64,000 nt of DNA, taken from NCBI RefSeq assembly GCF_007829815.1, contig NZ_VIWT01000004.1, forward strand, positions 372,001-436,000, in the 5' to 3' direction. The notes below the pieces were generated by a model, which ran no database searches, had not been told where the DNA came from, and worked only from the letters and a program-made list of their open reading frames with translations. The stretch is from Kitasatospora viridis. GTDB lineage: Bacteria > Actinomycetota > Actinomycetes > Streptomycetales > Streptomycetaceae. Positions 1 through 64,000 of the stretch are shown here, in pieces. Within the stretch, counting starts at the first letter, position 1. Every line of letters begins with the position of its first letter. The position numbers and the translations under genes were made by a program.

Positions 1-538
1 TGATCTCGTTCCACTTCTGGGTGAAGTCGCGCAGGACCAGCTCGAAGCGCTCGTGGCTGAGGGCCCGCACCTCGGCCTGGAGGTCGTCGCCGGGCCGGAT
101 CGGATCGTTGTACTCGATCAGGTCCTGCGGCCACATCTCGTACCAGGCGTAGTACTCCGTCCTGCCGGTGGGCCCGCACCAGGCCCCGGTGCCGGTCTGC
201 TCGACGGTGTTGTCGCCCTCCTCCTTGCGGGCGCCGTCCAGGCCGACCCAGAAGGCCGCGTAGGTGGCGATGCCGGGGGTGCACTCCACGGCGGGCTGGC
301 GCCACCTCGCCTCCACGTGCTTGAACTCGTCGGTCTTGCCGAGCGCCTCGTAGCCGGCCCAGTTCTGCTTGTCGGTGTCGGGGGCGTGTCGCCGGGGGTG
401 CCACGGGTGCACCGGTGCGGCGACCGCTGGCGGCGCGGCGCCGAGCACGGCCAGCAGGGCGGCCGCGGTGGTCAGCGCGAGGGCGCGCGGCGCAGGGGTG
501 CCGGTCGACTGACGCCGAGTCAGTTGGCGTCCCGTCAT
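1..538 (-). CDS. Secreted G1-family (eqolisin-like) glutamic peptidase, C-terminus cut by window edge
   Basis: This is the last gene of a tandem trio of G1 peptidase genes; only the first 179 codons lie in the window. The ATG at 538-536 follows a GGGAG box. The N-terminus is a signal peptide (basic start, then an Ala/Leu-rich core ending near residue 40), so the product should be exported. The G1 landmarks are present: NWAGY (59-63), WVGLDG (97-102) and VEQTG, in which Gln114 aligns with the catalytic Gln of scytalidoglutamic peptidase. The catalytic Glu is expected near residue 200, beyond the edge. The visible part is very similar at DNA level to the next gene upstream, which suggests recent duplication. 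Family assignment is secure; the substrate is unknown. Confidence 0.85.
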   Translation of the reverse strand, partial: MTGRQLTRRQSTGTPAPRALALTTAAALLAVLGAAPPAVAAPVHPWHPRRHAPDTDKQNWAGYEALGKTDEFKHVEARWRQPAVECTPGIATYAAFWVGLDGARKEEGDNTVEQTGTGAWCGPTGRTEYYAWYEMWPQDLIEYNDPIRPGDDLQAEVRALSHERFELVLRDFTQKWNEI

Positions 539-551
539 GTCCGCTCCCACG

Positions 552-1295
552 TCAGTGGGCCTTCCAGGTCACGGTGAAGTTCCTGCCGCCGCCGGTCAGC
601 GGCGAGGGCAGTGCCCGGACGGTGTCGCTGCCGGGGCTGTACATGATGCTCGCCTTCGGGGCCCGCTCCCCGATCGGCCGCCCGTTGACCAGGCTGTCGG
701 TGAACCGGACCCGGCCGAAGTCGGCCAGTCGGTGTCCCGCCGGACCCGGCACCTCGGCGAGCACCTCGGCCGAGGTGCGCACGGCCCTCGTGCCGTTCCG
801 GGGCCGCGCGTAGGTGAAATGGTTCCACTTCTGCGTGAAGTCGCGCAGGACCAGCTCGAACCGCCCGTCGTCGAGCGCCCGCACCTCGGCCTGGAGGTCG
901 TCACCGGGCCGGATCGGATCGTTGTACAGGACCGGGTCCTCCGGGAACATCTCGTACCAGACGTAGTAGTCCTCGCTCCCGTCGGTCTCGCAGTGCGCCC
1001 CGGAGCCGGTCTGCTCGACGTTGGTGTCCCCCTCTTGGGCGCCGTCGAGGCCGACCCAGAAGATCGCCCAGTTCTCGTCGCCGGGGGTGCAGTCCACCGA
1101 GGGCTGCGTCCACCGCGCCTCGACGTGGTCGAAGGTGCCGGGCGGACCGGTCGTGTCGTAGCCGGCCCAGTTGATGTTGCGGACGGCGGCGCGCTGCCCC
1201 GGCGCGGCCTGTGCGGGCGGGGCGGCGGCGAGCAGGGCCAGCAGGGCCGCCGCCGTGGTGAGGGACCGTGGCGCGGAGCGGGGTGGGGTCGGCAT
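552..1295 (-). CDS. Secreted G1-family (eqolisin-like) glutamic peptidase
   Basis: A 247-aa preprotein with a signal peptide over residues 1-31 (Ala/Leu core, likely cut after AQA). The mature part has the G1 fold signature: NWAGY (42-46), WVGLDG (80-85), VEQTG with putative catalytic Gln95, the YYVWYEMFP strand, and AEVLAE with putative catalytic Glu181. G1 enzymes are acid-active endopeptidases using a Gln/Glu dyad. The ATG shares its A with the TGA of the preceding peptidase gene, so the two are translationally coupled, and a GGGAG box precedes it. Catalytic residues appear intact. The mature length is close to other bacterial G1 members. Whether it processes the large proteins encoded upstream is inference from context only. 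Confidence 0.87.
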   Translation of the reverse strand: MPTPPRSAPRSLTTAAALLALLAAAPPAQAAPGQRAAVRNINWAGYDTTGPPGTFDHVEARWTQPSVDCTPGDENWAIFWVGLDGAQEGDTNVEQTGSGAHCETDGSEDYYVWYEMFPEDPVLYNDPIRPGDDLQAEVRALDDGRFELVLRDFTQKWNHFTYARPRNGTRAVRTSAEVLAEVPGPAGHRLADFGRVRFTDSLVNGRPIGERAPKASIMYSPGSDTVRALPSPLTGGGRNFTVTWKAH

Positions 1296-2020
1296 CAGGA
1301 GTGCTCCCAGTTCACTTGGAAGGCGCGGCCGGAGTCGAACAGCCGGGTGGGGCGGGCCCGGTTGACCTGGTCGCGGCGCATGGTGAGGACCAGCGGGTCG
1401 GGCAGGTCGCCGATCGGGGAGCCGTTCACCTGGCAGTTGCGGAAGTCGATCCTGCTGAACCGGGTCATCGGCCACCAGGCGTTCTGGGCGCGCTTGGGGT
1501 CCTCCACGACCACCTCGGCCGTCCGGCGCAGGGCGGTGTGTCCCTCGGGCACCCGCTGGAAGGTGCTCTCCGCCCACCGCCGCGTCCAGTCCCACATGTC
1601 GAGTTCGAACTCGTCCTCGTCGGGCAAGTAGCTGACCTGGGCCATGAGCCGGTCGCCGGGCTGCACCGGGTCGGCGTACCGGACGGGTGGGTCCGGGTAC
1701 ATCTGGTACCAGGCGAAGTAGGAGATCTGGCCGTCCTCCGAGCACCGCGCCGTCGTCCCGGTCTGCTCGACCGTGGTCCCGCGGTAGCCGTCCAGGCCGA
1801 CCCAGGAGGCCGCGTACATCCGGGTGTCCGGCTCCGGGCACTCGCCGGACGGCTGCACCCATTCCGCGAGCACCCGGCTGAAGGAGCCGGTGGTGCCTTC
1901 GAAGGCGTAACCGGCCCAGTTGGGGTCGTTGCGGTTGTCGGCGGCGGCGGGCGTCGCGCTGCCGAGCAGGGTCAGCAGGGCGACCGCGCCGGTCAGCGCG
2001 GAGCGGAACGGCAGCGGCAT
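1295..2020 (-). CDS. Secreted G1-family (eqolisin-like) glutamic peptidase
   Basis: A 241-aa preprotein, first of the three tandem G1 peptidase genes. The ATG at 2020 is chosen because GGGAG lies 6 nt upstream; an in-frame start 33 nt earlier lacks such a site. A signal peptide spans about residues 1-27. G1 landmarks are NWAGY (34-38), WVGLDG (73-78), VEQTG with putative catalytic Gln86, the YFAWYQMYP strand, and AEVVVED with putative catalytic Glu173. It is more diverged from the other two than they are from each other. It starts 37 nt after the stop of the 3706-aa gene, so it is probably in the same transcript. Export and peptidase class are well supported; the target is unknown. Confidence 0.87.
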   Translation of the reverse strand: MPLPFRSALTGAVALLTLLGSATPAAADNRNDPNWAGYAFEGTTGSFSRVLAEWVQPSGECPEPDTRMYAASWVGLDGYRGTTVEQTGTTARCSEDGQISYFAWYQMYPDPPVRYADPVQPGDRLMAQVSYLPDEDEFELDMWDWTRRWAESTFQRVPEGHTALRRTAEVVVEDPKRAQNAWWPMTRFSRIDFRNCQVNGSPIGDLPDPLVLTMRRDQVNRARPTRLFDSGRAFQVNWEHS

Positions 2021-2057
2021 TTGTGCTCCCGGTGGTGGGTGGTGGGCTGACACCGGC

Positions 2058-5000
2058 TCAGGCCTCCCCGAGCGCGGCGGACAGGTGCCGCAGTTGCAGC
2101 ACCGGCCGCTGGAGTGACGGGTCGACGGAGGAGTAGAGGCTGAGCCGGAAGGCCCAGGCGCCGCCGGCCGTCTGCGGCCGTTCGAGCTCGGTCCAGTCGT
2201 TCAGGGTCCGGGTCAGCGCCGGCACGGTGGTGGCCGGGGTGTAGGCGCCGACGGTGGACTGGACGACCGGGAGCAGGGCGGTGACCGGCGGGTCGGCGGC
2301 GACCAGGGTGTAGGCGTAGCGCGCGCCGATCGCGATGGTGCGCCCGGACTCGTCGCCGTCGAACACCGCGCGGAACAGCGGCTCCAGCGGGTTCTCGGCG
2401 GGTGGCGGCGCCCAGGGGCCGATCGGGAGGGTGTGGGTGACGTCGATGAACGGCACCACCGGCTGCGCGGCGGCGGCCTCGGGCGTGCGGTAGACGAAGG
2501 CCTCCGCGGTGCGCGGCCAGCCCTCGCCGAGCAGCCGGGCGTTGCGGGTCACCCGGGTGGCGGCGGAGGCGTTCTGGTGGGTGGCGATGTGCACGGGCGG
2601 GAAGGTCAGTTCGAAGGTGAGCAGGCTGAAGGCCTCGACGTCCGGGTCGGTGGGGAACCGGTAGCTGCGGGAGTCGGCGCCGGGTTCGGCCCCCTCTGCG
2701 GTGAGCCGGCGGCGCTCGCCGCTCGCCGTGATGCAGAAGACGCTCTCCGGCCAGCCCACCCGGTCCGGCCCGCGCTCCACCGCGCGGGTCAGGGTGAGCG
2801 TGCGGTAGCGGTCCCGCTCCACGGTCAGGCGGAGCTGGTACCGGTAGGCCTCGATCTCGGGCGCACCGGCCGTGCGCTCGGCGGCGACGGCGGGCGCGGG
2901 GACCGGCCCGGTCCAGTGCCGCCGCCAGGCCTCGGCGACCTCGGCGGCCAGCTGCTGGTAGGTGGTCAGGGCGTTGGCCAGCGCCTCGCGCCGCCGCTGG
3001 TCGGCCCGCTCCCAGTCGGGCAGCGCGGCGAGCAGGCCGAGCAGCGGGGTGGCGACGGCGGTGTACTGGGCCATCGCGGCGAACAGGTCGTCGAGGGCGG
3101 CGGCCGTGGGCTGGGCGGCCGGTTCGTTGAAGCTGACGCGCAGTTCGATGGTGTCCTGCTCGGCCGACTGGTGCTGCACGGCGCACCGGTAGCGCCAGCG
3201 CAGCGCCCGGTCGAGCTCGGTGGCGGTGCTGTCCACCAGGGCCTGCTGGTCGAGCAGGATCGGCATCGGCGGGTAGGCGCGCAGCGGGATCGGGATGCGC
3301 GGCGCGCCGAGGTCGAAGTCCAGCTCCTCCGGGGAGCCCGAGGCGAGCTGGGTGACGAAGGTGAGCCAGTCGGAGCGCTCGTAGCCCTCGATCTCCCGCA
3401 CGATGTCGAACTCCAGCTCGACGCCCCGGTAGGCGAGGCCGAGGTCGTGCGAGGCGTGCGCGGCGACGTCGGGCACGGTCAGCAGGAAGGTGAGGTGTGA
3501 CGGGTCGTCGGTGAGGGCGATCTTGCCGTTCGACAGCGTCGCGGTGCGCCGGTCGACGGGGGCGCCGGCGTAGTCGGCGACCGGGTTGCCGGAGAGCCGG
3601 GCGCGGCGTCCGGGCGGGACGGTGGCGCTGGTGTCGTACTGGATGACGGCCGAGGTCGCGTAGCCCCGGGTGAGCGAGACCAGCAGCTCCTGGCGCAGCC
3701 GTTCGACGGCCGCCGCCCGCCCGAGGCCGTTGGGGTCGTCGGGGTTCTCGGGGTTCTCGGGGTCGTCGGGGTCCGCCAGGACGTGGTCCAGGCCCTCGGC
3801 GACGGCCCCGGCGAGCGTCTTCTTGACGTCGATGACGGCGTCGAGCACCTGCGGCGCCAGCGCGTAGGCGCCCTGCACGTAGCCGGCCGTGAGCAGAAGT
3901 TCGAGGTCCGCGAGGAAGCCCTGGGCCCACACCTCCAGGTCGATGCCCTGGTAGTCGCGGATCTGCTCGCCCTCCAGCAGGCCGGTCTCCTGGTTGAAGC
4001 CGTGGGTGGTGACGTTCTGGCGGGCCGTCAGGGTGGTGCTCAGCGGGCGGATCGCGAAGGTGCGCGGCTGGTCGGTGCCGGCGATCTCCAGCGGGGGCTC
4101 GACGGTGACCTCCGCGATGCCGGCGGCGTCGAAGACCACCGCCCACAGGTCCGTGTCGCCGCCGCGGCCCGGCGCGGTGGCGAGCCGCAGTGCGGGAACG
4201 GCCTCCTGGACGCGTTCGGCGAAGGCCGTCAGGGTGAGCGCGCCGTCCTGCTGCGGGTCGCTGCCCCGGTCGGCGGGCACGGCGGTGGCCGCCCGGGTGG
4301 CGGTCCCGGCGAGCGCGGGGTCGACCAGTTCGGGTGCGCGGGAGAGCTCCAGGGCGACGGTGAGCGGGAACACCCAGTCGGGGAACGTCCAGTCGCCGTC
4401 CGGCTCGGGCGGGCCGAGGCGGGCGGTGAGCCGGGCGCCGGCGGGCGGGACGAGCACCCGGGCGCCGGCCCGCAGGAAGGCGGTGCCGGCGTTGGCCTCG
4501 ACCACGGCGGTCACACCGGTCGCCGCGCCGCGCAGGCGCAGCCGTTCGACCAGCGCGGTGAGCGTGTCGCGGGGGGCGGTGGTCTCGGTCGCCACCGTGC
4601 CGCCCCGGCCCGCCGGTCCGGCCTTGAGCACCTGACCGGGCATCAGCAGCCCGGGCGTGCCGGCGTTGGCGGCGAGCAGGGCGGCCGCGCCGACGCCGAA
4701 GGCGGCGGCGGCCTGATCCGGCGTCACCCCCTCGCCGGGCCGGCCGGGCAGCACGCCCGGCGGGCAGAGCAGCAGCGCACCGGGCGCCAGCACGTCGGTG
4801 CGCGGGCCGAGCGCGGCGGCGAGCGCGGAGAGCGGCACGGCGGGGTCGAAGAGCGCGCAGGCCTGGTCGAAGGAGACCGGCTCGGTCGTCGTCACCTCCC
4901 GGTCGCCGACCGTGATCCGGACCCCGGCGGCGATCGTCGCCGGCATCTCCGCGTTGACCTCGGCCAGGTCGGCGCCGGGGAAGTGCGCGGTGACGGCGTC

Positions 5001-8000
5001 GAGCGAGTCGCCCGCGCGGACGGTGTACGGCACCCGCAGGGCGTCGGGGTCGGCGGGCCAGGCCCAGGTGCCGGGCAGCAGCGGCGGCGTGCCGGCGGCC
5101 GGCCGCACCGTGCCGTTGTGCCGCAGCAGCGTGCCGGGGGTGGTCGCGTGGTCGGCGGCGAAGGCCGCGAGGGTCCGCCCGACCGGCACGGGGGTCAGGG
5201 GGGCGGTGAGGAAGAGCGGGGTGCCCGGGGTGAAGAGGTCCACGGTGGTGGTGTTCGGGCGGGCCAGCTCCTCGGGGGGCAGCCCGGTCCCGTTGTCGAG
5301 CAGGGTGTCGCCGCCGCGCACCAGGTAGCCGGTGACCTGGAGCACCGCGCCGCCGCGGAACAGCCCGGGCAGCTGCGCGTTGAGCGAGACCACCTGCACG
5401 GCCGGGTACGGCACCAGGCGCCGCTGGTACTCGGCCGCCACCTCGGCCAGGCTGGCGTCCGCCGGGACGTCCCGCCCCACCTCGACCTGGACGCCGTTGC
5501 AGGTGAAGACGAACCCGCTCGCCAGCAGCGCCCCGGTCTGCTGATTGCCCGTCACCAGGCTGGTGACGGAGCAGTGCAGCGCGGCCGCCAGCTCCGCGAC
5601 GGGCGGGCAGTCGGCCGGCACCGGAGCCGGGCGCGGCGGGGTGGCCAGCTCGACGGCCGGGTTCAACGGCAGGGCGGCGTTGTCCCGGTGCAGCAGCACC
5701 TCCACCGGGTCGGCGCCGCTGCCCTCGCAGAGCCCGACGACGGTGTCCTGGTTGCGGAAGGCGGCGATCACCGGCACTGCGACCCGGTCGGTGTCGAGGA
5801 TCGCGGTGAGCGGCGCGTCCGCGTTGGCGGCGCCGAGCCCCTGGTAGCCGACGCCGTAGCCGGTGCAGATCTCGTCCAGGCTCGCGGCGCCCTCGGCGGG
5901 GGCGGAGCCGATCGCCGCGAGCGAGCCGAGCAGCGCGTGGGCGCCGAGCAGGTAGCGGCGCAGCTCGCCGACGTCGACGGGCAGCGGGGTGGGCGGCGAG
6001 CCCGGTTGCTGGTGCAGCGAGCTGAGCAGCGCCGCACCCACGTCGGGCCGGTTGACCTGGTAGTACACCGGGGCCAGCCGGGCCCGGTCGCGGGCGGCCG
6101 CGGCGGCGGCCGCCAGGCCGGGGGCGTCGGCGCCGGGCTGGTAGGCGATGGTCTGCAGGTCGACGGCCACCGTCAGGTCGGCCTGGCCGCCGGCCGGTTC
6201 GACGGTGTAGCGCAAGGTGGTGGAGGGCCAGCCGCCGACGCCGATCAGCGGGTCGGTGTAGCGGACCGGCAGCGGGATCCGCGCCGGGCTGCCGGACCGG
6301 TTGCCGAACACGTCCTGGAAGCGGACCGCGACCTGGCTGTGCGCGCCGGCGGCGATGCCCGCGTAGGGGTCGCGGTCGGCGGGCGGGGCGGTGGGCAGGG
6401 CCGGGGGCCGCACCAGGGCGAACCGGCTGATGTCGACGACCCGGGTGAGGTCCCAGACCGCCTCGTCCTGCTGGGCCACCGTCAGCAGCCCGAGCTCGTC
6501 GGTGCCGTCGGCGGGGCGCGGCGAGACCGCCCGGCCCTCCACGCTCCCGCGGAACGCGGTGGTGGGCTCCAGTTGGAAGCCGAGCAGGCCGTAGAGCCGG
6601 CGCAGCACGCCCTGCTTGCTGGCGTCGTCACCGGGGTTGACCAGGCAGCCGGTGAAGCCGAGCTGTCCGGGGTCGACCGAGGCGACCGGGCGCAGTTCGG
6701 GCGGGTCGACGGCGCGGGCGGTGAGCGCGACGGAGGCCGGGTCCACGCCGTCGCCGACCACGGCGAGGTTGGTGAAGGCGTAGAGGTGCCGGTCGGGGTC
6801 GGGGCCGCACTGCGAGGAGAGCTGGATCAGCAGGGAGAACCGGGCGAGCCCGTCCTGGTCGAAGATCGCCTCGGGCACCTCGCCCTGGTAGCGCAGCCAG
6901 TAGCCGCCCCCGCCGACCACGCTGCACTCCCAGAGCAGGGTGAGGAAGCGCTGGGTGTCGGCGAGGGCCGCGAAGTGCCGTCCGACGGTGCTGCTCGCCC
7001 GCGCGCCCGAGGGGCCGCTGCTGGTCTCGGTGGTCAGGTTGGTCTGGACGAGGAACGTCGCCCGGGTGTCCAGCTGAGTGGAGGTCAGGCCCTGGCCGAG
7101 GCCGCCGGGTGCGGGCGGCAGCTGCCAGAGCAGGGTGAGCAGGGCCCGTTCGCCGGGAGGCGGGGTCGGCCAGTCGCCGGTGGCGGCCTTGCCGGGGACG
7201 CTGCGCAGGTAGTCCAGCAGGTCGGCGATCCGCTGCCGGTCGGCGGTGTCGGCGCCGAGCACCTCGACGCTGCCGGCCGGGCCGGGGATCCGCCGGACGG
7301 CGAAGGAGACCAGGGTGGCCCAGGCGTAGCTGCCGAGTTCGGTGTGGCTCGCGCCGGTTCCGGCCTGCGGGGCGGTCTGCTCCAGCCGGAAGCCGCTGGT
7401 GCTGCGGTCGGCGCCGGCCCGGGCGGTCAGTTCGGCGGGCAGCGGCCAGAGCGAGGGCGGGCCGGCGGGGTCGCCGGGCAGGTGGAGGGTGGTGGTGGTC
7501 CGCCACGGGATCACCTGGGTGACGGCGTACCGGGTGCCGACGGGGTGGGCGAGCGGCAGCGGCGCGAGCGGGGTCCGCACGACGGGCAGCAGCACGGTGT
7601 CGGGGTAGTTCCTCCGCAGGTCGTCCCCGGTGATCGTGAGGACGGCGGCGGCGGCCGTCGGCGCCTCGACCCGGATCCGGCCGTCCACCACCGCCGCGTC
7701 GGCGAAGCCCAGCCAGTCGGCGGTGCCGGACTTGACCACGGTGAAGGTCACCAGCGGCTCGGGGTCGGCGGCCGGGGGCGGCGGCGGGCCGACGACCTGT
7801 TGGCCGATCAGCTGGTAGCCGCCGGTCATCGGGCCGCGGGCGCGGTAGACCCTGCCGTCGTGCACGGGTGCGGGCAGCCGCAGCCCGCCGAGCATGAACC
7901 GGGCGACCTGGCCGCTCGCGCTCACCGTCCCCGGGCCGTCGTGCAGCGCGGCGCACAGCGTGTCGAGGTCCGCGGCGGGCACCTCGGGCACGGTGAACGG

Positions 8001-11000
8001 CGGGTCGTCGGGCGCGTCGCGCTCGGCCAGCACGCCGGGGTCGGCGGCGATCCGCCGGGCCAGGTCCGCGAGGCCGAGGCCGTACTGCTGGGCCAGGGTC
8101 AGCAGGGTGAGCCCCGGCCCGGTGGTGGCGCGCGCGCCCGGCACCTCGACGGTGAGCAGCGGCACGAGGGCGTCGGCCGCCGCCGCGTAGCGGTCGAAGG
8201 CGGGCCGGTCGGAGTCCAGCAGCAGCCGGTGCTGGAGGCGGCGCAGCGTGTCGTTGGGCAGCACCACGGCGGCGGCGCCGGCGGGCAGCCGGACCCCCGC
8301 CGGGTCGGGCGGGGTGTTGGCCGCCCGCACGGCGTCGAGCCAACTCGCGTACGGGGTGCCGGGGGTGGGGTTCTGCAGCAGGGCGAGGTAGGCGGCGACG
8401 TCGAGCACGGTGTCGCCGGGCAGCGGGGTCCAGTCGAGGGTCCCGGTGCTCAGGTAGCCGGCGGGCACCCGCAGCGGGTTCGGCAGTTCGGGGCCGGTGC
8501 CGGGGTTGAGGCGGTCGATCGCCGTCTGGTACCAGTCGGCGAGCGGCACCTCGGTCGGCGTGGTGAGACCGAGCCGGACGTAGAGGACGGCGGCGGCGGT
8601 GTCCACCGGGAGTCCGGTGTGGACGAAGCCGGGCAGCGGGACGGCGGCGCCGGTGCGCAGCAGCGGGGTGGTGTCGCGCAGGTGGTCGAGCAGGGCGGCC
8701 GGGGCGGCCTGGTGGAGCCGCGCCAGCGCGTCGAGGCTCTGACCGGCGGTCAGCCGGACGGGCAGCGTGCCGAGGCGGATCGGGACGTCCGCGGCCACCG
8801 GCCAGTCGGGGTTGGCGAGGGCGACCGACTCCGGGGTGACGCCGTGGGCCTGGGCGATCGAGCCGAGCGAGTCGGTCCGGCTCACCCGGTGGGGGTAGGC
8901 GGTGAGCAGGTTCACGGCCTCCTGCGCCATCGCCCGGGCGACCATCCGGAAGTAGTCGCGCAGCACGGAGGTGGCCATGGACGCGCTGGGCTCCTCGGCC
9001 GCCGCCGGGAAGCCCAACGTGGGCCGGTCCTGCGGCGGAGCGGGGTCGAGCTCGGCGAAGTGGGCGGCGGCCTCCCGCTCGTAGGTCGCGTCGATCTGCT
9101 GGTGCTCGGCGAAGTCGCGGGTCCGCTCGGTCGGGTCGGGCAGCCCGGTGGCGGTCCACTTGAGCACCGGGGGCATCGGGAACGGGGTGCCCGGGTGGTC
9201 CGTCGGCTCGGGGCCGGTGGCGGTGCCGCTGACCACCAGGTGCAGGTTGTTGGTCAGGAAGCCCTCGATGTTCGACCAGCTGAAGCCCTGGTCTCCGGCC
9301 TCCGGCATGGCCAGTTGCTCGACCAGGTCCAGGAGTTGACCGAGCGTCACGGTCCTGGAGGTGACGCCGAGCGCGTTCAGTGACCAGCGCAGCAGGCCCT
9401 CGGCGAGCTGGTCGAAGGAGGTGTCGGCGGGGGTGGCGGCACGCGGGTGGCCGGACACCTCGGGGCGCAGGCTCGCGGCGATGTCGGCGGCCTCGAACGG
9501 CACGGCGTTGTCGGTGACCAGCATGACGACCAGCCGGTGCTGCGGCTCCTCCTCGGCAGGCGGCCGCTCGCCGGTCCAGGAGACCGGCACCTCGGCGTTG
9601 GTGTAGCCGGGGACCAGGCTCAGGTAGGCGGTCCTCACCTCCCCGTGGGGGAAGACGTGCGCCTTCGGGTCGAAGTGCAGCCGGTAGCCGGCGAGTTCCG
9701 GCCCGCTGACCGCCGGGACCAGGGCGCCGGGCAGCGCGGTGCCGGGGACGATCCGCCAGGGCGGCGTGCTGGTGGAGCCGATCTCGAAGGAGGTCTGCAG
9801 TGTGAGCGAGAAGTTGAACTTGATCCTGAAGAAGGCGATCTTCACGCTGGCGCTGGCCCGCACCGACAGGTTCAGCGAGATCACGGTGGCCTGGTGGGCG
9901 GCGAGTTCGACGGTCGCCATGGCGGAGATCTGCAGGTTGACGTCGACCCGGACCACCTTGAAGTCGACCGTGCCGTAGAGCCGCCCGACGATGCCGACGG
10001 TGCCCCGGCACCAGTAGTAGAGCGCGGTGCCCCGGCCCTCCTGGTCGGGGTGGAACCAGGCCAGCGCCCCTTCGAAGATCACCTCCAGGTTCAGGTACAC
10101 CCCGGCGCTCAGCGGCCCGCGCTGGAAGGTGCGGCCGACGCCGACGGACAGGCCGACGCCGAGCTCCAGCACCGGGCTGAAGGTGCCGTTGCTGATCCTC
10201 GGGACCCGCTTGGAGGTGGCGCCGTTGAGCACGCCGAAGTAGAGGCCGCCCCGCCCGTTGTAGTAACCGGCTTCGAGGCCGAAGGAGTTGGTGAAGTCGC
10301 CGCCGGCCGGGAAGCCGAGGTCGATCCGGAAGTTGCCGTTGGTGAAGATGTCGACGGTGATCACGCCGAGCGTCACCGAGACCGCGCCGAACTGCAACTT
10401 CCGGTAGGCGTCGGGGATCTGCAGCCGGGCGTGGAACACCCCGATGTCGTCGGTGACCTTCTTGTAGAGCAGCTCGACGTTCAGACCGGCCAGCGATCCC
10501 GCCTGCGGCCCGTTCAGCGCCAGCAGGATGCCGTAGAGGTCGGGGTCGTGCATGACCAGCTTGACCGCGACGGTGTCCATGACGGTGGCGTCGATGCCGA
10601 ACAGCCACTGGCTGGCGGGGTCGAAGACCATGGTGGCCGGGTTGATCGGCGCCTTGCCGGTGGCGGGGTCGGCCGGGCGCATCGCGGCGACCATCGCGTC
10701 CACCACCTCGGCGATGCCGGGGTGTGCGGTGAGGCCCACCGGCGAGACGTGCTGACCCAGGCCCAGGTAGCGCAGCGCGAACAACTTCCGCCCCAGGCCC
10801 GGCGGCTGCGGCGGCGCCTGGGTGACCGGGTCCCAGCTCAGCGGCTTGGGCGCGTCGTCGCCGAGCAGTTGGGCGTCCAGCACGATCTCCACCACCGGCG
10901 TCCCGGTGGAGCGGGTGTAGCGCAGGCCGACCTTGGTGATCTTGACGAAGCCGAGGTCGAGGGTCAGGCCGTACTCGACGGCGACGGACTGTTCGGTCGG

Positions 11001-13178
11001 GTCGATGGTGAGCGACAGCCCGCTCAGGTCGATGCCGCCGAGGAAGTTCCACGGCGGGTCGAGCCGGAAGGTGGCGTTCGGGTTGGCCAGCGCCACCAGC
11101 GTGCTGAGCAGTTCGCCGAGCGTGCCGGTCAGCCGGACGGTGAGGATCTGGTGGCGCTGCTCCCCCTCGCCGGTCCAGCCGGTGGCCGCGCGCAACGAGA
11201 GTGCGCCGTAGGCGACTTCGAAGGTGTAGTCCTTGCCCTGGTCGGCCACCGAGACCGAGGCTGCGACCTTGAGCCGGTTGACCGCGAAGCTGCCGGCCAG
11301 GCTGCCGGTCAGCGCGCCCTGCGCGCTGCGCTCGATCCGCGCGGTCAGCATCAGCTCCAGGGCGATGCCGATCAGGGTCTCCGCCACCGCCGCGCGCAGC
11401 GCCCCGGAGGCCGCGTACGGCCTGCCCTCGGCGGTGCTGAACCGCAGTTGCAGGTCGGTGAGGTCGATCTCCAGCTCGTTCAGCCACTGCGGCAGCTGAC
11501 GTGCCATCAGGGCCTGGGCCAGGCGCGGCAGTTTCACGGTGCCGACCATGGCGGCGGTGAACTCCCAGGCGTCCTCGCCCGGGTAGCGCGCCTGGGCGCT
11601 CAGCTCGATCGGCGGGTACGCCACTTCGGTGGGGTCGGCCGACCGGATCTCGCCCTTGCCGGCGATCAGCCCGGAGACCGCGTTCGGCGCGGCCTTGACC
11701 TGGAGTTGCAACCCTGTCAGGGCGAACTCGACCTTGCCGGCCGTGACCGCCCAGTCGCCGCTCAACGTCAGCTCGGCGGCGAAGGTCTGCTGGGTCGGCG
11801 AGGCCTGCATGCTCAGCGTCTCGCAGCGCAGCCGGGCGTCGATCGGGGCGTCGCCGCCGAAGAACACCCGGAACGCCTGCTCGATCGGCAGGTCGAAGGG
11901 CCGCTCGGTGAAGGCCCTGAACTCCAGCTCCGGCAGCGACACCTGGACCGTCACCAGGATGTCGGTGCGGGCGTCGAGAGGCGCCCGGCCCCCGGTGGGG
12001 GCGGCGGCCTTCGCGCCGAACCGCATGGTGCCGAAGACCGTGCCGAAGTAGTCCGTCGGCTTGCCCGCCTCGAAGGCGAACTGCCACCGGGTGCCGACCT
12101 GATCGATCATCAGGAAGGGCACCGGCGGGTCCCAGGGCTGGTCCGAGAGGATCGAGACGGCGGAGTAGGACAGCCCGGGCCCGCCGAGGGCGAGCGGCAC
12201 GACGCCGAAGCCGAGGTCCTGGAGCCGGAACCGGTCGAGCGGCGCGATGCCCGGGGGCAGCGCGAAGTCCCCGGCCGGGGCGCCGGTCATCTGGATCAGC
12301 GCCTGGACCGCCCCGCGCAGCCCGAGCGGGGGGTCGAGCGCGACCAGCAGTGGCCAGACGTAGTCGCCGCAGAGCAGGGCGCAGCCGACGGTGGCCGTCC
12401 GCACCGGCTCGGTGGGCAGCGTCACCTCGGCGAACAGCAGCACCGCCGAGCGGTGCGCGCCCAGTTGGGGGATCGGGTACGGGTCGGGGTACTCGGTGGT
12501 GAGCAGCACGCCGACCGCCGAGACGACCAGGTCGCCCAGCCGCAGCGGCAGGCGCGAGGTGGCGGCCCGCAGCTCGATCACCGGCAGCTTGCCGGTCGGG
12601 AAGGCCAACGGGCCCTCCACCGGCAGGCGTTCACCGAGGAAGTCGGCGTAGCGGGCCAGCAGGTCGCTGCCGGGCTTGACCGGGTCGCCGAGCACCAGCA
12701 GCGTGCCGGAGAGCCTGGGCCCGGCCTCGGGCGGGGTGTTGCCGGCGGTGAGGACGGGCCGCTCCAGGATCAGCGGGCCGAGCACGCTCGGCCCGAGGAG
12801 CAGCCCGCCGAGCCCGCCCTCGGGCGGGCGCCGGCTCTGCGGCAGCTCGCCGAAGGCGCCCGCGAAGGTCCACGGTTCGGACGCAGCGACCCGGGTCAGC
12901 TCCAGCAGCAGCACGGCCCGCTCGCCGTCGGCCTGCGGGGTGCCGGTGAGCCGCATGGTCCAGTCGGTGTCGAGGTAGCGGGTGCGGCCGGTGAGCCGCG
13001 CGCTGCGCGGCGGTTCCTCGGTGGCGGCGCCCTCGGTGACCGGCAGGCCGGTCACCGCGAGCGGGGTCAGCAGCTCGGCGAGCCCGGGCAGCGACAGGTC
13101 GGCGGAGAGCTCGCCGCTCGCCACGGCCGCCTGGAACGCGCGGAGGATCTCTCCGACTGTCACGGGTTCGACTGTCAC
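2058..13178 (-). CDS. Giant 3706-aa beta-rich protein with LysM-like modules (DUF6603-like region)
   Basis: A continuous 11.1-kb reading frame with strong actinobacterial codon bias. No signal peptide or membrane segment is visible. Residues about 1-790 are alternating hydrophobic beta-type sequence. About 790-1150 is Gly/aromatic-rich (NGRGGLYFGVLNG, then RGTVGIVGRLYG) and resembles what I recall of DUF6603. LysM-like segments appear near 1425-1505 (TDSLGSIAQAHGVTPESV), near 1690, and as a degenerate array about 2570-2910 (YTVRAGDSLDAVTAHF). The C-terminal third is mixed alpha/beta, with an Asp/Glu/Pro/Asn-rich linker made by a 9-bp repeat. The GTG start lies 9 nt after the stop of the preceding gene; the first ten bases of the gene recur 15 nt further on. 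It looks like a large surface, scaffold or cargo protein. I do not know its function; the DUF6603 match is from memory. Confidence 0.6.
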   Translation of the reverse strand: MTVEPVTVGEILRAFQAAVASGELSADLSLPGLAELLTPLAVTGLPVTEGAATEEPPRSARLTGRTRYLDTDWTMRLTGTPQADGERAVLLLELTRVAASEPWTFAGAFGELPQSRRPPEGGLGGLLLGPSVLGPLILERPVLTAGNTPPEAGPRLSGTLLVLGDPVKPGSDLLARYADFLGERLPVEGPLAFPTGKLPVIELRAATSRLPLRLGDLVVSAVGVLLTTEYPDPYPIPQLGAHRSAVLLFAEVTLPTEPVRTATVGCALLCGDYVWPLLVALDPPLGLRGAVQALIQMTGAPAGDFALPPGIAPLDRFRLQDLGFGVVPLALGGPGLSYSAVSILSDQPWDPPVPFLMIDQVGTRWQFAFEAGKPTDYFGTVFGTMRFGAKAAAPTGGRAPLDARTDILVTVQVSLPELEFRAFTERPFDLPIEQAFRVFFGGDAPIDARLRCETLSMQASPTQQTFAAELTLSGDWAVTAGKVEFALTGLQLQVKAAPNAVSGLIAGKGEIRSADPTEVAYPPIELSAQARYPGEDAWEFTAAMVGTVKLPRLAQALMARQLPQWLNELEIDLTDLQLRFSTAEGRPYAASGALRAAVAETLIGIALELMLTARIERSAQGALTGSLAGSFAVNRLKVAASVSVADQGKDYTFEVAYGALSLRAATGWTGEGEQRHQILTVRLTGTLGELLSTLVALANPNATFRLDPPWNFLGGIDLSGLSLTIDPTEQSVAVEYGLTLDLGFVKITKVGLRYTRSTGTPVVEIVLDAQLLGDDAPKPLSWDPVTQAPPQPPGLGRKLFALRYLGLGQHVSPVGLTAHPGIAEVVDAMVAAMRPADPATGKAPINPATMVFDPASQWLFGIDATVMDTVAVKLVMHDPDLYGILLALNGPQAGSLAGLNVELLYKKVTDDIGVFHARLQIPDAYRKLQFGAVSVTLGVITVDIFTNGNFRIDLGFPAGGDFTNSFGLEAGYYNGRGGLYFGVLNGATSKRVPRISNGTFSPVLELGVGLSVGVGRTFQRGPLSAGVYLNLEVIFEGALAWFHPDQEGRGTALYYWCRGTVGIVGRLYGTVDFKVVRVDVNLQISAMATVELAAHQATVISLNLSVRASASVKIAFFRIKFNFSLTLQTSFEIGSTSTPPWRIVPGTALPGALVPAVSGPELAGYRLHFDPKAHVFPHGEVRTAYLSLVPGYTNAEVPVSWTGERPPAEEEPQHRLVVMLVTDNAVPFEAADIAASLRPEVSGHPRAATPADTSFDQLAEGLLRWSLNALGVTSRTVTLGQLLDLVEQLAMPEAGDQGFSWSNIEGFLTNNLHLVVSGTATGPEPTDHPGTPFPMPPVLKWTATGLPDPTERTRDFAEHQQIDATYEREAAAHFAELDPAPPQDRPTLGFPAAAEEPSASMATSVLRDYFRMVARAMAQEAVNLLTAYPHRVSRTDSLGSIAQAHGVTPESVALANPDWPVAADVPIRLGTLPVRLTAGQSLDALARLHQAAPAALLDHLRDTTPLLRTGAAVPLPGFVHTGLPVDTAAAVLYVRLGLTTPTEVPLADWYQTAIDRLNPGTGPELPNPLRVPAGYLSTGTLDWTPLPGDTVLDVAAYLALLQNPTPGTPYASWLDAVRAANTPPDPAGVRLPAGAAAVVLPNDTLRRLQHRLLLDSDRPAFDRYAAAADALVPLLTVEVPGARATTGPGLTLLTLAQQYGLGLADLARRIAADPGVLAERDAPDDPPFTVPEVPAADLDTLCAALHDGPGTVSASGQVARFMLGGLRLPAPVHDGRVYRARGPMTGGYQLIGQQVVGPPPPPAADPEPLVTFTVVKSGTADWLGFADAAVVDGRIRVEAPTAAAAVLTITGDDLRRNYPDTVLLPVVRTPLAPLPLAHPVGTRYAVTQVIPWRTTTTLHLPGDPAGPPSLWPLPAELTARAGADRSTSGFRLEQTAPQAGTGASHTELGSYAWATLVSFAVRRIPGPAGSVEVLGADTADRQRIADLLDYLRSVPGKAATGDWPTPPPGERALLTLLWQLPPAPGGLGQGLTSTQLDTRATFLVQTNLTTETSSGPSGARASSTVGRHFAALADTQRFLTLLWECSVVGGGGYWLRYQGEVPEAIFDQDGLARFSLLIQLSSQCGPDPDRHLYAFTNLAVVGDGVDPASVALTARAVDPPELRPVASVDPGQLGFTGCLVNPGDDASKQGVLRRLYGLLGFQLEPTTAFRGSVEGRAVSPRPADGTDELGLLTVAQQDEAVWDLTRVVDISRFALVRPPALPTAPPADRDPYAGIAAGAHSQVAVRFQDVFGNRSGSPARIPLPVRYTDPLIGVGGWPSTTLRYTVEPAGGQADLTVAVDLQTIAYQPGADAPGLAAAAAAARDRARLAPVYYQVNRPDVGAALLSSLHQQPGSPPTPLPVDVGELRRYLLGAHALLGSLAAIGSAPAEGAASLDEICTGYGVGYQGLGAANADAPLTAILDTDRVAVPVIAAFRNQDTVVGLCEGSGADPVEVLLHRDNAALPLNPAVELATPPRPAPVPADCPPVAELAAALHCSVTSLVTGNQQTGALLASGFVFTCNGVQVEVGRDVPADASLAEVAAEYQRRLVPYPAVQVVSLNAQLPGLFRGGAVLQVTGYLVRGGDTLLDNGTGLPPEELARPNTTTVDLFTPGTPLFLTAPLTPVPVGRTLAAFAADHATTPGTLLRHNGTVRPAAGTPPLLPGTWAWPADPDALRVPYTVRAGDSLDAVTAHFPGADLAEVNAEMPATIAAGVRITVGDREVTTTEPVSFDQACALFDPAVPLSALAAALGPRTDVLAPGALLLCPPGVLPGRPGEGVTPDQAAAAFGVGAAALLAANAGTPGLLMPGQVLKAGPAGRGGTVATETTAPRDTLTALVERLRLRGAATGVTAVVEANAGTAFLRAGARVLVPPAGARLTARLGPPEPDGDWTFPDWVFPLTVALELSRAPELVDPALAGTATRAATAVPADRGSDPQQDGALTLTAFAERVQEAVPALRLATAPGRGGDTDLWAVVFDAAGIAEVTVEPPLEIAGTDQPRTFAIRPLSTTLTARQNVTTHGFNQETGLLEGEQIRDYQGIDLEVWAQGFLADLELLLTAGYVQGAYALAPQVLDAVIDVKKTLAGAVAEGLDHVLADPDDPENPENPDDPNGLGRAAAVERLRQELLVSLTRGYATSAVIQYDTSATVPPGRRARLSGNPVADYAGAPVDRRTATLSNGKIALTDDPSHLTFLLTVPDVAAHASHDLGLAYRGVELEFDIVREIEGYERSDWLTFVTQLASGSPEELDFDLGAPRIPIPLRAYPPMPILLDQQALVDSTATELDRALRWRYRCAVQHQSAEQDTIELRVSFNEPAAQPTAAALDDLFAAMAQYTAVATPLLGLLAALPDWERADQRRREALANALTTYQQLAAEVAEAWRRHWTGPVPAPAVAAERTAGAPEIEAYRYQLRLTVERDRYRTLTLTRAVERGPDRVGWPESVFCITASGERRRLTAEGAEPGADSRSYRFPTDPDVEAFSLLTFELTFPPVHIATHQNASAATRVTRNARLLGEGWPRTAEAFVYRTPEAAAAQPVVPFIDVTHTLPIGPWAPPPAENPLEPLFRAVFDGDESGRTIAIGARYAYTLVAADPPVTALLPVVQSTVGAYTPATTVPALTRTLNDWTELERPQTAGGAWAFRLSLYSSVDPSLQRPVLQLRHLSAALGEA
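3732..3776. repeat. 9-bp tandem repeat inside the giant gene
   Basis: Five consecutive 9-bp units of the form GGGGTCGTC or GGGGTTCTC on the plus strand. In the giant protein they encode an acidic, Pro/Asn-rich linker (DDP/ENP triplets) following a helical segment. The unit is a multiple of three, so copy-number change would alter linker length without shifting frame. Confidence 0.8.
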
Positions 13179-13187
13179 GTGGTCCGC

Positions 13188-14249
13188 CTACGGTTCGGTG
13201 TCGATCGGCAGGGGGCGCAGGGTGCAGCTCAGCTCGATGTCGCCGTACGTGGTCGAGTCGTGCGCCCCGTAGGTCTTGACGGTGGTTCGGATCCGCTTGG
13301 TGGTGTTGACGGTCCGCCAGCTCCCGAAGATGTCGCCGCTGCGCCACAGGTCGAAGCAGACGAAGTCGTGTGCGGCGTCCGCCGTCAGGGTGGGCCGGAA
13401 CAGGTCGATCACCCCGGCGGCCGGAATGCCTGCGACGTTGTCCACCCCGGCGCTCACGCAGATCTCCTGCGGGCGGACGGTCGCCGCGAAGTCCTCGATG
13501 ACCGCCCACTCGTCCGCGTCCCAGTCGTCCGGGTTCGCCCGGCGCGCGCTGACCGCCGTCTCCAGCACGCTGCGGTTCGGCAGCACCAGGGCCCGGTCCG
13601 CCGGGATCCGGGTGGCCAGGTTGGGGATCCGGTTGATCGTCCGCATCAGCGGGAGGGTCAACTGGCCGGGCAGCACGACGGCGAGCCGCCCGTTCTCGAT
13701 GACCAGCGCGGTGGCCCGCACCGAGGCGCGGTTGTCGGTGGCCAGGATCCGGACGTAGGTGCCGTTGTGCTCGGCGATCCAGGTCGGCTCGCCCGTCAGG
13801 TAGTCGCTCTGGTTGGGGCCGGCGAACTCGACGTCGCCCAGCGGGAATCCGAGGAGTTCCAGCAGGTCCTGGACGGCCTCGGGCCCGCTGCCCGTCCACC
13901 TGCTGCCCGGCACCAGGACCGACAGCACGGTGGCGCCGACGGCCTTCAGCCGTGACCCGAGCGCGCCGAGCAGGTTGGTGCTCTGCTCGTCCAGGCTGGT
14001 GAAGGCGATCAGGTTGAGCAGTTTGCGGTGCCGGTGGCCGACCTTGGCCTGGACGTAGTCCAGCGCCGCCTGGGCGTACCGCTTCTCGCCGCCGCAGTTG
14101 ATCAGCGCCAGGAAGTCGGCCTCGTCCCGGCGCGTGCCGTCGTTGTAGATCTCCACCAGGACCAGCTGGCCCTGGCCGCACCACAGCACCTTGACCACCG
14201 TGAGCGGGTTCTGCTTCCCGTCGTCCCCTGTCGTTCCCGGCTCCGTCAT
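13188..14249 (-). CDS. 353-aa protein resembling a degenerate ComEC-type metallo-beta-lactamase fold
   Basis: The ATG at 14249 overlaps the TGA of the upstream gene (ATGA), so translation is coupled; the stop lies 9 nt before the GTG of the giant gene. No signal peptide. The layout recalls ComEC/Rec2-like MBL proteins. ALINCGG (48-54) sits where MBL proteins have the LIDCG strand. FTSLDEQSTNL (83-93) sits where the zinc motif THxHxDH is expected, but all His ligands are missing. DNRASVRATALVIENG (172-187) followed by VVLPGQLT resembles the second-half NxxSLVLxLxxGxxxxLLTGD block. If so, the fold is kept and metal catalysis lost, suggesting a binding or scaffold role. Expression of the gene is well supported; the fold is inference. 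Confidence 0.55.
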   Translation of the reverse strand: MTEPGTTGDDGKQNPLTVVKVLWCGQGQLVLVEIYNDGTRRDEADFLALINCGGEKRYAQAALDYVQAKVGHRHRKLLNLIAFTSLDEQSTNLLGALGSRLKAVGATVLSVLVPGSRWTGSGPEAVQDLLELLGFPLGDVEFAGPNQSDYLTGEPTWIAEHNGTYVRILATDNRASVRATALVIENGRLAVVLPGQLTLPLMRTINRIPNLATRIPADRALVLPNRSVLETAVSARRANPDDWDADEWAVIEDFAATVRPQEICVSAGVDNVAGIPAAGVIDLFRPTLTADAAHDFVCFDLWRSGDIFGSWRTVNTTKRIRTTVKTYGAHDSTTYGDIELSCTLRPLPIDTEP

Positions 14250-17200
14250 TCCCGGCTCCCGTCGCCCGGCGCCGCCGGCAGGGGCTGCGGGGTCTTGCGG
14301 TCGGCCGCCGCGAGGTAGGCGAGGTACCAGCCGACCTTGGAGGCACTGCCCTGGTCGGGGTTGCCGAACAACACCACGTCGTTGTTGCCCGGTGGGAAGG
14401 CCAGGCCGAGCATCCGCAGCGCGAAGTCCCGCAGCCGCAGCGTGTAGCTGCGCGGCTGCCCGTCCGGCCGCGCGGTCAGGAACTCCACCGACCGGAAACC
14501 CATGGTCACCACCCCTTGCAGCGGCAGGTTGACGCCCAACACCCCGTTGGCGCCCGGGAGTCTGACGCCCAGGTAGACCACCGGGTCGCCGCCGGCCGCG
14601 CCCGGGCTCCAGGCCACCAGGACTTGGAGGGCCAGCGCCTTGCTGCCGGCCAGCGCGCCCAGCGAACCGAGGTCCACGGTGTAGTCCAGCCCGTACCAGG
14701 GCTGGGCGAGCACCGACTGCTGGAGCGGCGAGGTGACCGTCACGTAGCCGAGGTCGGCGGGCGTCTGCGGCAGCGGCGCCGGGCCCGCCGCCAGGGCCGG
14801 GTCCGGCATCGCCAGCAGCCCGTTCAGCCGGATCGGGAACCGCTCGACCAGCGAGTTCTCCCGCGCCTTGCTGTTGGCCGCGTCGAAGGAGAGGTTGCCG
14901 TCCTTCAGGGCGAACCGGGTGGTCCCGGCGGGGTCGCCGAGTTCGAAGCCCATCGCGACGGCGAGGCCGCCGAAGCGCAGGTGGCCGTCCGCCCCGGCGG
15001 CGTCGGCGCCCCAGCAGAACGGGTCGAAGCCGTCCGGCTCGTAGAACCGCAGGTTGCCCGCGAGTTGGAAGAGCGCGTCGACGCTCGCGCGGCCGGCGGC
15101 CGGGTCGGCGGCCCTGGCGGTGACCAGTTGGGTGGAGAGCAGTTCGACGCCGAGCAGGACGGATCCGCCGAGCTCGAAGGTGTTCTGCCCGGCCATCGAG
15201 AACACGTAGGTGTCGTGCCGGGCGGGGTCGCCGGGCACCTGCTGGCGCTGCAGGGCACCGTCCAGGACGATGTTGTTCCCGTGCTCGGTCGGCTGCAGCC
15301 GGGTCGGCGCGCCGAACAGCCGGTTCACCAGCAGCTCGGCCCGGCTGGTGAAGGTGGTGACCACCGAGTTGCGCAGGCCGACGGTGAGTTGCAGCACCCG
15401 GAAGGCGAAGGCGGTGTCCTCGCTGAAGTACTGGTCCTCGGGGTTCTGGTAGTCGATCAGCCCGAACAGCGCCGAGCGGTCGAAGACCAGGTGACCACCC
15501 GTCAGGCGGTACGGCGTGAGCGAGAGTCCGACGTGGTGCGCGACGAACCGGGCCGGGTCGATGCCGGCCGCCAGCACCTGGAGCTCGGCCGGGAGCTGGT
15601 CCAGCGGGACGTCCGCCGACAGCGCGAGCACGCCGGTCCAGTCCGGGTCGTCCACCACCGCGAGGAACGGCGCGTAGGGCCCGCCGCGCTGCGGGTGCTC
15701 CGCCACCGCCTTGCGGGCGGCGGCGATCACGGCCCCGATGGCCCGCTGGGCGTCGGCCGGGTCCCCGCTGCGGGCGGCCGCGCGCGGCCAGGCCCAGGTG
15801 GAGACGTCGCCGACCAGCTCCGAGATGCTGCGGCCGAGCACGAACTTGACGATCAGGTGGGTGTCGGCCCGCCAGTTGTCCGGGGAGAGGCGGAACGGCC
15901 AGCCGCCGGCCACCGGCGTGAGCAGGCCGGCGTAGCGCAGGAAGACCCGCTGCTGGTCCTCGGTGATCCCGCGCGAGGCGGCCCGCAGCGCGGCGACGAA
16001 CGCGTCCCGGGTGTCGTACCCGATCCCCCGCATGTGCTGCTCGACGGCCGCCAGCACGGCGGCCGGCACGCCGCCGCGGTCCTCGGGGATGCTCGCGATG
16101 ATGCCCAGGGCCGCCGCGGTCAGCCGGTAGCCGACGGAGCCGTGGCGGTTGAACTCCACCGGGTCGCCCAGCACCAGGAACAGGTTGTTGGTCTGCATCG
16201 CCTGCCGGAACGGCCCGTCGACGGTGGTGAACCGCAGGTCGGGCACGGCCGCCGGGGCGCCGTTGTGGCCGATGCCGAGCCAGTTCCAGTCGGCGTCCGG
16301 GGAGAGCCCGACCGCCAGGCCCTGCGGGGTCACGGCCACCGTCTCCGGGGCGTCGGCGCGCTGCCCGCCGCCCGCGGCGGGCAGCAGCACGGCCCGCCGG
16401 GTGGGCGCGATCGCCAGCTGCTCGATCGCCACCGCGTCCGCCACCGCCTGCCCGGCGAGGCCGTGGAACGGGGCCATCGGGAAGGGGGTGCGGCTCGCGG
16501 CGGCGGCCGGCACCTCGCGGTAGCCGAGCAGGTCGACGCCGGCGACGGCGCTCGCGGCTCCGACTGCGGCTGCGGCTGCTGCGGCTCCGGCTGCGGCTGC
16601 GGCTCCGGCGGCGTAGAGCGGCGCGTCCTCGGGCTGGCTGTAGTAGGTGACCGTGCTGGCCGGCTCGGCCGGTTCGATCCGCACCCAGGCGGTGGTCCCG
16701 TGGTCGGTGAGCGAGTCGCCGCCGGTGCGGTCCGGGCCGAGCGGGGCGAAGGCGGGCTGGCCGGCCAGGAAGGAGATGGTGCCGCCGGCCGCCGGCAGTC
16801 CGAGGTACTCCAGGCCGGAGGTGCCGCAGATCACCCGCGAGCCCGCGACCGCCGTCTCGACGGCGAACGGCCCGTCCGGGACCAGGTAGTAGACGGCGCT
16901 GCCGGTCTCCTGGCTGAGGTAGGGCGCGAGGCCGAAGACCAGGCGGGCCGGGTGCGCGGTGCCCGGCAGCGCGGCCAGCGGGCGCAGCGCCACCCCGTGG
17001 CCGAGCACGGTGGCGTAGCCGGACGGCAGCGCCGGCGCCTCCCCCGCCGGCGTCTGCCCCTCGGCGGCGGGTGGGAAGAAGCCGAGCGCGGTGCGCTCGC
17101 CGTCGAGCGGGCGCAGCGGGTCGATCCGGGCGTGGAACTCCAGTGCAGCGTCGGCGGGTTGGCGCAGCACGGCGAACCGCAGCGGGTTGACCGAGCCGTC

Positions 17201-17821
17201 CGGCCCGGGGGTGAAGAAGCGCAGGTCGGCGCCGAGCCCCGCGAAGGCGTCGCGCCCGGCCGGCACGTCGATGACGAACTGCCAGGCGCCGGTGTGCCCG
17301 GGGTCGAGGCTGAGCAGCGTGCTGCCGGGGCGGGCGGGGTAGCGGCTCGCCGGGGTGTAGAGCGTGGCGCCGGGCCGGTCGGCCGGGTCGGCGAGGGCGA
17401 AGCCCCAGCCGGTCGCCGACTGCGCCGGGGCGATCAACGTCCCGTCGTTCAGCTGGAGCTGGTAGACCGTCAGTTCGAAGCCGGTCGTGTTCACCGCCCA
17501 CCCGCCGGGGGCCGCCCGCACGGTCAGCTCCTCGGTGAGCCAGCGGGCCGGTTCCAGGGCCGGGTCGGCCACCCAGAGGAAGCGCGGCGGGCCCTTCGCC
17601 CCGCGTGCGGCCACCCAGGAAGCCAGCGCCGCCGGGAAGTCCGGTGGCTCGGCGGTCCCGAGGAAGACGTAGGCGCCGCCGTCGTCCCGCCAGGTCTCGT
17701 CGAGGGTGGGCCGGTCGCCGAGCGCCGCGCCGGCGGAGGCGTAGAACGCGGCCTCCTCCGGCGCCTGGTCCGCCCGGTAGAGCCGGGTCCCGGGGACCCG
17801 GGTGAAGGTGGGCCCGGTCAT
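14246..17821 (-). CDS. 1191-aa beta-rich protein of unknown function
   Basis: The ATG at 17821 overlaps the TGA of the 60-aa repeat ORF upstream (ATGA), and the gene ends in an ATGA overlap with the MBL-like gene. The frame stays open upstream, but that extension is out-of-frame repeat sequence. No signal peptide or membrane span is clear. Residues about 405-430 are an Ala/Gly-rich low-complexity linker from a short tandem repeat (16,555-16,615). The C-terminal half has alternating hydrophobic strands with Gly-rich turns (FELGGSVLLGVELL; LRFGGLAVAMGFELGD), similar in texture to the giant protein. The N-terminal half has mixed strands and loops. I recognise no catalytic motif. Position inside a coupled operon suggests it acts with the giant and FN3 proteins. 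Confidence 0.6.
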   Translation of the reverse strand: MTGPTFTRVPGTRLYRADQAPEEAAFYASAGAALGDRPTLDETWRDDGGAYVFLGTAEPPDFPAALASWVAARGAKGPPRFLWVADPALEPARWLTEELTVRAAPGGWAVNTTGFELTVYQLQLNDGTLIAPAQSATGWGFALADPADRPGATLYTPASRYPARPGSTLLSLDPGHTGAWQFVIDVPAGRDAFAGLGADLRFFTPGPDGSVNPLRFAVLRQPADAALEFHARIDPLRPLDGERTALGFFPPAAEGQTPAGEAPALPSGYATVLGHGVALRPLAALPGTAHPARLVFGLAPYLSQETGSAVYYLVPDGPFAVETAVAGSRVICGTSGLEYLGLPAAGGTISFLAGQPAFAPLGPDRTGGDSLTDHGTTAWVRIEPAEPASTVTYYSQPEDAPLYAAGAAAAAGAAAAAAAVGAASAVAGVDLLGYREVPAAAASRTPFPMAPFHGLAGQAVADAVAIEQLAIAPTRRAVLLPAAGGGQRADAPETVAVTPQGLAVGLSPDADWNWLGIGHNGAPAAVPDLRFTTVDGPFRQAMQTNNLFLVLGDPVEFNRHGSVGYRLTAAALGIIASIPEDRGGVPAAVLAAVEQHMRGIGYDTRDAFVAALRAASRGITEDQQRVFLRYAGLLTPVAGGWPFRLSPDNWRADTHLIVKFVLGRSISELVGDVSTWAWPRAAARSGDPADAQRAIGAVIAAARKAVAEHPQRGGPYAPFLAVVDDPDWTGVLALSADVPLDQLPAELQVLAAGIDPARFVAHHVGLSLTPYRLTGGHLVFDRSALFGLIDYQNPEDQYFSEDTAFAFRVLQLTVGLRNSVVTTFTSRAELLVNRLFGAPTRLQPTEHGNNIVLDGALQRQQVPGDPARHDTYVFSMAGQNTFELGGSVLLGVELLSTQLVTARAADPAAGRASVDALFQLAGNLRFYEPDGFDPFCWGADAAGADGHLRFGGLAVAMGFELGDPAGTTRFALKDGNLSFDAANSKARENSLVERFPIRLNGLLAMPDPALAAGPAPLPQTPADLGYVTVTSPLQQSVLAQPWYGLDYTVDLGSLGALAGSKALALQVLVAWSPGAAGGDPVVYLGVRLPGANGVLGVNLPLQGVVTMGFRSVEFLTARPDGQPRSYTLRLRDFALRMLGLAFPPGNNDVVLFGNPDQGSASKVGWYLAYLAAADRKTPQPLPAAPGDGSRE

Positions 17822-18000
17822 CGCCCGGCCCCGGGCGTCGGTCGGGGGCCGGCCACCGGTCGGGGTCCGGTCATCGGTCGCGGTCCGGTCATCGCTCGCG
17901 CTTCGGTGATCGCCCGGGGTCCGGTCATCGGTCGGGGTTCGGTCATCGCTCGGGCTTCGGTGATCGGTCGCGTTGCGGGCATCGGTCGCGTCCCCGTCAT
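17818..18000 (-). CDS. 60-aa ORF of ten hexapeptide repeats, coupled by ATGA at both ends
   Basis: The ATG at 18000-17998 overlaps the TGA of the FN3-repeat gene, and its own TGA at 17820-17818 overlaps the ATG of the 1191-aa gene. The ORF thus exactly bridges two coupled genes. The peptide is ten hexamers with consensus MTGPRP; variants include MPATRP, ITEARA and VAGPRP, and the last is TPGAGR. It is strongly basic and Pro/Arg-rich, with Met opening six of ten units. Each unit contains a start-like context (GATGACCGGA), resembling the start region of the next gene. It may be a short peptide in its own right or a ribosome relay that carries coupling between its neighbours. No homologue is known to me. 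Confidence 0.6.
   Translation of the reverse strand: MTGTRPMPATRPITEARAMTEPRPMTGPRAITEARAMTGPRPMTGPRPVAGPRPTPGAGR
17822..18000. repeat. 18-bp tandem repeat array between two operon genes
   Basis: About ten 18-bp units; on the minus strand the consensus is GATGACCGGACCCCGACC. Substitutions are scattered over the units and the tenth is one base short. The start of the 1191-aa gene (GATGACCGGGCCC) matches the unit, so the array looks like serial duplication of a start-codon region. The other two minus-strand frames are low-complexity Arg/Pro/Asp sequence. Confidence 0.85.
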
Positions 18001-21000
18001 CGCTCGGCGTCCGTCGCGAGGTCGAGGCGGTCGCCGTGCAGCAGCGGCAGGTCGAGCGCCGCCGGGTCGCGCGGGCGCCAGCCCGGCAGCACCGGCCAGT
18101 CGCCGTCCGGGCCGTCGGCGAGCGCCGCCGCCGCACGCGCCCGGTGCAGGGTCACGCCGTCCAGCGGCAGCGGCACGGCGGCCGGGCGCCGGCCCGCGCC
18201 GGCCAGCAGGTTGCCGAGCGTGGTGCCGAGCGGCACCAGCCGGGGCGCGCCGTTGACGCTGACCCGCACCATCGCCCGCAGCACCGCCCGCCCGCGCGGG
18301 TAGGCCGCGGCGGCGTCGCCGAACGCGGTCGCCCTCCCCCGCAGGTGGTCGGTGGCCTGCGCCAGCCCCGCGAGCCCGGCGGCGGCCACCAGCACGGCGT
18401 TGTCCTTCGGCCAGGGCGAGCCCTTGGAGGAGGAGAGCGCCGAGGGCTGGTTGACCGGCAGGACCAGGCGCGCGAAGGGCCGCTCGCGCAGCGGCGCCGC
18501 GAACAGGTCGAGCGCGCCGCCGGCGCCGGAGAGCTGTCCCTCCCGGGTCCACACCGGGGCAGGCACCGCGGTGCCGCCCCACAGCGTCAGTTGGGCGAGG
18601 AAGGCGTCCAGGCCGGTGGTCCAGGTGCCGCCGTTGTCGTAGGAGGCCACCTCGTAGTCGGCGACCCCGCCGGTGACGAAGCCGGACACGGCGGTGTCGG
18701 CCTGGATGGTCTGGTAGCTCTCGTACTCGACCCGCAGCACCAGCCCCGGGCGCAGGTCGAAGTGGCCCTGGTCGAAGCGCAGCCCGTAGGCGAAGTAGAG
18801 GGTCTCGGCGAAGGTCTGCGGCACCGCCCGGGAGAGTGCCTCGCCCAGCGCCGCGTACCCGTACGGGGTGAGGCCGAGCGCGCCGAGCCCGGGGAACGCC
18901 GCCGCCCACGCGGCGATCACGTCCGGCCGCTCGGTGAAGTCCCACATCCGGCTGTCCGCCGGTACGTGCAGCAGGTACGGGTAGGGCCCGTCGGCGGCCG
19001 GGGTCAGCCGGCAGCCGAACGGCAGCGGGACGGGTTCGCGGCGCGGGGGCGCGAAGAGTTCCGGCAGACCGAGCGTCAGCTGATGTGGCGTCAGTTCCGG
19101 TCCCCACTGCGGGGCGAGGTGGCCGCCGCCGACCACCAGCGTCCCGGTGTAGACGGGGACGGGCGGCGTGGCCGCGCCGAGGGCCGGGCCGGCGGTCCCC
19201 CGGACGGTGACGGTGGCGGCGGGGTCCGCGATCTCCACCGGCCAACTGCCCTCGGGGGCGTGGGTGTCGCCGAGCACGGTCTCGGTGCCGTCGGCGGTCA
19301 GGCTGACCCGGTAGCCGTCGACCAGCGGCGAGGCGAGCGCCGTCCAGCGCACCCGCAGCGTGCTGCCGTCGTAGGCCACCCGCAGGCCGCCCGGGGCGGC
19401 GGTGAGCAGCACGGCGGCCGGCCCGGGCGGGCCGGCGGCGGCGCCCGCGACACCGCGCAGCGCGAGCGTGGCGGTGTTCGGGACGCCGTCGGGCAGGGTC
19501 AGGGTGAGTTCCCCCGGGCCGGCCGGCTGGTCGGCCGCCTCGAACTCGGTGCCGTCCCAGCGCAGCACCGGCCGCACCGCGGTGAGCGGCGGCGCCGGGG
19601 GCGGGGCGTACCGCACGGTCACGGCCCGGTCGCCGCCGATCGCGACCTCGGTGAGCCGCGGGCCGCTGGTGACCAGGTCGAGGGCGGTCACCGGGCCCCG
19701 GGCCGGGCCGGCCACCTGGGCGACCGTCATCCGGTCAGCGGTGAGCGGCAGTCGGGCGCTCTGACCCTGGATCAGCCGCGCGGTGTCGCCGACGGCGACC
19801 CGGTAGCCGCCGTCCGCCGGCCCGCTCCAGGCCAGCGCGACCTGCCCGCCGTCGGCCCGCGCGAGGGTCACCGCGACCGGCGCGGACGGTGCCGGGACGG
19901 GCGCGGACCACGGCCCGGTCGCCACGCCGTCCACCCCGCGCACCGCGACGGCGAGCCGGCCCGGCCGCACGGTGAAGACGGCGGTGCCGTCCGGGCCGAC
20001 CCGCTCGGGGGTTCCCGGCACGCCGTCGGCGAGCAGCACCGCCTCGATCGGCACGCCGGCGGCCAGGTGGCCGGCGCCCGCCGTCACCACCAGGTCGGTG
20101 TCGCAGACGACCGCGCCGACGGCGGCCGTGGCCGGCACGGCGGGCGCGCTGGCCGCCGGACCGACGGCGCGCCCGAGCTGCGCCCGGACCGCCACCGTGT
20201 ACGCCGCGCCGCGCGGGCGCGGTTCGGGCACGGCGAGCGAGAGCGTGCCGGCCGGGCCGAGGCTCTCCCGGACCACCGGCACGCCGTCGCGCAGCAGCAC
20301 GGCGGCGTAGCCGGTGGGGGCGGTGGGGGCGGTGGGGGCGGCGTAGCCGGTGGGGGCGGTGGGGGCGGAGTCCGGTGGCCGCAGGTCGATCGACACGGTC
20401 GACCCGTTGGAGGTGACGCCGGTGATCGTCGGCGCCGTGAGCGGGATGCCGAGCGGCGCCGAGGTCGGGCCGGTGCCGGCCTCGCCGACGGCCTGGACGA
20501 CCACCAGGTAGCGGCCGGGGTCGGTGATCGCGGGCTCCAGCTCCGCCGTGGTGGCGGGCGCGGCCACCTCCACCGGGGTACCGAGGACGCCGCGCTCGGT
20601 CAGCACGCTGACCCGGTAGCCGTCAGCGCCGGGCACCGCGTGCCAGGCCACCGAGAGCCGCCCGGCCTCGTACCCGACGGCGAGCAGTTCGGGCTCGGCG
20701 GTCGGCACCGCGAACGCGGGGCCGTACGGGCCGATGACCACCAGGCCCGGGGACTCGCGGACCCGGGCGAGGGCCGCCGCGACGGTCGAACCGGCGGGCG
20801 GCGGCTGGTCGATGCGCAGCGACCCGCCGGCGACCGGCGGGCTCTCCGGGTCCGGTGCGCCGCCGTTGACCACCAGCCGGACCATGCACCGGTCGGGGCC
20901 CGCCGCCGGCCAGGAGAGCGTCAGGGCGCCGGTGGCGGCGGCCGTTTCGGCCAGCTCGATCGCGGCGGTGGCGGTGAGGATCGCCACCTTGGCGGAGGCC

Positions 21001-21245
21001 CTGCCCGACGCGCCGACCTGGACCTCGTAGGTCTCGCCGGGCGGCACCTCCACCAGCAGCCGGGCGCTGTTCGCCGTCCCCACGGACGCGTCGACGACCT
21101 TGGTCGACCCGTTCCAGACCATCACCAGGAACCCGATGCCCAGCCCGGTGCTGCCGGTCCAGGAGACGGTCAGGACACCGTCCTGGTACCGGACCCGTGT
21201 GATGACCGGCTCGGCCTTCTCCGGCTCGGCGACCTCTGCGGCCAC
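17997..21245 (-). CDS. 1082-aa protein with multiple fibronectin type III-like repeats
   Basis: The GTG at 21245 is chosen because GGAGAC lies 5 nt upstream; an ATG at 21320 has no ribosome site. The first 700 or so residues are a chain of roughly 90-aa FN3-like modules with strands such as LTVSWTGS, LSVAWHAV with GADGYRVSV, and VDGYRVSLTADG. A 9-bp repeat makes an APT-rich linker. The C-terminal 350 residues differ: they include PFGCRLTP, an aromatic stretch (TLYFAYGLRF), and an end segment RVSVNGAPRLVPLGTTLGNL that could be a small beta-grasp-like domain. No signal peptide is seen, which is odd for FN3 arrays. It is the first gene of the putative operon and couples to the repeat ORF. An adhesion or scaffold role is inference. 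Confidence 0.65.
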   Translation of the reverse strand: MAAEVAEPEKAEPVITRVRYQDGVLTVSWTGSTGLGIGFLVMVWNGSTKVVDASVGTANSARLLVEVPPGETYEVQVGASGRASAKVAILTATAAIELAETAAATGALTLSWPAAGPDRCMVRLVVNGGAPDPESPPVAGGSLRIDQPPPAGSTVAAALARVRESPGLVVIGPYGPAFAVPTAEPELLAVGYEAGRLSVAWHAVPGADGYRVSVLTERGVLGTPVEVAAPATTAELEPAITDPGRYLVVVQAVGEAGTGPTSAPLGIPLTAPTITGVTSNGSTVSIDLRPPDSAPTAPTGYAAPTAPTAPTGYAAVLLRDGVPVVRESLGPAGTLSLAVPEPRPRGAAYTVAVRAQLGRAVGPAASAPAVPATAAVGAVVCDTDLVVTAGAGHLAAGVPIEAVLLADGVPGTPERVGPDGTAVFTVRPGRLAVAVRGVDGVATGPWSAPVPAPSAPVAVTLARADGGQVALAWSGPADGGYRVAVGDTARLIQGQSARLPLTADRMTVAQVAGPARGPVTALDLVTSGPRLTEVAIGGDRAVTVRYAPPPAPPLTAVRPVLRWDGTEFEAADQPAGPGELTLTLPDGVPNTATLALRGVAGAAAGPPGPAAVLLTAAPGGLRVAYDGSTLRVRWTALASPLVDGYRVSLTADGTETVLGDTHAPEGSWPVEIADPAATVTVRGTAGPALGAATPPVPVYTGTLVVGGGHLAPQWGPELTPHQLTLGLPELFAPPRREPVPLPFGCRLTPAADGPYPYLLHVPADSRMWDFTERPDVIAAWAAAFPGLGALGLTPYGYAALGEALSRAVPQTFAETLYFAYGLRFDQGHFDLRPGLVLRVEYESYQTIQADTAVSGFVTGGVADYEVASYDNGGTWTTGLDAFLAQLTLWGGTAVPAPVWTREGQLSGAGGALDLFAAPLRERPFARLVLPVNQPSALSSSKGSPWPKDNAVLVAAAGLAGLAQATDHLRGRATAFGDAAAAYPRGRAVLRAMVRVSVNGAPRLVPLGTTLGNLLAGAGRRPAAVPLPLDGVTLHRARAAAALADGPDGDWPVLPGWRPRDPAALDLPLLHGDRLDLATDAER
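20306..20366. repeat. 9-bp tandem repeats inside the FN3-repeat gene
   Basis: Five perfect GGTGGGGGC units, three then two, separated by a copy of GCGTAGCC. They encode a Thr/Ala/Pro-rich inter-domain linker (APT triplets with TGYAA). Copy number can change without breaking the frame. Confidence 0.8.
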
Positions 21246-21417
21246 GTCCCGTCTCCGTCCGCTCGCGGCAAGCCCCTCGGACCAGTCAGACGTAGTCGAA
21301 CCATCGTGGCGCCGCGCCACGCCACACGGCCCGCACCGGCCTCACCCGGTCGGAGCACTCGGATTTCCGTGCGGAACCATGGAAAATCCTGAATCGAAAG
21401 TGACATGATCCGATGCT
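21246..21417. promoter_or_regulatory. Divergent intergenic region upstream of the large minus-strand operon
   Basis: The 172-bp gap separates the FN3-repeat gene (minus) from the M48-like gene (plus) and is less GC-rich near 21,360-21,417. It holds a short palindrome, TTCCG-N2-CGGAA, at 21,365-21,376, inside a looser inverted pair GGATTTCC (21,361-21,368) and GGAAAATCC (21,381-21,389). These could be an operator for the 20-kb operon. No clear -35/-10 pair can be assigned. Confidence 0.35.
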
Positions 21418-22752
21418 GTGATTGGCTCACTTTCATCGCGGACCTGCCCCAATTGCGGTGCCGCGCACGACCACGACCAGCGGTTCACCGAGTGGTGCCC
21501 GACCTGCGAGTGGAACCTCGGCGGCGAGCCGCCGCAGGACGGCCGCGCCGCCCGCCGGTTCGCCCACGAACAGGAGCGGGCCGAGCGGCTGTTCGCCCAG
21601 CTCGCGCAGAGCCCGACCGGCCGGCCGTGGACCGCCGACCGGATCGCCGCCGGCCTGCTCGCCACCCTGGTCCACCTGGTCACCCTGGCCATCGCGGTCG
21701 GCTCCGTCCTGCTGGTGCTCCAGGGCAGTGCGTTCGCGATCCTGGTCGGCGCCGTCGGCCTCGGCCTGACCGTCCTGCTGCGCCCCCGGCTCGGCCGCCG
21801 CTCGACCGACCCCTTCGCGCTCACCCGCGAGGAGACGCCCCGGCTCTACGCGCTCGCCGACCGGGTGGCCGGCGAACTCGGCGTGCGCCCGCCCGACCTG
21901 ATCCGGATCGAGCCCGGCTTCCGCAGCGGCTACGCCCGCCTGGGCCTGCGTCAGGACGCCGAGCTGACCATCGGCCTGGCCCTGTGGACCGCGCTCGGCC
22001 CGCAGGAGCGGATCGCCCTGCTCGGGCGCGAACTCGGCCACGGCGCGGCCCGCTCCCCGCGCTCCGGACTCTGGCTGCGGCTCGCCCTGGCCACCCTGGA
22101 CTCCTGGTCCCACCTGCTGCTGCCGGGCCGGGGCGACCGGCTGATGGCCAAGCAGTTCGGCAACACCGACCGGCTCGACGAGGTGACCGCCTCGTTCGCC
22201 CTCGTCCAACTGCGCGGCCGCTCCCAGCGCAACGCGCTCGACGGGCTGGCCAACCTCCTGCTCGGCCTGCTCTCGCTGCCGGTCCGCCTGGCCCGCGGCT
22301 GCCTGCACCGCCTGCTCGGCTCCGCCAGCCGCCAGGCCGAGTACCGCGCCGACGACTTCGCCGCCCGGGCCGGCTCCACCCGCGCGGCCACCGGCCTGCT
22401 GGACACCCTCTTCCTGGAGGAGAGCGCGGCGGCCCACCTGCGCAAGGAGCGCACCCTGGTCACCCACGGCGGGACCCGCGACAAGGACATCGCCCAGGCG
22501 CTCTGGGAGAGCCTGGCGGACTACCTCGACTCGGTGCCCGACGTCGAACGCGAACGCCGCCGCCGGATCGGCGCCCGCCTCGGCTCGTCCGTGGACGACT
22601 GGCACCCGCCCACCCACCTGCGGGTCCGCCGCCAGGCCGACCGCCCGGCCCAGCCCGCCGCCGTACCCGCCGACTCGGTGGACTGGCCGGCCCTGCACGC
22701 CGAGCTGGAGGACTCCCGCTGGCGCACGGCCATCCTGGTGCTGGGCCTGTGA
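21418..22752 (+). CDS. Membrane M48-like metallopeptidase homologue with altered HExxH motif
   Basis: A 444-aa protein starting at GTG. It begins with a CxxC...CxxC zinc ribbon (Cys10, Cys13, Cys27, Cys30), followed by two hydrophobic spans at about 78-121. The peptidase-like part has RELGH at 204-208 where M48 enzymes have HExxH, and EYRADDFAAR (Glu308) matching the third-ligand motif. The first zinc-binding His is therefore Arg. Further hydrophobic segments lie at about 217-231 and 279-301. The topology matches M48 peptidases with an appended ribbon, but loss of a ligand suggests a pseudo-peptidase or altered metal site. It is divergent from the large operon and convergent with the reductase gene. 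Confidence 0.7.
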   Translation: MIGSLSSRTCPNCGAAHDHDQRFTEWCPTCEWNLGGEPPQDGRAARRFAHEQERAERLFAQLAQSPTGRPWTADRIAAGLLATLVHLVTLAIAVGSVLLVLQGSAFAILVGAVGLGLTVLLRPRLGRRSTDPFALTREETPRLYALADRVAGELGVRPPDLIRIEPGFRSGYARLGLRQDAELTIGLALWTALGPQERIALLGRELGHGAARSPRSGLWLRLALATLDSWSHLLLPGRGDRLMAKQFGNTDRLDEVTASFALVQLRGRSQRNALDGLANLLLGLLSLPVRLARGCLHRLLGSASRQAEYRADDFAARAGSTRAATGLLDTLFLEESAAAHLRKERTLVTHGGTRDKDIAQALWESLADYLDSVPDVERERRRRIGARLGSSVDDWHPPTHLRVRRQADRPAQPAAVPADSVDWPALHAELEDSRWRTAILVLGL

Positions 22753-22756
22753 CGCA

Positions 22757-22817
22757 CAGCCGCTGACGGACGGCCGCTGACGGACGACCAGGGGCGCCGA
22801 CGGTCCGTCAGCGGCTG
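22757..22817. terminator. Bidirectional terminator-like inverted repeat with a duplicated arm
   Basis: A perfect 15-bp inverted repeat pairs 22,757-22,771 (CAGCCGCTGACGGAC) with 22,803-22,817. A second direct copy of the left arm (13 bp, 22,773-22,785) can pair with the same right arm using a shorter loop. It lies between two convergent genes and overlaps the 3' end of the minus-strand gene. Confidence 0.65.
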
Positions 22818-23452
22818 AACGTCACATGGGTCACGCCCGCGGGCGAGGTCACCGACTCCACCAGGTCGAAGCGCCCCTCCAGCTCCTCCAGCCCGTCCCA
22901 GAGCCGCTCGCCGCGGCCGAGGAGGATCGGCACCACGGCCACGTGCAGGTGGTCCACCAGGTCGCCGGCCAGGAACTCCCGGACGGTCTGCGGGCCGCCG
23001 CCGATCCGCACGTCCAGCCCGCCGGCCGCCTCGCGGGCCTGCTCCAACGCCTTCTCCGGGGAGGTGTCGAGGAAGTGGAAGGTGGTGCCGCCCGCCATCT
23101 CCACGCTCGGGCGCGGGTGGTGGGTCAGCACGAAGACCGGCGTGTGGAACGGCGGGTTCGGCCCCCACCAGCCCTTCCACTCGTGGTCCTGCCAAGGGCC
23201 GCGCTGCGGGCCGAACTTGTTGCGGCCCATGATCTCCGCGCCGATGCCGTCCGCCCAGGTGCGGGCGACCGCGTCGTCCACCCCGGTCTCGCCGCCGCTC
23301 TGGCCGAGCATCGCCCGGAAGGTGCGGGTCCGGAAGAACCACTCGTGCAGCCGGGAGCCGGCGTGCCCGAACGGCGCCTCCTCGGTCTGTCCCTCGCCGG
23401 TGGCGAAGCCGTCGAGCGAGACGGAGAAGTTGTGCACCCTGACCCGGGACAT
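22808..23452 (-). CDS. RibD C-terminal/dihydrofolate-reductase-like protein
   Basis: A 214-aa protein of the YwjB/YyaP-like group. It opens with RVHNFSVSLDGFATGEG, the usual first strand of this family. Later it has MGRNKFGP, an aromatic loop (EWKGWWGPNPPFHTPVFVLTH), DVRIGGGPQTVREFLAGDLVDHLHVAVVPILLGRG, and a short C-terminal strand. These give an NADPH-binding DHFR-like fold; substrates are unknown for most members. The ATG follows a GAGGG box. It is monocistronic and convergent with the M48-like gene, sharing the hairpin at its 3' end. Confidence 0.85.
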   Translation of the reverse strand: MSRVRVHNFSVSLDGFATGEGQTEEAPFGHAGSRLHEWFFRTRTFRAMLGQSGGETGVDDAVARTWADGIGAEIMGRNKFGPQRGPWQDHEWKGWWGPNPPFHTPVFVLTHHPRPSVEMAGGTTFHFLDTSPEKALEQAREAAGGLDVRIGGGPQTVREFLAGDLVDHLHVAVVPILLGRGERLWDGLEELEGRFDLVESVTSPAGVTHVTFSR

Positions 23453-23634
23453 GGTCCACCCTCACTACATTGCCGATGCCTGACGGAGCTGTCTGACGGA
23501 AAGGTCTACCGGAGAGGTCTGACAGCCCGTCACAGTACGGTCGCCACCGACCGGTAACAATCAGCCACGCCCATCCGCCATTTCCGCGTGCCCACCCCTG
23601 TCACCGAGCAGAGTCGCTGACTTACCGTCGGCTC

Positions 23635-24480
23635 ATGGACGATCAGTTGCGCGATGCAGAGCACTGCGCCCACCTGGCCGCCGAGCGCAGCGGGGTCAGG
23701 GTGACGGCGCTGGCGGGAGTGGCCGCGGCGCGGGCCGGGGCGGAGTTGTTGAACCGGGTGTGGGCGGCCGAGGAGGCGGAGCCGGTGGCGACCACGGCGC
23801 TGCTGCGGGCCTACGAGTACTCGGGCAATTACGTGTCGGGGGCGTTCCGGGGCGGGCGCCTGGTGGCCGCGGCGGTCGGGTTCCTCGGGGTCAGCGGGTT
23901 CCTGCACTCCGACGTGGTGGGCGTGGCGCCGCAGGAGCGCGGCACGGGGGTGGGCTTCGCGCTCAAGCTGGACCAGCGGGCCTGGGCGCTGCGCCACGGC
24001 CTGGCCGAGGTGCGCTGGACCTTCGACCCGCTGCTGCGCCGCAACGCGCACTTCAACCTGCGCCGGCTCGGCGCCCGGGCGGTGCGCTACCTGCCGGACT
24101 TCTACGGGCCGATGAGCGACGGGCTGAACGCCTTCGAGGAGACCGACCGGCTGGCCGTGCACTGGCGGCTGGGCACCGGGCGGGTCCGCGCGGCGGCCCG
24201 CCGCGAACCGCCCGCCGCGACGGCCGCTTCGCTGACCGAGGCGGCGGCCGGGGCGGCGGTGGTCGTCGCGGACGACGGCGCGGTGCGGGTGCCGCCGCCG
24301 CACGCGCGGGCCCGTTTGGTGGCCGTGCCGGCGGACGTCGAGCAGTTGCGCGGGCGGGACCGGCGGGCCGCGGCGCGGTGGCGGCTGGTGGTGCGCGAGG
24401 CGCTGACCGGGGCGGCGGCGGAGGGGTTCCGGATCGCCGATTTCACACCCGCTGGGTCATATCTGCTGATTCGCGACTGA
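23635..24480 (+). CDS. GNAT-superfamily protein (COG3375-like)
   Basis: A 281-aa protein whose first 180 residues match predicted GNAT acetyltransferases of the COG3375 type: AYEYSGNYVSGAF, LHSDVVGVAPQERGTGVGFALKLDQRAWALRHGL (an acetyl-CoA loop of the RGxGxG kind), EVRWTFDPLLRRNAHFNLRRLGARAVRYLPDFYG, and DRLAVHWRL. The C-terminal 100 residues are Ala-rich and hold a further conserved stretch (REALTGAAAEGFRIADF). No ribosome site precedes the ATG, so a leaderless transcript is possible. Acyl acceptor unknown. The preceding 182-bp gap carries repeated TCTGAC elements (near 23,491 and 23,518) but no clear promoter. Confidence 0.8.
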   Translation: MDDQLRDAEHCAHLAAERSGVRVTALAGVAAARAGAELLNRVWAAEEAEPVATTALLRAYEYSGNYVSGAFRGGRLVAAAVGFLGVSGFLHSDVVGVAPQERGTGVGFALKLDQRAWALRHGLAEVRWTFDPLLRRNAHFNLRRLGARAVRYLPDFYGPMSDGLNAFEETDRLAVHWRLGTGRVRAAARREPPAATAASLTEAAAGAAVVVADDGAVRVPPPHARARLVAVPADVEQLRGRDRRAAARWRLVVREALTGAAAEGFRIADFTPAGSYLLIRD

Positions 24481-24604
24481 CGGCCCGTCAAGCCGGCGCC
24501 CGGCCGACCCGGCAAATAGCACGCGTCGCGTGCCATCGGCCGCTAGCATTTCGCGCAATGGCGGGCCTGCCGGGCCCGCCGCTCCGTCGTGCTCGCGAGA
24601 GGCC
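24481..24604. promoter_or_regulatory. Upstream region of the cis-prenyltransferase gene
   Basis: The gap holds an inverted repeat GCACGCG-N1-CGCGTGC at 24,519-24,533, a -10-like TAGCAT at 24,544-24,549, and a GC-rich inverted repeat around 24,561-24,579 that may fold in the 5' leader. A convincing -35 element is not seen. Confidence 0.35.
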
Positions 24605-25387
24605 GTGCCGTTGCGCTTCACCGACCCGCTCCACGCCCTGTACACCCGCTGGCTGCGCCGTGAGCTGCGCGGCGCTCAACTGCCCCGGCACGTCGGGCTG
24701 ATCATGGACGGCAACCGCCGCTGGGCCCGGCAGCGCGGGCTGGCCAACCCGAGCATCGGCCACCGGGTGGGCGGGGAGCACGTGGCGGAGGTGCTCTCCT
24801 GGTGCGAGGCGCTCGGGATCCGGCACGTCACCGTCTTCGTCTGCTCGGCGGAGAACCTGCACCGGCGCGGGGACGAGGAGGTGGCGTTCCTGATGCGGGT
24901 GATCGAGGAGGTGCTGGCCCGCGGGCTGGCCCGCGGACGGCCGCGCTGGCAGGTGCACGTCGCCGGCGACCTGGACACCCTGCCGGACTCCACCGCCTGG
25001 GCGCTGAAGGACGCGGTCGAGGCGACCCGGGAGTGCGCGACCGGCGCGCAGGTGACCCTGGCGGTGGGCTACGGCGGCCGCCAGGAACTCGTCGACGCGG
25101 TGCGGGAGCTGCTGCTGGAGCAGGCCGCCGCCGGCCGCAGCACCGCCGACCTGGCCGCGCAGTTGAGCGCCGAGGACATCGCCCGCCACCTCTACACCGC
25201 CGGCCGGCCCGACCCGGACCTGGTGATCCGCACCAGCGGCGAGCAGCGGATGTCCAACTTCCTGCTCTGGCAGAGCGCCTACGCCGAGCTGTACTTCTGC
25301 GACGCGTACTGGCCGGCCTTCCGTCAGCTCGACTTCCTGCGCGCGCTGCGCACCTACGCGGCACGGCAGCGGCGGTACGGCGCCTGA
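24605..25387 (+). CDS. Isoprenyl transferase (cis-prenyltransferase, UppS-like)
   Basis: About 260 aa, usual for the family. The catalytic block GLIMDGNRRWAR has the essential Asp near residue 35. It is followed by GHRVGGEHVAEVLSWCEALGIRHVTVF, then SAENLHRR, and the C-terminal signature DLVIRTSGEQRMSNFLLWQSAYAELYF with substrate-binding Arg and Ser. The enzyme condenses IPP onto an allylic diphosphate in cis, at the membrane face, giving a polyprenyl carrier or a short Z-prenyl product. A GAGAGG box lies only 2 nt before GTG 24605 but 8 nt before TTG 24611, so the TTG may be the true start. It is not adjacent to the meroterpenoid cluster, so a house-keeping role is more likely. Confidence 0.9.
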   Translation: MPLRFTDPLHALYTRWLRRELRGAQLPRHVGLIMDGNRRWARQRGLANPSIGHRVGGEHVAEVLSWCEALGIRHVTVFVCSAENLHRRGDEEVAFLMRVIEEVLARGLARGRPRWQVHVAGDLDTLPDSTAWALKDAVEATRECATGAQVTLAVGYGGRQELVDAVRELLLEQAAAGRSTADLAAQLSAEDIARHLYTAGRPDPDLVIRTSGEQRMSNFLLWQSAYAELYFCDAYWPAFRQLDFLRALRTYAARQRRYGA

Positions 25388-25409
25388 GCCCCTCTGCGAG
25401 GATCCGTCC

Positions 25410-25952
25410 ATGACCCACCGCTGGCAGGACCTCGACGTCACCTTCCACCGCGCCGACGCCGCCCGCACCCACGAGGTGCTGAGCGTCCTCGACGAGGCCG
25501 CCGGGTGGCTCGCCGCGAAGGGCGTCGCGCAGTGGCCGGACCGGTTCCGGCCGGAGTGGGTGGCCGAGGGCATCGCCCGGGGCGAGACCTGGCTGGCCTC
25601 GGTCGGCGGCGAGAGCGCCGCCACCCTCACCCTGGACTGGTCCGACCCCAAGTGGGAGGACACCGCCACCGTCCGCGCCGGCTACCTGCACCGGCTGGCG
25701 ATCCGCCGCCGGGCGGCCGGCCTCGGCGCGGTGCTGCTCGACTGGGCGGCCGGCGCGGCCGCCGAGCGGGGCGCCGGGTCGCTGCGCCTGGACTGCGTCT
25801 CGGACAACCCCCGGCTGCGCGCCTACTACGAGTCGCGCGGCTTCGTGCACCACGGCGACGTGGCCGTGGGCGGCGCGCCGGGCGAGCCGGTCGACACAGC
25901 GGGCCCGCGGACCTGGCTGAGCCGCTACCAGCTGGCCCTGCCCCGCGGCTGA
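25410..25952 (+). CDS. GNAT-family N-acetyltransferase
   Basis: A 180-aa protein. Early sequence has AAGWLAAKGVAQWPDRFRPEW, common in one actinobacterial GNAT group. The acetyl-CoA core is AGYLHRLAIRRRAAGLGAVLLDWAAGAAAERG, then LRLDCVSDNPRLRAYYESRGF, the usual GNAT motif B end. A GAGGATCC box precedes the ATG, 22 nt after the prenyltransferase stop, so co-transcription is likely. Acceptor substrate unknown. Confidence 0.85.
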   Translation: MTHRWQDLDVTFHRADAARTHEVLSVLDEAAGWLAAKGVAQWPDRFRPEWVAEGIARGETWLASVGGESAATLTLDWSDPKWEDTATVRAGYLHRLAIRRRAAGLGAVLLDWAAGAAAERGAGSLRLDCVSDNPRLRAYYESRGFVHHGDVAVGGAPGEPVDTAGPRTWLSRYQLALPRG

Positions 25953-26101
25953 CAGTGCAGTTCATCAACGCTATCCTCGCCGCGGGGCGGCCGTACCCGG
26001 CCTGCCGTGCACGAGCGGACCCGACCGGACACCGGCCGATCGGCCGCACCCGACGCCGGCCCGGCGGGCCGGCCGCGACTCGCGGGTTCATGGGGGAACA
26101 G

Positions 26102-27829
26102 ATGCAGGAGCTGGGCGAGGCCGATCCGCGGCGCGTCGGGCGGTTCGAGATCCTCGCCGTGCTGGGCACCGGGGGCATGGGGACGGTCTACCTCGGCCGG
26201 CCGACCCCGAGCGGGGACGAGGAGGATTCCGGCCCCGGCCTGGTGGCCGTCAAGGTGGTGCACCCCGACCTGGCGCGCACCGAGGACTTCCGCGCCCGGT
26301 TCCGCCGCGAGGTGGCCGCCACCCGCGCGGTGGCCGGCCCGCACCTGGCCGGCGTGCTGGACTTCGGCGAGGACGACGAACTGCCCTGGCTGGCCACCGA
26401 GTACGTGCCAGGCCCGTCGCTGCGCGCGGTGCTGGTCCAGCACGGCGCGCTGCCGGTGGACCGGGTGCGCGCGCTCGGCGCGGGCCTCGCCGAGGCGCTG
26501 ACCGCGATCCACGCCGCCAACCTGGTGCACCGCGACGTCAAACCGGCCAACATCCTGATGGCCGAGACCGGCCCGACCCTGATCGACTTCGGGATAGCCC
26601 GCAGCGCCGACGACGAGGACGTCACCCGCACCGGCGTGCTGATGGGCACCGCCCAGTACATCTCCCCCGAGCAGCTGCGCGGCCGGGGTGCCCCGGTGGG
26701 CCCGGCGGCCGACGTCTTCGCGCTGTCCTGCGTGCTCGCGTACGCGGCGAGCGGGCGCCATCCGTTCGGCGTGGGCGTGGCCGAGGAGCTGCTCTACCGG
26801 ATCGTGCACGAGGAGCCGGACCTGGCGGGCATCGACGCCCGGCTGGTGCCGGTGCTGCGGCGCGGCCTGGCCAAGCAGCCCGAGGAGCGGCCGACGGCGG
26901 CCGAACTGCACGAGCTGCTGACCGCCGAGCTGCCCGCCGCCGAGCCACTGGCCATCGAGCCGCCGGCGGCCGGGACACCGCTGCCGCCGGTGCCCCCGCT
27001 GCCGCCGACCGCCGCCGACCCGGACGGCACGCCGACCACGCTGCTGCCGCCGCTGCCGGTCGGACCGCCGATGGCGCCTCCGACGGCGCCGCCGCAGCCC
27101 GCCCACCTGCCGTACCTGGAGGACGAGGAGCCGCCCGAGCTGCCGCCCGTCGGGCCGGCCGCCTGGCAGTCCTCGGTGCGCTGGCTGGTGCTGGTCGGCG
27201 CGGTGGCGGTCGGCGTGGTGCTGGCCCTGATCGTGGCGCTGCCGGGCAGTTCGCCGAGCGCGCCGAGCCGGCCGGCGGACCCCGTCCCGCCCGTGTCCAG
27301 CGCCTCGGTACCGGTCGGCGCCTCCGTGACCCCCGACAGTCCGTCGGCTTCGGCCGCCCCCAGCACCAGTGCGCCGGCCAGTTCGGCGCCGCCGAGCTCG
27401 GCCCCGCCCTCCGCCTCGGCCTCGCCGTCGCCGGCGCCGACCAGCAGCGCGCCGACGCCGAGCCCGTCGGCGACGAGCACGCCCTCGCCGACGGCCACCG
27501 GGACGCCGTCGCCGACCGGGTCGGCCTCCGGCTCGCCGTCGCCCTCGGGATCCGCGAGCGGGCCGGTGCCGCAGCCGGTGACCGGGATCACCACCTCCCT
27601 GCAGGCCGCCGACACCAAGGTCGTGGTCAGCTGGGCCGCCCAGTCGGACGCCACCGGCTACGACCTCTCCTACAAGGTGAACAAGGTCCCGGGCACCCAC
27701 CAGCAGAGCACGACCGGCACCACCGTCAGCTTCGACTCGGTGCCGGGCGACACCGTCTGCATCCAGCTGCGCGCGGTGAACCAGTACGGCAGCTCGGCGT
27801 GGTCGGCCCCGAAGTGCATCCGCGGCTGA
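26102..27829 (+). CDS. Receptor-like Ser/Thr protein kinase with extracellular FN3 domain
   Basis: A 575-aa Hanks-type kinase. Gly loop LGTGGMG (21-27), ATP Lys51 (VAVKVV), catalytic HRDVKPAN (143-150), DFG (162-164) and SPE in the activation segment are all intact. A Pro-rich juxtamembrane linker leads to one membrane span (361-381). The outside part is a long Ser/Ala/Pro-rich stalk and a C-terminal FN3-like domain (VVVSWAAQSDATGYDLSYKV). The second ATG is chosen because GGGGGA precedes it by 4 nt; the first lies 12 nt earlier without a site. A Cys-type phosphatase gene follows 110 nt downstream, so the pair could form a phospho-switch. Confidence 0.92.
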   Translation: MQELGEADPRRVGRFEILAVLGTGGMGTVYLGRPTPSGDEEDSGPGLVAVKVVHPDLARTEDFRARFRREVAATRAVAGPHLAGVLDFGEDDELPWLATEYVPGPSLRAVLVQHGALPVDRVRALGAGLAEALTAIHAANLVHRDVKPANILMAETGPTLIDFGIARSADDEDVTRTGVLMGTAQYISPEQLRGRGAPVGPAADVFALSCVLAYAASGRHPFGVGVAEELLYRIVHEEPDLAGIDARLVPVLRRGLAKQPEERPTAAELHELLTAELPAAEPLAIEPPAAGTPLPPVPPLPPTAADPDGTPTTLLPPLPVGPPMAPPTAPPQPAHLPYLEDEEPPELPPVGPAAWQSSVRWLVLVGAVAVGVVLALIVALPGSSPSAPSRPADPVPPVSSASVPVGASVTPDSPSASAAPSTSAPASSAPPSSAPPSASASPSPAPTSSAPTPSPSATSTPSPTATGTPSPTGSASGSPSPSGSASGPVPQPVTGITTSLQAADTKVVVSWAAQSDATGYDLSYKVNKVPGTHQQSTTGTTVSFDSVPGDTVCIQLRAVNQYGSSAWSAPKCIRG

Positions 27830-27939
27830 CCGGCCACGCCCCGACCGCACCCGTGTTCGCAGTGCCGTACCATCGTCAGGGCCCAACCCCCGGCATGCTG
27901 CTGATCGGTGGTGGGTGGCGGTTCGGGGAGGGGAGTGCG

Positions 27940-28458
27940 GTGAAAGCACGTCACGGCATCGGGCACACGGAGCGCCACTGGCCGGTCGAGCCGTGGAACA
28001 GGATCGAACCGGGCCTGTGGATGGGCGGCCACCTCTGGGCGGACGGCACCGGCACGGTCCACCGGGCGGTCGTCACCGAGGAGTTCGACCTGGTGATCAG
28101 CCTGCACAGCAGCTCCTGCCACGGCCCCGCCCCCAGCGTCGAGCACCTGGTGCACCCGATACCCGACGGCCCCCTGACGGCGCCCCAGCTCGGCCGGGTC
28201 ATCGAACTCGCCGCCGTGGCGGCCGACTCCGTCCGGGACGGCCGCTCGGTGCTGGTGCGCTGCCTGAACGGCTACAACCGCTCGGGCCTGGTGGTCGCCC
28301 AGTGCCTGATCGAGCTCGGGCTCGACTCGGCGGCGGCGGTCGACCTGATCCGCGCGCGCCGCTCCCCCAGGGCGCTGTCCAACGACGTCTTCCTGCAGTA
28401 CCTCACCACGGGGCTGGACATCGCCAAGGTGCTGAGCTCGCTCGACACTTGGGCCTGA
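27940..28458 (+). CDS. Dual-specificity/tyrosine phosphatase-like protein
   Basis: A 172-aa protein with the Cys-based phosphatase signature CLNGYNRS (Cys108, Arg114; CX5R), preceded by Arg instead of the usual His. A general-acid loop may lie near HPIPDGPL (72-79). The rest has the compact DSP layout: WNRIEPGLWMGG, DLVISLHS, helical VIELAAVAADSVRDGRSVLV, and VVAQCLIELGLDSAAAVDLIRARRSPRALSN. GTG 27940 has a GGGGAGGGGAG box upstream. It follows the receptor kinase gene on the same strand, so dephosphorylation of that kinase or its targets is an attractive inference. Confidence 0.85.
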   Translation: MKARHGIGHTERHWPVEPWNRIEPGLWMGGHLWADGTGTVHRAVVTEEFDLVISLHSSSCHGPAPSVEHLVHPIPDGPLTAPQLGRVIELAAVAADSVRDGRSVLVRCLNGYNRSGLVVAQCLIELGLDSAAAVDLIRARRSPRALSNDVFLQYLTTGLDIAKVLSSLDTWA

Positions 28459-28486
28459 GCCCCGCTCCCCCGGCAGCGCCACGGGA

Positions 28487-29434
28487 TCAGCCCAGGCGCA
28501 GCACCGCCTTGCCCAGCACCGCGCCGGCCCGCAGCTGCTCGACGGCCCGGGCGAGGTCCTCGACCGGGTACTCGGCCGTGACGTCGATCCGGACGTGGCC
28601 CGCAGTGACCTCGGCCAGGGCGGCGCGGGCGGAGGCGGCGAAGCGGTCCGGGCGGGTGCGGTACAGCAGGTCGCTGCTGTAGCCGAGGACCGACTGACCG
28701 GCCATCAGCAGCGCGGTGGTGTCGGCGGCGACGGGTTCGGCGGCGTCCAGCACGCCGTAGAGCGCGAGGCGCCCGTGCGGGGCGAGCAGTTCCAGGCTGC
28801 GGCTGCGGGTGCGGCCGCCGACCGGGTCGAGCACGACGTCGAAGCGCTGCTCCCCCAGCGCGGCCGGGAAGTCGGCCCGCAGCACCACCTGGTCGTACCC
28901 GAACTCGGCCGCGTAGGCGGCCCGTTCGGGGCTGCCGACGACGCCGACCAGCCGCCCGGCACCGGCCCGGCGGGCGAACTGCGCCGCCATGGTGCCGACT
29001 CCGCCGGCCGCCGCGTGCACCAGCACGGTGTCGCCGGGCTGCACGCGGGCGACGTGGTGCACCAGGTCGTAGGCGGTCGGTGTGGACCAGCCGAAGCCGG
29101 CGGCGGTGGCGAGCGGCAACTCGCCCACGGGCAGCGCGAACTCGGCGGGCACGACGAGCGTCTGCGCGAAGGCGCCGCCGGTGGCGAGCACGGTGACCGC
29201 CTCGCCGATCCGTTCCGCCGGCACCCCCGCGCCGACGGCGCCGATCCGCCCGGCCGCCTCGAAGCCGGGCACGAACGGGCGCGGCACCGGGAAGAACCCG
29301 TCCTTGAGTAGCACGTCGCCCCACTGCAGCCCCGCGTGGGTGACCTGGACGGCCACCTCGCCGGGCCCGGGCTCGGGCCGGTCGAGGCCGGTGAGCCGGA
29401 GTTCGGAGTCGTGGTCGAGCACGATGGCACGCAT
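28487..29434 (-). CDS. Zinc-independent MDR-family quinone oxidoreductase
   Basis: A 315-aa medium-chain dehydrogenase/reductase. N-terminal GroES-like part with PGPGEVAVQVTHAGLQWGDVLLKDG and PGFEAAGRIGAVG; Rossmann part with VLVHAAAGGVGTMAAQFARRAG (GGVG motif). Structural-zinc cysteines are missing, as in quinone oxidoreductases. Predicted NADPH-dependent reduction of quinones or enones in the cytoplasm. It is transcribed away from a MarR gene, with a 10-bp inverted repeat between them, so MarR control is likely. It converges with the phosphatase gene. Confidence 0.88.
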   Translation of the reverse strand: MRAIVLDHDSELRLTGLDRPEPGPGEVAVQVTHAGLQWGDVLLKDGFFPVPRPFVPGFEAAGRIGAVGAGVPAERIGEAVTVLATGGAFAQTLVVPAEFALPVGELPLATAAGFGWSTPTAYDLVHHVARVQPGDTVLVHAAAGGVGTMAAQFARRAGAGRLVGVVGSPERAAYAAEFGYDQVVLRADFPAALGEQRFDVVLDPVGGRTRSRSLELLAPHGRLALYGVLDAAEPVAADTTALLMAGQSVLGYSSDLLYRTRPDRFAASARAALAEVTAGHVRIDVTAEYPVEDLARAVEQLRAGAVLGKAVLRLG

Positions 29435-29464
29435 GAGATACAGCCCCCTGTGTTGAATCAGTAT

Positions 29465-29501
29465 CCTGTGACTCGATGGCCCGACGATATTGAGTCACAG
29501 G
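29465..29501. promoter_or_regulatory. Inverted-repeat operator between MarR and oxidoreductase genes
   Basis: A perfect 10-bp inverted repeat: CCTGTGACTC at 29,465-29,474 and GAGTCACAGG at 29,492-29,501. A further half-like CCTGTGTC lies just downstream. Position in a divergent MarR/MDR promoter suggests a MarR operator controlling both genes. Confidence 0.6.
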
Positions 29502-29543
29502 TTCCTGTGTCAACGCATGAGCCTGACTGAGGAGACGAGAGCG

Positions 29544-29993
29544 ATGACCGAGATCCCGGTCGAGGAGTACCTGTGCAGCCGGATCCGCCAGACCGAACAG
29601 GTCCTGATGGCCCATCACGAGGCGGCCCTGCGCGGCTACGGGCTCACCATGACCCAGTACACCGTGCTGCTCGCACTGTCCCGCGAGGACGGCCTCTCGG
29701 CCGCGCAACTCGCCCGCTCCCTCGGCGTCACCCAGCAGAGCATGGCCGGCGTGCTCAACACCCTCGACACCAAGGGCCTGATCGGGCGCACCCCGTCGCC
29801 CTCGCACGCCAAGGTCCAGCTGACCTCGCTCACCGCGGCCGGACACGCGCTGCTGGACCAGGCCTACCAGGAGGTGATCGCGCTGGAGCGGGCCCTGATG
29901 GCCGCGTTCACCCCGGACGAGTACCGCGAGCTCTCCGCGCTGCTGGAGCGCGCCGCCCGGGTGCTGGTGGAGCAGACACCGGGGCGGCGCTGA
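29544..29993 (+). CDS. MarR-family transcriptional regulator
   Basis: A 149-aa winged-helix protein. The helix-turn-helix is LSREDGLSAAQLARSLGVTQQSMAGVLNTLDTKGLIGRTPS, and the wing continues into LTSLTAAGHALLDQAYQEVI, the usual MarR layout; flanking helices form the dimer interface. The ATG follows a GGAGACGAGAG box. Divergent arrangement with a quinone oxidoreductase suggests a repressor relieved by an electrophile or quinone. The ligand is unknown. Confidence 0.9.
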   Translation: MTEIPVEEYLCSRIRQTEQVLMAHHEAALRGYGLTMTQYTVLLALSREDGLSAAQLARSLGVTQQSMAGVLNTLDTKGLIGRTPSPSHAKVQLTSLTAAGHALLDQAYQEVIALERALMAAFTPDEYRELSALLERAARVLVEQTPGRR

Positions 29994-30028
29994 CCTGACA
30001 CCCCCGCCGGATATGACGAGGTGTCAGG
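29994..30028. terminator. Hairpin between convergent MarR and DUF4253 genes
   Basis: A perfect 9-bp inverted repeat, CCTGACACC (29,994-30,002) and GGTGTCAGG (30,020-30,028), starts immediately after the MarR stop and ends just before the stop of the opposite gene. It can serve both strands. Confidence 0.6.
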
Positions 30029-30031
30029 GCA

Positions 30032-30835
30032 TCAGTCCCACCAGAACTCCCACTCCCCCGCCCCGACCAGCTGCTCCGCGTACTCGGCGAGGGTGCCCGC
30101 GCCCTGCCAGACGTTGTCCGGGCAGAACGCGAAGTGCTCCACCGCGATCGGCAGCGCCTCGGCCAGCGACTTCGGCACCACCGCCACGCTCAGGTGCAGG
30201 GTGGCGAAGCCGACGCCCACCACGACGGCGCCGAAGCGCTGCTCCCAGCTCCGCAGCACCGCCGAAACCTCGGGATTGTCAAGGTGGTTGGCCGGACCCT
30301 CCCAGCCGATCGCGGCCAGCGCCGCGGCCCCGGACGCGGCCCGGACCAGCCCCAGCCGGGCCGCCGGCTCGTCCGCCACCAGGTCCTCGGCGTACTCCGC
30401 GGCCTCCGGCTCCTCGAACCGCAGGCCCGCCGTCGAGGCCAGCCCGAGCCAGTCGCGGCCGAACGGCGCGAGCTCCGCCACCGACTCCTCGTCGTCGGCG
30501 CAGCGGGCCCAGGCCTCCGCCAGCACCTCCTCGGGCTCCAGCACCTCGGCGATGCCGGGGAACAACTCGCCGGACAGCCACGGGCGGAAGTCCTCGTCGC
30601 GCGAGGACTCCAGCGGCAGCAGGACCAGCGGCCAGAGCCCCGAGCGGTCGTGCGCCTCGTGCAGCCGCGCCCACTCCTCGGGCCCGGCCGGCCCCGGACC
30701 CACCCAGAGCACCGGCACGCCCCCGCCCTCGTCGGCGCGGACCACCACCCCGCCCGGCGGCAGGTCGAGCCAGGCCAGCTCCTCGGCGGCACCGGCTCCG
30801 AACAGTTCATCCAGTGCATCTCGATCAGGGTTCAC
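30032..30835 (-). CDS. DUF4253 domain-containing protein
   Basis: About 267 aa, acidic. The C-terminal 110 residues match DUF4253: a strand then NPEVSAVLRSWEQRFGAVVVGVGFATLHLSVAVVPKSLAEALPIAVEHFAFCPDNVWQG, ending in EWEFWWD. The N-terminal part is Leu/Glu-rich with Trp-containing strands (WVGPGPAGPEEWARLHEAHDRSGLWPLVLLPL). No signal peptide. The GTG at 30835 is one of several possible starts and none has a clear ribosome site. Function of the family is unknown. A broken small gene lies 58 nt upstream on the same strand. Confidence 0.75.
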   Translation of the reverse strand: MNPDRDALDELFGAGAAEELAWLDLPPGGVVVRADEGGGVPVLWVGPGPAGPEEWARLHEAHDRSGLWPLVLLPLESSRDEDFRPWLSGELFPGIAEVLEPEEVLAEAWARCADDEESVAELAPFGRDWLGLASTAGLRFEEPEAAEYAEDLVADEPAARLGLVRAASGAAALAAIGWEGPANHLDNPEVSAVLRSWEQRFGAVVVGVGFATLHLSVAVVPKSLAEALPIAVEHFAFCPDNVWQGAGTLAEYAEQLVGAGEWEFWWD

Positions 30836-30893
30836 GGGGTGAACGGTAGGCCACCACGGTGACATCCTCCGCACCGCTCCCCGCCCCGCAGCC

Positions 30894-31202
30894 TCACCGG
30901 GCCCACGGCCCCCACCACTTCGGCGCGAGCGGCTCGGCCGCCGCCGAGGTCGGCTGGTCCGGGTGCAGTCCGTGCCGCCGGAGCAACTCGGCCCGCACGT
31001 TGACGACGTACGTCCCGTACCAGTGCCCGTCCGGCCGCTTGCCGCAGATCAGGTCGATCCTGACGTCATGCTGGTCGAACAGCGGCCAGTCGATGCCCCT
31101 GTCCCGCAGTCAAACCGCCAGCAGGCGGCCCGGCCGCGGGCAGCCGGCCACGTTCTCGTAGTGGAAGAGGCGCACCCACTCGGGGGTCGGGTCATCGCTC
31201 AT
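30894..31202 (-). pseudogene. Small hypothetical gene interrupted by one in-frame TGA
   Basis: From ATG 31202 the frame reads 30 codons (MSDDPTPEWVRLFHYENV onward), meets TGA at 31,112-31,110, then stays open 71 codons to TGA at 30,896-30,894. The second part looks fully coding: RGIDWPLFDQHDVRIDLICG, then WYGTYVVNVRAELLRRHG. A single change to CGA or TGG would restore 102 residues. No frameshift is needed. The family is not recognised. It is either a fresh nonsense mutation, a sequencing error or, less likely, recoding. It sits upstream of the DUF4253 gene on the same strand. Confidence 0.65.
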
Positions 31203-31307
31203 GCCCGCCATCATGCCGCAGCGGGTCGGTCGACGGCCCGTCGATTTCCCGCGGAGGACGGTTCCCCGCTCAGCGGTGCTCGGCCAGCGCGCGCAGCAGC
31301 CCCGCGA

Positions 31308-32813
31308 TCAGCTGACGAGCCGCCAGGACGGACGGAACCCCGGCCCCAGCGAGCACAGTTCACGCTCCGTCAGCGGCGGCTCCCCCGGCGGGCCGGCGGG
31401 TGCGGGCCCCGGGTGGCGGGGCGGACGGGCGGCCGGTCCGCGGCCGGGCAGCAGGGTGCGCAGCAACGGGCCGGCCAGTTCGCCGGGGCCGCCCTCCAGG
31501 GTGCCGAGCCGGATCAGCGCCGCCAGCACCCCGTCCGCCGCGCCGCCACCGCCGTCGGCCCGGGCGGCGGTGGCCAGCAGCCGGTCGGCCAGCCGGGCGC
31601 TCAGCCGGTCCGCGCGGGTCGGCAGGGCGCCGCGGACGTCGGGGACGTGGATGTCCTGGGCCGTGGCCAGCGTCCAGGCCGCCCGGGTGCTCCGCAGCAG
31701 GGCCCGCTGGGCCTCCCCGCCGAGCGTTCCCGGGTCGGCACCGTCGCGCTCCAACAGCCGGGCGAGGGACTGGAGTCCGGTGGCCGCGACCGACATCCCG
31801 TGCCCGTAGGCGGGGTTGGTCCGGGCGACGGCGTCGCCGACCACGACGAATCCCCGGGGCCAGCCCCGCAGCCGGTCGTAGCGCAGCCGGCGGTCGGCGG
31901 TGTTGCCGAAGCGGCGCACCTCGCCGAGCGGGCGGGCCGCCGCCAGCAGGTCGGCGATCACCGGGTGCGGCAGGCCGCGGGCGAAGGCCCGGAACTCGGC
32001 CAGGTCGGCGGGGGCGGCCCGGCCCCGGGTGGCGGAGAGCGTGACCAGCCACTGACCGTCCTCGATCGGGAAGACGACGCCCGCCCGGCCCGGTCCGGTG
32101 CCCGGCACCGGCTGGATCGCCACCGCGGGGAAGTCGGCGACCGGGGCGCGGACGGGCAGCGTCGCGTAGACCAAGCCGCTGTCCACCGTCTCCTCCGCGA
32201 CCTGCGGCAGGCCGAGCGCGGTCAGCCAGTGGGCCGCGCGCGAGCCGCGCCCGGTGGCGTCGACCACCAGGTCGGCGCGGATCGTGCCGCCGTCCGGGGC
32301 GCCGTGGCCGCGCACCTGGACCCCGGTCACCCGGTGGCCGTCACCGCGCAGCCCGTCCACCCGCAGGCCGGGGCGGAGCCGGATCGCGGCGTCGGCCGCC
32401 ACCCGTCGGCGCAGGGTCCAGTCCAGCAGGTCGCGGCTGAGGCTCCAGCCGTGCGAGGCCTCGCCGGTGCGCGGCAGCCAGCCATGCGGGGTGAGCGTGA
32501 GCACGTCGTCCGGCATCGCAAGCCTGCGGGCGCCCGCGGCGGCGAGCGAGTCGGTCAACCCCGGCAGCAGGTCGTCCAGGGCGGCCGCGCCCGCCGCCAT
32601 CAGCAGGTGCCCGTGGTGGGCCTGCGGCAGGCCGGAGCGCGGTCGTGGCCCGTCCGGGAGGCGGTCGCGCTCCAGGACGACGACCTCCGCCGCGTGGCGG
32701 GACAGCACGGTGGCGGCGAGCAGGCCGGCGAAGCCGGCGCCGATCACCACCACACGGCCCTGCCCGGCGGTGCGGGGCGCGTCCGTGCGGTGGTTGTTGT
32801 ACGGGTGGGTCAT
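31308..32813 (-). CDS. FAD-dependent oxidoreductase/epoxidase-like monooxygenase
   Basis: A 501-aa flavoprotein. FAD-binding VVVIGAGFAGLLAATVL near the N-terminus ends in an acidic ERDRLP; a second FAD block is GFVVVGDAVARTNPAYGHGMSVAATG. The ATG follows a GGAGG box. It is the last gene of the meroterpenoid operon, 43 nt after the preceding flavoprotein. Enzymes of this kind in terpenoid clusters often epoxidise a prenyl chain before cyclisation, but hydroxylation or another oxidation is possible. The C-terminal 100 residues are Pro/Gly-rich. No signal peptide. Confidence 0.8.
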   Translation of the reverse strand: MTHPYNNHRTDAPRTAGQGRVVVIGAGFAGLLAATVLSRHAAEVVVLERDRLPDGPRPRSGLPQAHHGHLLMAAGAAALDDLLPGLTDSLAAAGARRLAMPDDVLTLTPHGWLPRTGEASHGWSLSRDLLDWTLRRRVAADAAIRLRPGLRVDGLRGDGHRVTGVQVRGHGAPDGGTIRADLVVDATGRGSRAAHWLTALGLPQVAEETVDSGLVYATLPVRAPVADFPAVAIQPVPGTGPGRAGVVFPIEDGQWLVTLSATRGRAAPADLAEFRAFARGLPHPVIADLLAAARPLGEVRRFGNTADRRLRYDRLRGWPRGFVVVGDAVARTNPAYGHGMSVAATGLQSLARLLERDGADPGTLGGEAQRALLRSTRAAWTLATAQDIHVPDVRGALPTRADRLSARLADRLLATAARADGGGGAADGVLAALIRLGTLEGGPGELAGPLLRTLLPGRGPAARPPRHPGPAPAGPPGEPPLTERELCSLGPGFRPSWRLVS

Positions 32814-32856
32814 CGGGCACCTCCAGAGGTCTCTCGCTCCCGGCGGGCGACGTGAG

Positions 32857-34137
32857 TCAGGTCCATGCGGGCACCCGCCCGGCGCGCGGGTCGGGCAGGC
32901 CGAGCTGGTGCAGCCGGTCCAGCGCGGTGAACGGGCGGATGCCCAGCCCGGCCAGGTTGTAGGTGGCCTGGAAGCGCAGCCGGGGGTTGCGGTCGATCCG
33001 TCGCAGCAGCTGACGGCCGATCAGCCGGCCGGTCCAGGACGGGCGGGTCACCATCAGGGTCGCGTCGTGGCTCATCAGGTCGATGTGCCGGACCCAGGAC
33101 CGGCGCCGGCCGTGGTAGGCCAGCAGCGCGCGGTCGGCGGCGGCCGCCGACGGGCGGTCCGCGAAACCCTGCTCGGCCAGGCAGTCGGCCAGCGCCGCGG
33201 CGTCGGCGATCGCGGTGTTCATGCCCTGCGCGGCCATCGGGTGCACGCAGTGCGCCGCCTCGCCGGTCAGCGCGAGGCCCGGCACGGCGAGCCGGGCGAC
33301 CCGGTAGCGCCACAGGCCGAGCAGTTGGCGGCTGCCGAGACCCGCGCGCACCTGCTCGGCGAGCGGGCGCAGGGCGGGGGTCCCGTCCAGCAGGCCGGAC
33401 GCCCAGCCGCGCAGCTGCGCCGGGTCGGCGCCGCGCAGCGCGTCGGGCGGCACCTGGGCGTAGAGCCGCAGCCGGTGGCCGGGCAGCGGGTAGGCCAGGC
33501 GCAGCCCCTGGTCGGTCAGGTAGCTCGTCACCTCGGGGGCCTGCTCGGGCACGTCGGCGAGCTCCAGCGAGAGCAGGCGGTGCGGGTAGGCGACCGGGCG
33601 GGCCTCGATGCCCGCCGCGGCCCGCAGGCGCGAGGAGCGGCCGTCGGCGGCCACCAGCAGTGGCGCGGTCAACTCCCGGACCCGGCCGCCGTGCCGCACC
33701 CGCACTCCGGACAGCCGCCCGCCCGCCGGGACGGCCGCCTCGACCAGGGCCCCCGGCCACACCTCGACGCGGTCCCGCAGCGACTCGCGCAGCGCCGCCA
33801 GGATCAGCGGGTAGTCCAGCGCGAGCAAGCCGCGGTGCGCTCCGGGCAGCGCCAGGTAGTCGAAGAGCATCAGGCGCCGGCCCGCGCCGTCCCGGACCAT
33901 CAGCCGCTCCAGCGGGACGGCCCCGCGCTCGGCGAGCCGTGGCAGCACCTGCCAGCGCTCCAGGACGTCCAACGAACTCGGCTGCAGCACCTCGCCCTTG
34001 GCGATCGGCGCCGGGGCCCGCTGCTTCTCCAGCACCAGCACCCGCAGGCCGAGCAAGTCCAGGGCGCGGGCGGTGGCGAGCCCGGCCACGCCGGCCCCGC
34101 AGACCACGGCGTCCCAGTCCCCGTGCCCGGCGCTCAC
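32857..34137 (-). CDS. UbiH/PheA-type FAD-dependent monooxygenase
   Basis: A 426-aa single-component flavin monooxygenase. GxGxxG motif in DAVVCGAGVAGLATARALDLLGLRVLVLEK; central LVAADGRSSRLRAAAG (the DG motif); C-terminal LALTGEAAHCVHPMAAQGMNTAIADAAALAD, a GD-type motif with Glu in place of Asp. Start GTG 34137 overlaps the stop of the cyclase-like gene (GTGA), so it is translationally coupled. Likely oxidises the aromatic head or the prenyl chain of the cluster product, using NAD(P)H and O2. Confidence 0.85.
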   Translation of the reverse strand: MSAGHGDWDAVVCGAGVAGLATARALDLLGLRVLVLEKQRAPAPIAKGEVLQPSSLDVLERWQVLPRLAERGAVPLERLMVRDGAGRRLMLFDYLALPGAHRGLLALDYPLILAALRESLRDRVEVWPGALVEAAVPAGGRLSGVRVRHGGRVRELTAPLLVAADGRSSRLRAAAGIEARPVAYPHRLLSLELADVPEQAPEVTSYLTDQGLRLAYPLPGHRLRLYAQVPPDALRGADPAQLRGWASGLLDGTPALRPLAEQVRAGLGSRQLLGLWRYRVARLAVPGLALTGEAAHCVHPMAAQGMNTAIADAAALADCLAEQGFADRPSAAAADRALLAYHGRRRSWVRHIDLMSHDATLMVTRPSWTGRLIGRQLLRRIDRNPRLRFQATYNLAGLGIRPFTALDRLHQLGLPDPRAGRVPAWT

Positions 34138-35906
34138 CGGGCGCCCGCCATCCGCTCGCAGGCCGCGAGCGCCGACAGGGCCAGGCCCTGGGCCATCAGG
34201 AAGTCGCTGTAGTGCACGTGGTCGCGGATGTACACGCAGGTCCGGCCGGGCTCCCAACTGCCGTCCGGGCGCTGCCGGTCGACCAGCCACTCGGCGCCGC
34301 GCAGGGCCGCCTCGGTGTCCCCGCACTCGGCCAGTGCGCGCACGGCCCGGCCGGTCTCGTCGGCGGTGCCCGGCTCGGTCAGGTCGCCGGTGGACCAGGA
34401 GCCGTCGGGGAGTTGGGCCGCGAGCAGCCGGCTGCGGGCCCGGCGGGCCGGGGCCTCGTCCGCGCGGCCGAGCGCGGTCAGCAGCCGCAGCACCGCGGCG
34501 GTGCCGGGCACCGCGCCGCGGTGCCACAGCGCGGGGAAGGACCCGTCGGTCCGCTGTCGCCGCAGCAGCCAGCGCAGTCCGCGGACCACCCGGGGGTGGT
34601 CCGGCGGCAGGCCGGCGCCGAGCAGGACCTGGAGCGCCCGGGCGGTGATGTAGGGGCAGGGGCCGTCCAGCGGGACCAGCGAGTCGCGCACGAAGGTGCT
34701 CCACGAGCCGCGCCGGTCCTGCCGGTTGAGCAGCCAGCCGATGCCGCTGCGCAGCGCCGGGGCCTCGGGCTCGCCCTGGAGCAGCAGGTCCAGGACGGCG
34801 AGCGAGTCGAGCACGTTCGGCCACCCCGTGGCGCCGGACCAGGTCCAGCCGCCGGGCGGGCAGGCGTACAGCGGGAACGGCGCGGTCTGCTGGAAGTCGG
34901 CCAGCCGGCGCCTGGCGGCGGCCGACTCGCGGTGCCCGGCGAGACCGGCCTCGCCCAGGGCGGCCGCCGCGAAGGCCGGGCCGGTCACCTCCACCCGTTC
35001 CACCGCCATGCCGTGGATCATGTGCCAGGAGCCGTCGGGCTGTGCGGTGGTGCGCAGGTAGTCGAGCCCGGCGGCGACCAATCCGCCCGGGCCGGCGCCG
35101 GCGGTGGCCAGCGCGCTCACCACCAGCCCGGTCAGCCACGGGTCGCCGCCGTACGACCCGACGCCGCCCTCCTGCCGCTGCACCTCGCCGAGCAACCGCA
35201 CCGCGGCCGGTCGGGCCACGGCCAGCGCGGCGCGCGAGAGCCGGCCGGGCGCGCCGAGCCGCGATTGCAGCAGGGCGAGGGCGATGAAGGGCGGCGAGAG
35301 GTAGGAGAGCACCCGGCGCCGCAGCGCCGCCGGGAGCAAGACGAGTTCGATCGGCACCCGGGGCGCCCGCGACCCGTCGGCCAGTCCGGCCAGGGCCAGG
35401 ACCAGGCAGCAGAGTTGCCGGACCGTCGGATCGGCGATGGCGGCCGGGCCGCCGTCGGCCCGCAGGCGGGCCAGGGCCGCGGTGACGGCCGGTGCGGCCA
35501 CAGCGGCCAGCGGGTCGTCGCTCGGCGTCAGCGCGAGCGCGGCGGCGGCCATGCAGCTGGCCACCGTGTCGGAGGGGAAGCCCTCCAGGGTGCCCCAGCC
35601 CCCGTCGGCGTTGCGGACCCGCAGCAGCCAGGCCCGGCCGTGGGCGGCCAGCGCCCGGTCGGCCGCGGTGCCCGCGAGGTGGAGGGCGAGCACGGCACCG
35701 GCCGTGCCGCTGACCGCTGCGGGGCGGGGGTTGGTCCAGGTGCCGTCGGGCGACTGCGCGGCCAGCAGCTCCTCGCTCGCGGCGGCGATCGCCGCGCGGA
35801 TCCGGGCCCGGCGGTCGGCGGGAGCGGCGGGGGTGCCGGGGGTGCCGGGGGTGCCGGGGGTGCCGGGATCGAAGGAGTTCGGGTTCGGGTTCGGCAGGAG
35901 CGACAT
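34134..35906 (-). CDS. Squalene-hopene-cyclase-like prenyl cyclase homologue lacking the DxDD motif
   Basis: A 590-aa alpha/alpha-barrel protein with QW-type repeats (QSPDGTW, NADGGWG, QPDGSWH, QRTDGSF, RPDGSWEPG), the class II terpene cyclase/squalene cyclase signature. The segment GWTWSGATGWPNVLDSLAVL aligns with the region before and through the SHC DVDDTA acid motif, but reads N364-V-L-D367: the catalytic middle Asp is Leu. Protonation as in SHC is therefore doubtful; a different acid (for opening an epoxide) or a non-cyclase role is possible. Length is close to SHC. The ATG follows GGGAG. It lies between the prenyl synthase and flavoprotein genes and overlaps the latter. Confidence 0.8.
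   Translation of the reverse strand: MSLLPNPNPNSFDPGTPGTPGTPGTPAAPADRRARIRAAIAAASEELLAAQSPDGTWTNPRPAAVSGTAGAVLALHLAGTAADRALAAHGRAWLLRVRNADGGWGTLEGFPSDTVASCMAAAALALTPSDDPLAAVAAPAVTAALARLRADGGPAAIADPTVRQLCCLVLALAGLADGSRAPRVPIELVLLPAALRRRVLSYLSPPFIALALLQSRLGAPGRLSRAALAVARPAAVRLLGEVQRQEGGVGSYGGDPWLTGLVVSALATAGAGPGGLVAAGLDYLRTTAQPDGSWHMIHGMAVERVEVTGPAFAAAALGEAGLAGHRESAAARRRLADFQQTAPFPLYACPPGGWTWSGATGWPNVLDSLAVLDLLLQGEPEAPALRSGIGWLLNRQDRRGSWSTFVRDSLVPLDGPCPYITARALQVLLGAGLPPDHPRVVRGLRWLLRRQRTDGSFPALWHRGAVPGTAAVLRLLTALGRADEAPARRARSRLLAAQLPDGSWSTGDLTEPGTADETGRAVRALAECGDTEAALRGAEWLVDRQRPDGSWEPGRTCVYIRDHVHYSDFLMAQGLALSALAACERMAGAR
35829..35864. repeat. 9-bp tandem repeat at the 5' end of the cyclase-like gene
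   Basis: Four perfect GGGGGTGCC units on the plus strand. They encode a GTP-repeat linker within the first 26 residues, ahead of the folded domain, so copy-number change would be tolerated. Confidence 0.8.
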
Positions 35907-35961
35907 CGGTTCTCCCAGGGACGATGCTCGGTGTTCGCGGGCAGGTGGTGCCGACCGGGTG

Positions 35962-37020
35962 TCAACTCACCCGGGCCAGCAGGGCGTCGGCGAGCGCGGC
36001 GTACTGCGCCCGGACGGCGGGCACCATCGGGACGGCGTCAAGCACGGCGCCGGCGCGGGCCAGCGCGGCCGCCGCCTCGCGCTCGCAGGCCTGCCGGCCA
36101 CCGCACTCCTCGATCAGCTCGGCAGCGGCGCGCAGCCGGGTGTCGGGGGTTTCGGGGCCGCCGGCCAGCAGCTCCGCGAGCCGGCGGGCCGCCGCTGCGG
36201 AACCGCTCGCGGCCACCACCACGGGCAGGCTGCGCTTGCGTTCCCGCAGGTCGCCCCAGACCGGCTTGCCGGTGACGGCGGGGTCGCCCCAGATGCCCAG
36301 GACGTCGTCGATGCACTGGAAGGCGAGGCCCAACTCCCGCCCCACCGCGTCGAGTGCGGCGGTGGCCGGTTCGGCGGCGCCACCGAGCACGGCACCGGCC
36401 GCCCCAGCGGCGGCGAGCAGCGCGCCGGTCTTGCCCGCGGCCATGGCACGGTACTCGGCCACCGTGACCGCACCGGGCCCGGTCCACGGGCGGGTGGCGA
36501 AGCGCAGGTCGCGAGCCTGGCCGTCGACGAGTTCGCGCAGCGCCGCCGCGAGCCGGGCGGCGGCGGCCGGGCCGGCCGGACCGCCACGGGAGAGCAGCAG
36601 GTCGAAGGCGAGCACCTGGAGGGCGTCGCCCACCAGGATCGCCGCGGTCACGCCGAACTCCCGCCAGACGGTCGGCCTGCCGCGGCGGTGCCGGTCGCCG
36701 TCCATCACGTCGTCGTGCACCAGGCTGAAGTTGTGCACCAGTTCGACGGCGACCGCGCCCGGCAGCGCGGCGTCCACGGAGGCACCGACGGCCTCGGCCG
36801 CCAGCAGTGCGAGCGCCGGGCGCAGCGCCTTTCCGGAGTCGAAGGTCCCCGGGTTGCCGTCCGCGTCCGCCCAACCGAGGTGGTAGGCGGCGATCCTGGT
36901 CATCCAGGGTTCCAGCCGGGCGACGGTCTCGCGCAGCAGCGGCTCGGCGAGTTCGCGGGCCCGGTCCAGGGTGGCCGGGGCCGGGGCGGGCTGGTGGGAG
37001 GTGTGTGCGGTGATCGTCAT
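35962..37020 (-). CDS. Polyprenyl (geranylgeranyl-type) diphosphate synthase
   Basis: A 352-aa trans-prenyl synthase. GKALRP (63-68) for IPP binding, first Asp-rich motif DDVMD (103-107), second motif DDVLG (238-242) with GIWGDP following; the loss of the last Asp is common in actinobacterial GGPP synthases. Other conserved parts are VHNFSLVHDD, KTGALL and WGDLRERKRSLPVVVA. It should make the C15-C20 chain used by the UbiA enzyme encoded 48 nt upstream. Exact chain length cannot be read from sequence. Confidence 0.9.
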   Translation of the reverse strand: MTITAHTSHQPAPAPATLDRARELAEPLLRETVARLEPWMTRIAAYHLGWADADGNPGTFDSGKALRPALALLAAEAVGASVDAALPGAVAVELVHNFSLVHDDVMDGDRHRRGRPTVWREFGVTAAILVGDALQVLAFDLLLSRGGPAGPAAAARLAAALRELVDGQARDLRFATRPWTGPGAVTVAEYRAMAAGKTGALLAAAGAAGAVLGGAAEPATAALDAVGRELGLAFQCIDDVLGIWGDPAVTGKPVWGDLRERKRSLPVVVAASGSAAAARRLAELLAGGPETPDTRLRAAAELIEECGGRQACEREAAAALARAGAVLDAVPMVPAVRAQYAALADALLARVS

Positions 37021-37068
37021 GACGGTCCGTTCCTGCCGCCCAGCGGCGGCTGCGGGGAGAGCGTCGGG

Positions 37069-38088
37069 TCAGGAGGTCCGGCGCGGCAGGTTGCCGCGCA
37101 CGGCGCCGGCCAGCCACACCAGGAAAGCGGCGAGCGCCACGCCGTAGACGGCCGGCCAGGCGCCGCGCACGGGCTGCCCGGCGAACAGGCTCAGCGTGAT
37201 CGCGCAGGTGGTGAGCGGCAGGTGCACGGAGGCCCAGAAGGTGACGGCGTTGGCCGTCTCGCTCCGTTCCAGCGCGCCGGCCAGCAGGCGCCGCGCGACC
37301 CAGGCCGCGATCGGCCCGGTCGCGGCGACCGCGAGCGCCCCCGACCAGGGCACGGCCCCGGTCACCGCGAGGGCGAACGCCGTTCCGGCGACGACCAGTT
37401 GGCCGACCAGGTAGAGCCTGGTCAGGCCCGGCGGGCGGAGCAGCACGGCGAGGGTGCGCTTGCCGGTGCGCCGGTCACCCTCGATGTCGGCGAGGTTCAT
37501 CACGGACATCCGCAGGAACTGCAGGGCGCACACGGCGCCGACCCAGACCAGGTCGGCCCCGGTCGGCGCACCGGCCTGCAGCGTCCGGGCCAGCACCGGG
37601 CCCAACCCGTAGAGCACCACGGCGCAGGCGGCCTCGCCCAGCGCGCGGTAGTTCAGCCGCAGCGGCGGGGCCGTGTAGAACCAGGAGAGCGCGGTGATCA
37701 CGGCGGCGACGGCCCGGGCACCCGCCGTCGGCATCGCGGCGATCAGCCCGACGGCGGCGAACAGCAGCACGAAGGCCGCGCCGAGGCTGACCTGCGGGCG
37801 CAGCAGCCCGCTCACCAGCACCCGGCTGCCGCCGGTCCACCCGGTGGGCGCGGCGTTCGCCCGGTCCGCCTCCAGGTCGAAGTACTCGTTGCAGTAGTGC
37901 GTCATCAGGTGCGTGCACCAGGCGAACAGCAGGGTGAGCACGAAGCGGGCCGGCCGGAACGCGTGGCCGTCGTGCACCGCCAGGGTGACTCCCAGCCCGA
38001 CCACCATCATGCTCTGCACCAGGAACTTGGGCCGGCCCAGCCGGATGAAGGCGCGGACCCGGCCCGCTGAGCTCTCCACGGGTTCCAC
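37069..38088 (-). CDS. UbiA-family aromatic prenyltransferase
   Basis: A 339-aa membrane protein with about eight or nine hydrophobic spans. First Asp-rich motif NEYFDLEAD (67-75), second DIEGDRRTGKRT (201-212); both bind the Mg-prenyl diphosphate. It should attach the prenyl chain to an aromatic acceptor at the membrane; with an HPPD in the operon, homogentisate is the likely acceptor, as in plastoquinone and tocopherol synthesis. GTG start 6 nt after the acyltransferase stop, with a GAGGAG box inside the upstream coding end. A menaquinone MenA role is less likely given the neighbours. Confidence 0.85.
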   Translation of the reverse strand: MEPVESSAGRVRAFIRLGRPKFLVQSMMVVGLGVTLAVHDGHAFRPARFVLTLLFAWCTHLMTHYCNEYFDLEADRANAAPTGWTGGSRVLVSGLLRPQVSLGAAFVLLFAAVGLIAAMPTAGARAVAAVITALSWFYTAPPLRLNYRALGEAACAVVLYGLGPVLARTLQAGAPTGADLVWVGAVCALQFLRMSVMNLADIEGDRRTGKRTLAVLLRPPGLTRLYLVGQLVVAGTAFALAVTGAVPWSGALAVAATGPIAAWVARRLLAGALERSETANAVTFWASVHLPLTTCAITLSLFAGQPVRGAWPAVYGVALAAFLVWLAGAVRGNLPRRTS

Positions 38089-38094
38089 GGGTGG

Positions 38095-39303
38095 TCAACT
38101 CCTCGGTCGGTCGGGCGTGGTGACACTGGCTCGGCGCTGCGGCGGCACGGAGGCCGACAGCGCCGGGCGGCGCGGACGGGACCAGCGGCCCATCGCGGGC
38201 AGTTCGACATGACGGTGCATCAGGCGCGCGACCAGCAGGGCCAGCAGCAGGAACCCTCCGGTGGCGCCGAACGCGACCGGCGTGCTCCACCGGCCGCCGC
38301 CCAGCAGCCAGTGGGCGATCATGATGACCGGCCAGTGCACCACGTAGAAGGCGAAGGACTCGGCGCCGAGCCGGACCAGCCGGGGTCGGGCGAGCCAGGT
38401 GCGCCGTCCGGCCCGGTCCGCCGCGGCGGCCGACAGGATCAGCGCGGCGACCGGTACCACCGTGACGGCCGCGGGCAGGAAGGCGAACGGCAGGGTGCCG
38501 AGTCCGGCCCCCAGGGCGAGCACCAGGGCCAGCGCCGACCACCCGATCCCGGGCGCCACGGCGCGTCCGCTCCGGGCCAGCCGGGCCAGCAGCATGCCGA
38601 GCACGAACTCCGGGAGCCGCCCGAGCGGGAAGAAGTACGGGATCCAGAACTCGTACTGGGAGACGCCGACATCGGGCACGGTGCGCCCGCCGTGGCAGAG
38701 CGAGGCGACCACGGCCACCAGCCAGACCGTCAGCACGGCCGCGCCGGCCGCCGCCCACAGCCACCGCTCGGGCAGCCGGCGCACCTGCCGCAGCAGGAAC
38801 GGGAAGAGCAGGTAGCAGAACGCCTCGACGGCCAGCGACCAGGTGACGATGTTGAGGCCGGCGGTGTAGGCGGGATCGGGTGACCAGGCGTGCAGCAGCA
38901 GCAGGTTGGCCAGGGCGGGTAGCCAGGGAACCCCGCTGCCGTGGCCGCCGGTCACCGCCGATCCGGTCACTGCCACGAAGACCAGCAGCACCACCCAGAC
39001 CACCAGGTGGTTGGGGTAGATCTTGGCCGCCCGGCGCCGCCAGAAGGCCCGCGCCGGCTCCTGCGGGCGCGCCGACCAGGTGAGCACGAAGCCGCTGAGC
39101 ACGAAGAACACCGACACGCCCACCATGCCCAGCGGGAGCACCGCCTTGACGCCCTGTCGGATCCGGCTGTCCCGGAAGACGTCGGCGACGTACCAGGCGT
39201 GCGTGAGGAACACGGCCAGTGCGCAGAGGAACCGCAGGCCGGTGAGCGAGGGGAACTGCTGGACCGGCGCGCTCGACCGGTGGTTGGACCGCTCGTCGAT
39301 CAC
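38095..39303 (-). CDS. Acyltransferase 3 family membrane protein (OafA/YrhL-like)
   Basis: A 402-aa polytopic protein with about ten hydrophobic spans. It opens with FPSLTGLRFLCALAVFLTHAW, the family's first span with its catalytic-type His, and contains VGVSVFFVLSGFVLTW and FWRRRAAKIYP, both diagnostic. Family members transfer acyl groups to sugars, lipids or natural products. The GTG at 39303 has AAAGGAGAG 6 nt upstream; an ATG 24 nt earlier does not. It lies in the operon after HPPD, so acylation of the product is plausible. Confidence 0.85.
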   Translation of the reverse strand: MIDERSNHRSSAPVQQFPSLTGLRFLCALAVFLTHAWYVADVFRDSRIRQGVKAVLPLGMVGVSVFFVLSGFVLTWSARPQEPARAFWRRRAAKIYPNHLVVWVVLLVFVAVTGSAVTGGHGSGVPWLPALANLLLLHAWSPDPAYTAGLNIVTWSLAVEAFCYLLFPFLLRQVRRLPERWLWAAAGAAVLTVWLVAVVASLCHGGRTVPDVGVSQYEFWIPYFFPLGRLPEFVLGMLLARLARSGRAVAPGIGWSALALVLALGAGLGTLPFAFLPAAVTVVPVAALILSAAAADRAGRRTWLARPRLVRLGAESFAFYVVHWPVIMIAHWLLGGGRWSTPVAFGATGGFLLLALLVARLMHRHVELPAMGRWSRPRRPALSASVPPQRRASVTTPDRPRS

Positions 39304-39357
39304 GAGCGCTCTCCTTTCGCCGTGCATTCTCAGAAGGGGTTTTGAACTGACGCAGCG

Positions 39358-40569
<1,212 letters not shown>

Positions 40570-40586
40570 AGTCGTCTTACGTCACG

Positions 40587-43500
40587 TCAGCTGCCGCTCC
40601 TGGAGGCCGAGTTCACGACGGCGTCGAGGGTGGCCGCCGGCGCCGGACCGCCCAGCCGCTCGGTCAGCTCCCGGGCCAGGCGCTGGTGCTCGGCCGCCTG
40701 GCGCCGGTCGCCGCCCTCCTGGTGGATCAGGCCGAGCGTGCGGTGCACCGTGGCGCGCAACTCGGGCCGATTCTCCTGAGATCGCATCAGTTCCAGGGCC
40801 CGGTTGGCGTGTTCGAGGGCCGCGCCCGGCACCTGGAGGCGGCGCAGGGTCTCCGCCATCTCGACCAGCGCCTCGGTCTCCCCTGCCAGGTCCTTGCACT
40901 CCCGCACCGCCGCCAGCCCCTGGCGCAGCCGGTCCAGCGCCTCGCCGAGCCGGTCGAGGGCACCCAGGGTCTGGCCGAGGCCGATCAACGCGTGGCCCTC
41001 GCTGCGCCGTTCGCCTGCCTCCCGGGAGACCGCCACGGCCCGGTCCAGCACCTCCAGCGCCTGGTCGTGGCGCCCGACCAGGCCCAGGGTGTAGCCGAGG
41101 TTGGCGAGCGCGTTCGCCTCGTCGCGCAGGTCGCCGAGTTCGTGCAGGACCGGCAGCGCCGCGCGGAAGCTCTCGATGGCCCGCTCCGGGTCGCCGCCGG
41201 CGGCGTGCACCACGCCGAGCCGGATCAGGCAGGCGGCCTGGCCGCCGGCGTCGCCCAGCTCGACGGCGAGCGCATGACTGCGGGTCAGGGCGTCGGCCGC
41301 CTCCGGGTAGCGGCCGGACTGCCAGTACGGCATGGCGAGGTTGGCGAGGCAGACGAACTCCGCCGCCCGGTCACCGAGCCGCCTGGTGGCGGCGACGGCC
41401 AGCAGGTGGCTGTCGACGTACTCGTCGACGTGGCCGCCGAGCCGGAAGTACTGCGCCATGTTGCGGGCCAGCTGCCAGGTGAAGGAGTCCAGGCCGAGGT
41501 GGGCGGCCTGGCGGCAGGCGGCGAGCAGGTTGGCCCGCTCGCCGTCCAACCAGTGCACCGCGGCCGCCCGGTCGGGGAACGGCAGCCGCTCGGCGGCGCC
41601 CCCGCCGCTGCCGCCGCTGCCGTCCTCGTCGTCGGCCGCCAGGTCCTTGCGGCCCGGGTTCAGCTGGGCGGCCGCGGCCGCGGTGGCCCCGCGGAAGAAG
41701 CCCAGCAGGCGGTGCACGGCCTCGTCGCGCACCTCGGGGCTCTCCTCCTGGTGCGCCGCGTCCCGGGCGTAGGCCCGCAACAGGTCGTGGAACCGGTAGC
41801 GGCCCGGGTGGCCGGCTTCCAGCAGGTGGGCGTCGACCAGCGACTCCAGCGCCTCCTCGACCGTGGCGAGCGGCTGGTCGAGCAGCGCGCCCGCGGTGCT
41901 CAGGCCGATGGTCGGGCCGGTCACCAGGCCGAGCAGCCGGAAGGTCCGGGCCAGCCCGGACCCGTGCGCCGCGTCCGCCTCGCGCACCGAGGCGTAGGAG
42001 AGCGCGAAACTCGCGGCGACGGCGAGGTCGCCGACGCGCAGCTCGCGCAGGCGGCTGCTCTCGTCGGTCAGCCGCGCCGCCAGGTGGGCCATGCTCCAGC
42101 TCGGCCGGGCCGCCAGCCGCGCCCCGACGATCCGCACGGCCAGCGGCAGGCCCGCGCACGCCTCCAGGATCTCCCGCACCGCGTCCGGCTCGGCCTCCAC
42201 CCGGGCCCGGCCGACCGACTTGGCCAGCAGGGCGCGCGCCTGCTCGGCCGGGAGCACGTCGAGTTCGAGCAGTGCGGCGCCGGCGATGCCCGGGAGCCGG
42301 TCCCGGCTGCTGACCAGCACGGCGCAGCCGGGACCGCCCGGCAGCAGCAGCCGCACGTCGGCGATCTCGCGCGCGTCGTCCAGCACCACCAGCACCCGGC
42401 GGTCGGCCACCAGGCTACGGAACAGCGCCGCCCGGTCCCCAGCCGCCACCGGCACGGCGGCCTGGTCGAGCCCCAGCGCGAGCAGGAACGAGCCCAGCAC
42501 TTCGCCGGCCTGGCGCGGCGCGCCGCTGTGCCCGGCGAGCGCGGCGAACAGCTGCCCGTCGGGGTAGTGGTCGCGGACCCGGTGGGCGGCCTGCAGGGCC
42601 AGGGCGCTCTTGCCGAGCCCGCCGCAGCCGGAGATCACCGCGACCGCCACGCCGTCCACCGGCGCGGACAGCAGCTCCACCAGTCGCTCCAGCTCCACGT
42701 CACGGCCGGTGAAGTCGGTCAGTGCCGAGGGCAGTTGGGCCGGTACGACGGTGCCGACCAGCGCGGGGCGGTCGGCCTGCGGCGGCTGCGCGGACCGGGC
42801 GGCCGCCGGCGCCGGCCGTGCGGCGACCACCGCGGGCGCTCCGGCCGGCGGGTCCTGCGCGTGCGCCGGCTGCGGCCCGCCGCCGAGGATCCGGTCGTGC
42901 AGGCGGCGCAGCACCGGGCCGGGCTCCACCCCCAACTCCCGTACCAGCGCCTGGCGCGCCGCACGGTAGGCGGCCAGGGCGTCCACCGTGCGGCCGTCCT
43001 GGTGCAGCGCGAGCATCAGCCGCTCGTGCAGGCGCTCGTCCAGCGGGTGCTCCTGGCAGAGCCGGGTCAGCCGGGGCAGCAGCTCCACCTGCCGCCCGGC
43101 CTGCAATCCGGCGTCCACCAGCTCCAGTTGGACGGCCAGCAGGCGCTGCTCCAGCGGCTCGACCCAGGCCTCGCGCAGTGCCGCCGATGCCACGTCGGCC
43201 AGCGGCGCACCGCGGTGCAGTGCGACGGCCTCCGTCAACGCTTGGTAGGCGACCGCCCATTGACCGCGGGCGGCGGACCGGCGGCCGCGTGCCGCGGCCG
43301 CCTCGAAGCGTTCCAGGTCGACCTCACCGGGTGCGGTGATCAGCCGGTAACCGGGCGCTCTGGCCACGATCCTGGCGCCGCCGGCCGGTCCGAGCTGGGC
43401 CCGCAGCCGGGCCAGGCAGGTGTGCAGGGCGCCGCGCGCCCCGCTCGGCGGCCGGCCGTCCCACACCGCCTCCACCAGCCCGTCGAAGGAGACGGTGTCG

Positions 43501-43610
43501 CCCCCGTGCACCAGCATCGCCGCCAGCAGGTTGCGCTGCCGCCCGCCCGCTATCGCCACCTCTCGACCTTCGTCGCGCACGAACAACGGTCCCAGGACAC
43601 CGAATTGCAT
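40587..43610 (-). CDS. AfsR-type SARP transcriptional regulator (BTAD, NB-ARC, TPR)
   Basis: A 1007-aa regulator. Residues 1-95 form an OmpR-type winged helix (QFGVLGPLFV, GALHTCLARLRAQLG); 96-245 are the bacterial transcriptional activation domain (VDLERFEAAAARGRRS, then LDERLHERLMLALHQDGR). An NB-ARC ATPase has P-loop GCGGLGKS (328-335) and VLVVLDDA; the last 350 residues are TPR repeats. SARPs activate antibiotic clusters by recruiting RNA polymerase; the large form adds nucleotide-controlled oligomerisation. It lies directly upstream of, and co-oriented with, the HPPD operon, so it is the likely pathway activator. Confidence 0.92.
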   Translation of the reverse strand: MQFGVLGPLFVRDEGREVAIAGGRQRNLLAAMLVHGGDTVSFDGLVEAVWDGRPPSGARGALHTCLARLRAQLGPAGGARIVARAPGYRLITAPGEVDLERFEAAAARGRRSAARGQWAVAYQALTEAVALHRGAPLADVASAALREAWVEPLEQRLLAVQLELVDAGLQAGRQVELLPRLTRLCQEHPLDERLHERLMLALHQDGRTVDALAAYRAARQALVRELGVEPGPVLRRLHDRILGGGPQPAHAQDPPAGAPAVVAARPAPAAARSAQPPQADRPALVGTVVPAQLPSALTDFTGRDVELERLVELLSAPVDGVAVAVISGCGGLGKSALALQAAHRVRDHYPDGQLFAALAGHSGAPRQAGEVLGSFLLALGLDQAAVPVAAGDRAALFRSLVADRRVLVVLDDAREIADVRLLLPGGPGCAVLVSSRDRLPGIAGAALLELDVLPAEQARALLAKSVGRARVEAEPDAVREILEACAGLPLAVRIVGARLAARPSWSMAHLAARLTDESSRLRELRVGDLAVAASFALSYASVREADAAHGSGLARTFRLLGLVTGPTIGLSTAGALLDQPLATVEEALESLVDAHLLEAGHPGRYRFHDLLRAYARDAAHQEESPEVRDEAVHRLLGFFRGATAAAAAQLNPGRKDLAADDEDGSGGSGGGAAERLPFPDRAAAVHWLDGERANLLAACRQAAHLGLDSFTWQLARNMAQYFRLGGHVDEYVDSHLLAVAATRRLGDRAAEFVCLANLAMPYWQSGRYPEAADALTRSHALAVELGDAGGQAACLIRLGVVHAAGGDPERAIESFRAALPVLHELGDLRDEANALANLGYTLGLVGRHDQALEVLDRAVAVSREAGERRSEGHALIGLGQTLGALDRLGEALDRLRQGLAAVRECKDLAGETEALVEMAETLRRLQVPGAALEHANRALELMRSQENRPELRATVHRTLGLIHQEGGDRRQAAEHQRLARELTERLGGPAPAATLDAVVNSASRSGS

Positions 43611-43719
43611 GCCACACCCCCGTGCCGAGCCCCCGTGACCCGCCGCCCTCCGCAGCGCGGTGACCGCGCGACCCTACCGTTCCCGACCGACAGGCAGAAA
43701 TGGATTCGGGGCCGGACGA

Positions 43720-44271
43720 TCAGGCGTAGCTACGGTCGACAGCCGTGGCGACCCACAGGTGGTACTGCCCCGGGGCGATCGCGGGCGAGGGGTCGGAGTC
43801 GGGGCCGACGGCGCCGAGCGGGAAGAAGGTGACCCCGCAGCCCCGGCAGAGCCAGCCCGACTGCCACACCCGCTGGAGCTGCTGCCAGCGCATCTGCTGA
43901 CCGTACGTCAGTTGGGCGGCGGCCTGCTGGCCGCGCGCCAGCGACCTCGACCGCAGGACGAGCGCGATCACCAGCAGGATCACGGGCAGCACGAACGGCC
44001 CGATGGCGTATCCCGTGCGGTAGGCGTCCGAGTAGCCCGACAGGTCGGCGGAGCTGTTGTGGATCTCGGTGAAGAGCCCGAGGACGCCGAGGGCGCCGCC
44101 GATGCTGAAGAGTACGGTCGCCGCGGTGCTCTGGCGGACCGGGTCCTGCTGCGGCGCGGGCGGCGGGGCCAGCGGGGCGCGGGCGTCGGGGGCGATGGAC
44201 GGGTCCGTGAGGATCTGCGGTACCGGAACGGCGTGGTCCGGCGAGGCGCACTGCGGGCAGGCGGGGGCCAT
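43720..44271 (-). CDS. Small membrane protein with zinc-ribbon-like cysteines
   Basis: About 183 aa from ATG 44271, with GGAG upstream. N-terminal CPQC pair, Pro-rich segment, two hydrophobic spans (ATVLFSIGGALGVLGLF and IGPFVLPVILLVIALVL), then a basic Gln-rich helix and a C-terminal CRGCG pair followed by TFFPLGAVG. The paired CxxC motifs could form one zinc ribbon bringing both ends together in the cytoplasm. Function unknown. It is upstream of the SARP gene on the same strand, but a 109-bp gap with a probable SARP promoter separates them. Confidence 0.7.
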   Translation of the reverse strand: MAPACPQCASPDHAVPVPQILTDPSIAPDARAPLAPPPAPQQDPVRQSTAATVLFSIGGALGVLGLFTEIHNSSADLSGYSDAYRTGYAIGPFVLPVILLVIALVLRSRSLARGQQAAAQLTYGQQMRWQQLQRVWQSGWLCRGCGVTFFPLGAVGPDSDPSPAIAPGQYHLWVATAVDRSYA

Positions 44272-44398
44272 GTGGGGGACTGCTCCTGGTTGTGTTCGAA
44301 CGGTGAGCAGGTAGTACATCACGTTCCATGATCCGATTGAATGCGTTATCAACGGCCCTTCACCATCCGACGGTGCGGGGCGAGGAGACGGAGGATCA

Positions 44399-45088
44399 GT
44401 GGACGAGCTCGGTGCCGTGCTGGCGGCCAATCAGTACCCGGGGCGCGGCGTGCTCTGGGGCCGCACCGGCGACGGGGCGGTGGTCGGCGCCTACTTCCTG
44501 ACCGGCCGCAGCCCCGCCTCCAAGGCGCGCGAGCTGCGCCGGGTGGACGGCGAGCTGGTGGTCGCGGCGACGGGCACGGGCGAGCACGACCACCTGCGGC
44601 ACTACACGGCCGTGCGGCACGGCGGCGAGCTGCTGGTGTACGGCAACGGCGAGCAGGTGGCCACCGTCGCGGGCCGGTTGGACCAGGGCGCGGCCCCGGC
44701 GGCTGCCCTGGACGGCCTGGACTACGAGCCCGACCCGCCGATCTTCACCCCCCGCCTGACCGTGGTCGCCGACGGCCGCGGCACCGGCCGGGCCTGGTTC
44801 GGCGCCGCCCGCCGCAGCGCCGGCGGCCGCAGCGTGACCGACCGGCTGCAGCTCCAGGTGAGCGCGCCGGACCCGGGCGAGGCCGTGCTGATGACCACCT
44901 ACCAGTACGACGGCACCGAGCTGCGCACCGGTGCGCCGTTCGTCGAGGTCCGTCTGGAGGCGGCCGACCAGCAGCAGCTGCTGTCCGCGATCTGGGATGC
45001 CCTGCCCGCCCAACTGCGGGTGGCCGCAACCGTGTTCGCGCCCGACCGGGTCGACGAGGCGCTGATCGCGATTCCGACTACCGGATGA
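44399..45088 (+). CDS. PurO-like IMP cyclohydrolase family protein
   Basis: A 229-aa protein matching the archaeal-type IMP cyclohydrolase fold (PurO, PF07826 from memory): NQYPGRGVLWGRTGDGAVVGAYFLTGRSPASKAREL at the start, then EHDHLRHYTAVRHGGELLVYGNGEQVATV, then DYEPDPPIFTPRLTVVAD. PurO closes the last ring in IMP synthesis in archaea; bacteria normally use PurH, so the role here is uncertain. GTG 44399 has GGAGG 4 nt upstream. A palindrome, CCGGAT-N1-ATCCGG, spans the stop codon and may aid termination. Confidence 0.78.
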   Translation: MDELGAVLAANQYPGRGVLWGRTGDGAVVGAYFLTGRSPASKARELRRVDGELVVAATGTGEHDHLRHYTAVRHGGELLVYGNGEQVATVAGRLDQGAAPAAALDGLDYEPDPPIFTPRLTVVADGRGTGRAWFGAARRSAGGRSVTDRLQLQVSAPDPGEAVLMTTYQYDGTELRTGAPFVEVRLEAADQQQLLSAIWDALPAQLRVAATVFAPDRVDEALIAIPTTG

Positions 45089-45143
45089 TCCGGCTCTCCC
45101 CCAGAATGGGGGCATGACCCGGCGGACCCGGAGGTAGGGTGGC

Positions 45144-46277
45144 ATGACCCGTTACTGCGTCGATCCCGAGCGGCACGAGCTGATCGCCACCTGGAGCACC
45201 GGCGGCGGCTCGCTCGCGACGCGGATCACGGGACTGCCCGCCACGGCGGAGCCCACCCTGCTGCTGCGGCTGGCCAGAGCGCTGACCCAGCTGTCGGCGG
45301 CGGCCTGGGCCACCTACACCCACCCGGCCTCCTCGGCGGGCTCGTTGGACTCGGAGAGCGAGGGCTGGCGGCGGGAGCAGGAGCGGCAGGCGTTCGCCGA
45401 GGTGGCGCGGGCGCTCACCGATCCGCACCTGCCGCAGGACGGCTCGCTGACCGTCTCGTACAGCCCGCTGATCGAGTCCGCGCACCGCGCCGGCCGCGCC
45501 CTGCACGTCCTCGCCGAGCGGGAGTTGACGGCGGCGGTGCTGGCCGAGGCGGCCACCGAGCTGGCGGCGGTGGAGCAGGCGGAGCTGGGCGACCTGACCG
45601 GGCGGGCCCAGCAGGCCGTGGCGCTCAGCCGGGAGGGCGCCTCGCCGGCCCAGGTCGCGGCGGCGGACCGGCTGTTGGACAAGGACCCGTTCGGGCCGGC
45701 CACGATCTTCTCGGTGATCGACCCGACGGCCGCCGCCGTGGCCGCCGCGCACTGGCTGGGCGCGGCGGCCCAGGTGGCGGCCGAGGTCTCCGGCGAGCCG
45801 CCGGCCGAGGTGGTGCTGGAGGCGGACGCGATCGAGGAACTGCCGCACGAGACACCGACCTTGGTGCTGGAGCTGCTGGAGGCCGGGGTCTCGCCGTACG
45901 ACACGGTGACGGGGCTGGTCCGGCACGCCATGCTGGTGGCGGACGGCACGCTGCCCGATCCGTCCGCGCTGCGCGAGCAGTTGGAGGCGCTGGAGGAGGA
46001 CCTGGCCGACTGCTCCGAGGAGGAGCGCGCCGAGGCGCTCGGCCCGGGGCTGCGGCTGACCCCGCTGGACCCGCGCCGCCCGGCCCGCGACCTGCTGGAG
46101 GACCTGCTGGCCGGGATCCACGGCTGCTGGCTGCTCTTCGACGACCACACCGAGCACACCGAGCCGGTGGCGGCGGGCGACGAGGAGGGCGAGCGGGCCG
46201 AGCAGTACCGCAGCCGGGAGCGGTTCGCCGGGCTGGTCCGCGAGCGCGCCGCCGCCCACCGCGACCGGCTGATCTGA
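45144..46277 (+). CDS. Conserved hypothetical acidic protein
   Basis: A 377-aa, strongly acidic, helix-rich protein without signal peptide or membrane span. It begins MTRYCVDPERHELIATWSTG, a strand-loop-strand, then long Ala/Leu/Glu helices (AVLAEAATELAAVEQAELGDLTGRAQQAVALSREG). A GGAGGTAGGG box precedes the ATG, and the gene starts 55 nt after the PurO-like gene, so the two may be co-transcribed. No family is recognised and no catalytic motif is visible. Confidence 0.7.
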   Translation: MTRYCVDPERHELIATWSTGGGSLATRITGLPATAEPTLLLRLARALTQLSAAAWATYTHPASSAGSLDSESEGWRREQERQAFAEVARALTDPHLPQDGSLTVSYSPLIESAHRAGRALHVLAERELTAAVLAEAATELAAVEQAELGDLTGRAQQAVALSREGASPAQVAAADRLLDKDPFGPATIFSVIDPTAAAVAAAHWLGAAAQVAAEVSGEPPAEVVLEADAIEELPHETPTLVLELLEAGVSPYDTVTGLVRHAMLVADGTLPDPSALREQLEALEEDLADCSEEERAEALGPGLRLTPLDPRRPARDLLEDLLAGIHGCWLLFDDHTEHTEPVAAGDEEGERAEQYRSRERFAGLVRERAAAHRDRLI

Positions 46278-46301
46278 CGATTCCGGGCTGGCGGATCCGA
46301 G

Positions 46302-46331
46302 CTGACACCGCCTCAGCAGCACTGCTAGCGT
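46302..46331 (+). promoter_or_regulatory. Promoter of the GNAT gene, likely leaderless transcript
   Basis: CTGACA (46,302-46,307) and TAGCGT (46,326-46,331) are 18 bp apart, a good -35/-10 pair. The ATG of the next gene is 6 nt after the -10 element, so transcription probably begins at the start codon. Confidence 0.6.
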
Positions 46332-46337
46332 GCGCCG

Positions 46338-46823
46338 ATGGAGATCCGTGTCGCGACGGCCGAGGACTGGCCGCGCATCTTCCCGTTCTACGCCTCGACC
46401 ATGGCCGAGGGCCGGACCTACGCGTTCCCGCTCCGGCAGACCCTGGAGGAGGCCCGCTCCTGGTGGATGGAGCAGCCGCCCGGGCGCACCGTGGTCGCGG
46501 TCGAGGGCGGCGCGGTGGTCGGCTCGGCCAAGATGGGCCCGAACCGGTCGGGCCACGGCGCGCACATCGGCACCGCCTCCTTCCTGGTCGATCCCGCGCA
46601 CCGGGGCCGGGGCATCGGCCGGGCGCTGGGCGAGCACGTGATCGACTGGCACCGCGCCGAGGGCTTCCACGGCATCCAGTTCAACGCCGTGGTGGCCGCC
46701 AACGCCCCGGCCGTGCACCTGTGGCAGTCGCTGGGCTTCGAGATCCTCGGCACCGTGCCGGAGGCCTTCGCCCACCCGGACCAGGGGCTGGTGGGGCTGC
46801 ACCTGATGTACCGCAAGCTCTGA
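46338..46823 (+). CDS. GNAT-family N-acetyltransferase
   Basis: A 161-aa protein with full GNAT core: IRVATAEDWPRIFPFYASTMAEG at the start, VVAVEGGAVVGSAKMGPN, acetyl-CoA loop FLVDPAHRGRGIGRALGEHVIDWHRAEG, and motif B FNAVVAANAPAVHLWQSLGFEILGTVPEAF. The last segment is typical of phosphinothricin or L-amino-acid acetyltransferase relatives. No ribosome site; the -10 box 6 nt upstream implies a leaderless mRNA. It converges on an Lrp/AsnC gene with a 3-nt gap. Confidence 0.88.
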   Translation: MEIRVATAEDWPRIFPFYASTMAEGRTYAFPLRQTLEEARSWWMEQPPGRTVVAVEGGAVVGSAKMGPNRSGHGAHIGTASFLVDPAHRGRGIGRALGEHVIDWHRAEGFHGIQFNAVVAANAPAVHLWQSLGFEILGTVPEAFAHPDQGLVGLHLMYRKL

Positions 46824-46826
46824 CGC

Positions 46827-47801
46827 TCAGTCAGCCGGCCGGAGCAGTCCGGTGCGTTTGACCGAACTGAGGATCGGCGTCACCTCCAAGGCCCGCACAT
46901 CGTCGAGCGCGCCGACGGTGCCGGTGAGGAAGTCGTAGAGCCCGCCCAGGTCCTCGGCGGCCACGGCGACCAGCAGGTTGGCCGCGCCGGTGGTCGCGGC
47001 GGCGAACCGCACCTGCGGGTGCCGGCTGAGCCGCTGCCCGGTGCCGTCCAGGCTGCCGGGTCCGGTGGTGATCCAGAGCAGCGCCTCGCTGCCGACCCCG
47101 AGCAGCCGCAGGTCCACCTCGGTGGCCAGGCGCAGCAGGTGCGCGCCGAGCAGCAGGTCCAGGCGGCGGCGCACGGTGGTGGCGGAGCTGCCGAGCCGGG
47201 CGGCGAGTTCGGTGCAGCCGGCCCGGGCGTCGGCGGTCAGCTGGTCGATCAGCCGGGCGTCCAGCGGTCCGGGCTCGGGCGCGGGGGCGGGCTCGGGCGG
47301 GACTGGGGTGAGTGCGGCGTACTGGTCCTCGGTCAGCAGGCCGGCGCTCCAGCTGAAGCCGGCAGGGTGCACCTTCATCAGGTCGTGGGCGTCCCAGGAC
47401 AGCACGTCGGCGGTGGCGGGCAGGTCGCGCAGCAGCAGGGCGGTGCGGGCCTGCGGGCCTTCGAGGAAGAGCACGCTGCTGATCTCGTTGCCGCCGCCGA
47501 GCACGTCCACCCACACGGTGTCGGGCCGGCGCGCGAGTCCGGCGGCGATCGCCTTGATCCGGCTGGGCCGGCAGCGGATCCGCAGCGCGATCGGCACCAG
47601 CCCGGGATGCCGGGCGGGGTTGCGGACGGCGGTCGGGCGCAGCACCCCGGAGTGCAGCAGCGGGGCGGCCCGGCGGACCACGGTGCGTTCGGAGACGCCC
47701 AGCACCTCGGCGACGGTGCGCCAGGAGGCCCGGGGCGCGGCCATCAGCACGGCGGCGATCCGGCGGTCGATGGCATCCAGCACGGGCTGCACCTGTCTCA
47801 C
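46827..47801 (-). CDS. Lrp/AsnC-family regulator with two tandem modules
   Basis: About 324 aa. Two AsnC-type helix-turn-helix units are present: DAIDRRIAAVLMAAPRASWRTVAEVLGVSERTVVRRA near the start, and LDARLIDQLTADARAGCTELAARLGSSATTVRRRLDLLL near the middle. Each is followed by an RAM-like ligand domain, so the protein resembles a fused Lrp dimer, a form common in streptomycetes. Start GTG 47801 or GTG 47792, the latter with GGAAG 8 nt upstream. Divergent from a carboxylesterase gene across a gap carrying 15-bp repeats, which may be its binding sites. Confidence 0.85.
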   Translation of the reverse strand: MRQVQPVLDAIDRRIAAVLMAAPRASWRTVAEVLGVSERTVVRRAAPLLHSGVLRPTAVRNPARHPGLVPIALRIRCRPSRIKAIAAGLARRPDTVWVDVLGGGNEISSVLFLEGPQARTALLLRDLPATADVLSWDAHDLMKVHPAGFSWSAGLLTEDQYAALTPVPPEPAPAPEPGPLDARLIDQLTADARAGCTELAARLGSSATTVRRRLDLLLGAHLLRLATEVDLRLLGVGSEALLWITTGPGSLDGTGQRLSRHPQVRFAAATTGAANLLVAVAAEDLGGLYDFLTGTVGALDDVRALEVTPILSSVKRTGLLRPAD

Positions 47802-47911
47802 TTCCGTCGGATTTCCATGATCGTTGGCGTACTTCGCGAAGCCGACACCTGGCTCCTCGCCGGTATCCGCCGTCCGACTGTAGACCTGAGGAGTCCCCGG
47901 CCAACAGGGCA

Positions 47912-47971
47912 ACGACCAAGAGGGCGAGGACCAACGGGGCTACGACCAGCGGGGCGACGACCAGCGGGACG
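47912..47971. repeat. 15-bp direct repeats in a divergent promoter
   Basis: Four adjacent 15-bp units with consensus ACGACCAGCGGGGCG, with degenerate copies on both sides. They fill the space between the Lrp/AsnC gene and the esterase gene, ending 18 nt before the esterase ATG. Confidence 0.7.
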
Positions 47972-47989
47972 ACAGGAAGGGCGGCAGCG

Positions 47990-49396
47990 ATGAGCACGAA
48001 CGAACGGCCCGTGGTGGAGACCGAGTCGGGCAGCGTCCGGGGGGTGGTCGAGGGCGCGGTCGCCGCGTTCCGGGGCGTCCCGTACGCGGCCTCCCCGGTG
48101 GGCGTGCGGCGGTTCGCCGCGCCCGCGCCGCACCCGGGGTGGCCGGGGGTGCGGGACGCGGCCCGGCCGGGACCGGCCGTCCCGCAGGACCCGTCCCGGC
48201 TGGAGGCGGTGATGGGCACCCGGGTGCCGGACTGGGCCGAGGACGGCTCACTGACCGTCAACGTCTGGGCGCCGCGCGGGGCGCAGGACCGGCCGGTGCT
48301 GGTCTGGTTCCACGGCGGCGGGTTCACCAGCGGCAGCGGCGGCTGGAGCTGGTACGACGGCGGCCGGCTGGCGGCGGCCGGCGACGTGGTGGTGGTGACC
48401 GCCAACTACCGCCTCGGGCCGCTCGGTTACCTGCACCTGCCGGAGGAGGGCGTGGAGAACCTGGGGGTGCGCGACCAGGCGGCGGTGCTCGGCTGGGTGC
48501 GGCGCAACATCGCGGCGTTCGGCGGGGACCCGCGCGGCCTGACGGTGGGCGGGCAGTCGGCCGGGGCGTTCTCCGCGCTCTACCTGGCGCTGGATCCGCT
48601 GACCGGCCCGCTGGTCGACCGGGTGATCACCCAGAGCGGCCCGTGGGGGCTCGCGCCGCAGGACCCCGGCGAGGCGGCGGAGCGCAGCCGCCGCCTGCTC
48701 GCCCTGCTCGGCGTCACCGGTGCGGCCGCGCTGCGCGAGGTGCCGGCGGACCGGTTGCTTGCCGCCTACCGCGAGCTGGCCGGCGAGCTCTCCCGAGCCG
48801 GCGACGTGGCGCCGCCGCTCTACCCGGTGCTCGGCGGGTTCGGCGTGCCCGAGCGGTGGGAGCGGGCGGTGGCGGCCGGCCGACTGGACGGCAAGGCGCT
48901 GCTGACCGGCACCACCGAGGACGAGATGACGGCCTTCTTCGCCTTCGACCCCCGGGTGCGGGCCCTCACCTTCGAGCAGGCGCGGGCCCTCGCCGGCGAC
49001 CGGGCGGGCCGGTTCGACCAGTTGGCGGCGGCCGGCCCGGCCGCGGCCCTGACCGGGGTGGCGACCGAGCGCTTCTTCCGCGACGGCACGACGGCCATCG
49101 CCGACCACCACGCGGCTGCCGGGCACCCCGCCTACGTCTACCAGTTCGACCGGAGCCCCGACCCGGACCCGCAGCGCCTGGGCGCCGCGCACTGCGCCGA
49201 GCTGCCGTTCTTCTTCGACACCCTCGACGCCTACCCCGACAGCCCGATGCTCGGCGCCCCCTCCCCCGCCGCCCGCGAGCTGGCCCGCACCTTCTCCCGG
49301 GCGGCCGCCTCCTTCACCGCCACCGGCCGCCCCGAGGCCCCCGACTGGCAGCCGTACCGGCCGGGGGACCAGCTGACGGTGCGTCACTTCGGCTGA
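47990..49396 (+). CDS. Type B carboxylesterase
   Basis: A 468-aa alpha/beta hydrolase. It opens with VVETESGSVRGVVEGAVAAFRGVPYAASP, typical of this family. Oxyanion hole FHGGGF (107-112), nucleophile elbow GGQSAG with Ser190, acid region GTTEDEM, and the His motif GAAHCAELPFFF are all present, so the triad is intact. Length is near the family norm and no signal peptide is seen, so it acts in the cytoplasm on esters of unknown origin. Divergent from the Lrp-type regulator, which probably controls it. Confidence 0.92.
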   Translation: MSTNERPVVETESGSVRGVVEGAVAAFRGVPYAASPVGVRRFAAPAPHPGWPGVRDAARPGPAVPQDPSRLEAVMGTRVPDWAEDGSLTVNVWAPRGAQDRPVLVWFHGGGFTSGSGGWSWYDGGRLAAAGDVVVVTANYRLGPLGYLHLPEEGVENLGVRDQAAVLGWVRRNIAAFGGDPRGLTVGGQSAGAFSALYLALDPLTGPLVDRVITQSGPWGLAPQDPGEAAERSRRLLALLGVTGAAALREVPADRLLAAYRELAGELSRAGDVAPPLYPVLGGFGVPERWERAVAAGRLDGKALLTGTTEDEMTAFFAFDPRVRALTFEQARALAGDRAGRFDQLAAAGPAAALTGVATERFFRDGTTAIADHHAAAGHPAYVYQFDRSPDPDPQRLGAAHCAELPFFFDTLDAYPDSPMLGAPSPAARELARTFSRAAASFTATGRPEAPDWQPYRPGDQLTVRHFG

Positions 49397-49403
49397 GCAG
49401 TGA

Positions 49404-50978
49404 TCAACTCCCGCCCTGCGCCTCGCCGATCAGCGGGAGCCGCACCACCAGGTGCGCGCCACGGCCGACGGGCGGCTCCTCGGCCGCCACGCTGCCGCCC
49501 AGCGTGCCCGCGATGGTGCGCACCAGGGCCAGGCCCAGGCCGGCGCCGCCGGCGGCCCGGTTGCGGGCGGTGTCCAGCCGGACGAACCGGTCGAAGATCC
49601 GCTCGCGGTCGGCGGCCGGGATGCCGGGCCCGTCGTCGTCCACGGTCAGCTCGGCCCAGCCGTCGGCGGTCCGCAGCCGCACCGTCACGGTGCTGCCGGC
49701 GTGCCGGGCGGCGTTGTCCAGCAGGTTGCGCACCAGCCGTCCGACCAGCACCTCGCGGCCCGGCACGGTGGCCTCGGCCAGCTCGAACCGGTAGGCCGGC
49801 ACCCGGTCGAGGTGGGCCCGCTCGGCGAGCTGCTCCGCCACCAGGTCGTGCAGCTCGACGCTCCCCGGCTCCCGCGCGACCGCACCGGCTGCCCCCTGCG
49901 CCCCCGCCCGGCCGGCCTCCTCGGTGCGGGCGAGCAGCAGCAGGTCGTCGGCCAGCTCCTGGAGCCGCTCGGTCTCGGCCAGCGCGCCGGCCGCCACGGC
50001 CGGCCAGTCGGCCTGCTCCGGGTGGGCGAGCGGCACTTCCAGCGAACTGCGCAGCGCGGCCAGCGGGCTGCGCAGCTCGTGCGAGGCGTCCGCGACCAGT
50101 CGGCGCTGCTCGGTGAGCGAGCGTTCCAGCTGGTCCAGCGTGTCGTTGGTGGTCTCGGCCAGCCGGGCGATCCGGTCCCGGCCCGGGGGCACCGGCACCC
50201 GCTCGTGGTAGGCGCCGTCGCCGATCTCGGCCATCCGGCGCCGGATCGACTCGACCGGCCGCAGCGCCAGGCCGGTGACCAGCCAGGCGGTGAGCGCGAC
50301 GCAGAGCGAGGCGGCGGGCGCGAGGTAGCGCAGCAGGCTGGTGACGGCGGCGGCGGTCTTGTCGGCCTCCTGCGGGTCGACCATCACGTAGATGGTGAGC
50401 GACTGGTTGGGCAGGCCGACGACCCCGGAGTACTGCGCGATCTGGTCGCTGCTCAGCGGGTTGGTGACGCCCCGGTAGAACTGCAGGGTGCGGCCCTTGA
50501 GCGCGCTCGACTCCGGACCGGGTCCGAGGCCGGGCGGGAACGTCGCCGTGATCGGGCCGAAGGGGTTCACCCGGTCGGGGTGTTCCGTCATCTCCTGGTC
50601 GAGCGCCACCTCGTCCTGCGGGGTGAACGGCACCAGACCGGTGCGGTAGGCGCCGGTCTCGTACACCTGGAACATCTTGTTGGACCGCAGCCAGCGTCCG
50701 TCGACCGTCATCACCACGTAGGTGGCGTCCTGGTAGGACTCGTCGGGGCTGTTCGGGATCTTGGACTGCACGTTCTCCACGGCCGTCCCGGCCCGTTCCC
50801 GGGCCCGGCCGAGCAGTTGGCGGTGCACCGAGTCCTCGACCCAGAGCGCGATCACCGAGAAGGCGATCGCCGAGGCGATCAGCGCGCCGAGCGCGGCGCG
50901 GGCCCGCACGCCCGGCCAGGGCAGCCAGGACGGTATGCCGAGCGGCCGCCTTCCCATCGGCCTGCGGTCACCGCTCAT
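49404..50978 (-). CDS. Two-component sensor histidine kinase
   Basis: A 524-aa HK. Membrane spans at about 28-46 and 218-238 flank an extracellular sensor of about 170 residues. A HAMP-like linker follows (LRPVESIRRRMAEIGDG), then the H-box DASHELRSPLAALR with phospho-accepting His300, N-box NLLDNAARHA, and G-boxes DDDGPGIP and GAGLGLALV. ATG 50978 overlaps the response-regulator gene by 11 nt, so the two are coupled. The stimulus is unknown. Regulated genes may include the divergent DUF2079 gene, whose promoter carries phased TCAG repeats. Confidence 0.93.
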   Translation of the reverse strand: MSGDRRPMGRRPLGIPSWLPWPGVRARAALGALIASAIAFSVIALWVEDSVHRQLLGRARERAGTAVENVQSKIPNSPDESYQDATYVVMTVDGRWLRSNKMFQVYETGAYRTGLVPFTPQDEVALDQEMTEHPDRVNPFGPITATFPPGLGPGPESSALKGRTLQFYRGVTNPLSSDQIAQYSGVVGLPNQSLTIYVMVDPQEADKTAAAVTSLLRYLAPAASLCVALTAWLVTGLALRPVESIRRRMAEIGDGAYHERVPVPPGRDRIARLAETTNDTLDQLERSLTEQRRLVADASHELRSPLAALRSSLEVPLAHPEQADWPAVAAGALAETERLQELADDLLLLARTEEAGRAGAQGAAGAVAREPGSVELHDLVAEQLAERAHLDRVPAYRFELAEATVPGREVLVGRLVRNLLDNAARHAGSTVTVRLRTADGWAELTVDDDGPGIPAADRERIFDRFVRLDTARNRAAGGAGLGLALVRTIAGTLGGSVAAEEPPVGRGAHLVVRLPLIGEAQGGS

Positions 50979-51645
50979 GCCGCACCAGCCGGTAGCCGAT
51001 CCCGCGCACGGTCTCGATCAGGCAGCCCGCGCCGGCCCGGTCCAACTTGCGCCGCAGCGCGGCCACGTAGACCTCCACGATGTTGACGTCGCCGCGGAAC
51101 GCCGAGTCCCACACGGCGTCCAGGATCTCGGTCTTCGGCACCGCCTGGTCCGGCCGCCGGGCCAGGCACTCCAGCACGCCGAACTCCTTCCCGGTCAGCG
51201 GCAGCAACCGGTCGGCCACGGTGCAGCGGTGGGCCACCGGGTCGATCCGCAGGTCGGCCACCGACAGCACGCTGGGCCGGGTGGCCCCGCCCCGGCGCAG
51301 CAGGGCGCGCAGCCGGGCCGTCAGCACGACGTAGGAGAACGGCTTGGCGAGGAAGTCGTCCGCACCGCAGTCCAGCGCCTCGGCCTCGTCGTACTCGCCG
51401 TTCTTCGCGGTCAGGATCAGAATCGGCACCGCATTGCCCTCGTTGCGCAGTTCGCGGCAGACCCGGAATCCGTTGAGGCCGGGCAGCATCAGATCGAGCA
51501 CGATCGCCGCGTAGTCGCCCTCGCGGGCCCGGGCCAACCCGTGCAGGCCGTCGCCGACCACGTCGACCGCGTAGCCCTCGGCCCGCAGGCCCTGGCCGAG
51601 CGACTGCGCGAGCCGCTCTTCGTCTTCCACCATCAAGAGGCGCAT
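50968..51645 (-). CDS. OmpR-family response regulator
   Basis: A 225-aa regulator from ATG 51645 (MRLLMVEDEE). Receiver acidic pair Asp8/Glu9, phospho-acceptor Asp51 (IVLDLMLPGLNG), conserved Thr (ILTAK) and Lys (LAKPFSY). C-terminal winged helix includes LPLTGKEFGVLECLARRPDQAV and the recognition stretch NIVEVYVAALRRKLDRAG. A TTG 18 nt upstream is an alternative start. It pairs with the histidine kinase overlapping its 3' end. Confidence 0.94.
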   Translation of the reverse strand: MRLLMVEDEERLAQSLGQGLRAEGYAVDVVGDGLHGLARAREGDYAAIVLDLMLPGLNGFRVCRELRNEGNAVPILILTAKNGEYDEAEALDCGADDFLAKPFSYVVLTARLRALLRRGGATRPSVLSVADLRIDPVAHRCTVADRLLPLTGKEFGVLECLARRPDQAVPKTEILDAVWDSAFRGDVNIVEVYVAALRRKLDRAGAGCLIETVRGIGYRLVRHER

Positions 51646-51722
51646 TCCCGCATCGTAGGTCAATTCCGCATTCCCGTGGAATCCCCTTGACCGATCCGCC
51701 GGGAAGGTCCGTCCTGAAAAAT

Positions 51723-51766
51723 CCTCAGGTTCTTTCAGAATCCCTTCAGCGGCCTTTTCCTAATGT
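51723..51766 (+). promoter_or_regulatory. Phased TCAG repeats and -10 box before a leaderless gene
   Basis: TCAG motifs start at 51,725, 51,735 and 51,746, spacing 10 and 11 bp, within pyrimidine-rich CTTTCAG/CCTTCAG contexts. A TAATGT -10 box lies at 51,761-51,766 with no good -35, and GTG 51774 follows 7 nt later. Helically phased direct repeats are the usual form of OmpR-family activator sites. Confidence 0.6.
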
Positions 51767-51773
51767 CGTCCGG

Positions 51774-53198
51774 GTGACTCGTGAACAGCCCGACGACAAC
51801 TCCTGGCCGGTTTCCCTGATTTCCCCGTTCCGCCGAACGGCACGGACTTCTCCAGCATCCTGGAACTCCCTGATCCCGTGGCTGGGCGCACTCCCGATCG
51901 GCCTGTACTTCCTGGCGCTCGCACTGCCGCGCCAATGGCGGATGCAGACCACCGGGTTCGACCTCGGGATATTCGAGGAGGCGGTGCGCGGCTACGCCTC
52001 GGGCCACGCACCGGTGGTGGCGCTCAAGGGCGCCGGATTCGACCAGCTGGGCGACCACTTCAGTCCACTGCTCGCGGTGCTCGCCCCGGTCTACCGGCTC
52101 TTCCCGGGCGCGCAGACCCTGTTGGTCGCCCAGGCCGTGCTGTTCGCCCTCTCGACCGTGCCGGTCACCCGGACCGCCGTCGAACTTCTCGGCCGCGCGA
52201 GGGGCTTGGCCGTCGGTCTGGCGTACGGGCTGTCCTGGGGCCTGTGCCGGGCCGACCTGTTCGACTTCCACGAGGTGGCGCTGGCCGTGCCGTTGGCCGC
52301 CTGGTCGGTGGCGGCGCTGGTCCGGGGACAGCACCGGGCGGCGGTCTGCTGGGCGCTGCCGCTGCTGCTGGTCAAGGAGGACCAGGGGCTGCTGGTGGCC
52401 GGGATCGGCGTGCTGGTCTGGTGGCGCGGCGGGCGCCGGCTCGGCGCGGCCACCGTGCTCGCGGCGGTCGCGGGCACGCTGCTCGCGGTGCTCGTGCTGG
52501 TGCCGGCGTTCAACCCGGGCGGCAGCTACACCTACGCCGCCAACGGCGCCTGGCACGGCGACCCGCTGAACCGGCTGCTGCTGCCCGAAGCCAAGTGGCA
52601 CACCGTCAAGCTGCTGCTGGCACCGACCCTCTTCGTCGCGCTGCGCTCCCCGCTCTGCCTGCTGACGGTGCTGCCGCTGGCGGCCCGGTTCTGGACGACC
52701 AACCCCACCTACTGGAGCACCGGGCTGCACTACAACGCCGTGCTGATGCCGGTGCTCTTCCTGGCCCTGGCGGACGGGCTGCGCCGACTGCCCCGGTGGA
52801 CGGGCCCGGCGGCCCGCGCGATACCGGCGCTCGCCTTGGTGCTCGCCCTGGCGCACGCGCCGCGCCCCGACCTGTCCGGGCCCGACCCGCAGGTGCGCCA
52901 GGCCCGGCAGGTGCTCGCGGTGATCCCGGACGGCGCGACGGTGGCCGCCGCCAACCAGCTGGCGCCGCAACTCACCGACCGCTGCACGGTCTCGCTCTTC
53001 CCCTACCTGACCTACCCCAACGCCGCCGGATCGGTCGGACGCCCGGTGGCCCGCTGGGTGGCGGCGCTCGACCGCCCGGGCGACTTCCCGGTACCGGAGC
53101 CCGACCAGCTCACCGCGCTGGCCGCACTGCCGACGGCCGGCTACCGGGTGGTGGCGGCGGGCGGCGGCGTGACGGTGTACCAGTGGAACGGGAATTGA
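51774..53198 (+). CDS. DUF2079 polytopic membrane protein
   Basis: About 474 aa with around nine membrane spans. DUF2079 features: FDLGIFEEAVRGYASGHAPVV after the first span, GDHFSPLLAVLAPVYRLFPGAQTLLVAQAVLFAL, and DFHEVALAVPLAAWSVAAL; the acidic FDLGIFE and H-rich region resemble GT-C glycosyltransferases, so lipid-linked sugar transfer is a fair guess. The C-terminal 130 residues are outside and soluble. GTG 51774 is preferred because a -10 box lies just upstream, implying a leaderless message. Divergent from the HK/RR pair. Confidence 0.82.
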   Translation: MTREQPDDNSWPVSLISPFRRTARTSPASWNSLIPWLGALPIGLYFLALALPRQWRMQTTGFDLGIFEEAVRGYASGHAPVVALKGAGFDQLGDHFSPLLAVLAPVYRLFPGAQTLLVAQAVLFALSTVPVTRTAVELLGRARGLAVGLAYGLSWGLCRADLFDFHEVALAVPLAAWSVAALVRGQHRAAVCWALPLLLVKEDQGLLVAGIGVLVWWRGGRRLGAATVLAAVAGTLLAVLVLVPAFNPGGSYTYAANGAWHGDPLNRLLLPEAKWHTVKLLLAPTLFVALRSPLCLLTVLPLAARFWTTNPTYWSTGLHYNAVLMPVLFLALADGLRRLPRWTGPAARAIPALALVLALAHAPRPDLSGPDPQVRQARQVLAVIPDGATVAAANQLAPQLTDRCTVSLFPYLTYPNAAGSVGRPVARWVAALDRPGDFPVPEPDQLTALAALPTAGYRVVAAGGGVTVYQWNGN

Positions 53199-53215
53199 CG
53201 ACCAGTCAACTGCCG

Positions 53216-55174
53216 TCAAGGGTTGAGGGCGTAGAGCTTCCCGTCCCGACTGCCCGCGTAGAGCACGCTGTCGGCGAGCAGCAAGTGGCCCTGCACGGCG
53301 CCGCCGGTGGCGGCGGACCAGCGCTTCGCACCGTTCGCCGTGCCGACGGCGTACACGCTGTGGTCGTCGCTGCCGACGTAGACGGTGCCGCGACCCACCG
53401 TCGGCGAGGAGTCGATCGGCCCGCCCGTGGCGAAGGTCCACCGCAGGTGGCCGGTGGCGGCGTCGACGGCGTACAGGCTGTGGTCCTGGCTGCCCACGTA
53501 GACCGTTCCGTCGGCCACCGCCGGCGAGGAGGCGCCCATCGGCCCGGTGGTGTAGGCCCACTTCTGACTGCCCGTCGCCGCGTCCAGCGCGAACACCTTT
53601 CCGGCGTTCGCCGCGACGTACACCGTGCCGCCGTCGACGGCGGGCTGGTCGAGGACCGGGCTCGCCAGGTCGGCGGACCAGACGAGCACGCCGATCGGCG
53701 CCTCGAAGCAGTACACCTCGCCGTCGGTGCCGCCGAGGTACAGGTAGCCGCCGACCACCGTCGGCGACGCGGTCAGCTGGTCGTTGGTGCTGTAGGTCCA
53801 GTCCTGGCTGCCGGTGCCCGCGTCCAGCGCGTAGAGGACGCCGCTGCGGGCGCCGACGTAGACGAGTCCGCCGGCCGCCGTCAGCGCACCGGTGAGGGAG
53901 CGGCCGGTGAACGACCACTTCGTCACGCCGGTGGCCGGGTCGAGCGCCCGGAGGTCGCCGTCGGCCACCTCGTAGACGCTGTCGCCGTCCCGCGCGACGG
54001 CGGACTCCGCCTGGGACGCGGAGGCCACGTGCTCGGCCCACCGCTGGTGGCCGACGGTGTCCAACGCGTAGGCCGTGCCGTCCTCCCCGGCGGCGTACAC
54101 GGTGCTCGGGGAGACCGCGGTGGTGAGCCCGGGGCCGCCCTTGGTGACGAAGGACCAGCGCACCCTCGGGGCCGTCCCGTTGGCCAGCGCCGCGACGGTG
54201 CCGCCCGCCACGGCCAGCGCCGCGACCACGGCGGCGAGGACCAGCAGCGGGCGGCGACCGCCCCGCGCCGGGCGGGCGCTCCGCCGGAGCCTGACGGTCG
54301 GTTCGGCCCGCTCGACGGCCGCGCGCCCCACCACCACGGTCGGCGGGTGCGCGGGCGCCGGCGGCGCGGCGAGCACGGCCCGCAGTCGCGCCGCGACCTG
54401 CGCCGCCCCGGCCGGCCGGTCCGCCGGATCCTTCGCCAGCAGTTGCGCCACCAGCGCGTCCAGCCCGGCCGGCACGCCGGGGCGGCGCGCGCTCGGCGGC
54501 TCGGGGGTGCGCCGCAGGTGGGCGAACATCAGCGCGCTGGCCTCGACGTCGGCGAACGGGCCGGCGCCGGTGAGCAGTTCGTGCAGCAGGCAGCCGAGCG
54601 AGTAGAGGTCGCCGCGGGTGTCCTGGCGGCCGGACTCGAAGCGCTCCGGCGGCATGTAGGCCAGGGTGCCCATGATGGTGGTGCTGGTGGTGCCGCCGCC
54701 CGCCAACGGCCGGGCGATGCCGAAGTCCAGCACCTTCACCGCCCCGGACGGGGTCAGCATCACGTTGCCGGGCTTGAGGTCCCGGTGCACGATGCCGGCG
54801 CCGTGGGCGGCCTCCAGGGCGTCGGCGATCAGCGCGGCCCACTCCACGGCCGGCTCGACCGGCGGCGGGCCGTCCTCCCGGAGCACCTGGGCCAGGGTCC
54901 GCCCGTGCACCAACTCCATGACCAGGAAGAGCGTTTCGTCGCCGTCCCGGCCCAGGTCGTGCACCGTGACCACGCCGGGATGGTTGAGCGCGCCCGCCGT
55001 CCGGGCCTCGCGGAAGAAGAGCTGGGCGGCGCCCGCGTCGTCCACCGGCGAGCGCAGCAGCTTCACCGCGACCTCGCGCCCGAGCATGGTGTCCAGGGCC
55101 GACCACACCTCGCCCATCCCGCCCCGACCGAGCAGCGCGCGCAGCTCGTAACGGTCCGCCAGGACCCGCCCCAT
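53216..55174 (-). CDS. Ser/Thr protein kinase with extracellular PQQ-like beta-propeller
   Basis: A 652-aa receptor-like kinase. Gly loop LGRGGMGEVW, Lys38 (VAVKLL), HRDLKPGN (130-137), DFG (150-152) and activation end MPPERF are intact. One membrane span at about 309-331. Outside, about 330 residues form a quinoprotein-like propeller with seven or eight repeats of the type VYVGSQDHSLYAVDAATGHLRWTF. ATG 55174 follows GGGGGA. The propeller probably senses a ligand or protein in the wall. It converges with the DUF2079 gene. Confidence 0.92.
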   Translation of the reverse strand: MGRVLADRYELRALLGRGGMGEVWSALDTMLGREVAVKLLRSPVDDAGAAQLFFREARTAGALNHPGVVTVHDLGRDGDETLFLVMELVHGRTLAQVLREDGPPPVEPAVEWAALIADALEAAHGAGIVHRDLKPGNVMLTPSGAVKVLDFGIARPLAGGGTTSTTIMGTLAYMPPERFESGRQDTRGDLYSLGCLLHELLTGAGPFADVEASALMFAHLRRTPEPPSARRPGVPAGLDALVAQLLAKDPADRPAGAAQVAARLRAVLAAPPAPAHPPTVVVGRAAVERAEPTVRLRRSARPARGGRRPLLVLAAVVAALAVAGGTVAALANGTAPRVRWSFVTKGGPGLTTAVSPSTVYAAGEDGTAYALDTVGHQRWAEHVASASQAESAVARDGDSVYEVADGDLRALDPATGVTKWSFTGRSLTGALTAAGGLVYVGARSGVLYALDAGTGSQDWTYSTNDQLTASPTVVGGYLYLGGTDGEVYCFEAPIGVLVWSADLASPVLDQPAVDGGTVYVAANAGKVFALDAATGSQKWAYTTGPMGASSPAVADGTVYVGSQDHSLYAVDAATGHLRWTFATGGPIDSSPTVGRGTVYVGSDDHSVYAVGTANGAKRWSAATGGAVQGHLLLADSVLYAGSRDGKLYALNP

Positions 55175-55264
55175 TCGTCCCCCGTGGTGTGCTTGCCGCC
55201 TCATCGTCCGTCAGATCCGGCACATCCTAGGAAGCCTGCGGCGCCGGGCGCCTCAACCCTCGGG

Positions 55265-55303
55265 TTGAAAGATCGTGACAGCTGTACCTACTAGTATGTA
55301 CAG
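55265..55303 (+). promoter_or_regulatory. Promoter with 22-bp palindromic operator upstream of the cupin gene
   Basis: A near-perfect palindrome (20 of 22 positions) spans 55,282-55,303: arms CTGTAC and GTACAG around a TACTAGTA core. TTGAAA at 55,265-55,270 can serve as -35 and TACTAG within the palindrome as -10, so a repressor bound here would block transcription. The shape suits a TetR- or GntR-type protein; the regulator is not identified. Confidence 0.6.
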
Positions 55304-55344
55304 TGATGCGGCAGGCCACCCACCCAGAGAGAGCGAGACGACAC

Positions 55345-55719
55345 GTGCCCACCTCCCCCCGGTCGACCGCCGGTGCCCCGAACATCCCCGGCCGCACCGC
55401 GGCCGTCCTGCTGGACCAGCCGCTGCCCGCCCCGGTCACGGCGCACCGGGTGCAGATCCGCCGGATCACCCTCGCCCCGGGCACGGCCGCCGGGCTGCAC
55501 GTCCACAACACCCCGGTCTTCGGCAACATCGAGACCGGCTCGGCCGTCTACCAGCTCGAAGGCGGACCGGCCGTGGTGCTGACGGCGGGCGACGTGTTCT
55601 ACGAGCCGGAGGGCGCCCGGGTCGCCCGCTTCGACGCGCAGGACGCCGGGGTCACCTTCCTCGGCTACTTCCTCCTCGACACCGACCAGCAGCCCGAGAT
55701 CGAGCAGCCCGAACAGTGA
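55345..55719 (+). CDS. Cupin-domain protein
   Basis: About 124 aa, a single cupin. Motif 1 region RITLAPGTAAGLHVHNTPVFGNIETGSAVYQLEGG has two His and a later Glu in the usual metal-binding pattern; motif 2 is GDVFYEPEGARVARFDAQ. No signal peptide. GTG 55345 is favoured since the first in-frame starts (55,303/55,306) lie on the promoter. Single cupins of this sort bind small molecules or metals; the reaction is unknown. Convergent with the AraC-family gene. Confidence 0.78.
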   Translation: MPTSPRSTAGAPNIPGRTAAVLLDQPLPAPVTAHRVQIRRITLAPGTAAGLHVHNTPVFGNIETGSAVYQLEGGPAVVLTAGDVFYEPEGARVARFDAQDAGVTFLGYFLLDTDQQPEIEQPEQ

Positions 55720-55751
55720 CCTGGTGAGTCGTCTCTTGAACCGGCGAGCCG

Positions 55752-56693
55752 TCAGGCCGCCAGCCGGGCCTGGCGCCGGTAGCTGCCCGGCGCCTGGCCG
55801 TACTCCCGCTTGAACGCCTTGCCGAGCGCGTACTCCGAGCCGTAGCCGGTCTGTTCGGCCACGGTGCTCAGCGGGATGTCGCCCTCGCGCAGCAGCTTGG
55901 CGGCGGTGGTCATCCGCCAGCGGGTCAGGTAGGCGAGCGGGGGCTCGCCGACCAACTCGGCGAACCGGCGGGCGAACCCGGCCCGGGAGAGGCCCGCCTC
56001 GGCCGCCAGCGAGGCGACGGTCCACTGGGCGGCGGGTTCGGCGTGGATCGCGGTGAGGGCGGCCGCCGTGGCCGGGTCGCGCAGCGCGCCCGCCCAGCCG
56101 CCGGCGCTGCTCACCGGCTGGTCCTCCAGCCAGGCCCGCAGGATGTAGAGCAGCAGCGAGTCGATCAACAGCGGCACGATCCCGTGCGAGCCGGCCCGCG
56201 GGTTCTCCAGTTCGCCGCCCAGCAGCTGGACGGCGGCGGTGAGTTCGGGGTGCGCCCCGGGCCGGGCGGGCAGGTGGATCAGCGCCGGCAGCTGGGTGAA
56301 GAGCGGGTGCGGGCTGCGCCCGGTGTCCAGGTGGTAGGCGCCGCAGAGCAGGTCGGCCGCCACCCCGTCACCGCCCAGGGTGATCCGGGCGATCGGCCCG
56401 TCCTGCGTCTTCTCGTACCCTTCGGGCCCGACGGCGGGCGTGCCGGGGTGGTCCGCGAGCACGTGGCCGCGCCCGTCCCGCAGGAAGACCACGTCGCCGG
56501 GGCCGAGCGCGAGTCTGGTGCCGCCGCCCCCTTCGCTGTCGTCGAGCAGCCAGCAGGTGCCGCGCAGCACCACGTGGAAGCTCGCCCCCGGCACCGGCGC
56601 GAGTTGCAGCCCCCAGGGCGCCCGGCCGGCGGTGCGGGCGGACACCGGCGAGCCGGTGCGCATGGCGGCGAGCGCCTCGGTCAGGACGTCCAT
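55752..56693 (-). CDS. AraC-family regulator with N-terminal cupin domain
   Basis: A 313-aa protein. The first 180 residues are a cupin-type ligand domain (PWGLQLAPVPGASFHVVLRGTCWL, LGPGDVVFLRDGRGHVLADHP). The C-terminal 100 hold two helix-turn-helix units: WTVASLAAEAGLSRAGFARRFAELVGEPPLAYL, and ISTVAEQTGYGSEY-like sequence followed by AFKREYGQAPGSYRR, the AraC signature. ATG 56693 follows GGGGAGG. A quinone oxidoreductase gene lies upstream on the same strand across a hairpin, and may be its target. Confidence 0.9.
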   Translation of the reverse strand: MDVLTEALAAMRTGSPVSARTAGRAPWGLQLAPVPGASFHVVLRGTCWLLDDSEGGGGTRLALGPGDVVFLRDGRGHVLADHPGTPAVGPEGYEKTQDGPIARITLGGDGVAADLLCGAYHLDTGRSPHPLFTQLPALIHLPARPGAHPELTAAVQLLGGELENPRAGSHGIVPLLIDSLLLYILRAWLEDQPVSSAGGWAGALRDPATAAALTAIHAEPAAQWTVASLAAEAGLSRAGFARRFAELVGEPPLAYLTRWRMTTAAKLLREGDIPLSTVAEQTGYGSEYALGKAFKREYGQAPGSYRRQARLAA

Positions 56694-56714
56694 CGTGCCT
56701 CCCCAGGATGGGTG

Positions 56715-56745
56715 CCGGGCGGGCCGCTCGGCGCGGCCCGCCCGG
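56715..56745 (-). terminator. GC-rich hairpin between oxidoreductase and AraC genes
   Basis: Perfect 11-bp arms CCGGGCGGGCC (56,715-56,725) and GGCCCGCCCGG (56,735-56,745) with a 9-nt loop. On the minus strand it follows the oxidoreductase gene and precedes the AraC start, so it can terminate the first or attenuate the second. Confidence 0.6.
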
Positions 56746-56759
56746 CTGTTGCCGTTGTC

Positions 56760-56815
56760 GGTGCTGTCGTCAGTCGGTGCTGTCGTCAGTGTGGCTGTCG
56801 TCAGTGTGGCTGTCG
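56760..56815. repeat. Short tandem repeats after the oxidoreductase gene
   Basis: Three copies of a GCTGTCGTCAGTSKG-type unit (about 15-17 bp apart) and a partial fourth lie between the hairpin and the stop codon of the oxidoreductase gene. Noncoding in context. Confidence 0.65.
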
Positions 56816-56819
56816 CGGG

Positions 56820-57743
56820 TCAGACCGTCAGCACGATCTTGCCCTGCACGTGGCCGTCCTCGACCAGCGCGTGCGCCTTGCCCGCCTCGTCGAGCGGGAA
56901 GGTCTGCTCGACGAAGGGGCGGATCTTGCCCTCGTCGACCAGGGCGGCGATCGCCTCCAGCCCCGCGTAGTCGGGCTCCACCGAGACCCCGACGAACCGC
57001 CGCCCGGCCGCCCTGACCTTGGCGGCCAGCTCCTCGTCGCGGTGCTCCAGGATGGTGACCAGGGTGCCGCCCTCGCGCAGCACGGCCAGCGAGCGCTCGC
57101 CCTCGGCGTTCGAGTCGAAGACCACGTCGACGTCCTTGAGCACCGAAGTGAAGTCCACCGCACGGGAGTCGATCACCTCGTCGGCGCCCAGGCCCCGGAC
57201 GAACTCCTCGCGGGCCGCGCTGGCCAGCGCGATCACGTACGCCCCACGGGCCTTGGCGATCTGCACCGCGAGGTGGCCGACGCCGCCGGCCGCGCGGTGC
57301 ACCACCACCTTGTCGCCCTCGCCGATCTTCGCCAGGTCGACCAGGCCCTGCCAGGCGGTGAGCGCGGCGAGCGGCAGCGCGGCGGCGTGCACGTGGTCCA
57401 GCGAGGCGGGCTTGAGGGCGAACTGCCGTGACGGGGCGGCGACGTACTCCGCGTAGCCACCCGCCTGGCGGGGGAAGAACGGCATCCCGTAGACCTCGTC
57501 GCCCACCTCGTAGCGGGCGCCGCCGGCGGCCTCCACGACCACACCGGAGACGTCCCAGCCGAGCACGAACGGCGGCTCGCCGAGCAGCGGGAAGGCACCG
57601 GAGCGGACGAAGGTGTCCACCGGGTTGATCGCACTGGCGTGCACCTTGACCAGGACCTCGCCGGGCAGCGGGGTGGGACGCTCGGTCTCCACGACCTCCA
57701 GCACCTCGGGGCCGCCGAAGGTCTTCTGGGTGACAGCGCGCAT
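56820..57743 (-). CDS. NADP-dependent quinone oxidoreductase (MDR family)
   Basis: A 307-aa zinc-free MDR protein. MRAVTQKTFGGPEVLEVVE at the start, LVKVHASAINPVDTFVRSGAFP, PFVLGWDVSGVVVEAAGG, and the Rossmann motif VVVHRAAGGVGHLAVQIAKARGAYVIALAS are present. It should reduce quinones or enals with NADPH in the cytoplasm. ATG 57743 has GAAGGAAGTGG upstream. The AraC-type regulator lies downstream on the same strand. Confidence 0.9.
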   Translation of the reverse strand: MRAVTQKTFGGPEVLEVVETERPTPLPGEVLVKVHASAINPVDTFVRSGAFPLLGEPPFVLGWDVSGVVVEAAGGARYEVGDEVYGMPFFPRQAGGYAEYVAAPSRQFALKPASLDHVHAAALPLAALTAWQGLVDLAKIGEGDKVVVHRAAGGVGHLAVQIAKARGAYVIALASAAREEFVRGLGADEVIDSRAVDFTSVLKDVDVVFDSNAEGERSLAVLREGGTLVTILEHRDEELAAKVRAAGRRFVGVSVEPDYAGLEAIAALVDEGKIRPFVEQTFPLDEAGKAHALVEDGHVQGKIVLTV

Positions 57744-58049
57744 GGTGTCCACTTCCTTCTCGGATCAGGGGAGTTGGTACGGCTGCGGTTCGTTGCCGCA
57801 GTTCGTCAGCTCGTCGTTGCTGCGGTTCGTCCGCTTGACGTGGTCAACATTAGGCCGGGGCCCGTGGACGGAAAATGGCCTCGGGTCCAGGTTTCATGTC
57901 CGAGCGTCTAGGCGACTGCGGGCCTTGGCCATCCCGCTCGCGCATGCTGACAGTTCGTCAACTCTGGCGCAGTGAAATATCACATGGTAGACATGTTCCC
58001 ATCAATGCCCGCCCCGTCGTCTCCACCCTCCCGAAAGGACCAGGCCGTC
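57744..58049. promoter_or_regulatory. Divergent 306-bp intergenic region
   Basis: It separates the oxidoreductase (minus) from the SPVVPA-repeat gene (plus). A palindrome TTGAC-N3-GTCAA lies at 57,835-57,847 and could be an operator or a minus-strand -35. The stretch 57,955-58,010 is less GC-rich and probably carries the plus-strand promoter. Repeated GCGGTTCGT motifs occur at 57,785-57,831. No gene is seen. Confidence 0.45.
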
Positions 58050-58277
58050 ATGCTCCGTTCCGTTCTGCTCGCCGCCGGCGCCGCCTCGATCGCGCTGCTC
58101 GGAGCCGCTCCCGCCATCGCCTCGCCGGTGGTGCCGGCCTCCCCCGTGGTGCCCGCGTCCCCCGTGGTCCCGGCCTCGCCGGTCGTGCCCGCGTCCCCGG
58201 TCGTGCCCGCGTCCCCCGTGGTCCCGGCGTCACCGGTCGTGCCGGCCAGCCCGGTCGTGCCGGCGATCCGCTACTGA
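58050..58277 (+). CDS. Small secreted peptide with eight SPVVPA repeats
   Basis: A 75-aa preprotein starting at ATG 58050 after an AAAGGA box. Residues 1-24 form a signal peptide (Arg near the start, Leu/Ala core, cleavage likely after AIA). The rest is eight exact SPVVPA hexamers ending in IRY. Protein repeats are identical while the DNA units differ at most wobble positions, and serine is encoded by TCG, TCC, TCA and AGC, which implies selection on the peptide. A strong terminator hairpin follows. Function unknown; a wall-associated or structural peptide is possible. Confidence 0.8.
   Translation: MLRSVLLAAGAASIALLGAAPAIASPVVPASPVVPASPVVPASPVVPASPVVPASPVVPASPVVPASPVVPAIRY
58122..58265 (+). 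repeat. 18-bp tandem repeat coding for SPVVPA, eight copies
   Basis: Eight 18-bp units, each translating as SPVVPA. Units differ only by synonymous changes, so the array is older than a simple slippage product or is maintained at the protein level. Confidence 0.9.
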
Positions 58278-58297
58278 CGCCGACAGCACCGCCGTTG

Positions 58298-58326
58298 ACC
58301 GGGGAGCGGCAGCACCGCTCCCCGGT
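58298..58326 (+). terminator. Strong hairpin after the SPVVPA-repeat gene
   Basis: Perfect 12-bp arms ACCGGGGAGCGG (58,298-58,309) and its complement (58,315-58,326) with a 5-nt loop, 21 nt past the stop. No U-tract, which is normal for streptomycete terminators. Confidence 0.75.
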
Positions 58327-58397
58327 TCCTCGACAGTTCGGCAACCGAACCGTCGCGACCGGCCCCGCTCCCCCACCCCTCGGCTACGATCCGGCCC

Positions 58398-60623
58398 GTG
58401 GACTCCCTGATCGGCAGTCAGACCGCGGCCTTCCCACCGCTGTTGCCCGAGGACCCGGCGGAGATCGGCCGCTACCGGCTGCTCGCCCGGCTCGGCGCCG
58501 GCGGGATGGGCCGCGTCTACCTGGCCCGCTCCGCCACCGGCCACACCGTCGCCCTCAAGGTGATCCGCGCCGAGTTCGCCGAGGACCCGGAATTCCGCCG
58601 CCGGTTCCGCCGCGAGGTGGCGGCCGCCCGCGCGGTCGGCGGGGCCTACACCGCCGCCGTGGTGGACGCCGACACCGAGGGCCCGCTCCCCTGGCTCGCC
58701 ACCGCCTACCTGCCCGGCCCCAGCCTGGCCGGCGTGGTGCGCAGGTCCGGCCCGCTGCCGGAGCACACCGTCCGGGCGCTCGCCGCCGGGCTGGGCGAGG
58801 CGCTCGGGGCGATCCACCGGTGCGGCCTGATCCACCGCGACCTCAAGCCCTCCAACGTGCTGCTCGCCGTGCCCGGGCCGCAGGTGATCGACTTCGGGAT
58901 CGCCCGCGCCGTCGAGGGCAGTGACCTGACCTCCACCGGGATCGTCATCGGCACGCCCGCCTACATGTCCCCCGAGCAGGCCGCCGACCAGGTGCTGACA
59001 CCGGCCTCCGACGTCTACTCGCTCGGCTCGGTGCTGGCCTTCGCCGCGACCGGCGCGAGCCCGCACGGCAACGCGGGCCACGGCGCCGCCACGCTCTACA
59101 AGGTGATCCACGAGGACCCCGACCTCGGCGACGTCCCGCCCCCGCTGCGGGAGTTGATCGGCGCGCTGATGTCCAAGCGGCCGGCCGACCGGCCCGACCC
59201 GCGCGCCGCCGCCCGCCTGCTGGCACCCGACGGCGCGGCCGCCCTCTTCACCCGGGCCTGGCTGCCGACCGAGGTCGCGGGCGAGCTCGCCCGCCACGCC
59301 GCCGTCGCGCTCGACCTGGCCGCCCCGCTGCGCGCACCGGCGGACGCCGAGCCAGGCGCACCGGCGGACGAACCCGCTGCCCCGCCCGCCGACGCCGCTC
59401 CCCTGGTGAAGTCGGCCCCACCGCCCCGCCCCCGCCCCGCCGTGCCGCAGTCGCTGCCCCGCCGACTGCTCGTCAGGACGGGCTTCCTGGCCGCAGTGGG
59501 CGGAGCCGGCTGGCTGGCCATCAGGATGAACGCGCCCTCCGCGCCGTCCCCGGGCCCCTCCAGCAGCCCCGACGCCTCCCCACTGCCGGCCCCCGAGTCG
59601 GGCGGCACCCCGCCGGCGCCGCTCTGGCACCAGGCCCGCGACAGCCTCGCCACCGTGCTGGTCGCCCCGGCCGACAAGACCGTCGCCGTGCTGCTCGGCA
59701 CCGTCGAGGCGCTCGACTCCACCGACGGCACCACCCGGTGGCACTCCGGCCTGAGCCCCGACTCCTCTGCGGTGGTGGACGGTTCCGCGCTCTACGTCTG
59801 CGACGGCGAGACCGGCGAGACCCGGGCCTTCGACCTGACGACCGGTCAGCAGCTGGAGAAGCTGGTCCGGGGCGAGGGCGAACTGCTGGCCGTGGACGGC
59901 GATGTGGCCTGCTTCCGCGCCGCCGCGTCCGCCGACCGGAAGACCTACCGGCTGACCGGGCACTCCTTCAGCAGCTCCCGGACCTGGCAGAGCGAGCCGC
60001 TCGACGGCACCGTCTACCCGAGCGCCGGCACCCTGATCACCAACCGGACCGGCAAGGTCGTCGCCCTCAACGAGCTGGACGGGTCGGTGAAGTGGTCCAC
60101 CGCCACGGTGGACGCCGGGGTCCAGGTGCTCGCCGCCGACTCCGGCACCTACTTCACCGCCGACCCGCTGCCCGACGCCACGCTGACCGCCTACGACCTG
60201 GCCTCCGGCACCGTGCACTGGTCCACGGCGGCGCCGGGCGTCTCCGGCCGGATCACCGGCGCGGGCGCGGCGAACGGCATGGTGTACGCCGTCCTGCAGT
60301 TGGACGATCCCTACGGTGCGGGCGCCGTGTTCGCCATGCGCACCTCCGACGGCTCGCCGCAGTGGCTCTGGACCTCCCCCGTGCGGCTCGCGGCCGCCGC
60401 GCCCGTGGTGGTCGGCGACAAGCTGATGGTGCTCGCCGCCGGCACCGACGGCGCGAGCGTGGTCGCCGTCGGCCTCGCCGACCACCGCACCGCCTGGGTC
60501 CACCGCAGCCCCGCCGAGGGCAGCGCGACGCCGCTCGGCCAGCCGAACGCCCGTGGCCTGAGCACCGACGGGAGCGCGGCGATCTTCTGGAACAACGGCT
60601 ACATCACTGCCCTGCCCGCCTGA
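58398..60623 (+). CDS. Ser/Thr protein kinase with PQQ-like repeat domain
   Basis: A 741-aa kinase. Gly loop LGAGGMGRVYLA, Lys54 (VALKVI), HRDLKPSN (146-153), DFG (165-167) and SPEQ are intact. A Pro/Ala-rich linker and one hydrophobic segment (FLAAVGGAGWLAI) precede an outer domain with quinoprotein-like repeats (TRAFDLTTGQQLEKL, VVALNELDGSVKWSTA, TAYDLASGTVHWST). TACGAT at 58,385-58,390 lies 7 nt before the GTG, so the transcript may be leaderless. Third receptor kinase in the window. It converges with a GNAT gene across an 18-bp duplication. Confidence 0.9.
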   Translation: MDSLIGSQTAAFPPLLPEDPAEIGRYRLLARLGAGGMGRVYLARSATGHTVALKVIRAEFAEDPEFRRRFRREVAAARAVGGAYTAAVVDADTEGPLPWLATAYLPGPSLAGVVRRSGPLPEHTVRALAAGLGEALGAIHRCGLIHRDLKPSNVLLAVPGPQVIDFGIARAVEGSDLTSTGIVIGTPAYMSPEQAADQVLTPASDVYSLGSVLAFAATGASPHGNAGHGAATLYKVIHEDPDLGDVPPPLRELIGALMSKRPADRPDPRAAARLLAPDGAAALFTRAWLPTEVAGELARHAAVALDLAAPLRAPADAEPGAPADEPAAPPADAAPLVKSAPPPRPRPAVPQSLPRRLLVRTGFLAAVGGAGWLAIRMNAPSAPSPGPSSSPDASPLPAPESGGTPPAPLWHQARDSLATVLVAPADKTVAVLLGTVEALDSTDGTTRWHSGLSPDSSAVVDGSALYVCDGETGETRAFDLTTGQQLEKLVRGEGELLAVDGDVACFRAAASADRKTYRLTGHSFSSSRTWQSEPLDGTVYPSAGTLITNRTGKVVALNELDGSVKWSTATVDAGVQVLAADSGTYFTADPLPDATLTAYDLASGTVHWSTAAPGVSGRITGAGAANGMVYAVLQLDDPYGAGAVFAMRTSDGSPQWLWTSPVRLAAAAPVVVGDKLMVLAAGTDGASVVAVGLADHRTAWVHRSPAEGSATPLGQPNARGLSTDGSAAIFWNNGYITALPA

Positions 60624-60653
60624 ACTACCCTGCCGGCCTGAACTACCCTGCCG
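60618..60653. repeat. Perfect 18-bp tandem duplication at convergent gene ends
   Basis: Two exact copies of GCCTGAACTACCCTGCCG. The first contains the TGA of the kinase gene; the second contains the TAG (minus strand) of the GNAT gene. It seems a duplication of the junction between the two stops. Confidence 0.85.
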
Positions 60654-61173
60654 GCCTGAGCCGCGCCGCGTGCACCCGCACCGGCAGCCCCGAGCGGCTG
60701 ACCGCCGTCCGCTCGAAGCCCAGCCCGATCTTCTCGGCGACCCGTTGGGAGGGCAGGTTGTCGGGGTGGATGAGGGCGATCAGGCGGCTCACCCCGAGCA
60801 CTTCGCGGGCATGGTCCCGGCAGGCGGCCGCGGCCTCGGTCGCGTAGCCGCGCCCCTGCCGATCGGCCCGGACGTGGTAGCCGACCTCGATCTCGGTGAC
60901 GCCCTCGACGAGTTGCGGCGTCAGGCCGCAGTCGCCCAGGTACTCCCCGGTCGCCGTCAGGCGCACCGTCCAGAGCCCGAACCCGCGCTCCGCGTAGAGC
61001 CCTCGGTTCCATTCGAGCCAACCGCGCGCCTCCTCCCGGGTCTTGGGACGCGGGTAGTACCGCATCACCTCGGGGTCGGCGAGCAGCGCGGCCAGGTCGT
61101 CGAGGTCGCCCTCGACGATCTGACTGAACGTCAGCCGTTCGGTGGGAGGCGGGAACCGGGTCGCAGCGATCAC
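60643..61173 (-). CDS. RimJ/RimL-type GNAT acetyltransferase
   Basis: A 176-aa protein from GTG 61173. It has RLTFSQIVEGDLDDLAALLADPEVMRYYP at the start, FGLWTVRLTATGEYLGDCGLTPQ, then EVGYHVRADRQGRGYATEAAAACRDHAREVLGVSRLIALIHPDNLPSQRVAEKIGLGFER, the full RimJ/RimL-type acetyl-CoA core. Usual partners are protein N-termini or small amines. It starts 23 nt after the stop of cutA on the same strand, so the two form a likely operon. Confidence 0.88.
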   Translation of the reverse strand: MIAATRFPPPTERLTFSQIVEGDLDDLAALLADPEVMRYYPRPKTREEARGWLEWNRGLYAERGFGLWTVRLTATGEYLGDCGLTPQLVEGVTEIEVGYHVRADRQGRGYATEAAAACRDHAREVLGVSRLIALIHPDNLPSQRVAEKIGLGFERTAVSRSGLPVRVHAARLRPAG

Positions 61174-61196
61174 GACCGGCCAGCCTACGCGGCCGC

Positions 61197-61523
61197 TCAG
61201 CCCACCGTCTCCTCGCGCACCCACTCCAGGTACCCGGGCGCTCCGGCCACCACCGGCACGGCGATCACCTCCGGCACCTCGTAGCCGTGCCGCTCGCCGA
61301 TGAACCCGGTCAGCGGGCCGGCCAGGTCGGCCCTGGTCTTGAAGTCGATCCGCCACTCCCCGGCCTCCTGCACCTCCCCCTCCCACCAGTACACCGACCG
61401 CACCGGGTACACCTGCGCGCAGGCCGCCAGCCGCGCCTCCACCACCTGCCGGGCGAGCGCCCGCGCCTTCGGCTCGTCCTCGTGGGTAGTGGTCACCACG
61501 ACCAGATCGGCGTTCGTCGTCAT
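61197..61523 (-). CDS. cutA: CutA1 divalent-cation tolerance family protein
   Basis: A 108-aa protein matching CutA1 throughout: VVVTTTHEDEPKARALARQVVEARLAACAQVYP, SVYWWEGEVQEAGEWRIDFKT and GYEVPEVIAVPVVAGAPGYLEWV. The family forms very stable ferredoxin-like trimers in the cytoplasm, with debated roles in copper tolerance and signalling. Length is normal. No ribosome site is evident before the ATG. Followed by the GNAT gene. Confidence 0.93.
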   Translation of the reverse strand: MTTNADLVVVTTTHEDEPKARALARQVVEARLAACAQVYPVRSVYWWEGEVQEAGEWRIDFKTRADLAGPLTGFIGERHGYEVPEVIAVPVVAGAPGYLEWVREETVG

Positions 61524-61611
61524 GGGGCGCAGGCTACTCGGGCCGGGCTGCTGACGGTCGATTTGTGGCCCCGTCGGCGCTTCCGCCATGATCCCGGACG
61601 TGCGAATACCC

Positions 61612-62334
61612 ATGTCTCTCCGGATCACCGCCGTCGCCGTCGCCCTGGCGGGCGCGCTGACGGCGTGCGGGCCGGACCGGTCGGCCTCGCCGGTCGTCGC
61701 GTCCTCCGCCGCGCCGAGCGTGTCGGCCACGGCGGCGCAGCCGTCCGCCCCGTCGGCGCCATCGACCTCCGCCTCCGCTTCGGCCACTCCCAGCATTGAC
61801 CCGAGCTCCAACCCGGCGGGTGCGGCCCTGACGGCGAGTCTGCTGCCGCTGCCGGCCGGGGCGCACGAGTGGCCGGACCAGACCGGACTCCAGGACGTCG
61901 ACGGCTTCGTCAAGCTCCTGTACGCGCCGTCCGCCCAGCAGGGCGAGCTGCCGATCATGACCCGGCGCGGCTTCGTGGTCGCGGCCACCAGGGCCTGGCG
62001 GGCCCAGGACGGCACCCAGGTGCACGCCTACCTGGTCAAGTTCACCGCCCCCACCGGCGCGGCGAGCTGGTACGACGGGATGACCGCCTCCTGGCGGGAC
62101 AACCCCGACGAGGGCACCGTCTTCGAGGACTCGGCCGACCAGGCCACCGGTCTGTCCGTCACCAAGCTGGACAAGCTCGGCAACGCCGGCGCGATCCTGA
62201 TGGCCCACCAGGGCGACACCGGGATCTACCTCCACTACTTCACGGCCGCCACCCCCGACCAGGCCGGTGTGAGCGCCCTGATGCACCAGCAGCTCAACCT
62301 GCTCGCCCACCCGGCGGCACCCCCGGCCGCCTGA
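61612..62334 (+). CDS. Putative lipoprotein
   Basis: About 240 aa. Signal peptide from ATG 61612 with a lipobox LTAC (cleavage before Cys at about residue 19). A Ser/Ala/Pro-rich tether of about 50 residues follows, then a folded domain with DGFVKLLYAPSAQQGELPIMTRRGFVVAATRAWRA, LVKFTAPTGAASWYDGMTASW and GLSVTKLDKLGNAGAILMAHQGDTGIYLHYFTA. The domain is seen in many actinobacterial lipoproteins of unknown role. Diverges from cutA and converges with the next gene. ATG 61588 is an alternative start. Confidence 0.82.
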   Translation: MSLRITAVAVALAGALTACGPDRSASPVVASSAAPSVSATAAQPSAPSAPSTSASASATPSIDPSSNPAGAALTASLLPLPAGAHEWPDQTGLQDVDGFVKLLYAPSAQQGELPIMTRRGFVVAATRAWRAQDGTQVHAYLVKFTAPTGAASWYDGMTASWRDNPDEGTVFEDSADQATGLSVTKLDKLGNAGAILMAHQGDTGIYLHYFTAATPDQAGVSALMHQQLNLLAHPAAPPAA

Positions 62335-62351
62335 GCAGCGCCAATCGCCCC

Positions 62352-62858
62352 TCAGCCGGCCTGGTCGAGCGTCAGCCGGCTCCGCACCGGCCGACTGCGC
62401 CACATCGCCACCAGCTGCGGGTACCCATGGACCAAGGCGCGCGCCCCGGCCAGCGCGGCGGCGCGCGCCGGGCCGGTCGCGGGGAAGTCGAAGCCGGTGT
62501 CCTGGACTTCGAGCGCGCCCACTCCGGCGAGGTCGGGGCGGGCGGCGAAGCAGAGCTCCAGGTCGACCCGCCAGTACTGCGGCTGCCCGCCCGCCTCCCG
62601 GTCGGGCACGGCGAACTGCCGCCCGAAGCAGAGCGAGGGCAGGCCGTCGTTCCAGGAGTAGCTGCCCCACTCGGCGATGAACCCGTCGCCGTCGTCCGCA
62701 ACGTCGGCCACGCCGACGACCGGCACCTGGGCGAACTCCTCGAACGCCGCCCAGGCCGCCTCGACATCGTCGACCGCCTCCGGATCGAGCCCGTGGCGGC
62801 GCAGGATCCCCGCGAACAGCGCACGACTGGCGCGCCAGTCGACGGGCCCGGCGGTCAC
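62352..62858 (-). CDS. Hypothetical protein coupled to an ArsR-like regulator
   Basis: A 168-aa cytoplasmic protein. GTG 62858 overlaps the TGA of the regulator gene (GTGA) and has GGAGGA just upstream. Visible features: DDVEAAWAAFEEFAQVPVVGVADVADDGDGFIAEWGSYSW, a Trp-rich region PQYWRVDLELCFAARPDL, and a basic C-terminus. No known family is recognised. Tight coupling suggests it acts with the regulator, for example as its co-regulated effector or partner. Confidence 0.75.
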   Translation of the reverse strand: MTAGPVDWRASRALFAGILRRHGLDPEAVDDVEAAWAAFEEFAQVPVVGVADVADDGDGFIAEWGSYSWNDGLPSLCFGRQFAVPDREAGGQPQYWRVDLELCFAARPDLAGVGALEVQDTGFDFPATGPARAAALAGARALVHGYPQLVAMWRSRPVRSRLTLDQAG

Positions 62859-63397
62859 TCCTCCTCCGGCAGCAGCGGGAAGACCCGGGACACCACGGCC
62901 ACCGGCCGGGCCCGCCCCGGCCGCCGGGCCGGGTCGCCCTCGCGGCCCGCGTACGGGGTGAGCAGGCGGCGCACCTCCCCCGAGACCAGGGCCATCTCCT
63001 CCGGCGTCAGGTAGAGCACCGCGCTGAACGCCTCGTCCTGCCGCCACTCGGGCTCGGCCGCCGCGCGGCGGGCCAGCCAGCGCCGGTAGCTCTCGTCCTC
63101 CAGCCCACGGGCCAGCTCGCCGAACTCCCCGCTCGCATCCCCCGCCGCCGCTTCGCCCTCGGGGCGCCGCAGCCGCCAGGGCCGGGCCCGCCCGTCCGGG
63201 GCCGGCGCCTCCTCGATCAGCCCGTACCGCGCGAGCCGGCGCAGGTGGAAGGAGCAGAGCCCCGAGCTGTAGCCGAGCCGGGCGGCGGCCGTGCTGGACG
63301 TGGCGGTCCCCTCCTCCGCGAGCAGGCGCAGCAGGGCGGTGCGCACCTCGTGCTCGGGCAGTTCTTCGACTGCGGGAACCTGCTGATCTTCAGTCAC
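62855..63397 (-). CDS. ArsR-like winged-helix regulator
   Basis: A 180-aa protein. Winged helix near the N-terminus: [50 protein letters not shown], with recognition helix around [12 protein letters not shown]. The C-terminal 90 residues include an acidic helix, [48 protein letters not shown], as in DUF-type ArsR relatives that control efflux genes. GTG 63397 lies inside one of two CTTTGCAAAG palindromes, so autorepression is likely. Co-transcribed with the downstream coupled gene. Confidence 0.85.
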
Positions 63398-63424
63398 TTT
63401 GCAAAGTCTGCTACTTTGCAAAGC
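63397..63424. promoter_or_regulatory. Paired CTTTGCAAAG operators between regulator and deformylase genes
   Basis: Two identical 10-bp palindromes CTTTGCAAAG at 63,397-63,406 and 63,414-63,423, centres 17 bp apart; the first extends to a 12-bp perfect palindrome ACTTTGCAAAGT. They overlap the regulator start and lie 60 bp before the deformylase gene, so both may be controlled. Confidence 0.7.
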
Positions 63425-63482
63425 CGATAGCAAGCAATCGCAGGCGATCGCAAGCAGTGGAAGCCGCCCGAAAGGCCGTCAG

Positions 63483-64000
63483 ATGTCGAGCCCCACCCCG
63501 TCCCGCCCCACCGTGCTGCTCCAGGGCTCCCCCGTCCCGGACCACCCGGTCGTCCCGCCCACCGGCGAGGTGCTGCGGATCACCGAGGTCGGCGAGCAGG
63601 TGCTGCACCGCCGGTGCCGCGAGGCCGGCCCCGCCGACTTCGGCAGCCCCGAGCTGGCCAAGCTGGTCGACGACATGTTCGCCACCATGTACGTCGCCGA
63701 GGGCGTCGGCCTGGCCGCCAACCAGGTCGGCGTCGACCTGCGGCTCTTCGTCTACGACTGCTACGACGAGGAGGGCGTGCGGCACGTCGGCCACGTGCTC
63801 AACCCGGTGCTGGAGCCGACCCCGCTGCACCGCCGCCGCCTGGTCGAGGAGCAGGAGGGCTGCCTCTCCGTGCCGGGCGCCAACCGCCCGCTGGTCCGCC
63901 CGGACCACAGCGTGCTGCACGGCGTGGACCAGCACGGCCAGCCCGTCACCATCGAGGGCACCGGCTACTTCGCCCGCTGCCTCCAGCACGAGACCGACCA
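63483..64000 (+). CDS. def: Peptide deformylase, C-terminus cut by window edge
   Basis: 172 codons are visible. Motif 1 GVGLAANQ (74-81), motif 2 EGCLS (125-129, metal Cys127) and the beginning of motif 3 QHETD (His169, Glu170) are all canonical. The enzyme removes the formyl group from nascent N-terminal Met. The N-terminus is about 28 residues longer than in E. coli, as seen in streptomycete copies. ATG 63483 has no strong ribosome site. Its location beside a regulated ArsR-like gene suggests an accessory copy that could be induced; this is inference. Confidence 0.93.

Follow-up and report, generated by a model that had tools for sequence, protein, structure and literature searches.

The window analysed here, a stretch of 64,000 nucleotides, carries an operon (2058-21320) encoding an FN3 protein, a 1191-aa protein, a protein of about 350 aa and a 3706-aa LysM protein. 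The order of these genes is kept in Tistrella pTM1, and that of at least the first genes in the Embleya and Nostoc plasmid records; for most of the operon a family or known function is lacking, and profile searches with the 1191-aa protein returned no Pfam or NCBIfam family. Between the first two genes lies a small repetitive ORF, which we call the relay ORF and which shares an ATGA with each of its neighbours. The features of this junction, and of the next one in the operon, are the following:

17997..21320, minus strand: upstream gene, 1107 aa, with an fn3 domain (PF00041), from the ORF list and Pfam; third-position G+C (GC3) 0.96
17997..18000, minus strand: first ATGA overlap, read in the sequence, joining the stop TGA of the FN3 gene (17999-17997) and the ATG of the relay ORF (18000-17998)
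17818..18000, minus strand: relay ORF, read in the sequence, 60 codons plus stop, hexapeptide repeats with the consensus MTGPRP
17822..18000, minus strand: extra DNA relative to array-free relatives, 179 nt, nine units of 18 nt and one of 17 nt, defined by its removal, which gives a gapless alignment to the two Streptomyces contigs (L003 and L004)
17822..17838, minus strand: last unit, 17 nt, one base short, which brings the TGA within the second ATGA into frame so that the ORF ends there
17818..17821, minus strand: second ATGA overlap, read in the sequence, joining the stop TGA of the relay ORF (17820-17818) and the ATG of the downstream gene (17821-17819)
14246..17821, minus strand: downstream gene, 1191 aa, conserved partner of the FN3 gene, from the ORF list; GC3 0.97
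14230..14259, minus strand: next operon junction, a 15-bp tandem duplication spanning its ATGA (stop 14248-14246, ATG 14249), in frame (MTEPGTTGDDG...)

The coordinates of the relay ORF (18000..17818) and both ATGA overlaps had been given exactly in the initial annotation, as had the six of the ten units that open with ATG; two others open with ATC, one with GTG and one with ACG. The same annotation described ten perfect-length hexamers, which holds for the reading frame but not for the DNA register, in which nine units have 18 nt and the last has 17. This short last unit, through which the ORF is closed, had been overlooked; with 18 nt it would make the array run in frame into the downstream protein. 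By the repeat structure, the six internal ATGs are duplicates of a single start codon, and the other sense frames are as regular as the 18-bp period predicts, the FN3 frame meeting a TGA in five units and the third frame in none. A 54-bp period was also detected beside the 18-bp one by TRF, from which we conclude that part of the growth of the array was in steps of three units. Neither the relay start nor the downstream start is preceded by a Shine-Dalgarno-like motif. Predicted RNA folding of 17790-18030 was no better on either strand than that of dinucleotide shuffles (z 0.82 and 0.35), and an Rfam scan of 17000-19000 gave no family at its gathering score. A second 18-bp tandem array of about 8 copies, also with a 54-bp period, is present at 58118-58265, just ahead of a gene (58398-60623, plus strand) that is kinase-like and has PQQ-like repeats, its family being assigned by eye.

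The repetition exceeds chance (TRF scores 163 and 218), and the array is single-copy in its genome: a two-unit pattern allowing up to 3 mismatches has 4 matches in 10.09 Mb, all within the array itself, and the array DNA has no match in the plasmid collection. The open frame alone is unremarkable. In the non-coding frames of the neighbouring gene, 9397 of 18235 sixty-codon windows are open, and random sequences of the array's composition stay open over the length of the ORF in 58% of cases, 95% of random 18-mers of this composition having no stop in a given frame. Exact bridges from [AG]TGA to ATGA are also fairly common, with 10 found in 456 kb of chromosome, spanning 13 to 139 codons and including the relay ORF.

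Relatives of the downstream protein that are 68-69% identical were found in genome contigs of S. katrae and Streptomyces sp. NBC_00572, together with eight in plasmid records, three of which (Tistrella, Embleya, Nostoc) cover most of the query. Phage records and viral contigs gave no match, nor did the other genomes of the genus, where the protein occurs in its own genome only (1/70). A sample of the family gave 4 of 150, own genome included, and the three other matches, partial, with E-values of about 1e-4 and 26-39% identity, were treated as chance. The junction with the FN3 gene was read in the five relatives S. katrae, NBC_00572, Tistrella, Embleya and Nostoc, and the array is absent from all of them. 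The initial annotation had proposed comparing the array among related strains, and what this comparison yields is its absence in every case together with a direct overlap of the two genes in the four high-GC relatives, of -4 in NBC_00572, Tistrella and Embleya and of -1 in S. katrae; by annotation, the Nostoc junction has a 17-nt gap.

When the 179 nt at 17822-18000 are removed, the window aligns without gaps to both Streptomyces junctions, with 48/60 and 45/60 matches on the two sides relative to NBC_00572 and 44/60 and 45/60 relative to S. katrae, versus at most 20/60 when the same alignment is shifted by 1 or 2 nt. The 18-mer spanning the emptied junction, formed by CGAGCG before the joint and ATGACCGGGCCC after it, matches the rotated repeat consensus ATGACCGGACCCCGACCG at 16 of 18 positions, a value to be read with the caveat that array edges resemble units by construction; over roughly 6,900 sites in the two genes, the background does not exceed 13/18 in the same register or 14/18 in any rotation. 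Stronger evidence than this comes from the array-free gene starts, of which that of NBC_00572 matches the consensus at 10 of 12 bases and that of S. katrae at 9. Because the starts of the array-free relatives already match the consensus, the gene start appears to be the source of the unit. It is thus well supported by these comparisons that the array represents the ATGA stop/start junction duplicated in tandem to about ten copies.

According to this derivation, an 18-bp segment with the last bases of the FN3 gene and the first of its neighbour would have been repeatedly duplicated, partly three units at once, and one unit would later have lost a base. Every unit brings its own ATGA, so that the FN3 gene still finds its stop in the first copy, and the next gene its start in the last. 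The loss of one base leaves an insert of 179 nt (2 modulo 3), and the frame opened at the first ATG thus closes exactly on the last ATGA. The initial annotation had overlooked that the repeat unit corresponds to the gene junction, both ATGA ends being a by-product of the origin of the array; if the array is a duplicated junction, these ends need no further explanation.

As to function, we consider it probable that this junction-derived array acts as a ribosome relay in which a chain of -4 overlaps has been retained. On finishing the FN3 gene, a ribosome would reinitiate immediately, translate the 60 codons, terminate at the second ATGA and there begin the downstream gene; the feature kept would be the chain of overlaps and not the peptide. 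In E. coli reporter work, 38 nt placed between genes cut reinitiation by 80-100% in three pairs (PMC10666635), and because of this an unbridged insert of 179 nt should uncouple the two genes, whereas the relay ORF would restore a -4 overlap at each end of the insert. That ribosomes follow this route here, and that expression of the downstream gene depends on it, we infer. The downstream N-terminus is kept, with MTGPTFTR in the window versus MTEPTFTR and MAEPTFTR in the Streptomyces relatives, which fits a relay rather than an extension.

The organism's own chromosome lends weak support to a relay. Among non-direct gene pairs in 456 kb, counted as pairs with an ATGA- or GTGA-started gene within 450 nt, 9 of 16 are bridged if the upstream stop carries a start, versus 10 of 41 if it does not (one-sided Fisher 0.025, or 0.044 without the window array). 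An unfiltered control in the same genome did not favour the bridging frame (10 versus 22 and 3), a count that is confounded by internal Met codons.

A pattern of three ATGA spaced 18 nt apart matched 116 times in the 70 genomes of the genus, versus 60 times for the reversed pattern, by our own summation. From these, 65 rows were chosen, recurrent non-tandem matches and overlapping registers being dropped by eye; 40 of them have units at least 9/14 alike, and the 34 loci with at least 10/14 that were examined are therefore a selected set. Ten of these 34 tandem arrays lie at stop/start junctions between two GC3-coded genes, versus 6.8% expected from single ATGA sites (P 6e-5), two of the ten having related downstream proteins. 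The notion of start codons as general hot spots was rejected, with 16 of the 34 arrays at gene starts versus 42% expected (P 0.33). Another case, L071, presents the same architecture as the window and can be considered a second relay: its upstream gene ends on the first ATGA, from which a 38-codon ORF starting MSGSDGMSGSDGM leads to a stop on the ATGA of the next gene.

The L071 junction, which is unrelated to that of the window, was followed through the genus, its downstream gene being found in 69 of the 70 genomes and all 69 junctions being retrieved. This orthologue test weighs more than the set of tandem arrays, as it was unselected on outcome, though the junction itself was found via one bridged case. 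Of the 69, 56 overlap directly, 11 are gapped and one, which lies at a contig edge (L098), could not be read. Each of the 11 gaps is closed exactly by micro-ORFs of 11-45 codons overlapped through ATGA, GTGA or TTGA, a single one in nine genomes and a chain of two in L092 (23 and 26 codons) and L096 (26 and 26). The one exception, L240, counts against a relay, since its upstream frame passes through the followed joint with no stop there, which may reflect either a real lesion or a sequencing error. With a random phase, and a closure chance of at most 1/3 per gap, the probability would be 6e-6 for 11 events, but the bridges are partly non-independent (three carry one element and two share a similar peptide), and for the approximately 8 distinct ones it becomes (1/3)^8 = 1.5e-4. 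None of the 69 junctions presents an in-frame extension, and the downstream protein has a conserved MSLL start.

A contrasting outcome was found at a junction between an acyl-CoA dehydrogenase and an amidohydrolase (Pfam), where 28 of 30 loci (1 other, 1 unread) have an in-frame run of 14-83 codons that begins with an ATGA or GTGA on the upstream stop and reaches a conserved motif; tandem duplications make up several of these runs. The start of the amidohydrolase varies in length among the loci. At L126, L132 and L119, GTGA-bearing units of about 21-24 bp are repeated in frame at this junction, and the N-terminus of the second protein is longer. Two outcomes are thus observed at these junctions, an extension with a free N-terminus and a relay with a fixed one.

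At the L071 junction, three of the bridges consist of a 77-bp interspersed element (for example L096:1424-1504), which encodes a 26-codon ORF (MSERSERII...WANAPAERSE.GA) with ATGA at both ends and occurs in rows of up to four. It matches in at least 47 of the 70 genomes of the genus, with none in the window's genome among the matches listed, and once in the plasmid collection, in Streptomyces sp. BHT-5-2. We examined 70 loci, 30 that were each the best of their genome and 40 further ones that deliberately included odd partial matches. In 58 of them a succession of one to four ATGA overlaps ends precisely where a GC3-coded gene begins, and 40 also have a GC3-coded gene that stops on the first overlap. 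As for the remaining 12, the element start was misplaced by the script in nine, the downstream ORF failed the composition test in two, and one runs straight into the gene. Copies bearing small indels still close on the next ATGA, after 35 codons in L202, 27 in L214 and 51 in L215. The 26-codon ORF shows an excess of synonymous changes (196 of 557, versus 134, range 108-160, in 300 random placements), so that a peptide role is possible for this element, unlike for the window array.

The main alternative to a relay is that the array is a neutral minisatellite, grown by slippage at the junction, with an accidentally open frame and a downstream gene started independently or otherwise. This would account for the lack of codon bias and of a synonymous excess, for a frame that chance alone would leave open about half of the time, for the ATGA at both ends, which follows from junction duplication, and for the frequency of exact bridges on the chromosome. 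However, neutral growth predicts gaps in all phases, whereas at the followed junction all the gaps are bridged by ATGA-type overlaps, and it would not lead one to expect that 77-bp copies altered by small indels are nevertheless closed by the following ATGA, nor that the downstream start has no preceding Shine-Dalgarno-like motif. We therefore regard this explanation as unlikely.

It may also be argued that the last unit truly has 18 nt, the missing base being an assembly error, and that the array is a 60-residue in-frame N-terminal extension of the downstream protein from the first ATGA. The length of the nine other units and the position of the short one within a G+C-rich stretch would agree with this, as would the in-frame runs from an upstream stop, frequent in the genus (seen in 28 of 30 loci for the acyl-CoA dehydrogenase/amidohydrolase junction), the tandem ATGA arrays at stop/start junctions and the in-frame duplication at the next junction of the operon. 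Nevertheless, the assembly itself gives 17 nt, the downstream protein shares a conserved N-terminus, counted from its own ATG, with the relatives that lack the array (M-x-E/G-P-T-F-T-R), and at the junction with the conserved MSLL start only bridges were found, which makes an extension distinctly improbable.

The third alternative, that the ORF encodes a selected basic Pro/Arg-rich peptide, has in its favour the intact reading frame and the regular hexapeptide, but is scarcely credible given a GC3 of 0.73 in the array versus 0.96-0.97 in the neighbouring genes, the rare CGA codons (9 of 10 arginine codons, versus 2/74 and 0/75 in the two flanking genes), a synonymous share at the null (when the nine full units are compared, 8 of 24 differences, with 7.4 as the null mean and P 0.48), the lack of any Pfam or NCBIfam match and its absence from all five operon relatives examined. 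Thus, a function of the peptide is unlikely, it lacks the orthologues and the coding signature of a conserved small protein, and it is probably filler. The initial annotation had left the choice between a translational relay, a functional basic peptide, or both; the relay is supported by the comparison, in which relatives overlap directly and other gaps in the genus are bridged, while the peptide is not, and a relay function of the window ORF is likely on these grounds.

For the genus as a whole, we tentatively propose, with somewhat less assurance than an even chance would give, that stop/start junctions are recurrent growth points of DNA, either by junction duplication or by the 77-bp element, and that selection keeps mainly the insertions that pass ribosomes on. 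These would be in-frame insertions (0 modulo 3) where the N-terminus tolerates them and ATGA-closed micro-ORFs (2 modulo 3) where it does not, relays being stackable up to four, and the window array would be a relay that formed in situ and resembles the mycobacterial interspersed repetitive units (MIRUs), perhaps a step on the way to such elements or to new small genes. If this is true, ribosome hand-over is worth preserving, and what is inserted at coupled junctions persists mostly where the chain of overlaps is left intact; the in vivo need for reinitiation at ATGA overlaps becomes testable with many natural replicates; a simple route for new small ORFs between genes is provided; and annotators are warned that such small ORFs may be spacers, not proteins.

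In the open-licence PMC literature we found neither a tandem duplication of an ATGA junction nor the 77-bp element reported for Streptomycetaceae. Several known systems offer a comparison. The coupling by termination-reinitiation at ATGA/TGATG overlaps (PMC6728339, PMC10666635) is alike in that both relay ends are standard -4 overlaps, but the window has two successive overlaps and a repeat-made ORF between genes that overlap directly in relatives. In short upstream ORFs that deliver ribosomes to a coupled gene (PMC12548453), the ORF also matters by its translation and not its product, whereas the window ORF is itself fed by the upstream gene. Bacterial minisatellites or VNTRs share the head-to-tail array of short period with higher-order steps (PMC6749651), but the window array sits exactly on a stop/start junction that is kept at both ends.

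The closest comparison in design is with the MIRUs, for which the original paper (Supply 1997) reportedly names DTGA insertion sites. According to a 2025 review (PMC12548453), these are repeats that insert at start codons and whose internal ORF is coupled through a -4 spacing, so that expression changes little. The window array resembles them in its anatomy, with a small ORF joined to the adjacent gene by a -4 nt overlap, but differs in having an 18-bp unit and no sign of mobility: MIRUs are interspersed, whereas all 4 pattern matches of the array lie within itself, and they are mobile insertions at start codons, whereas its unit would derive from the local junction (16/18). The 77-bp element comes much closer to the MIRUs in its design, and it is likely a MIRU-like family in Streptomycetaceae. 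The window array, in turn, may be seen as a home-made counterpart of a MIRU, apparently born in place, without interspersed copies or insertion from outside.
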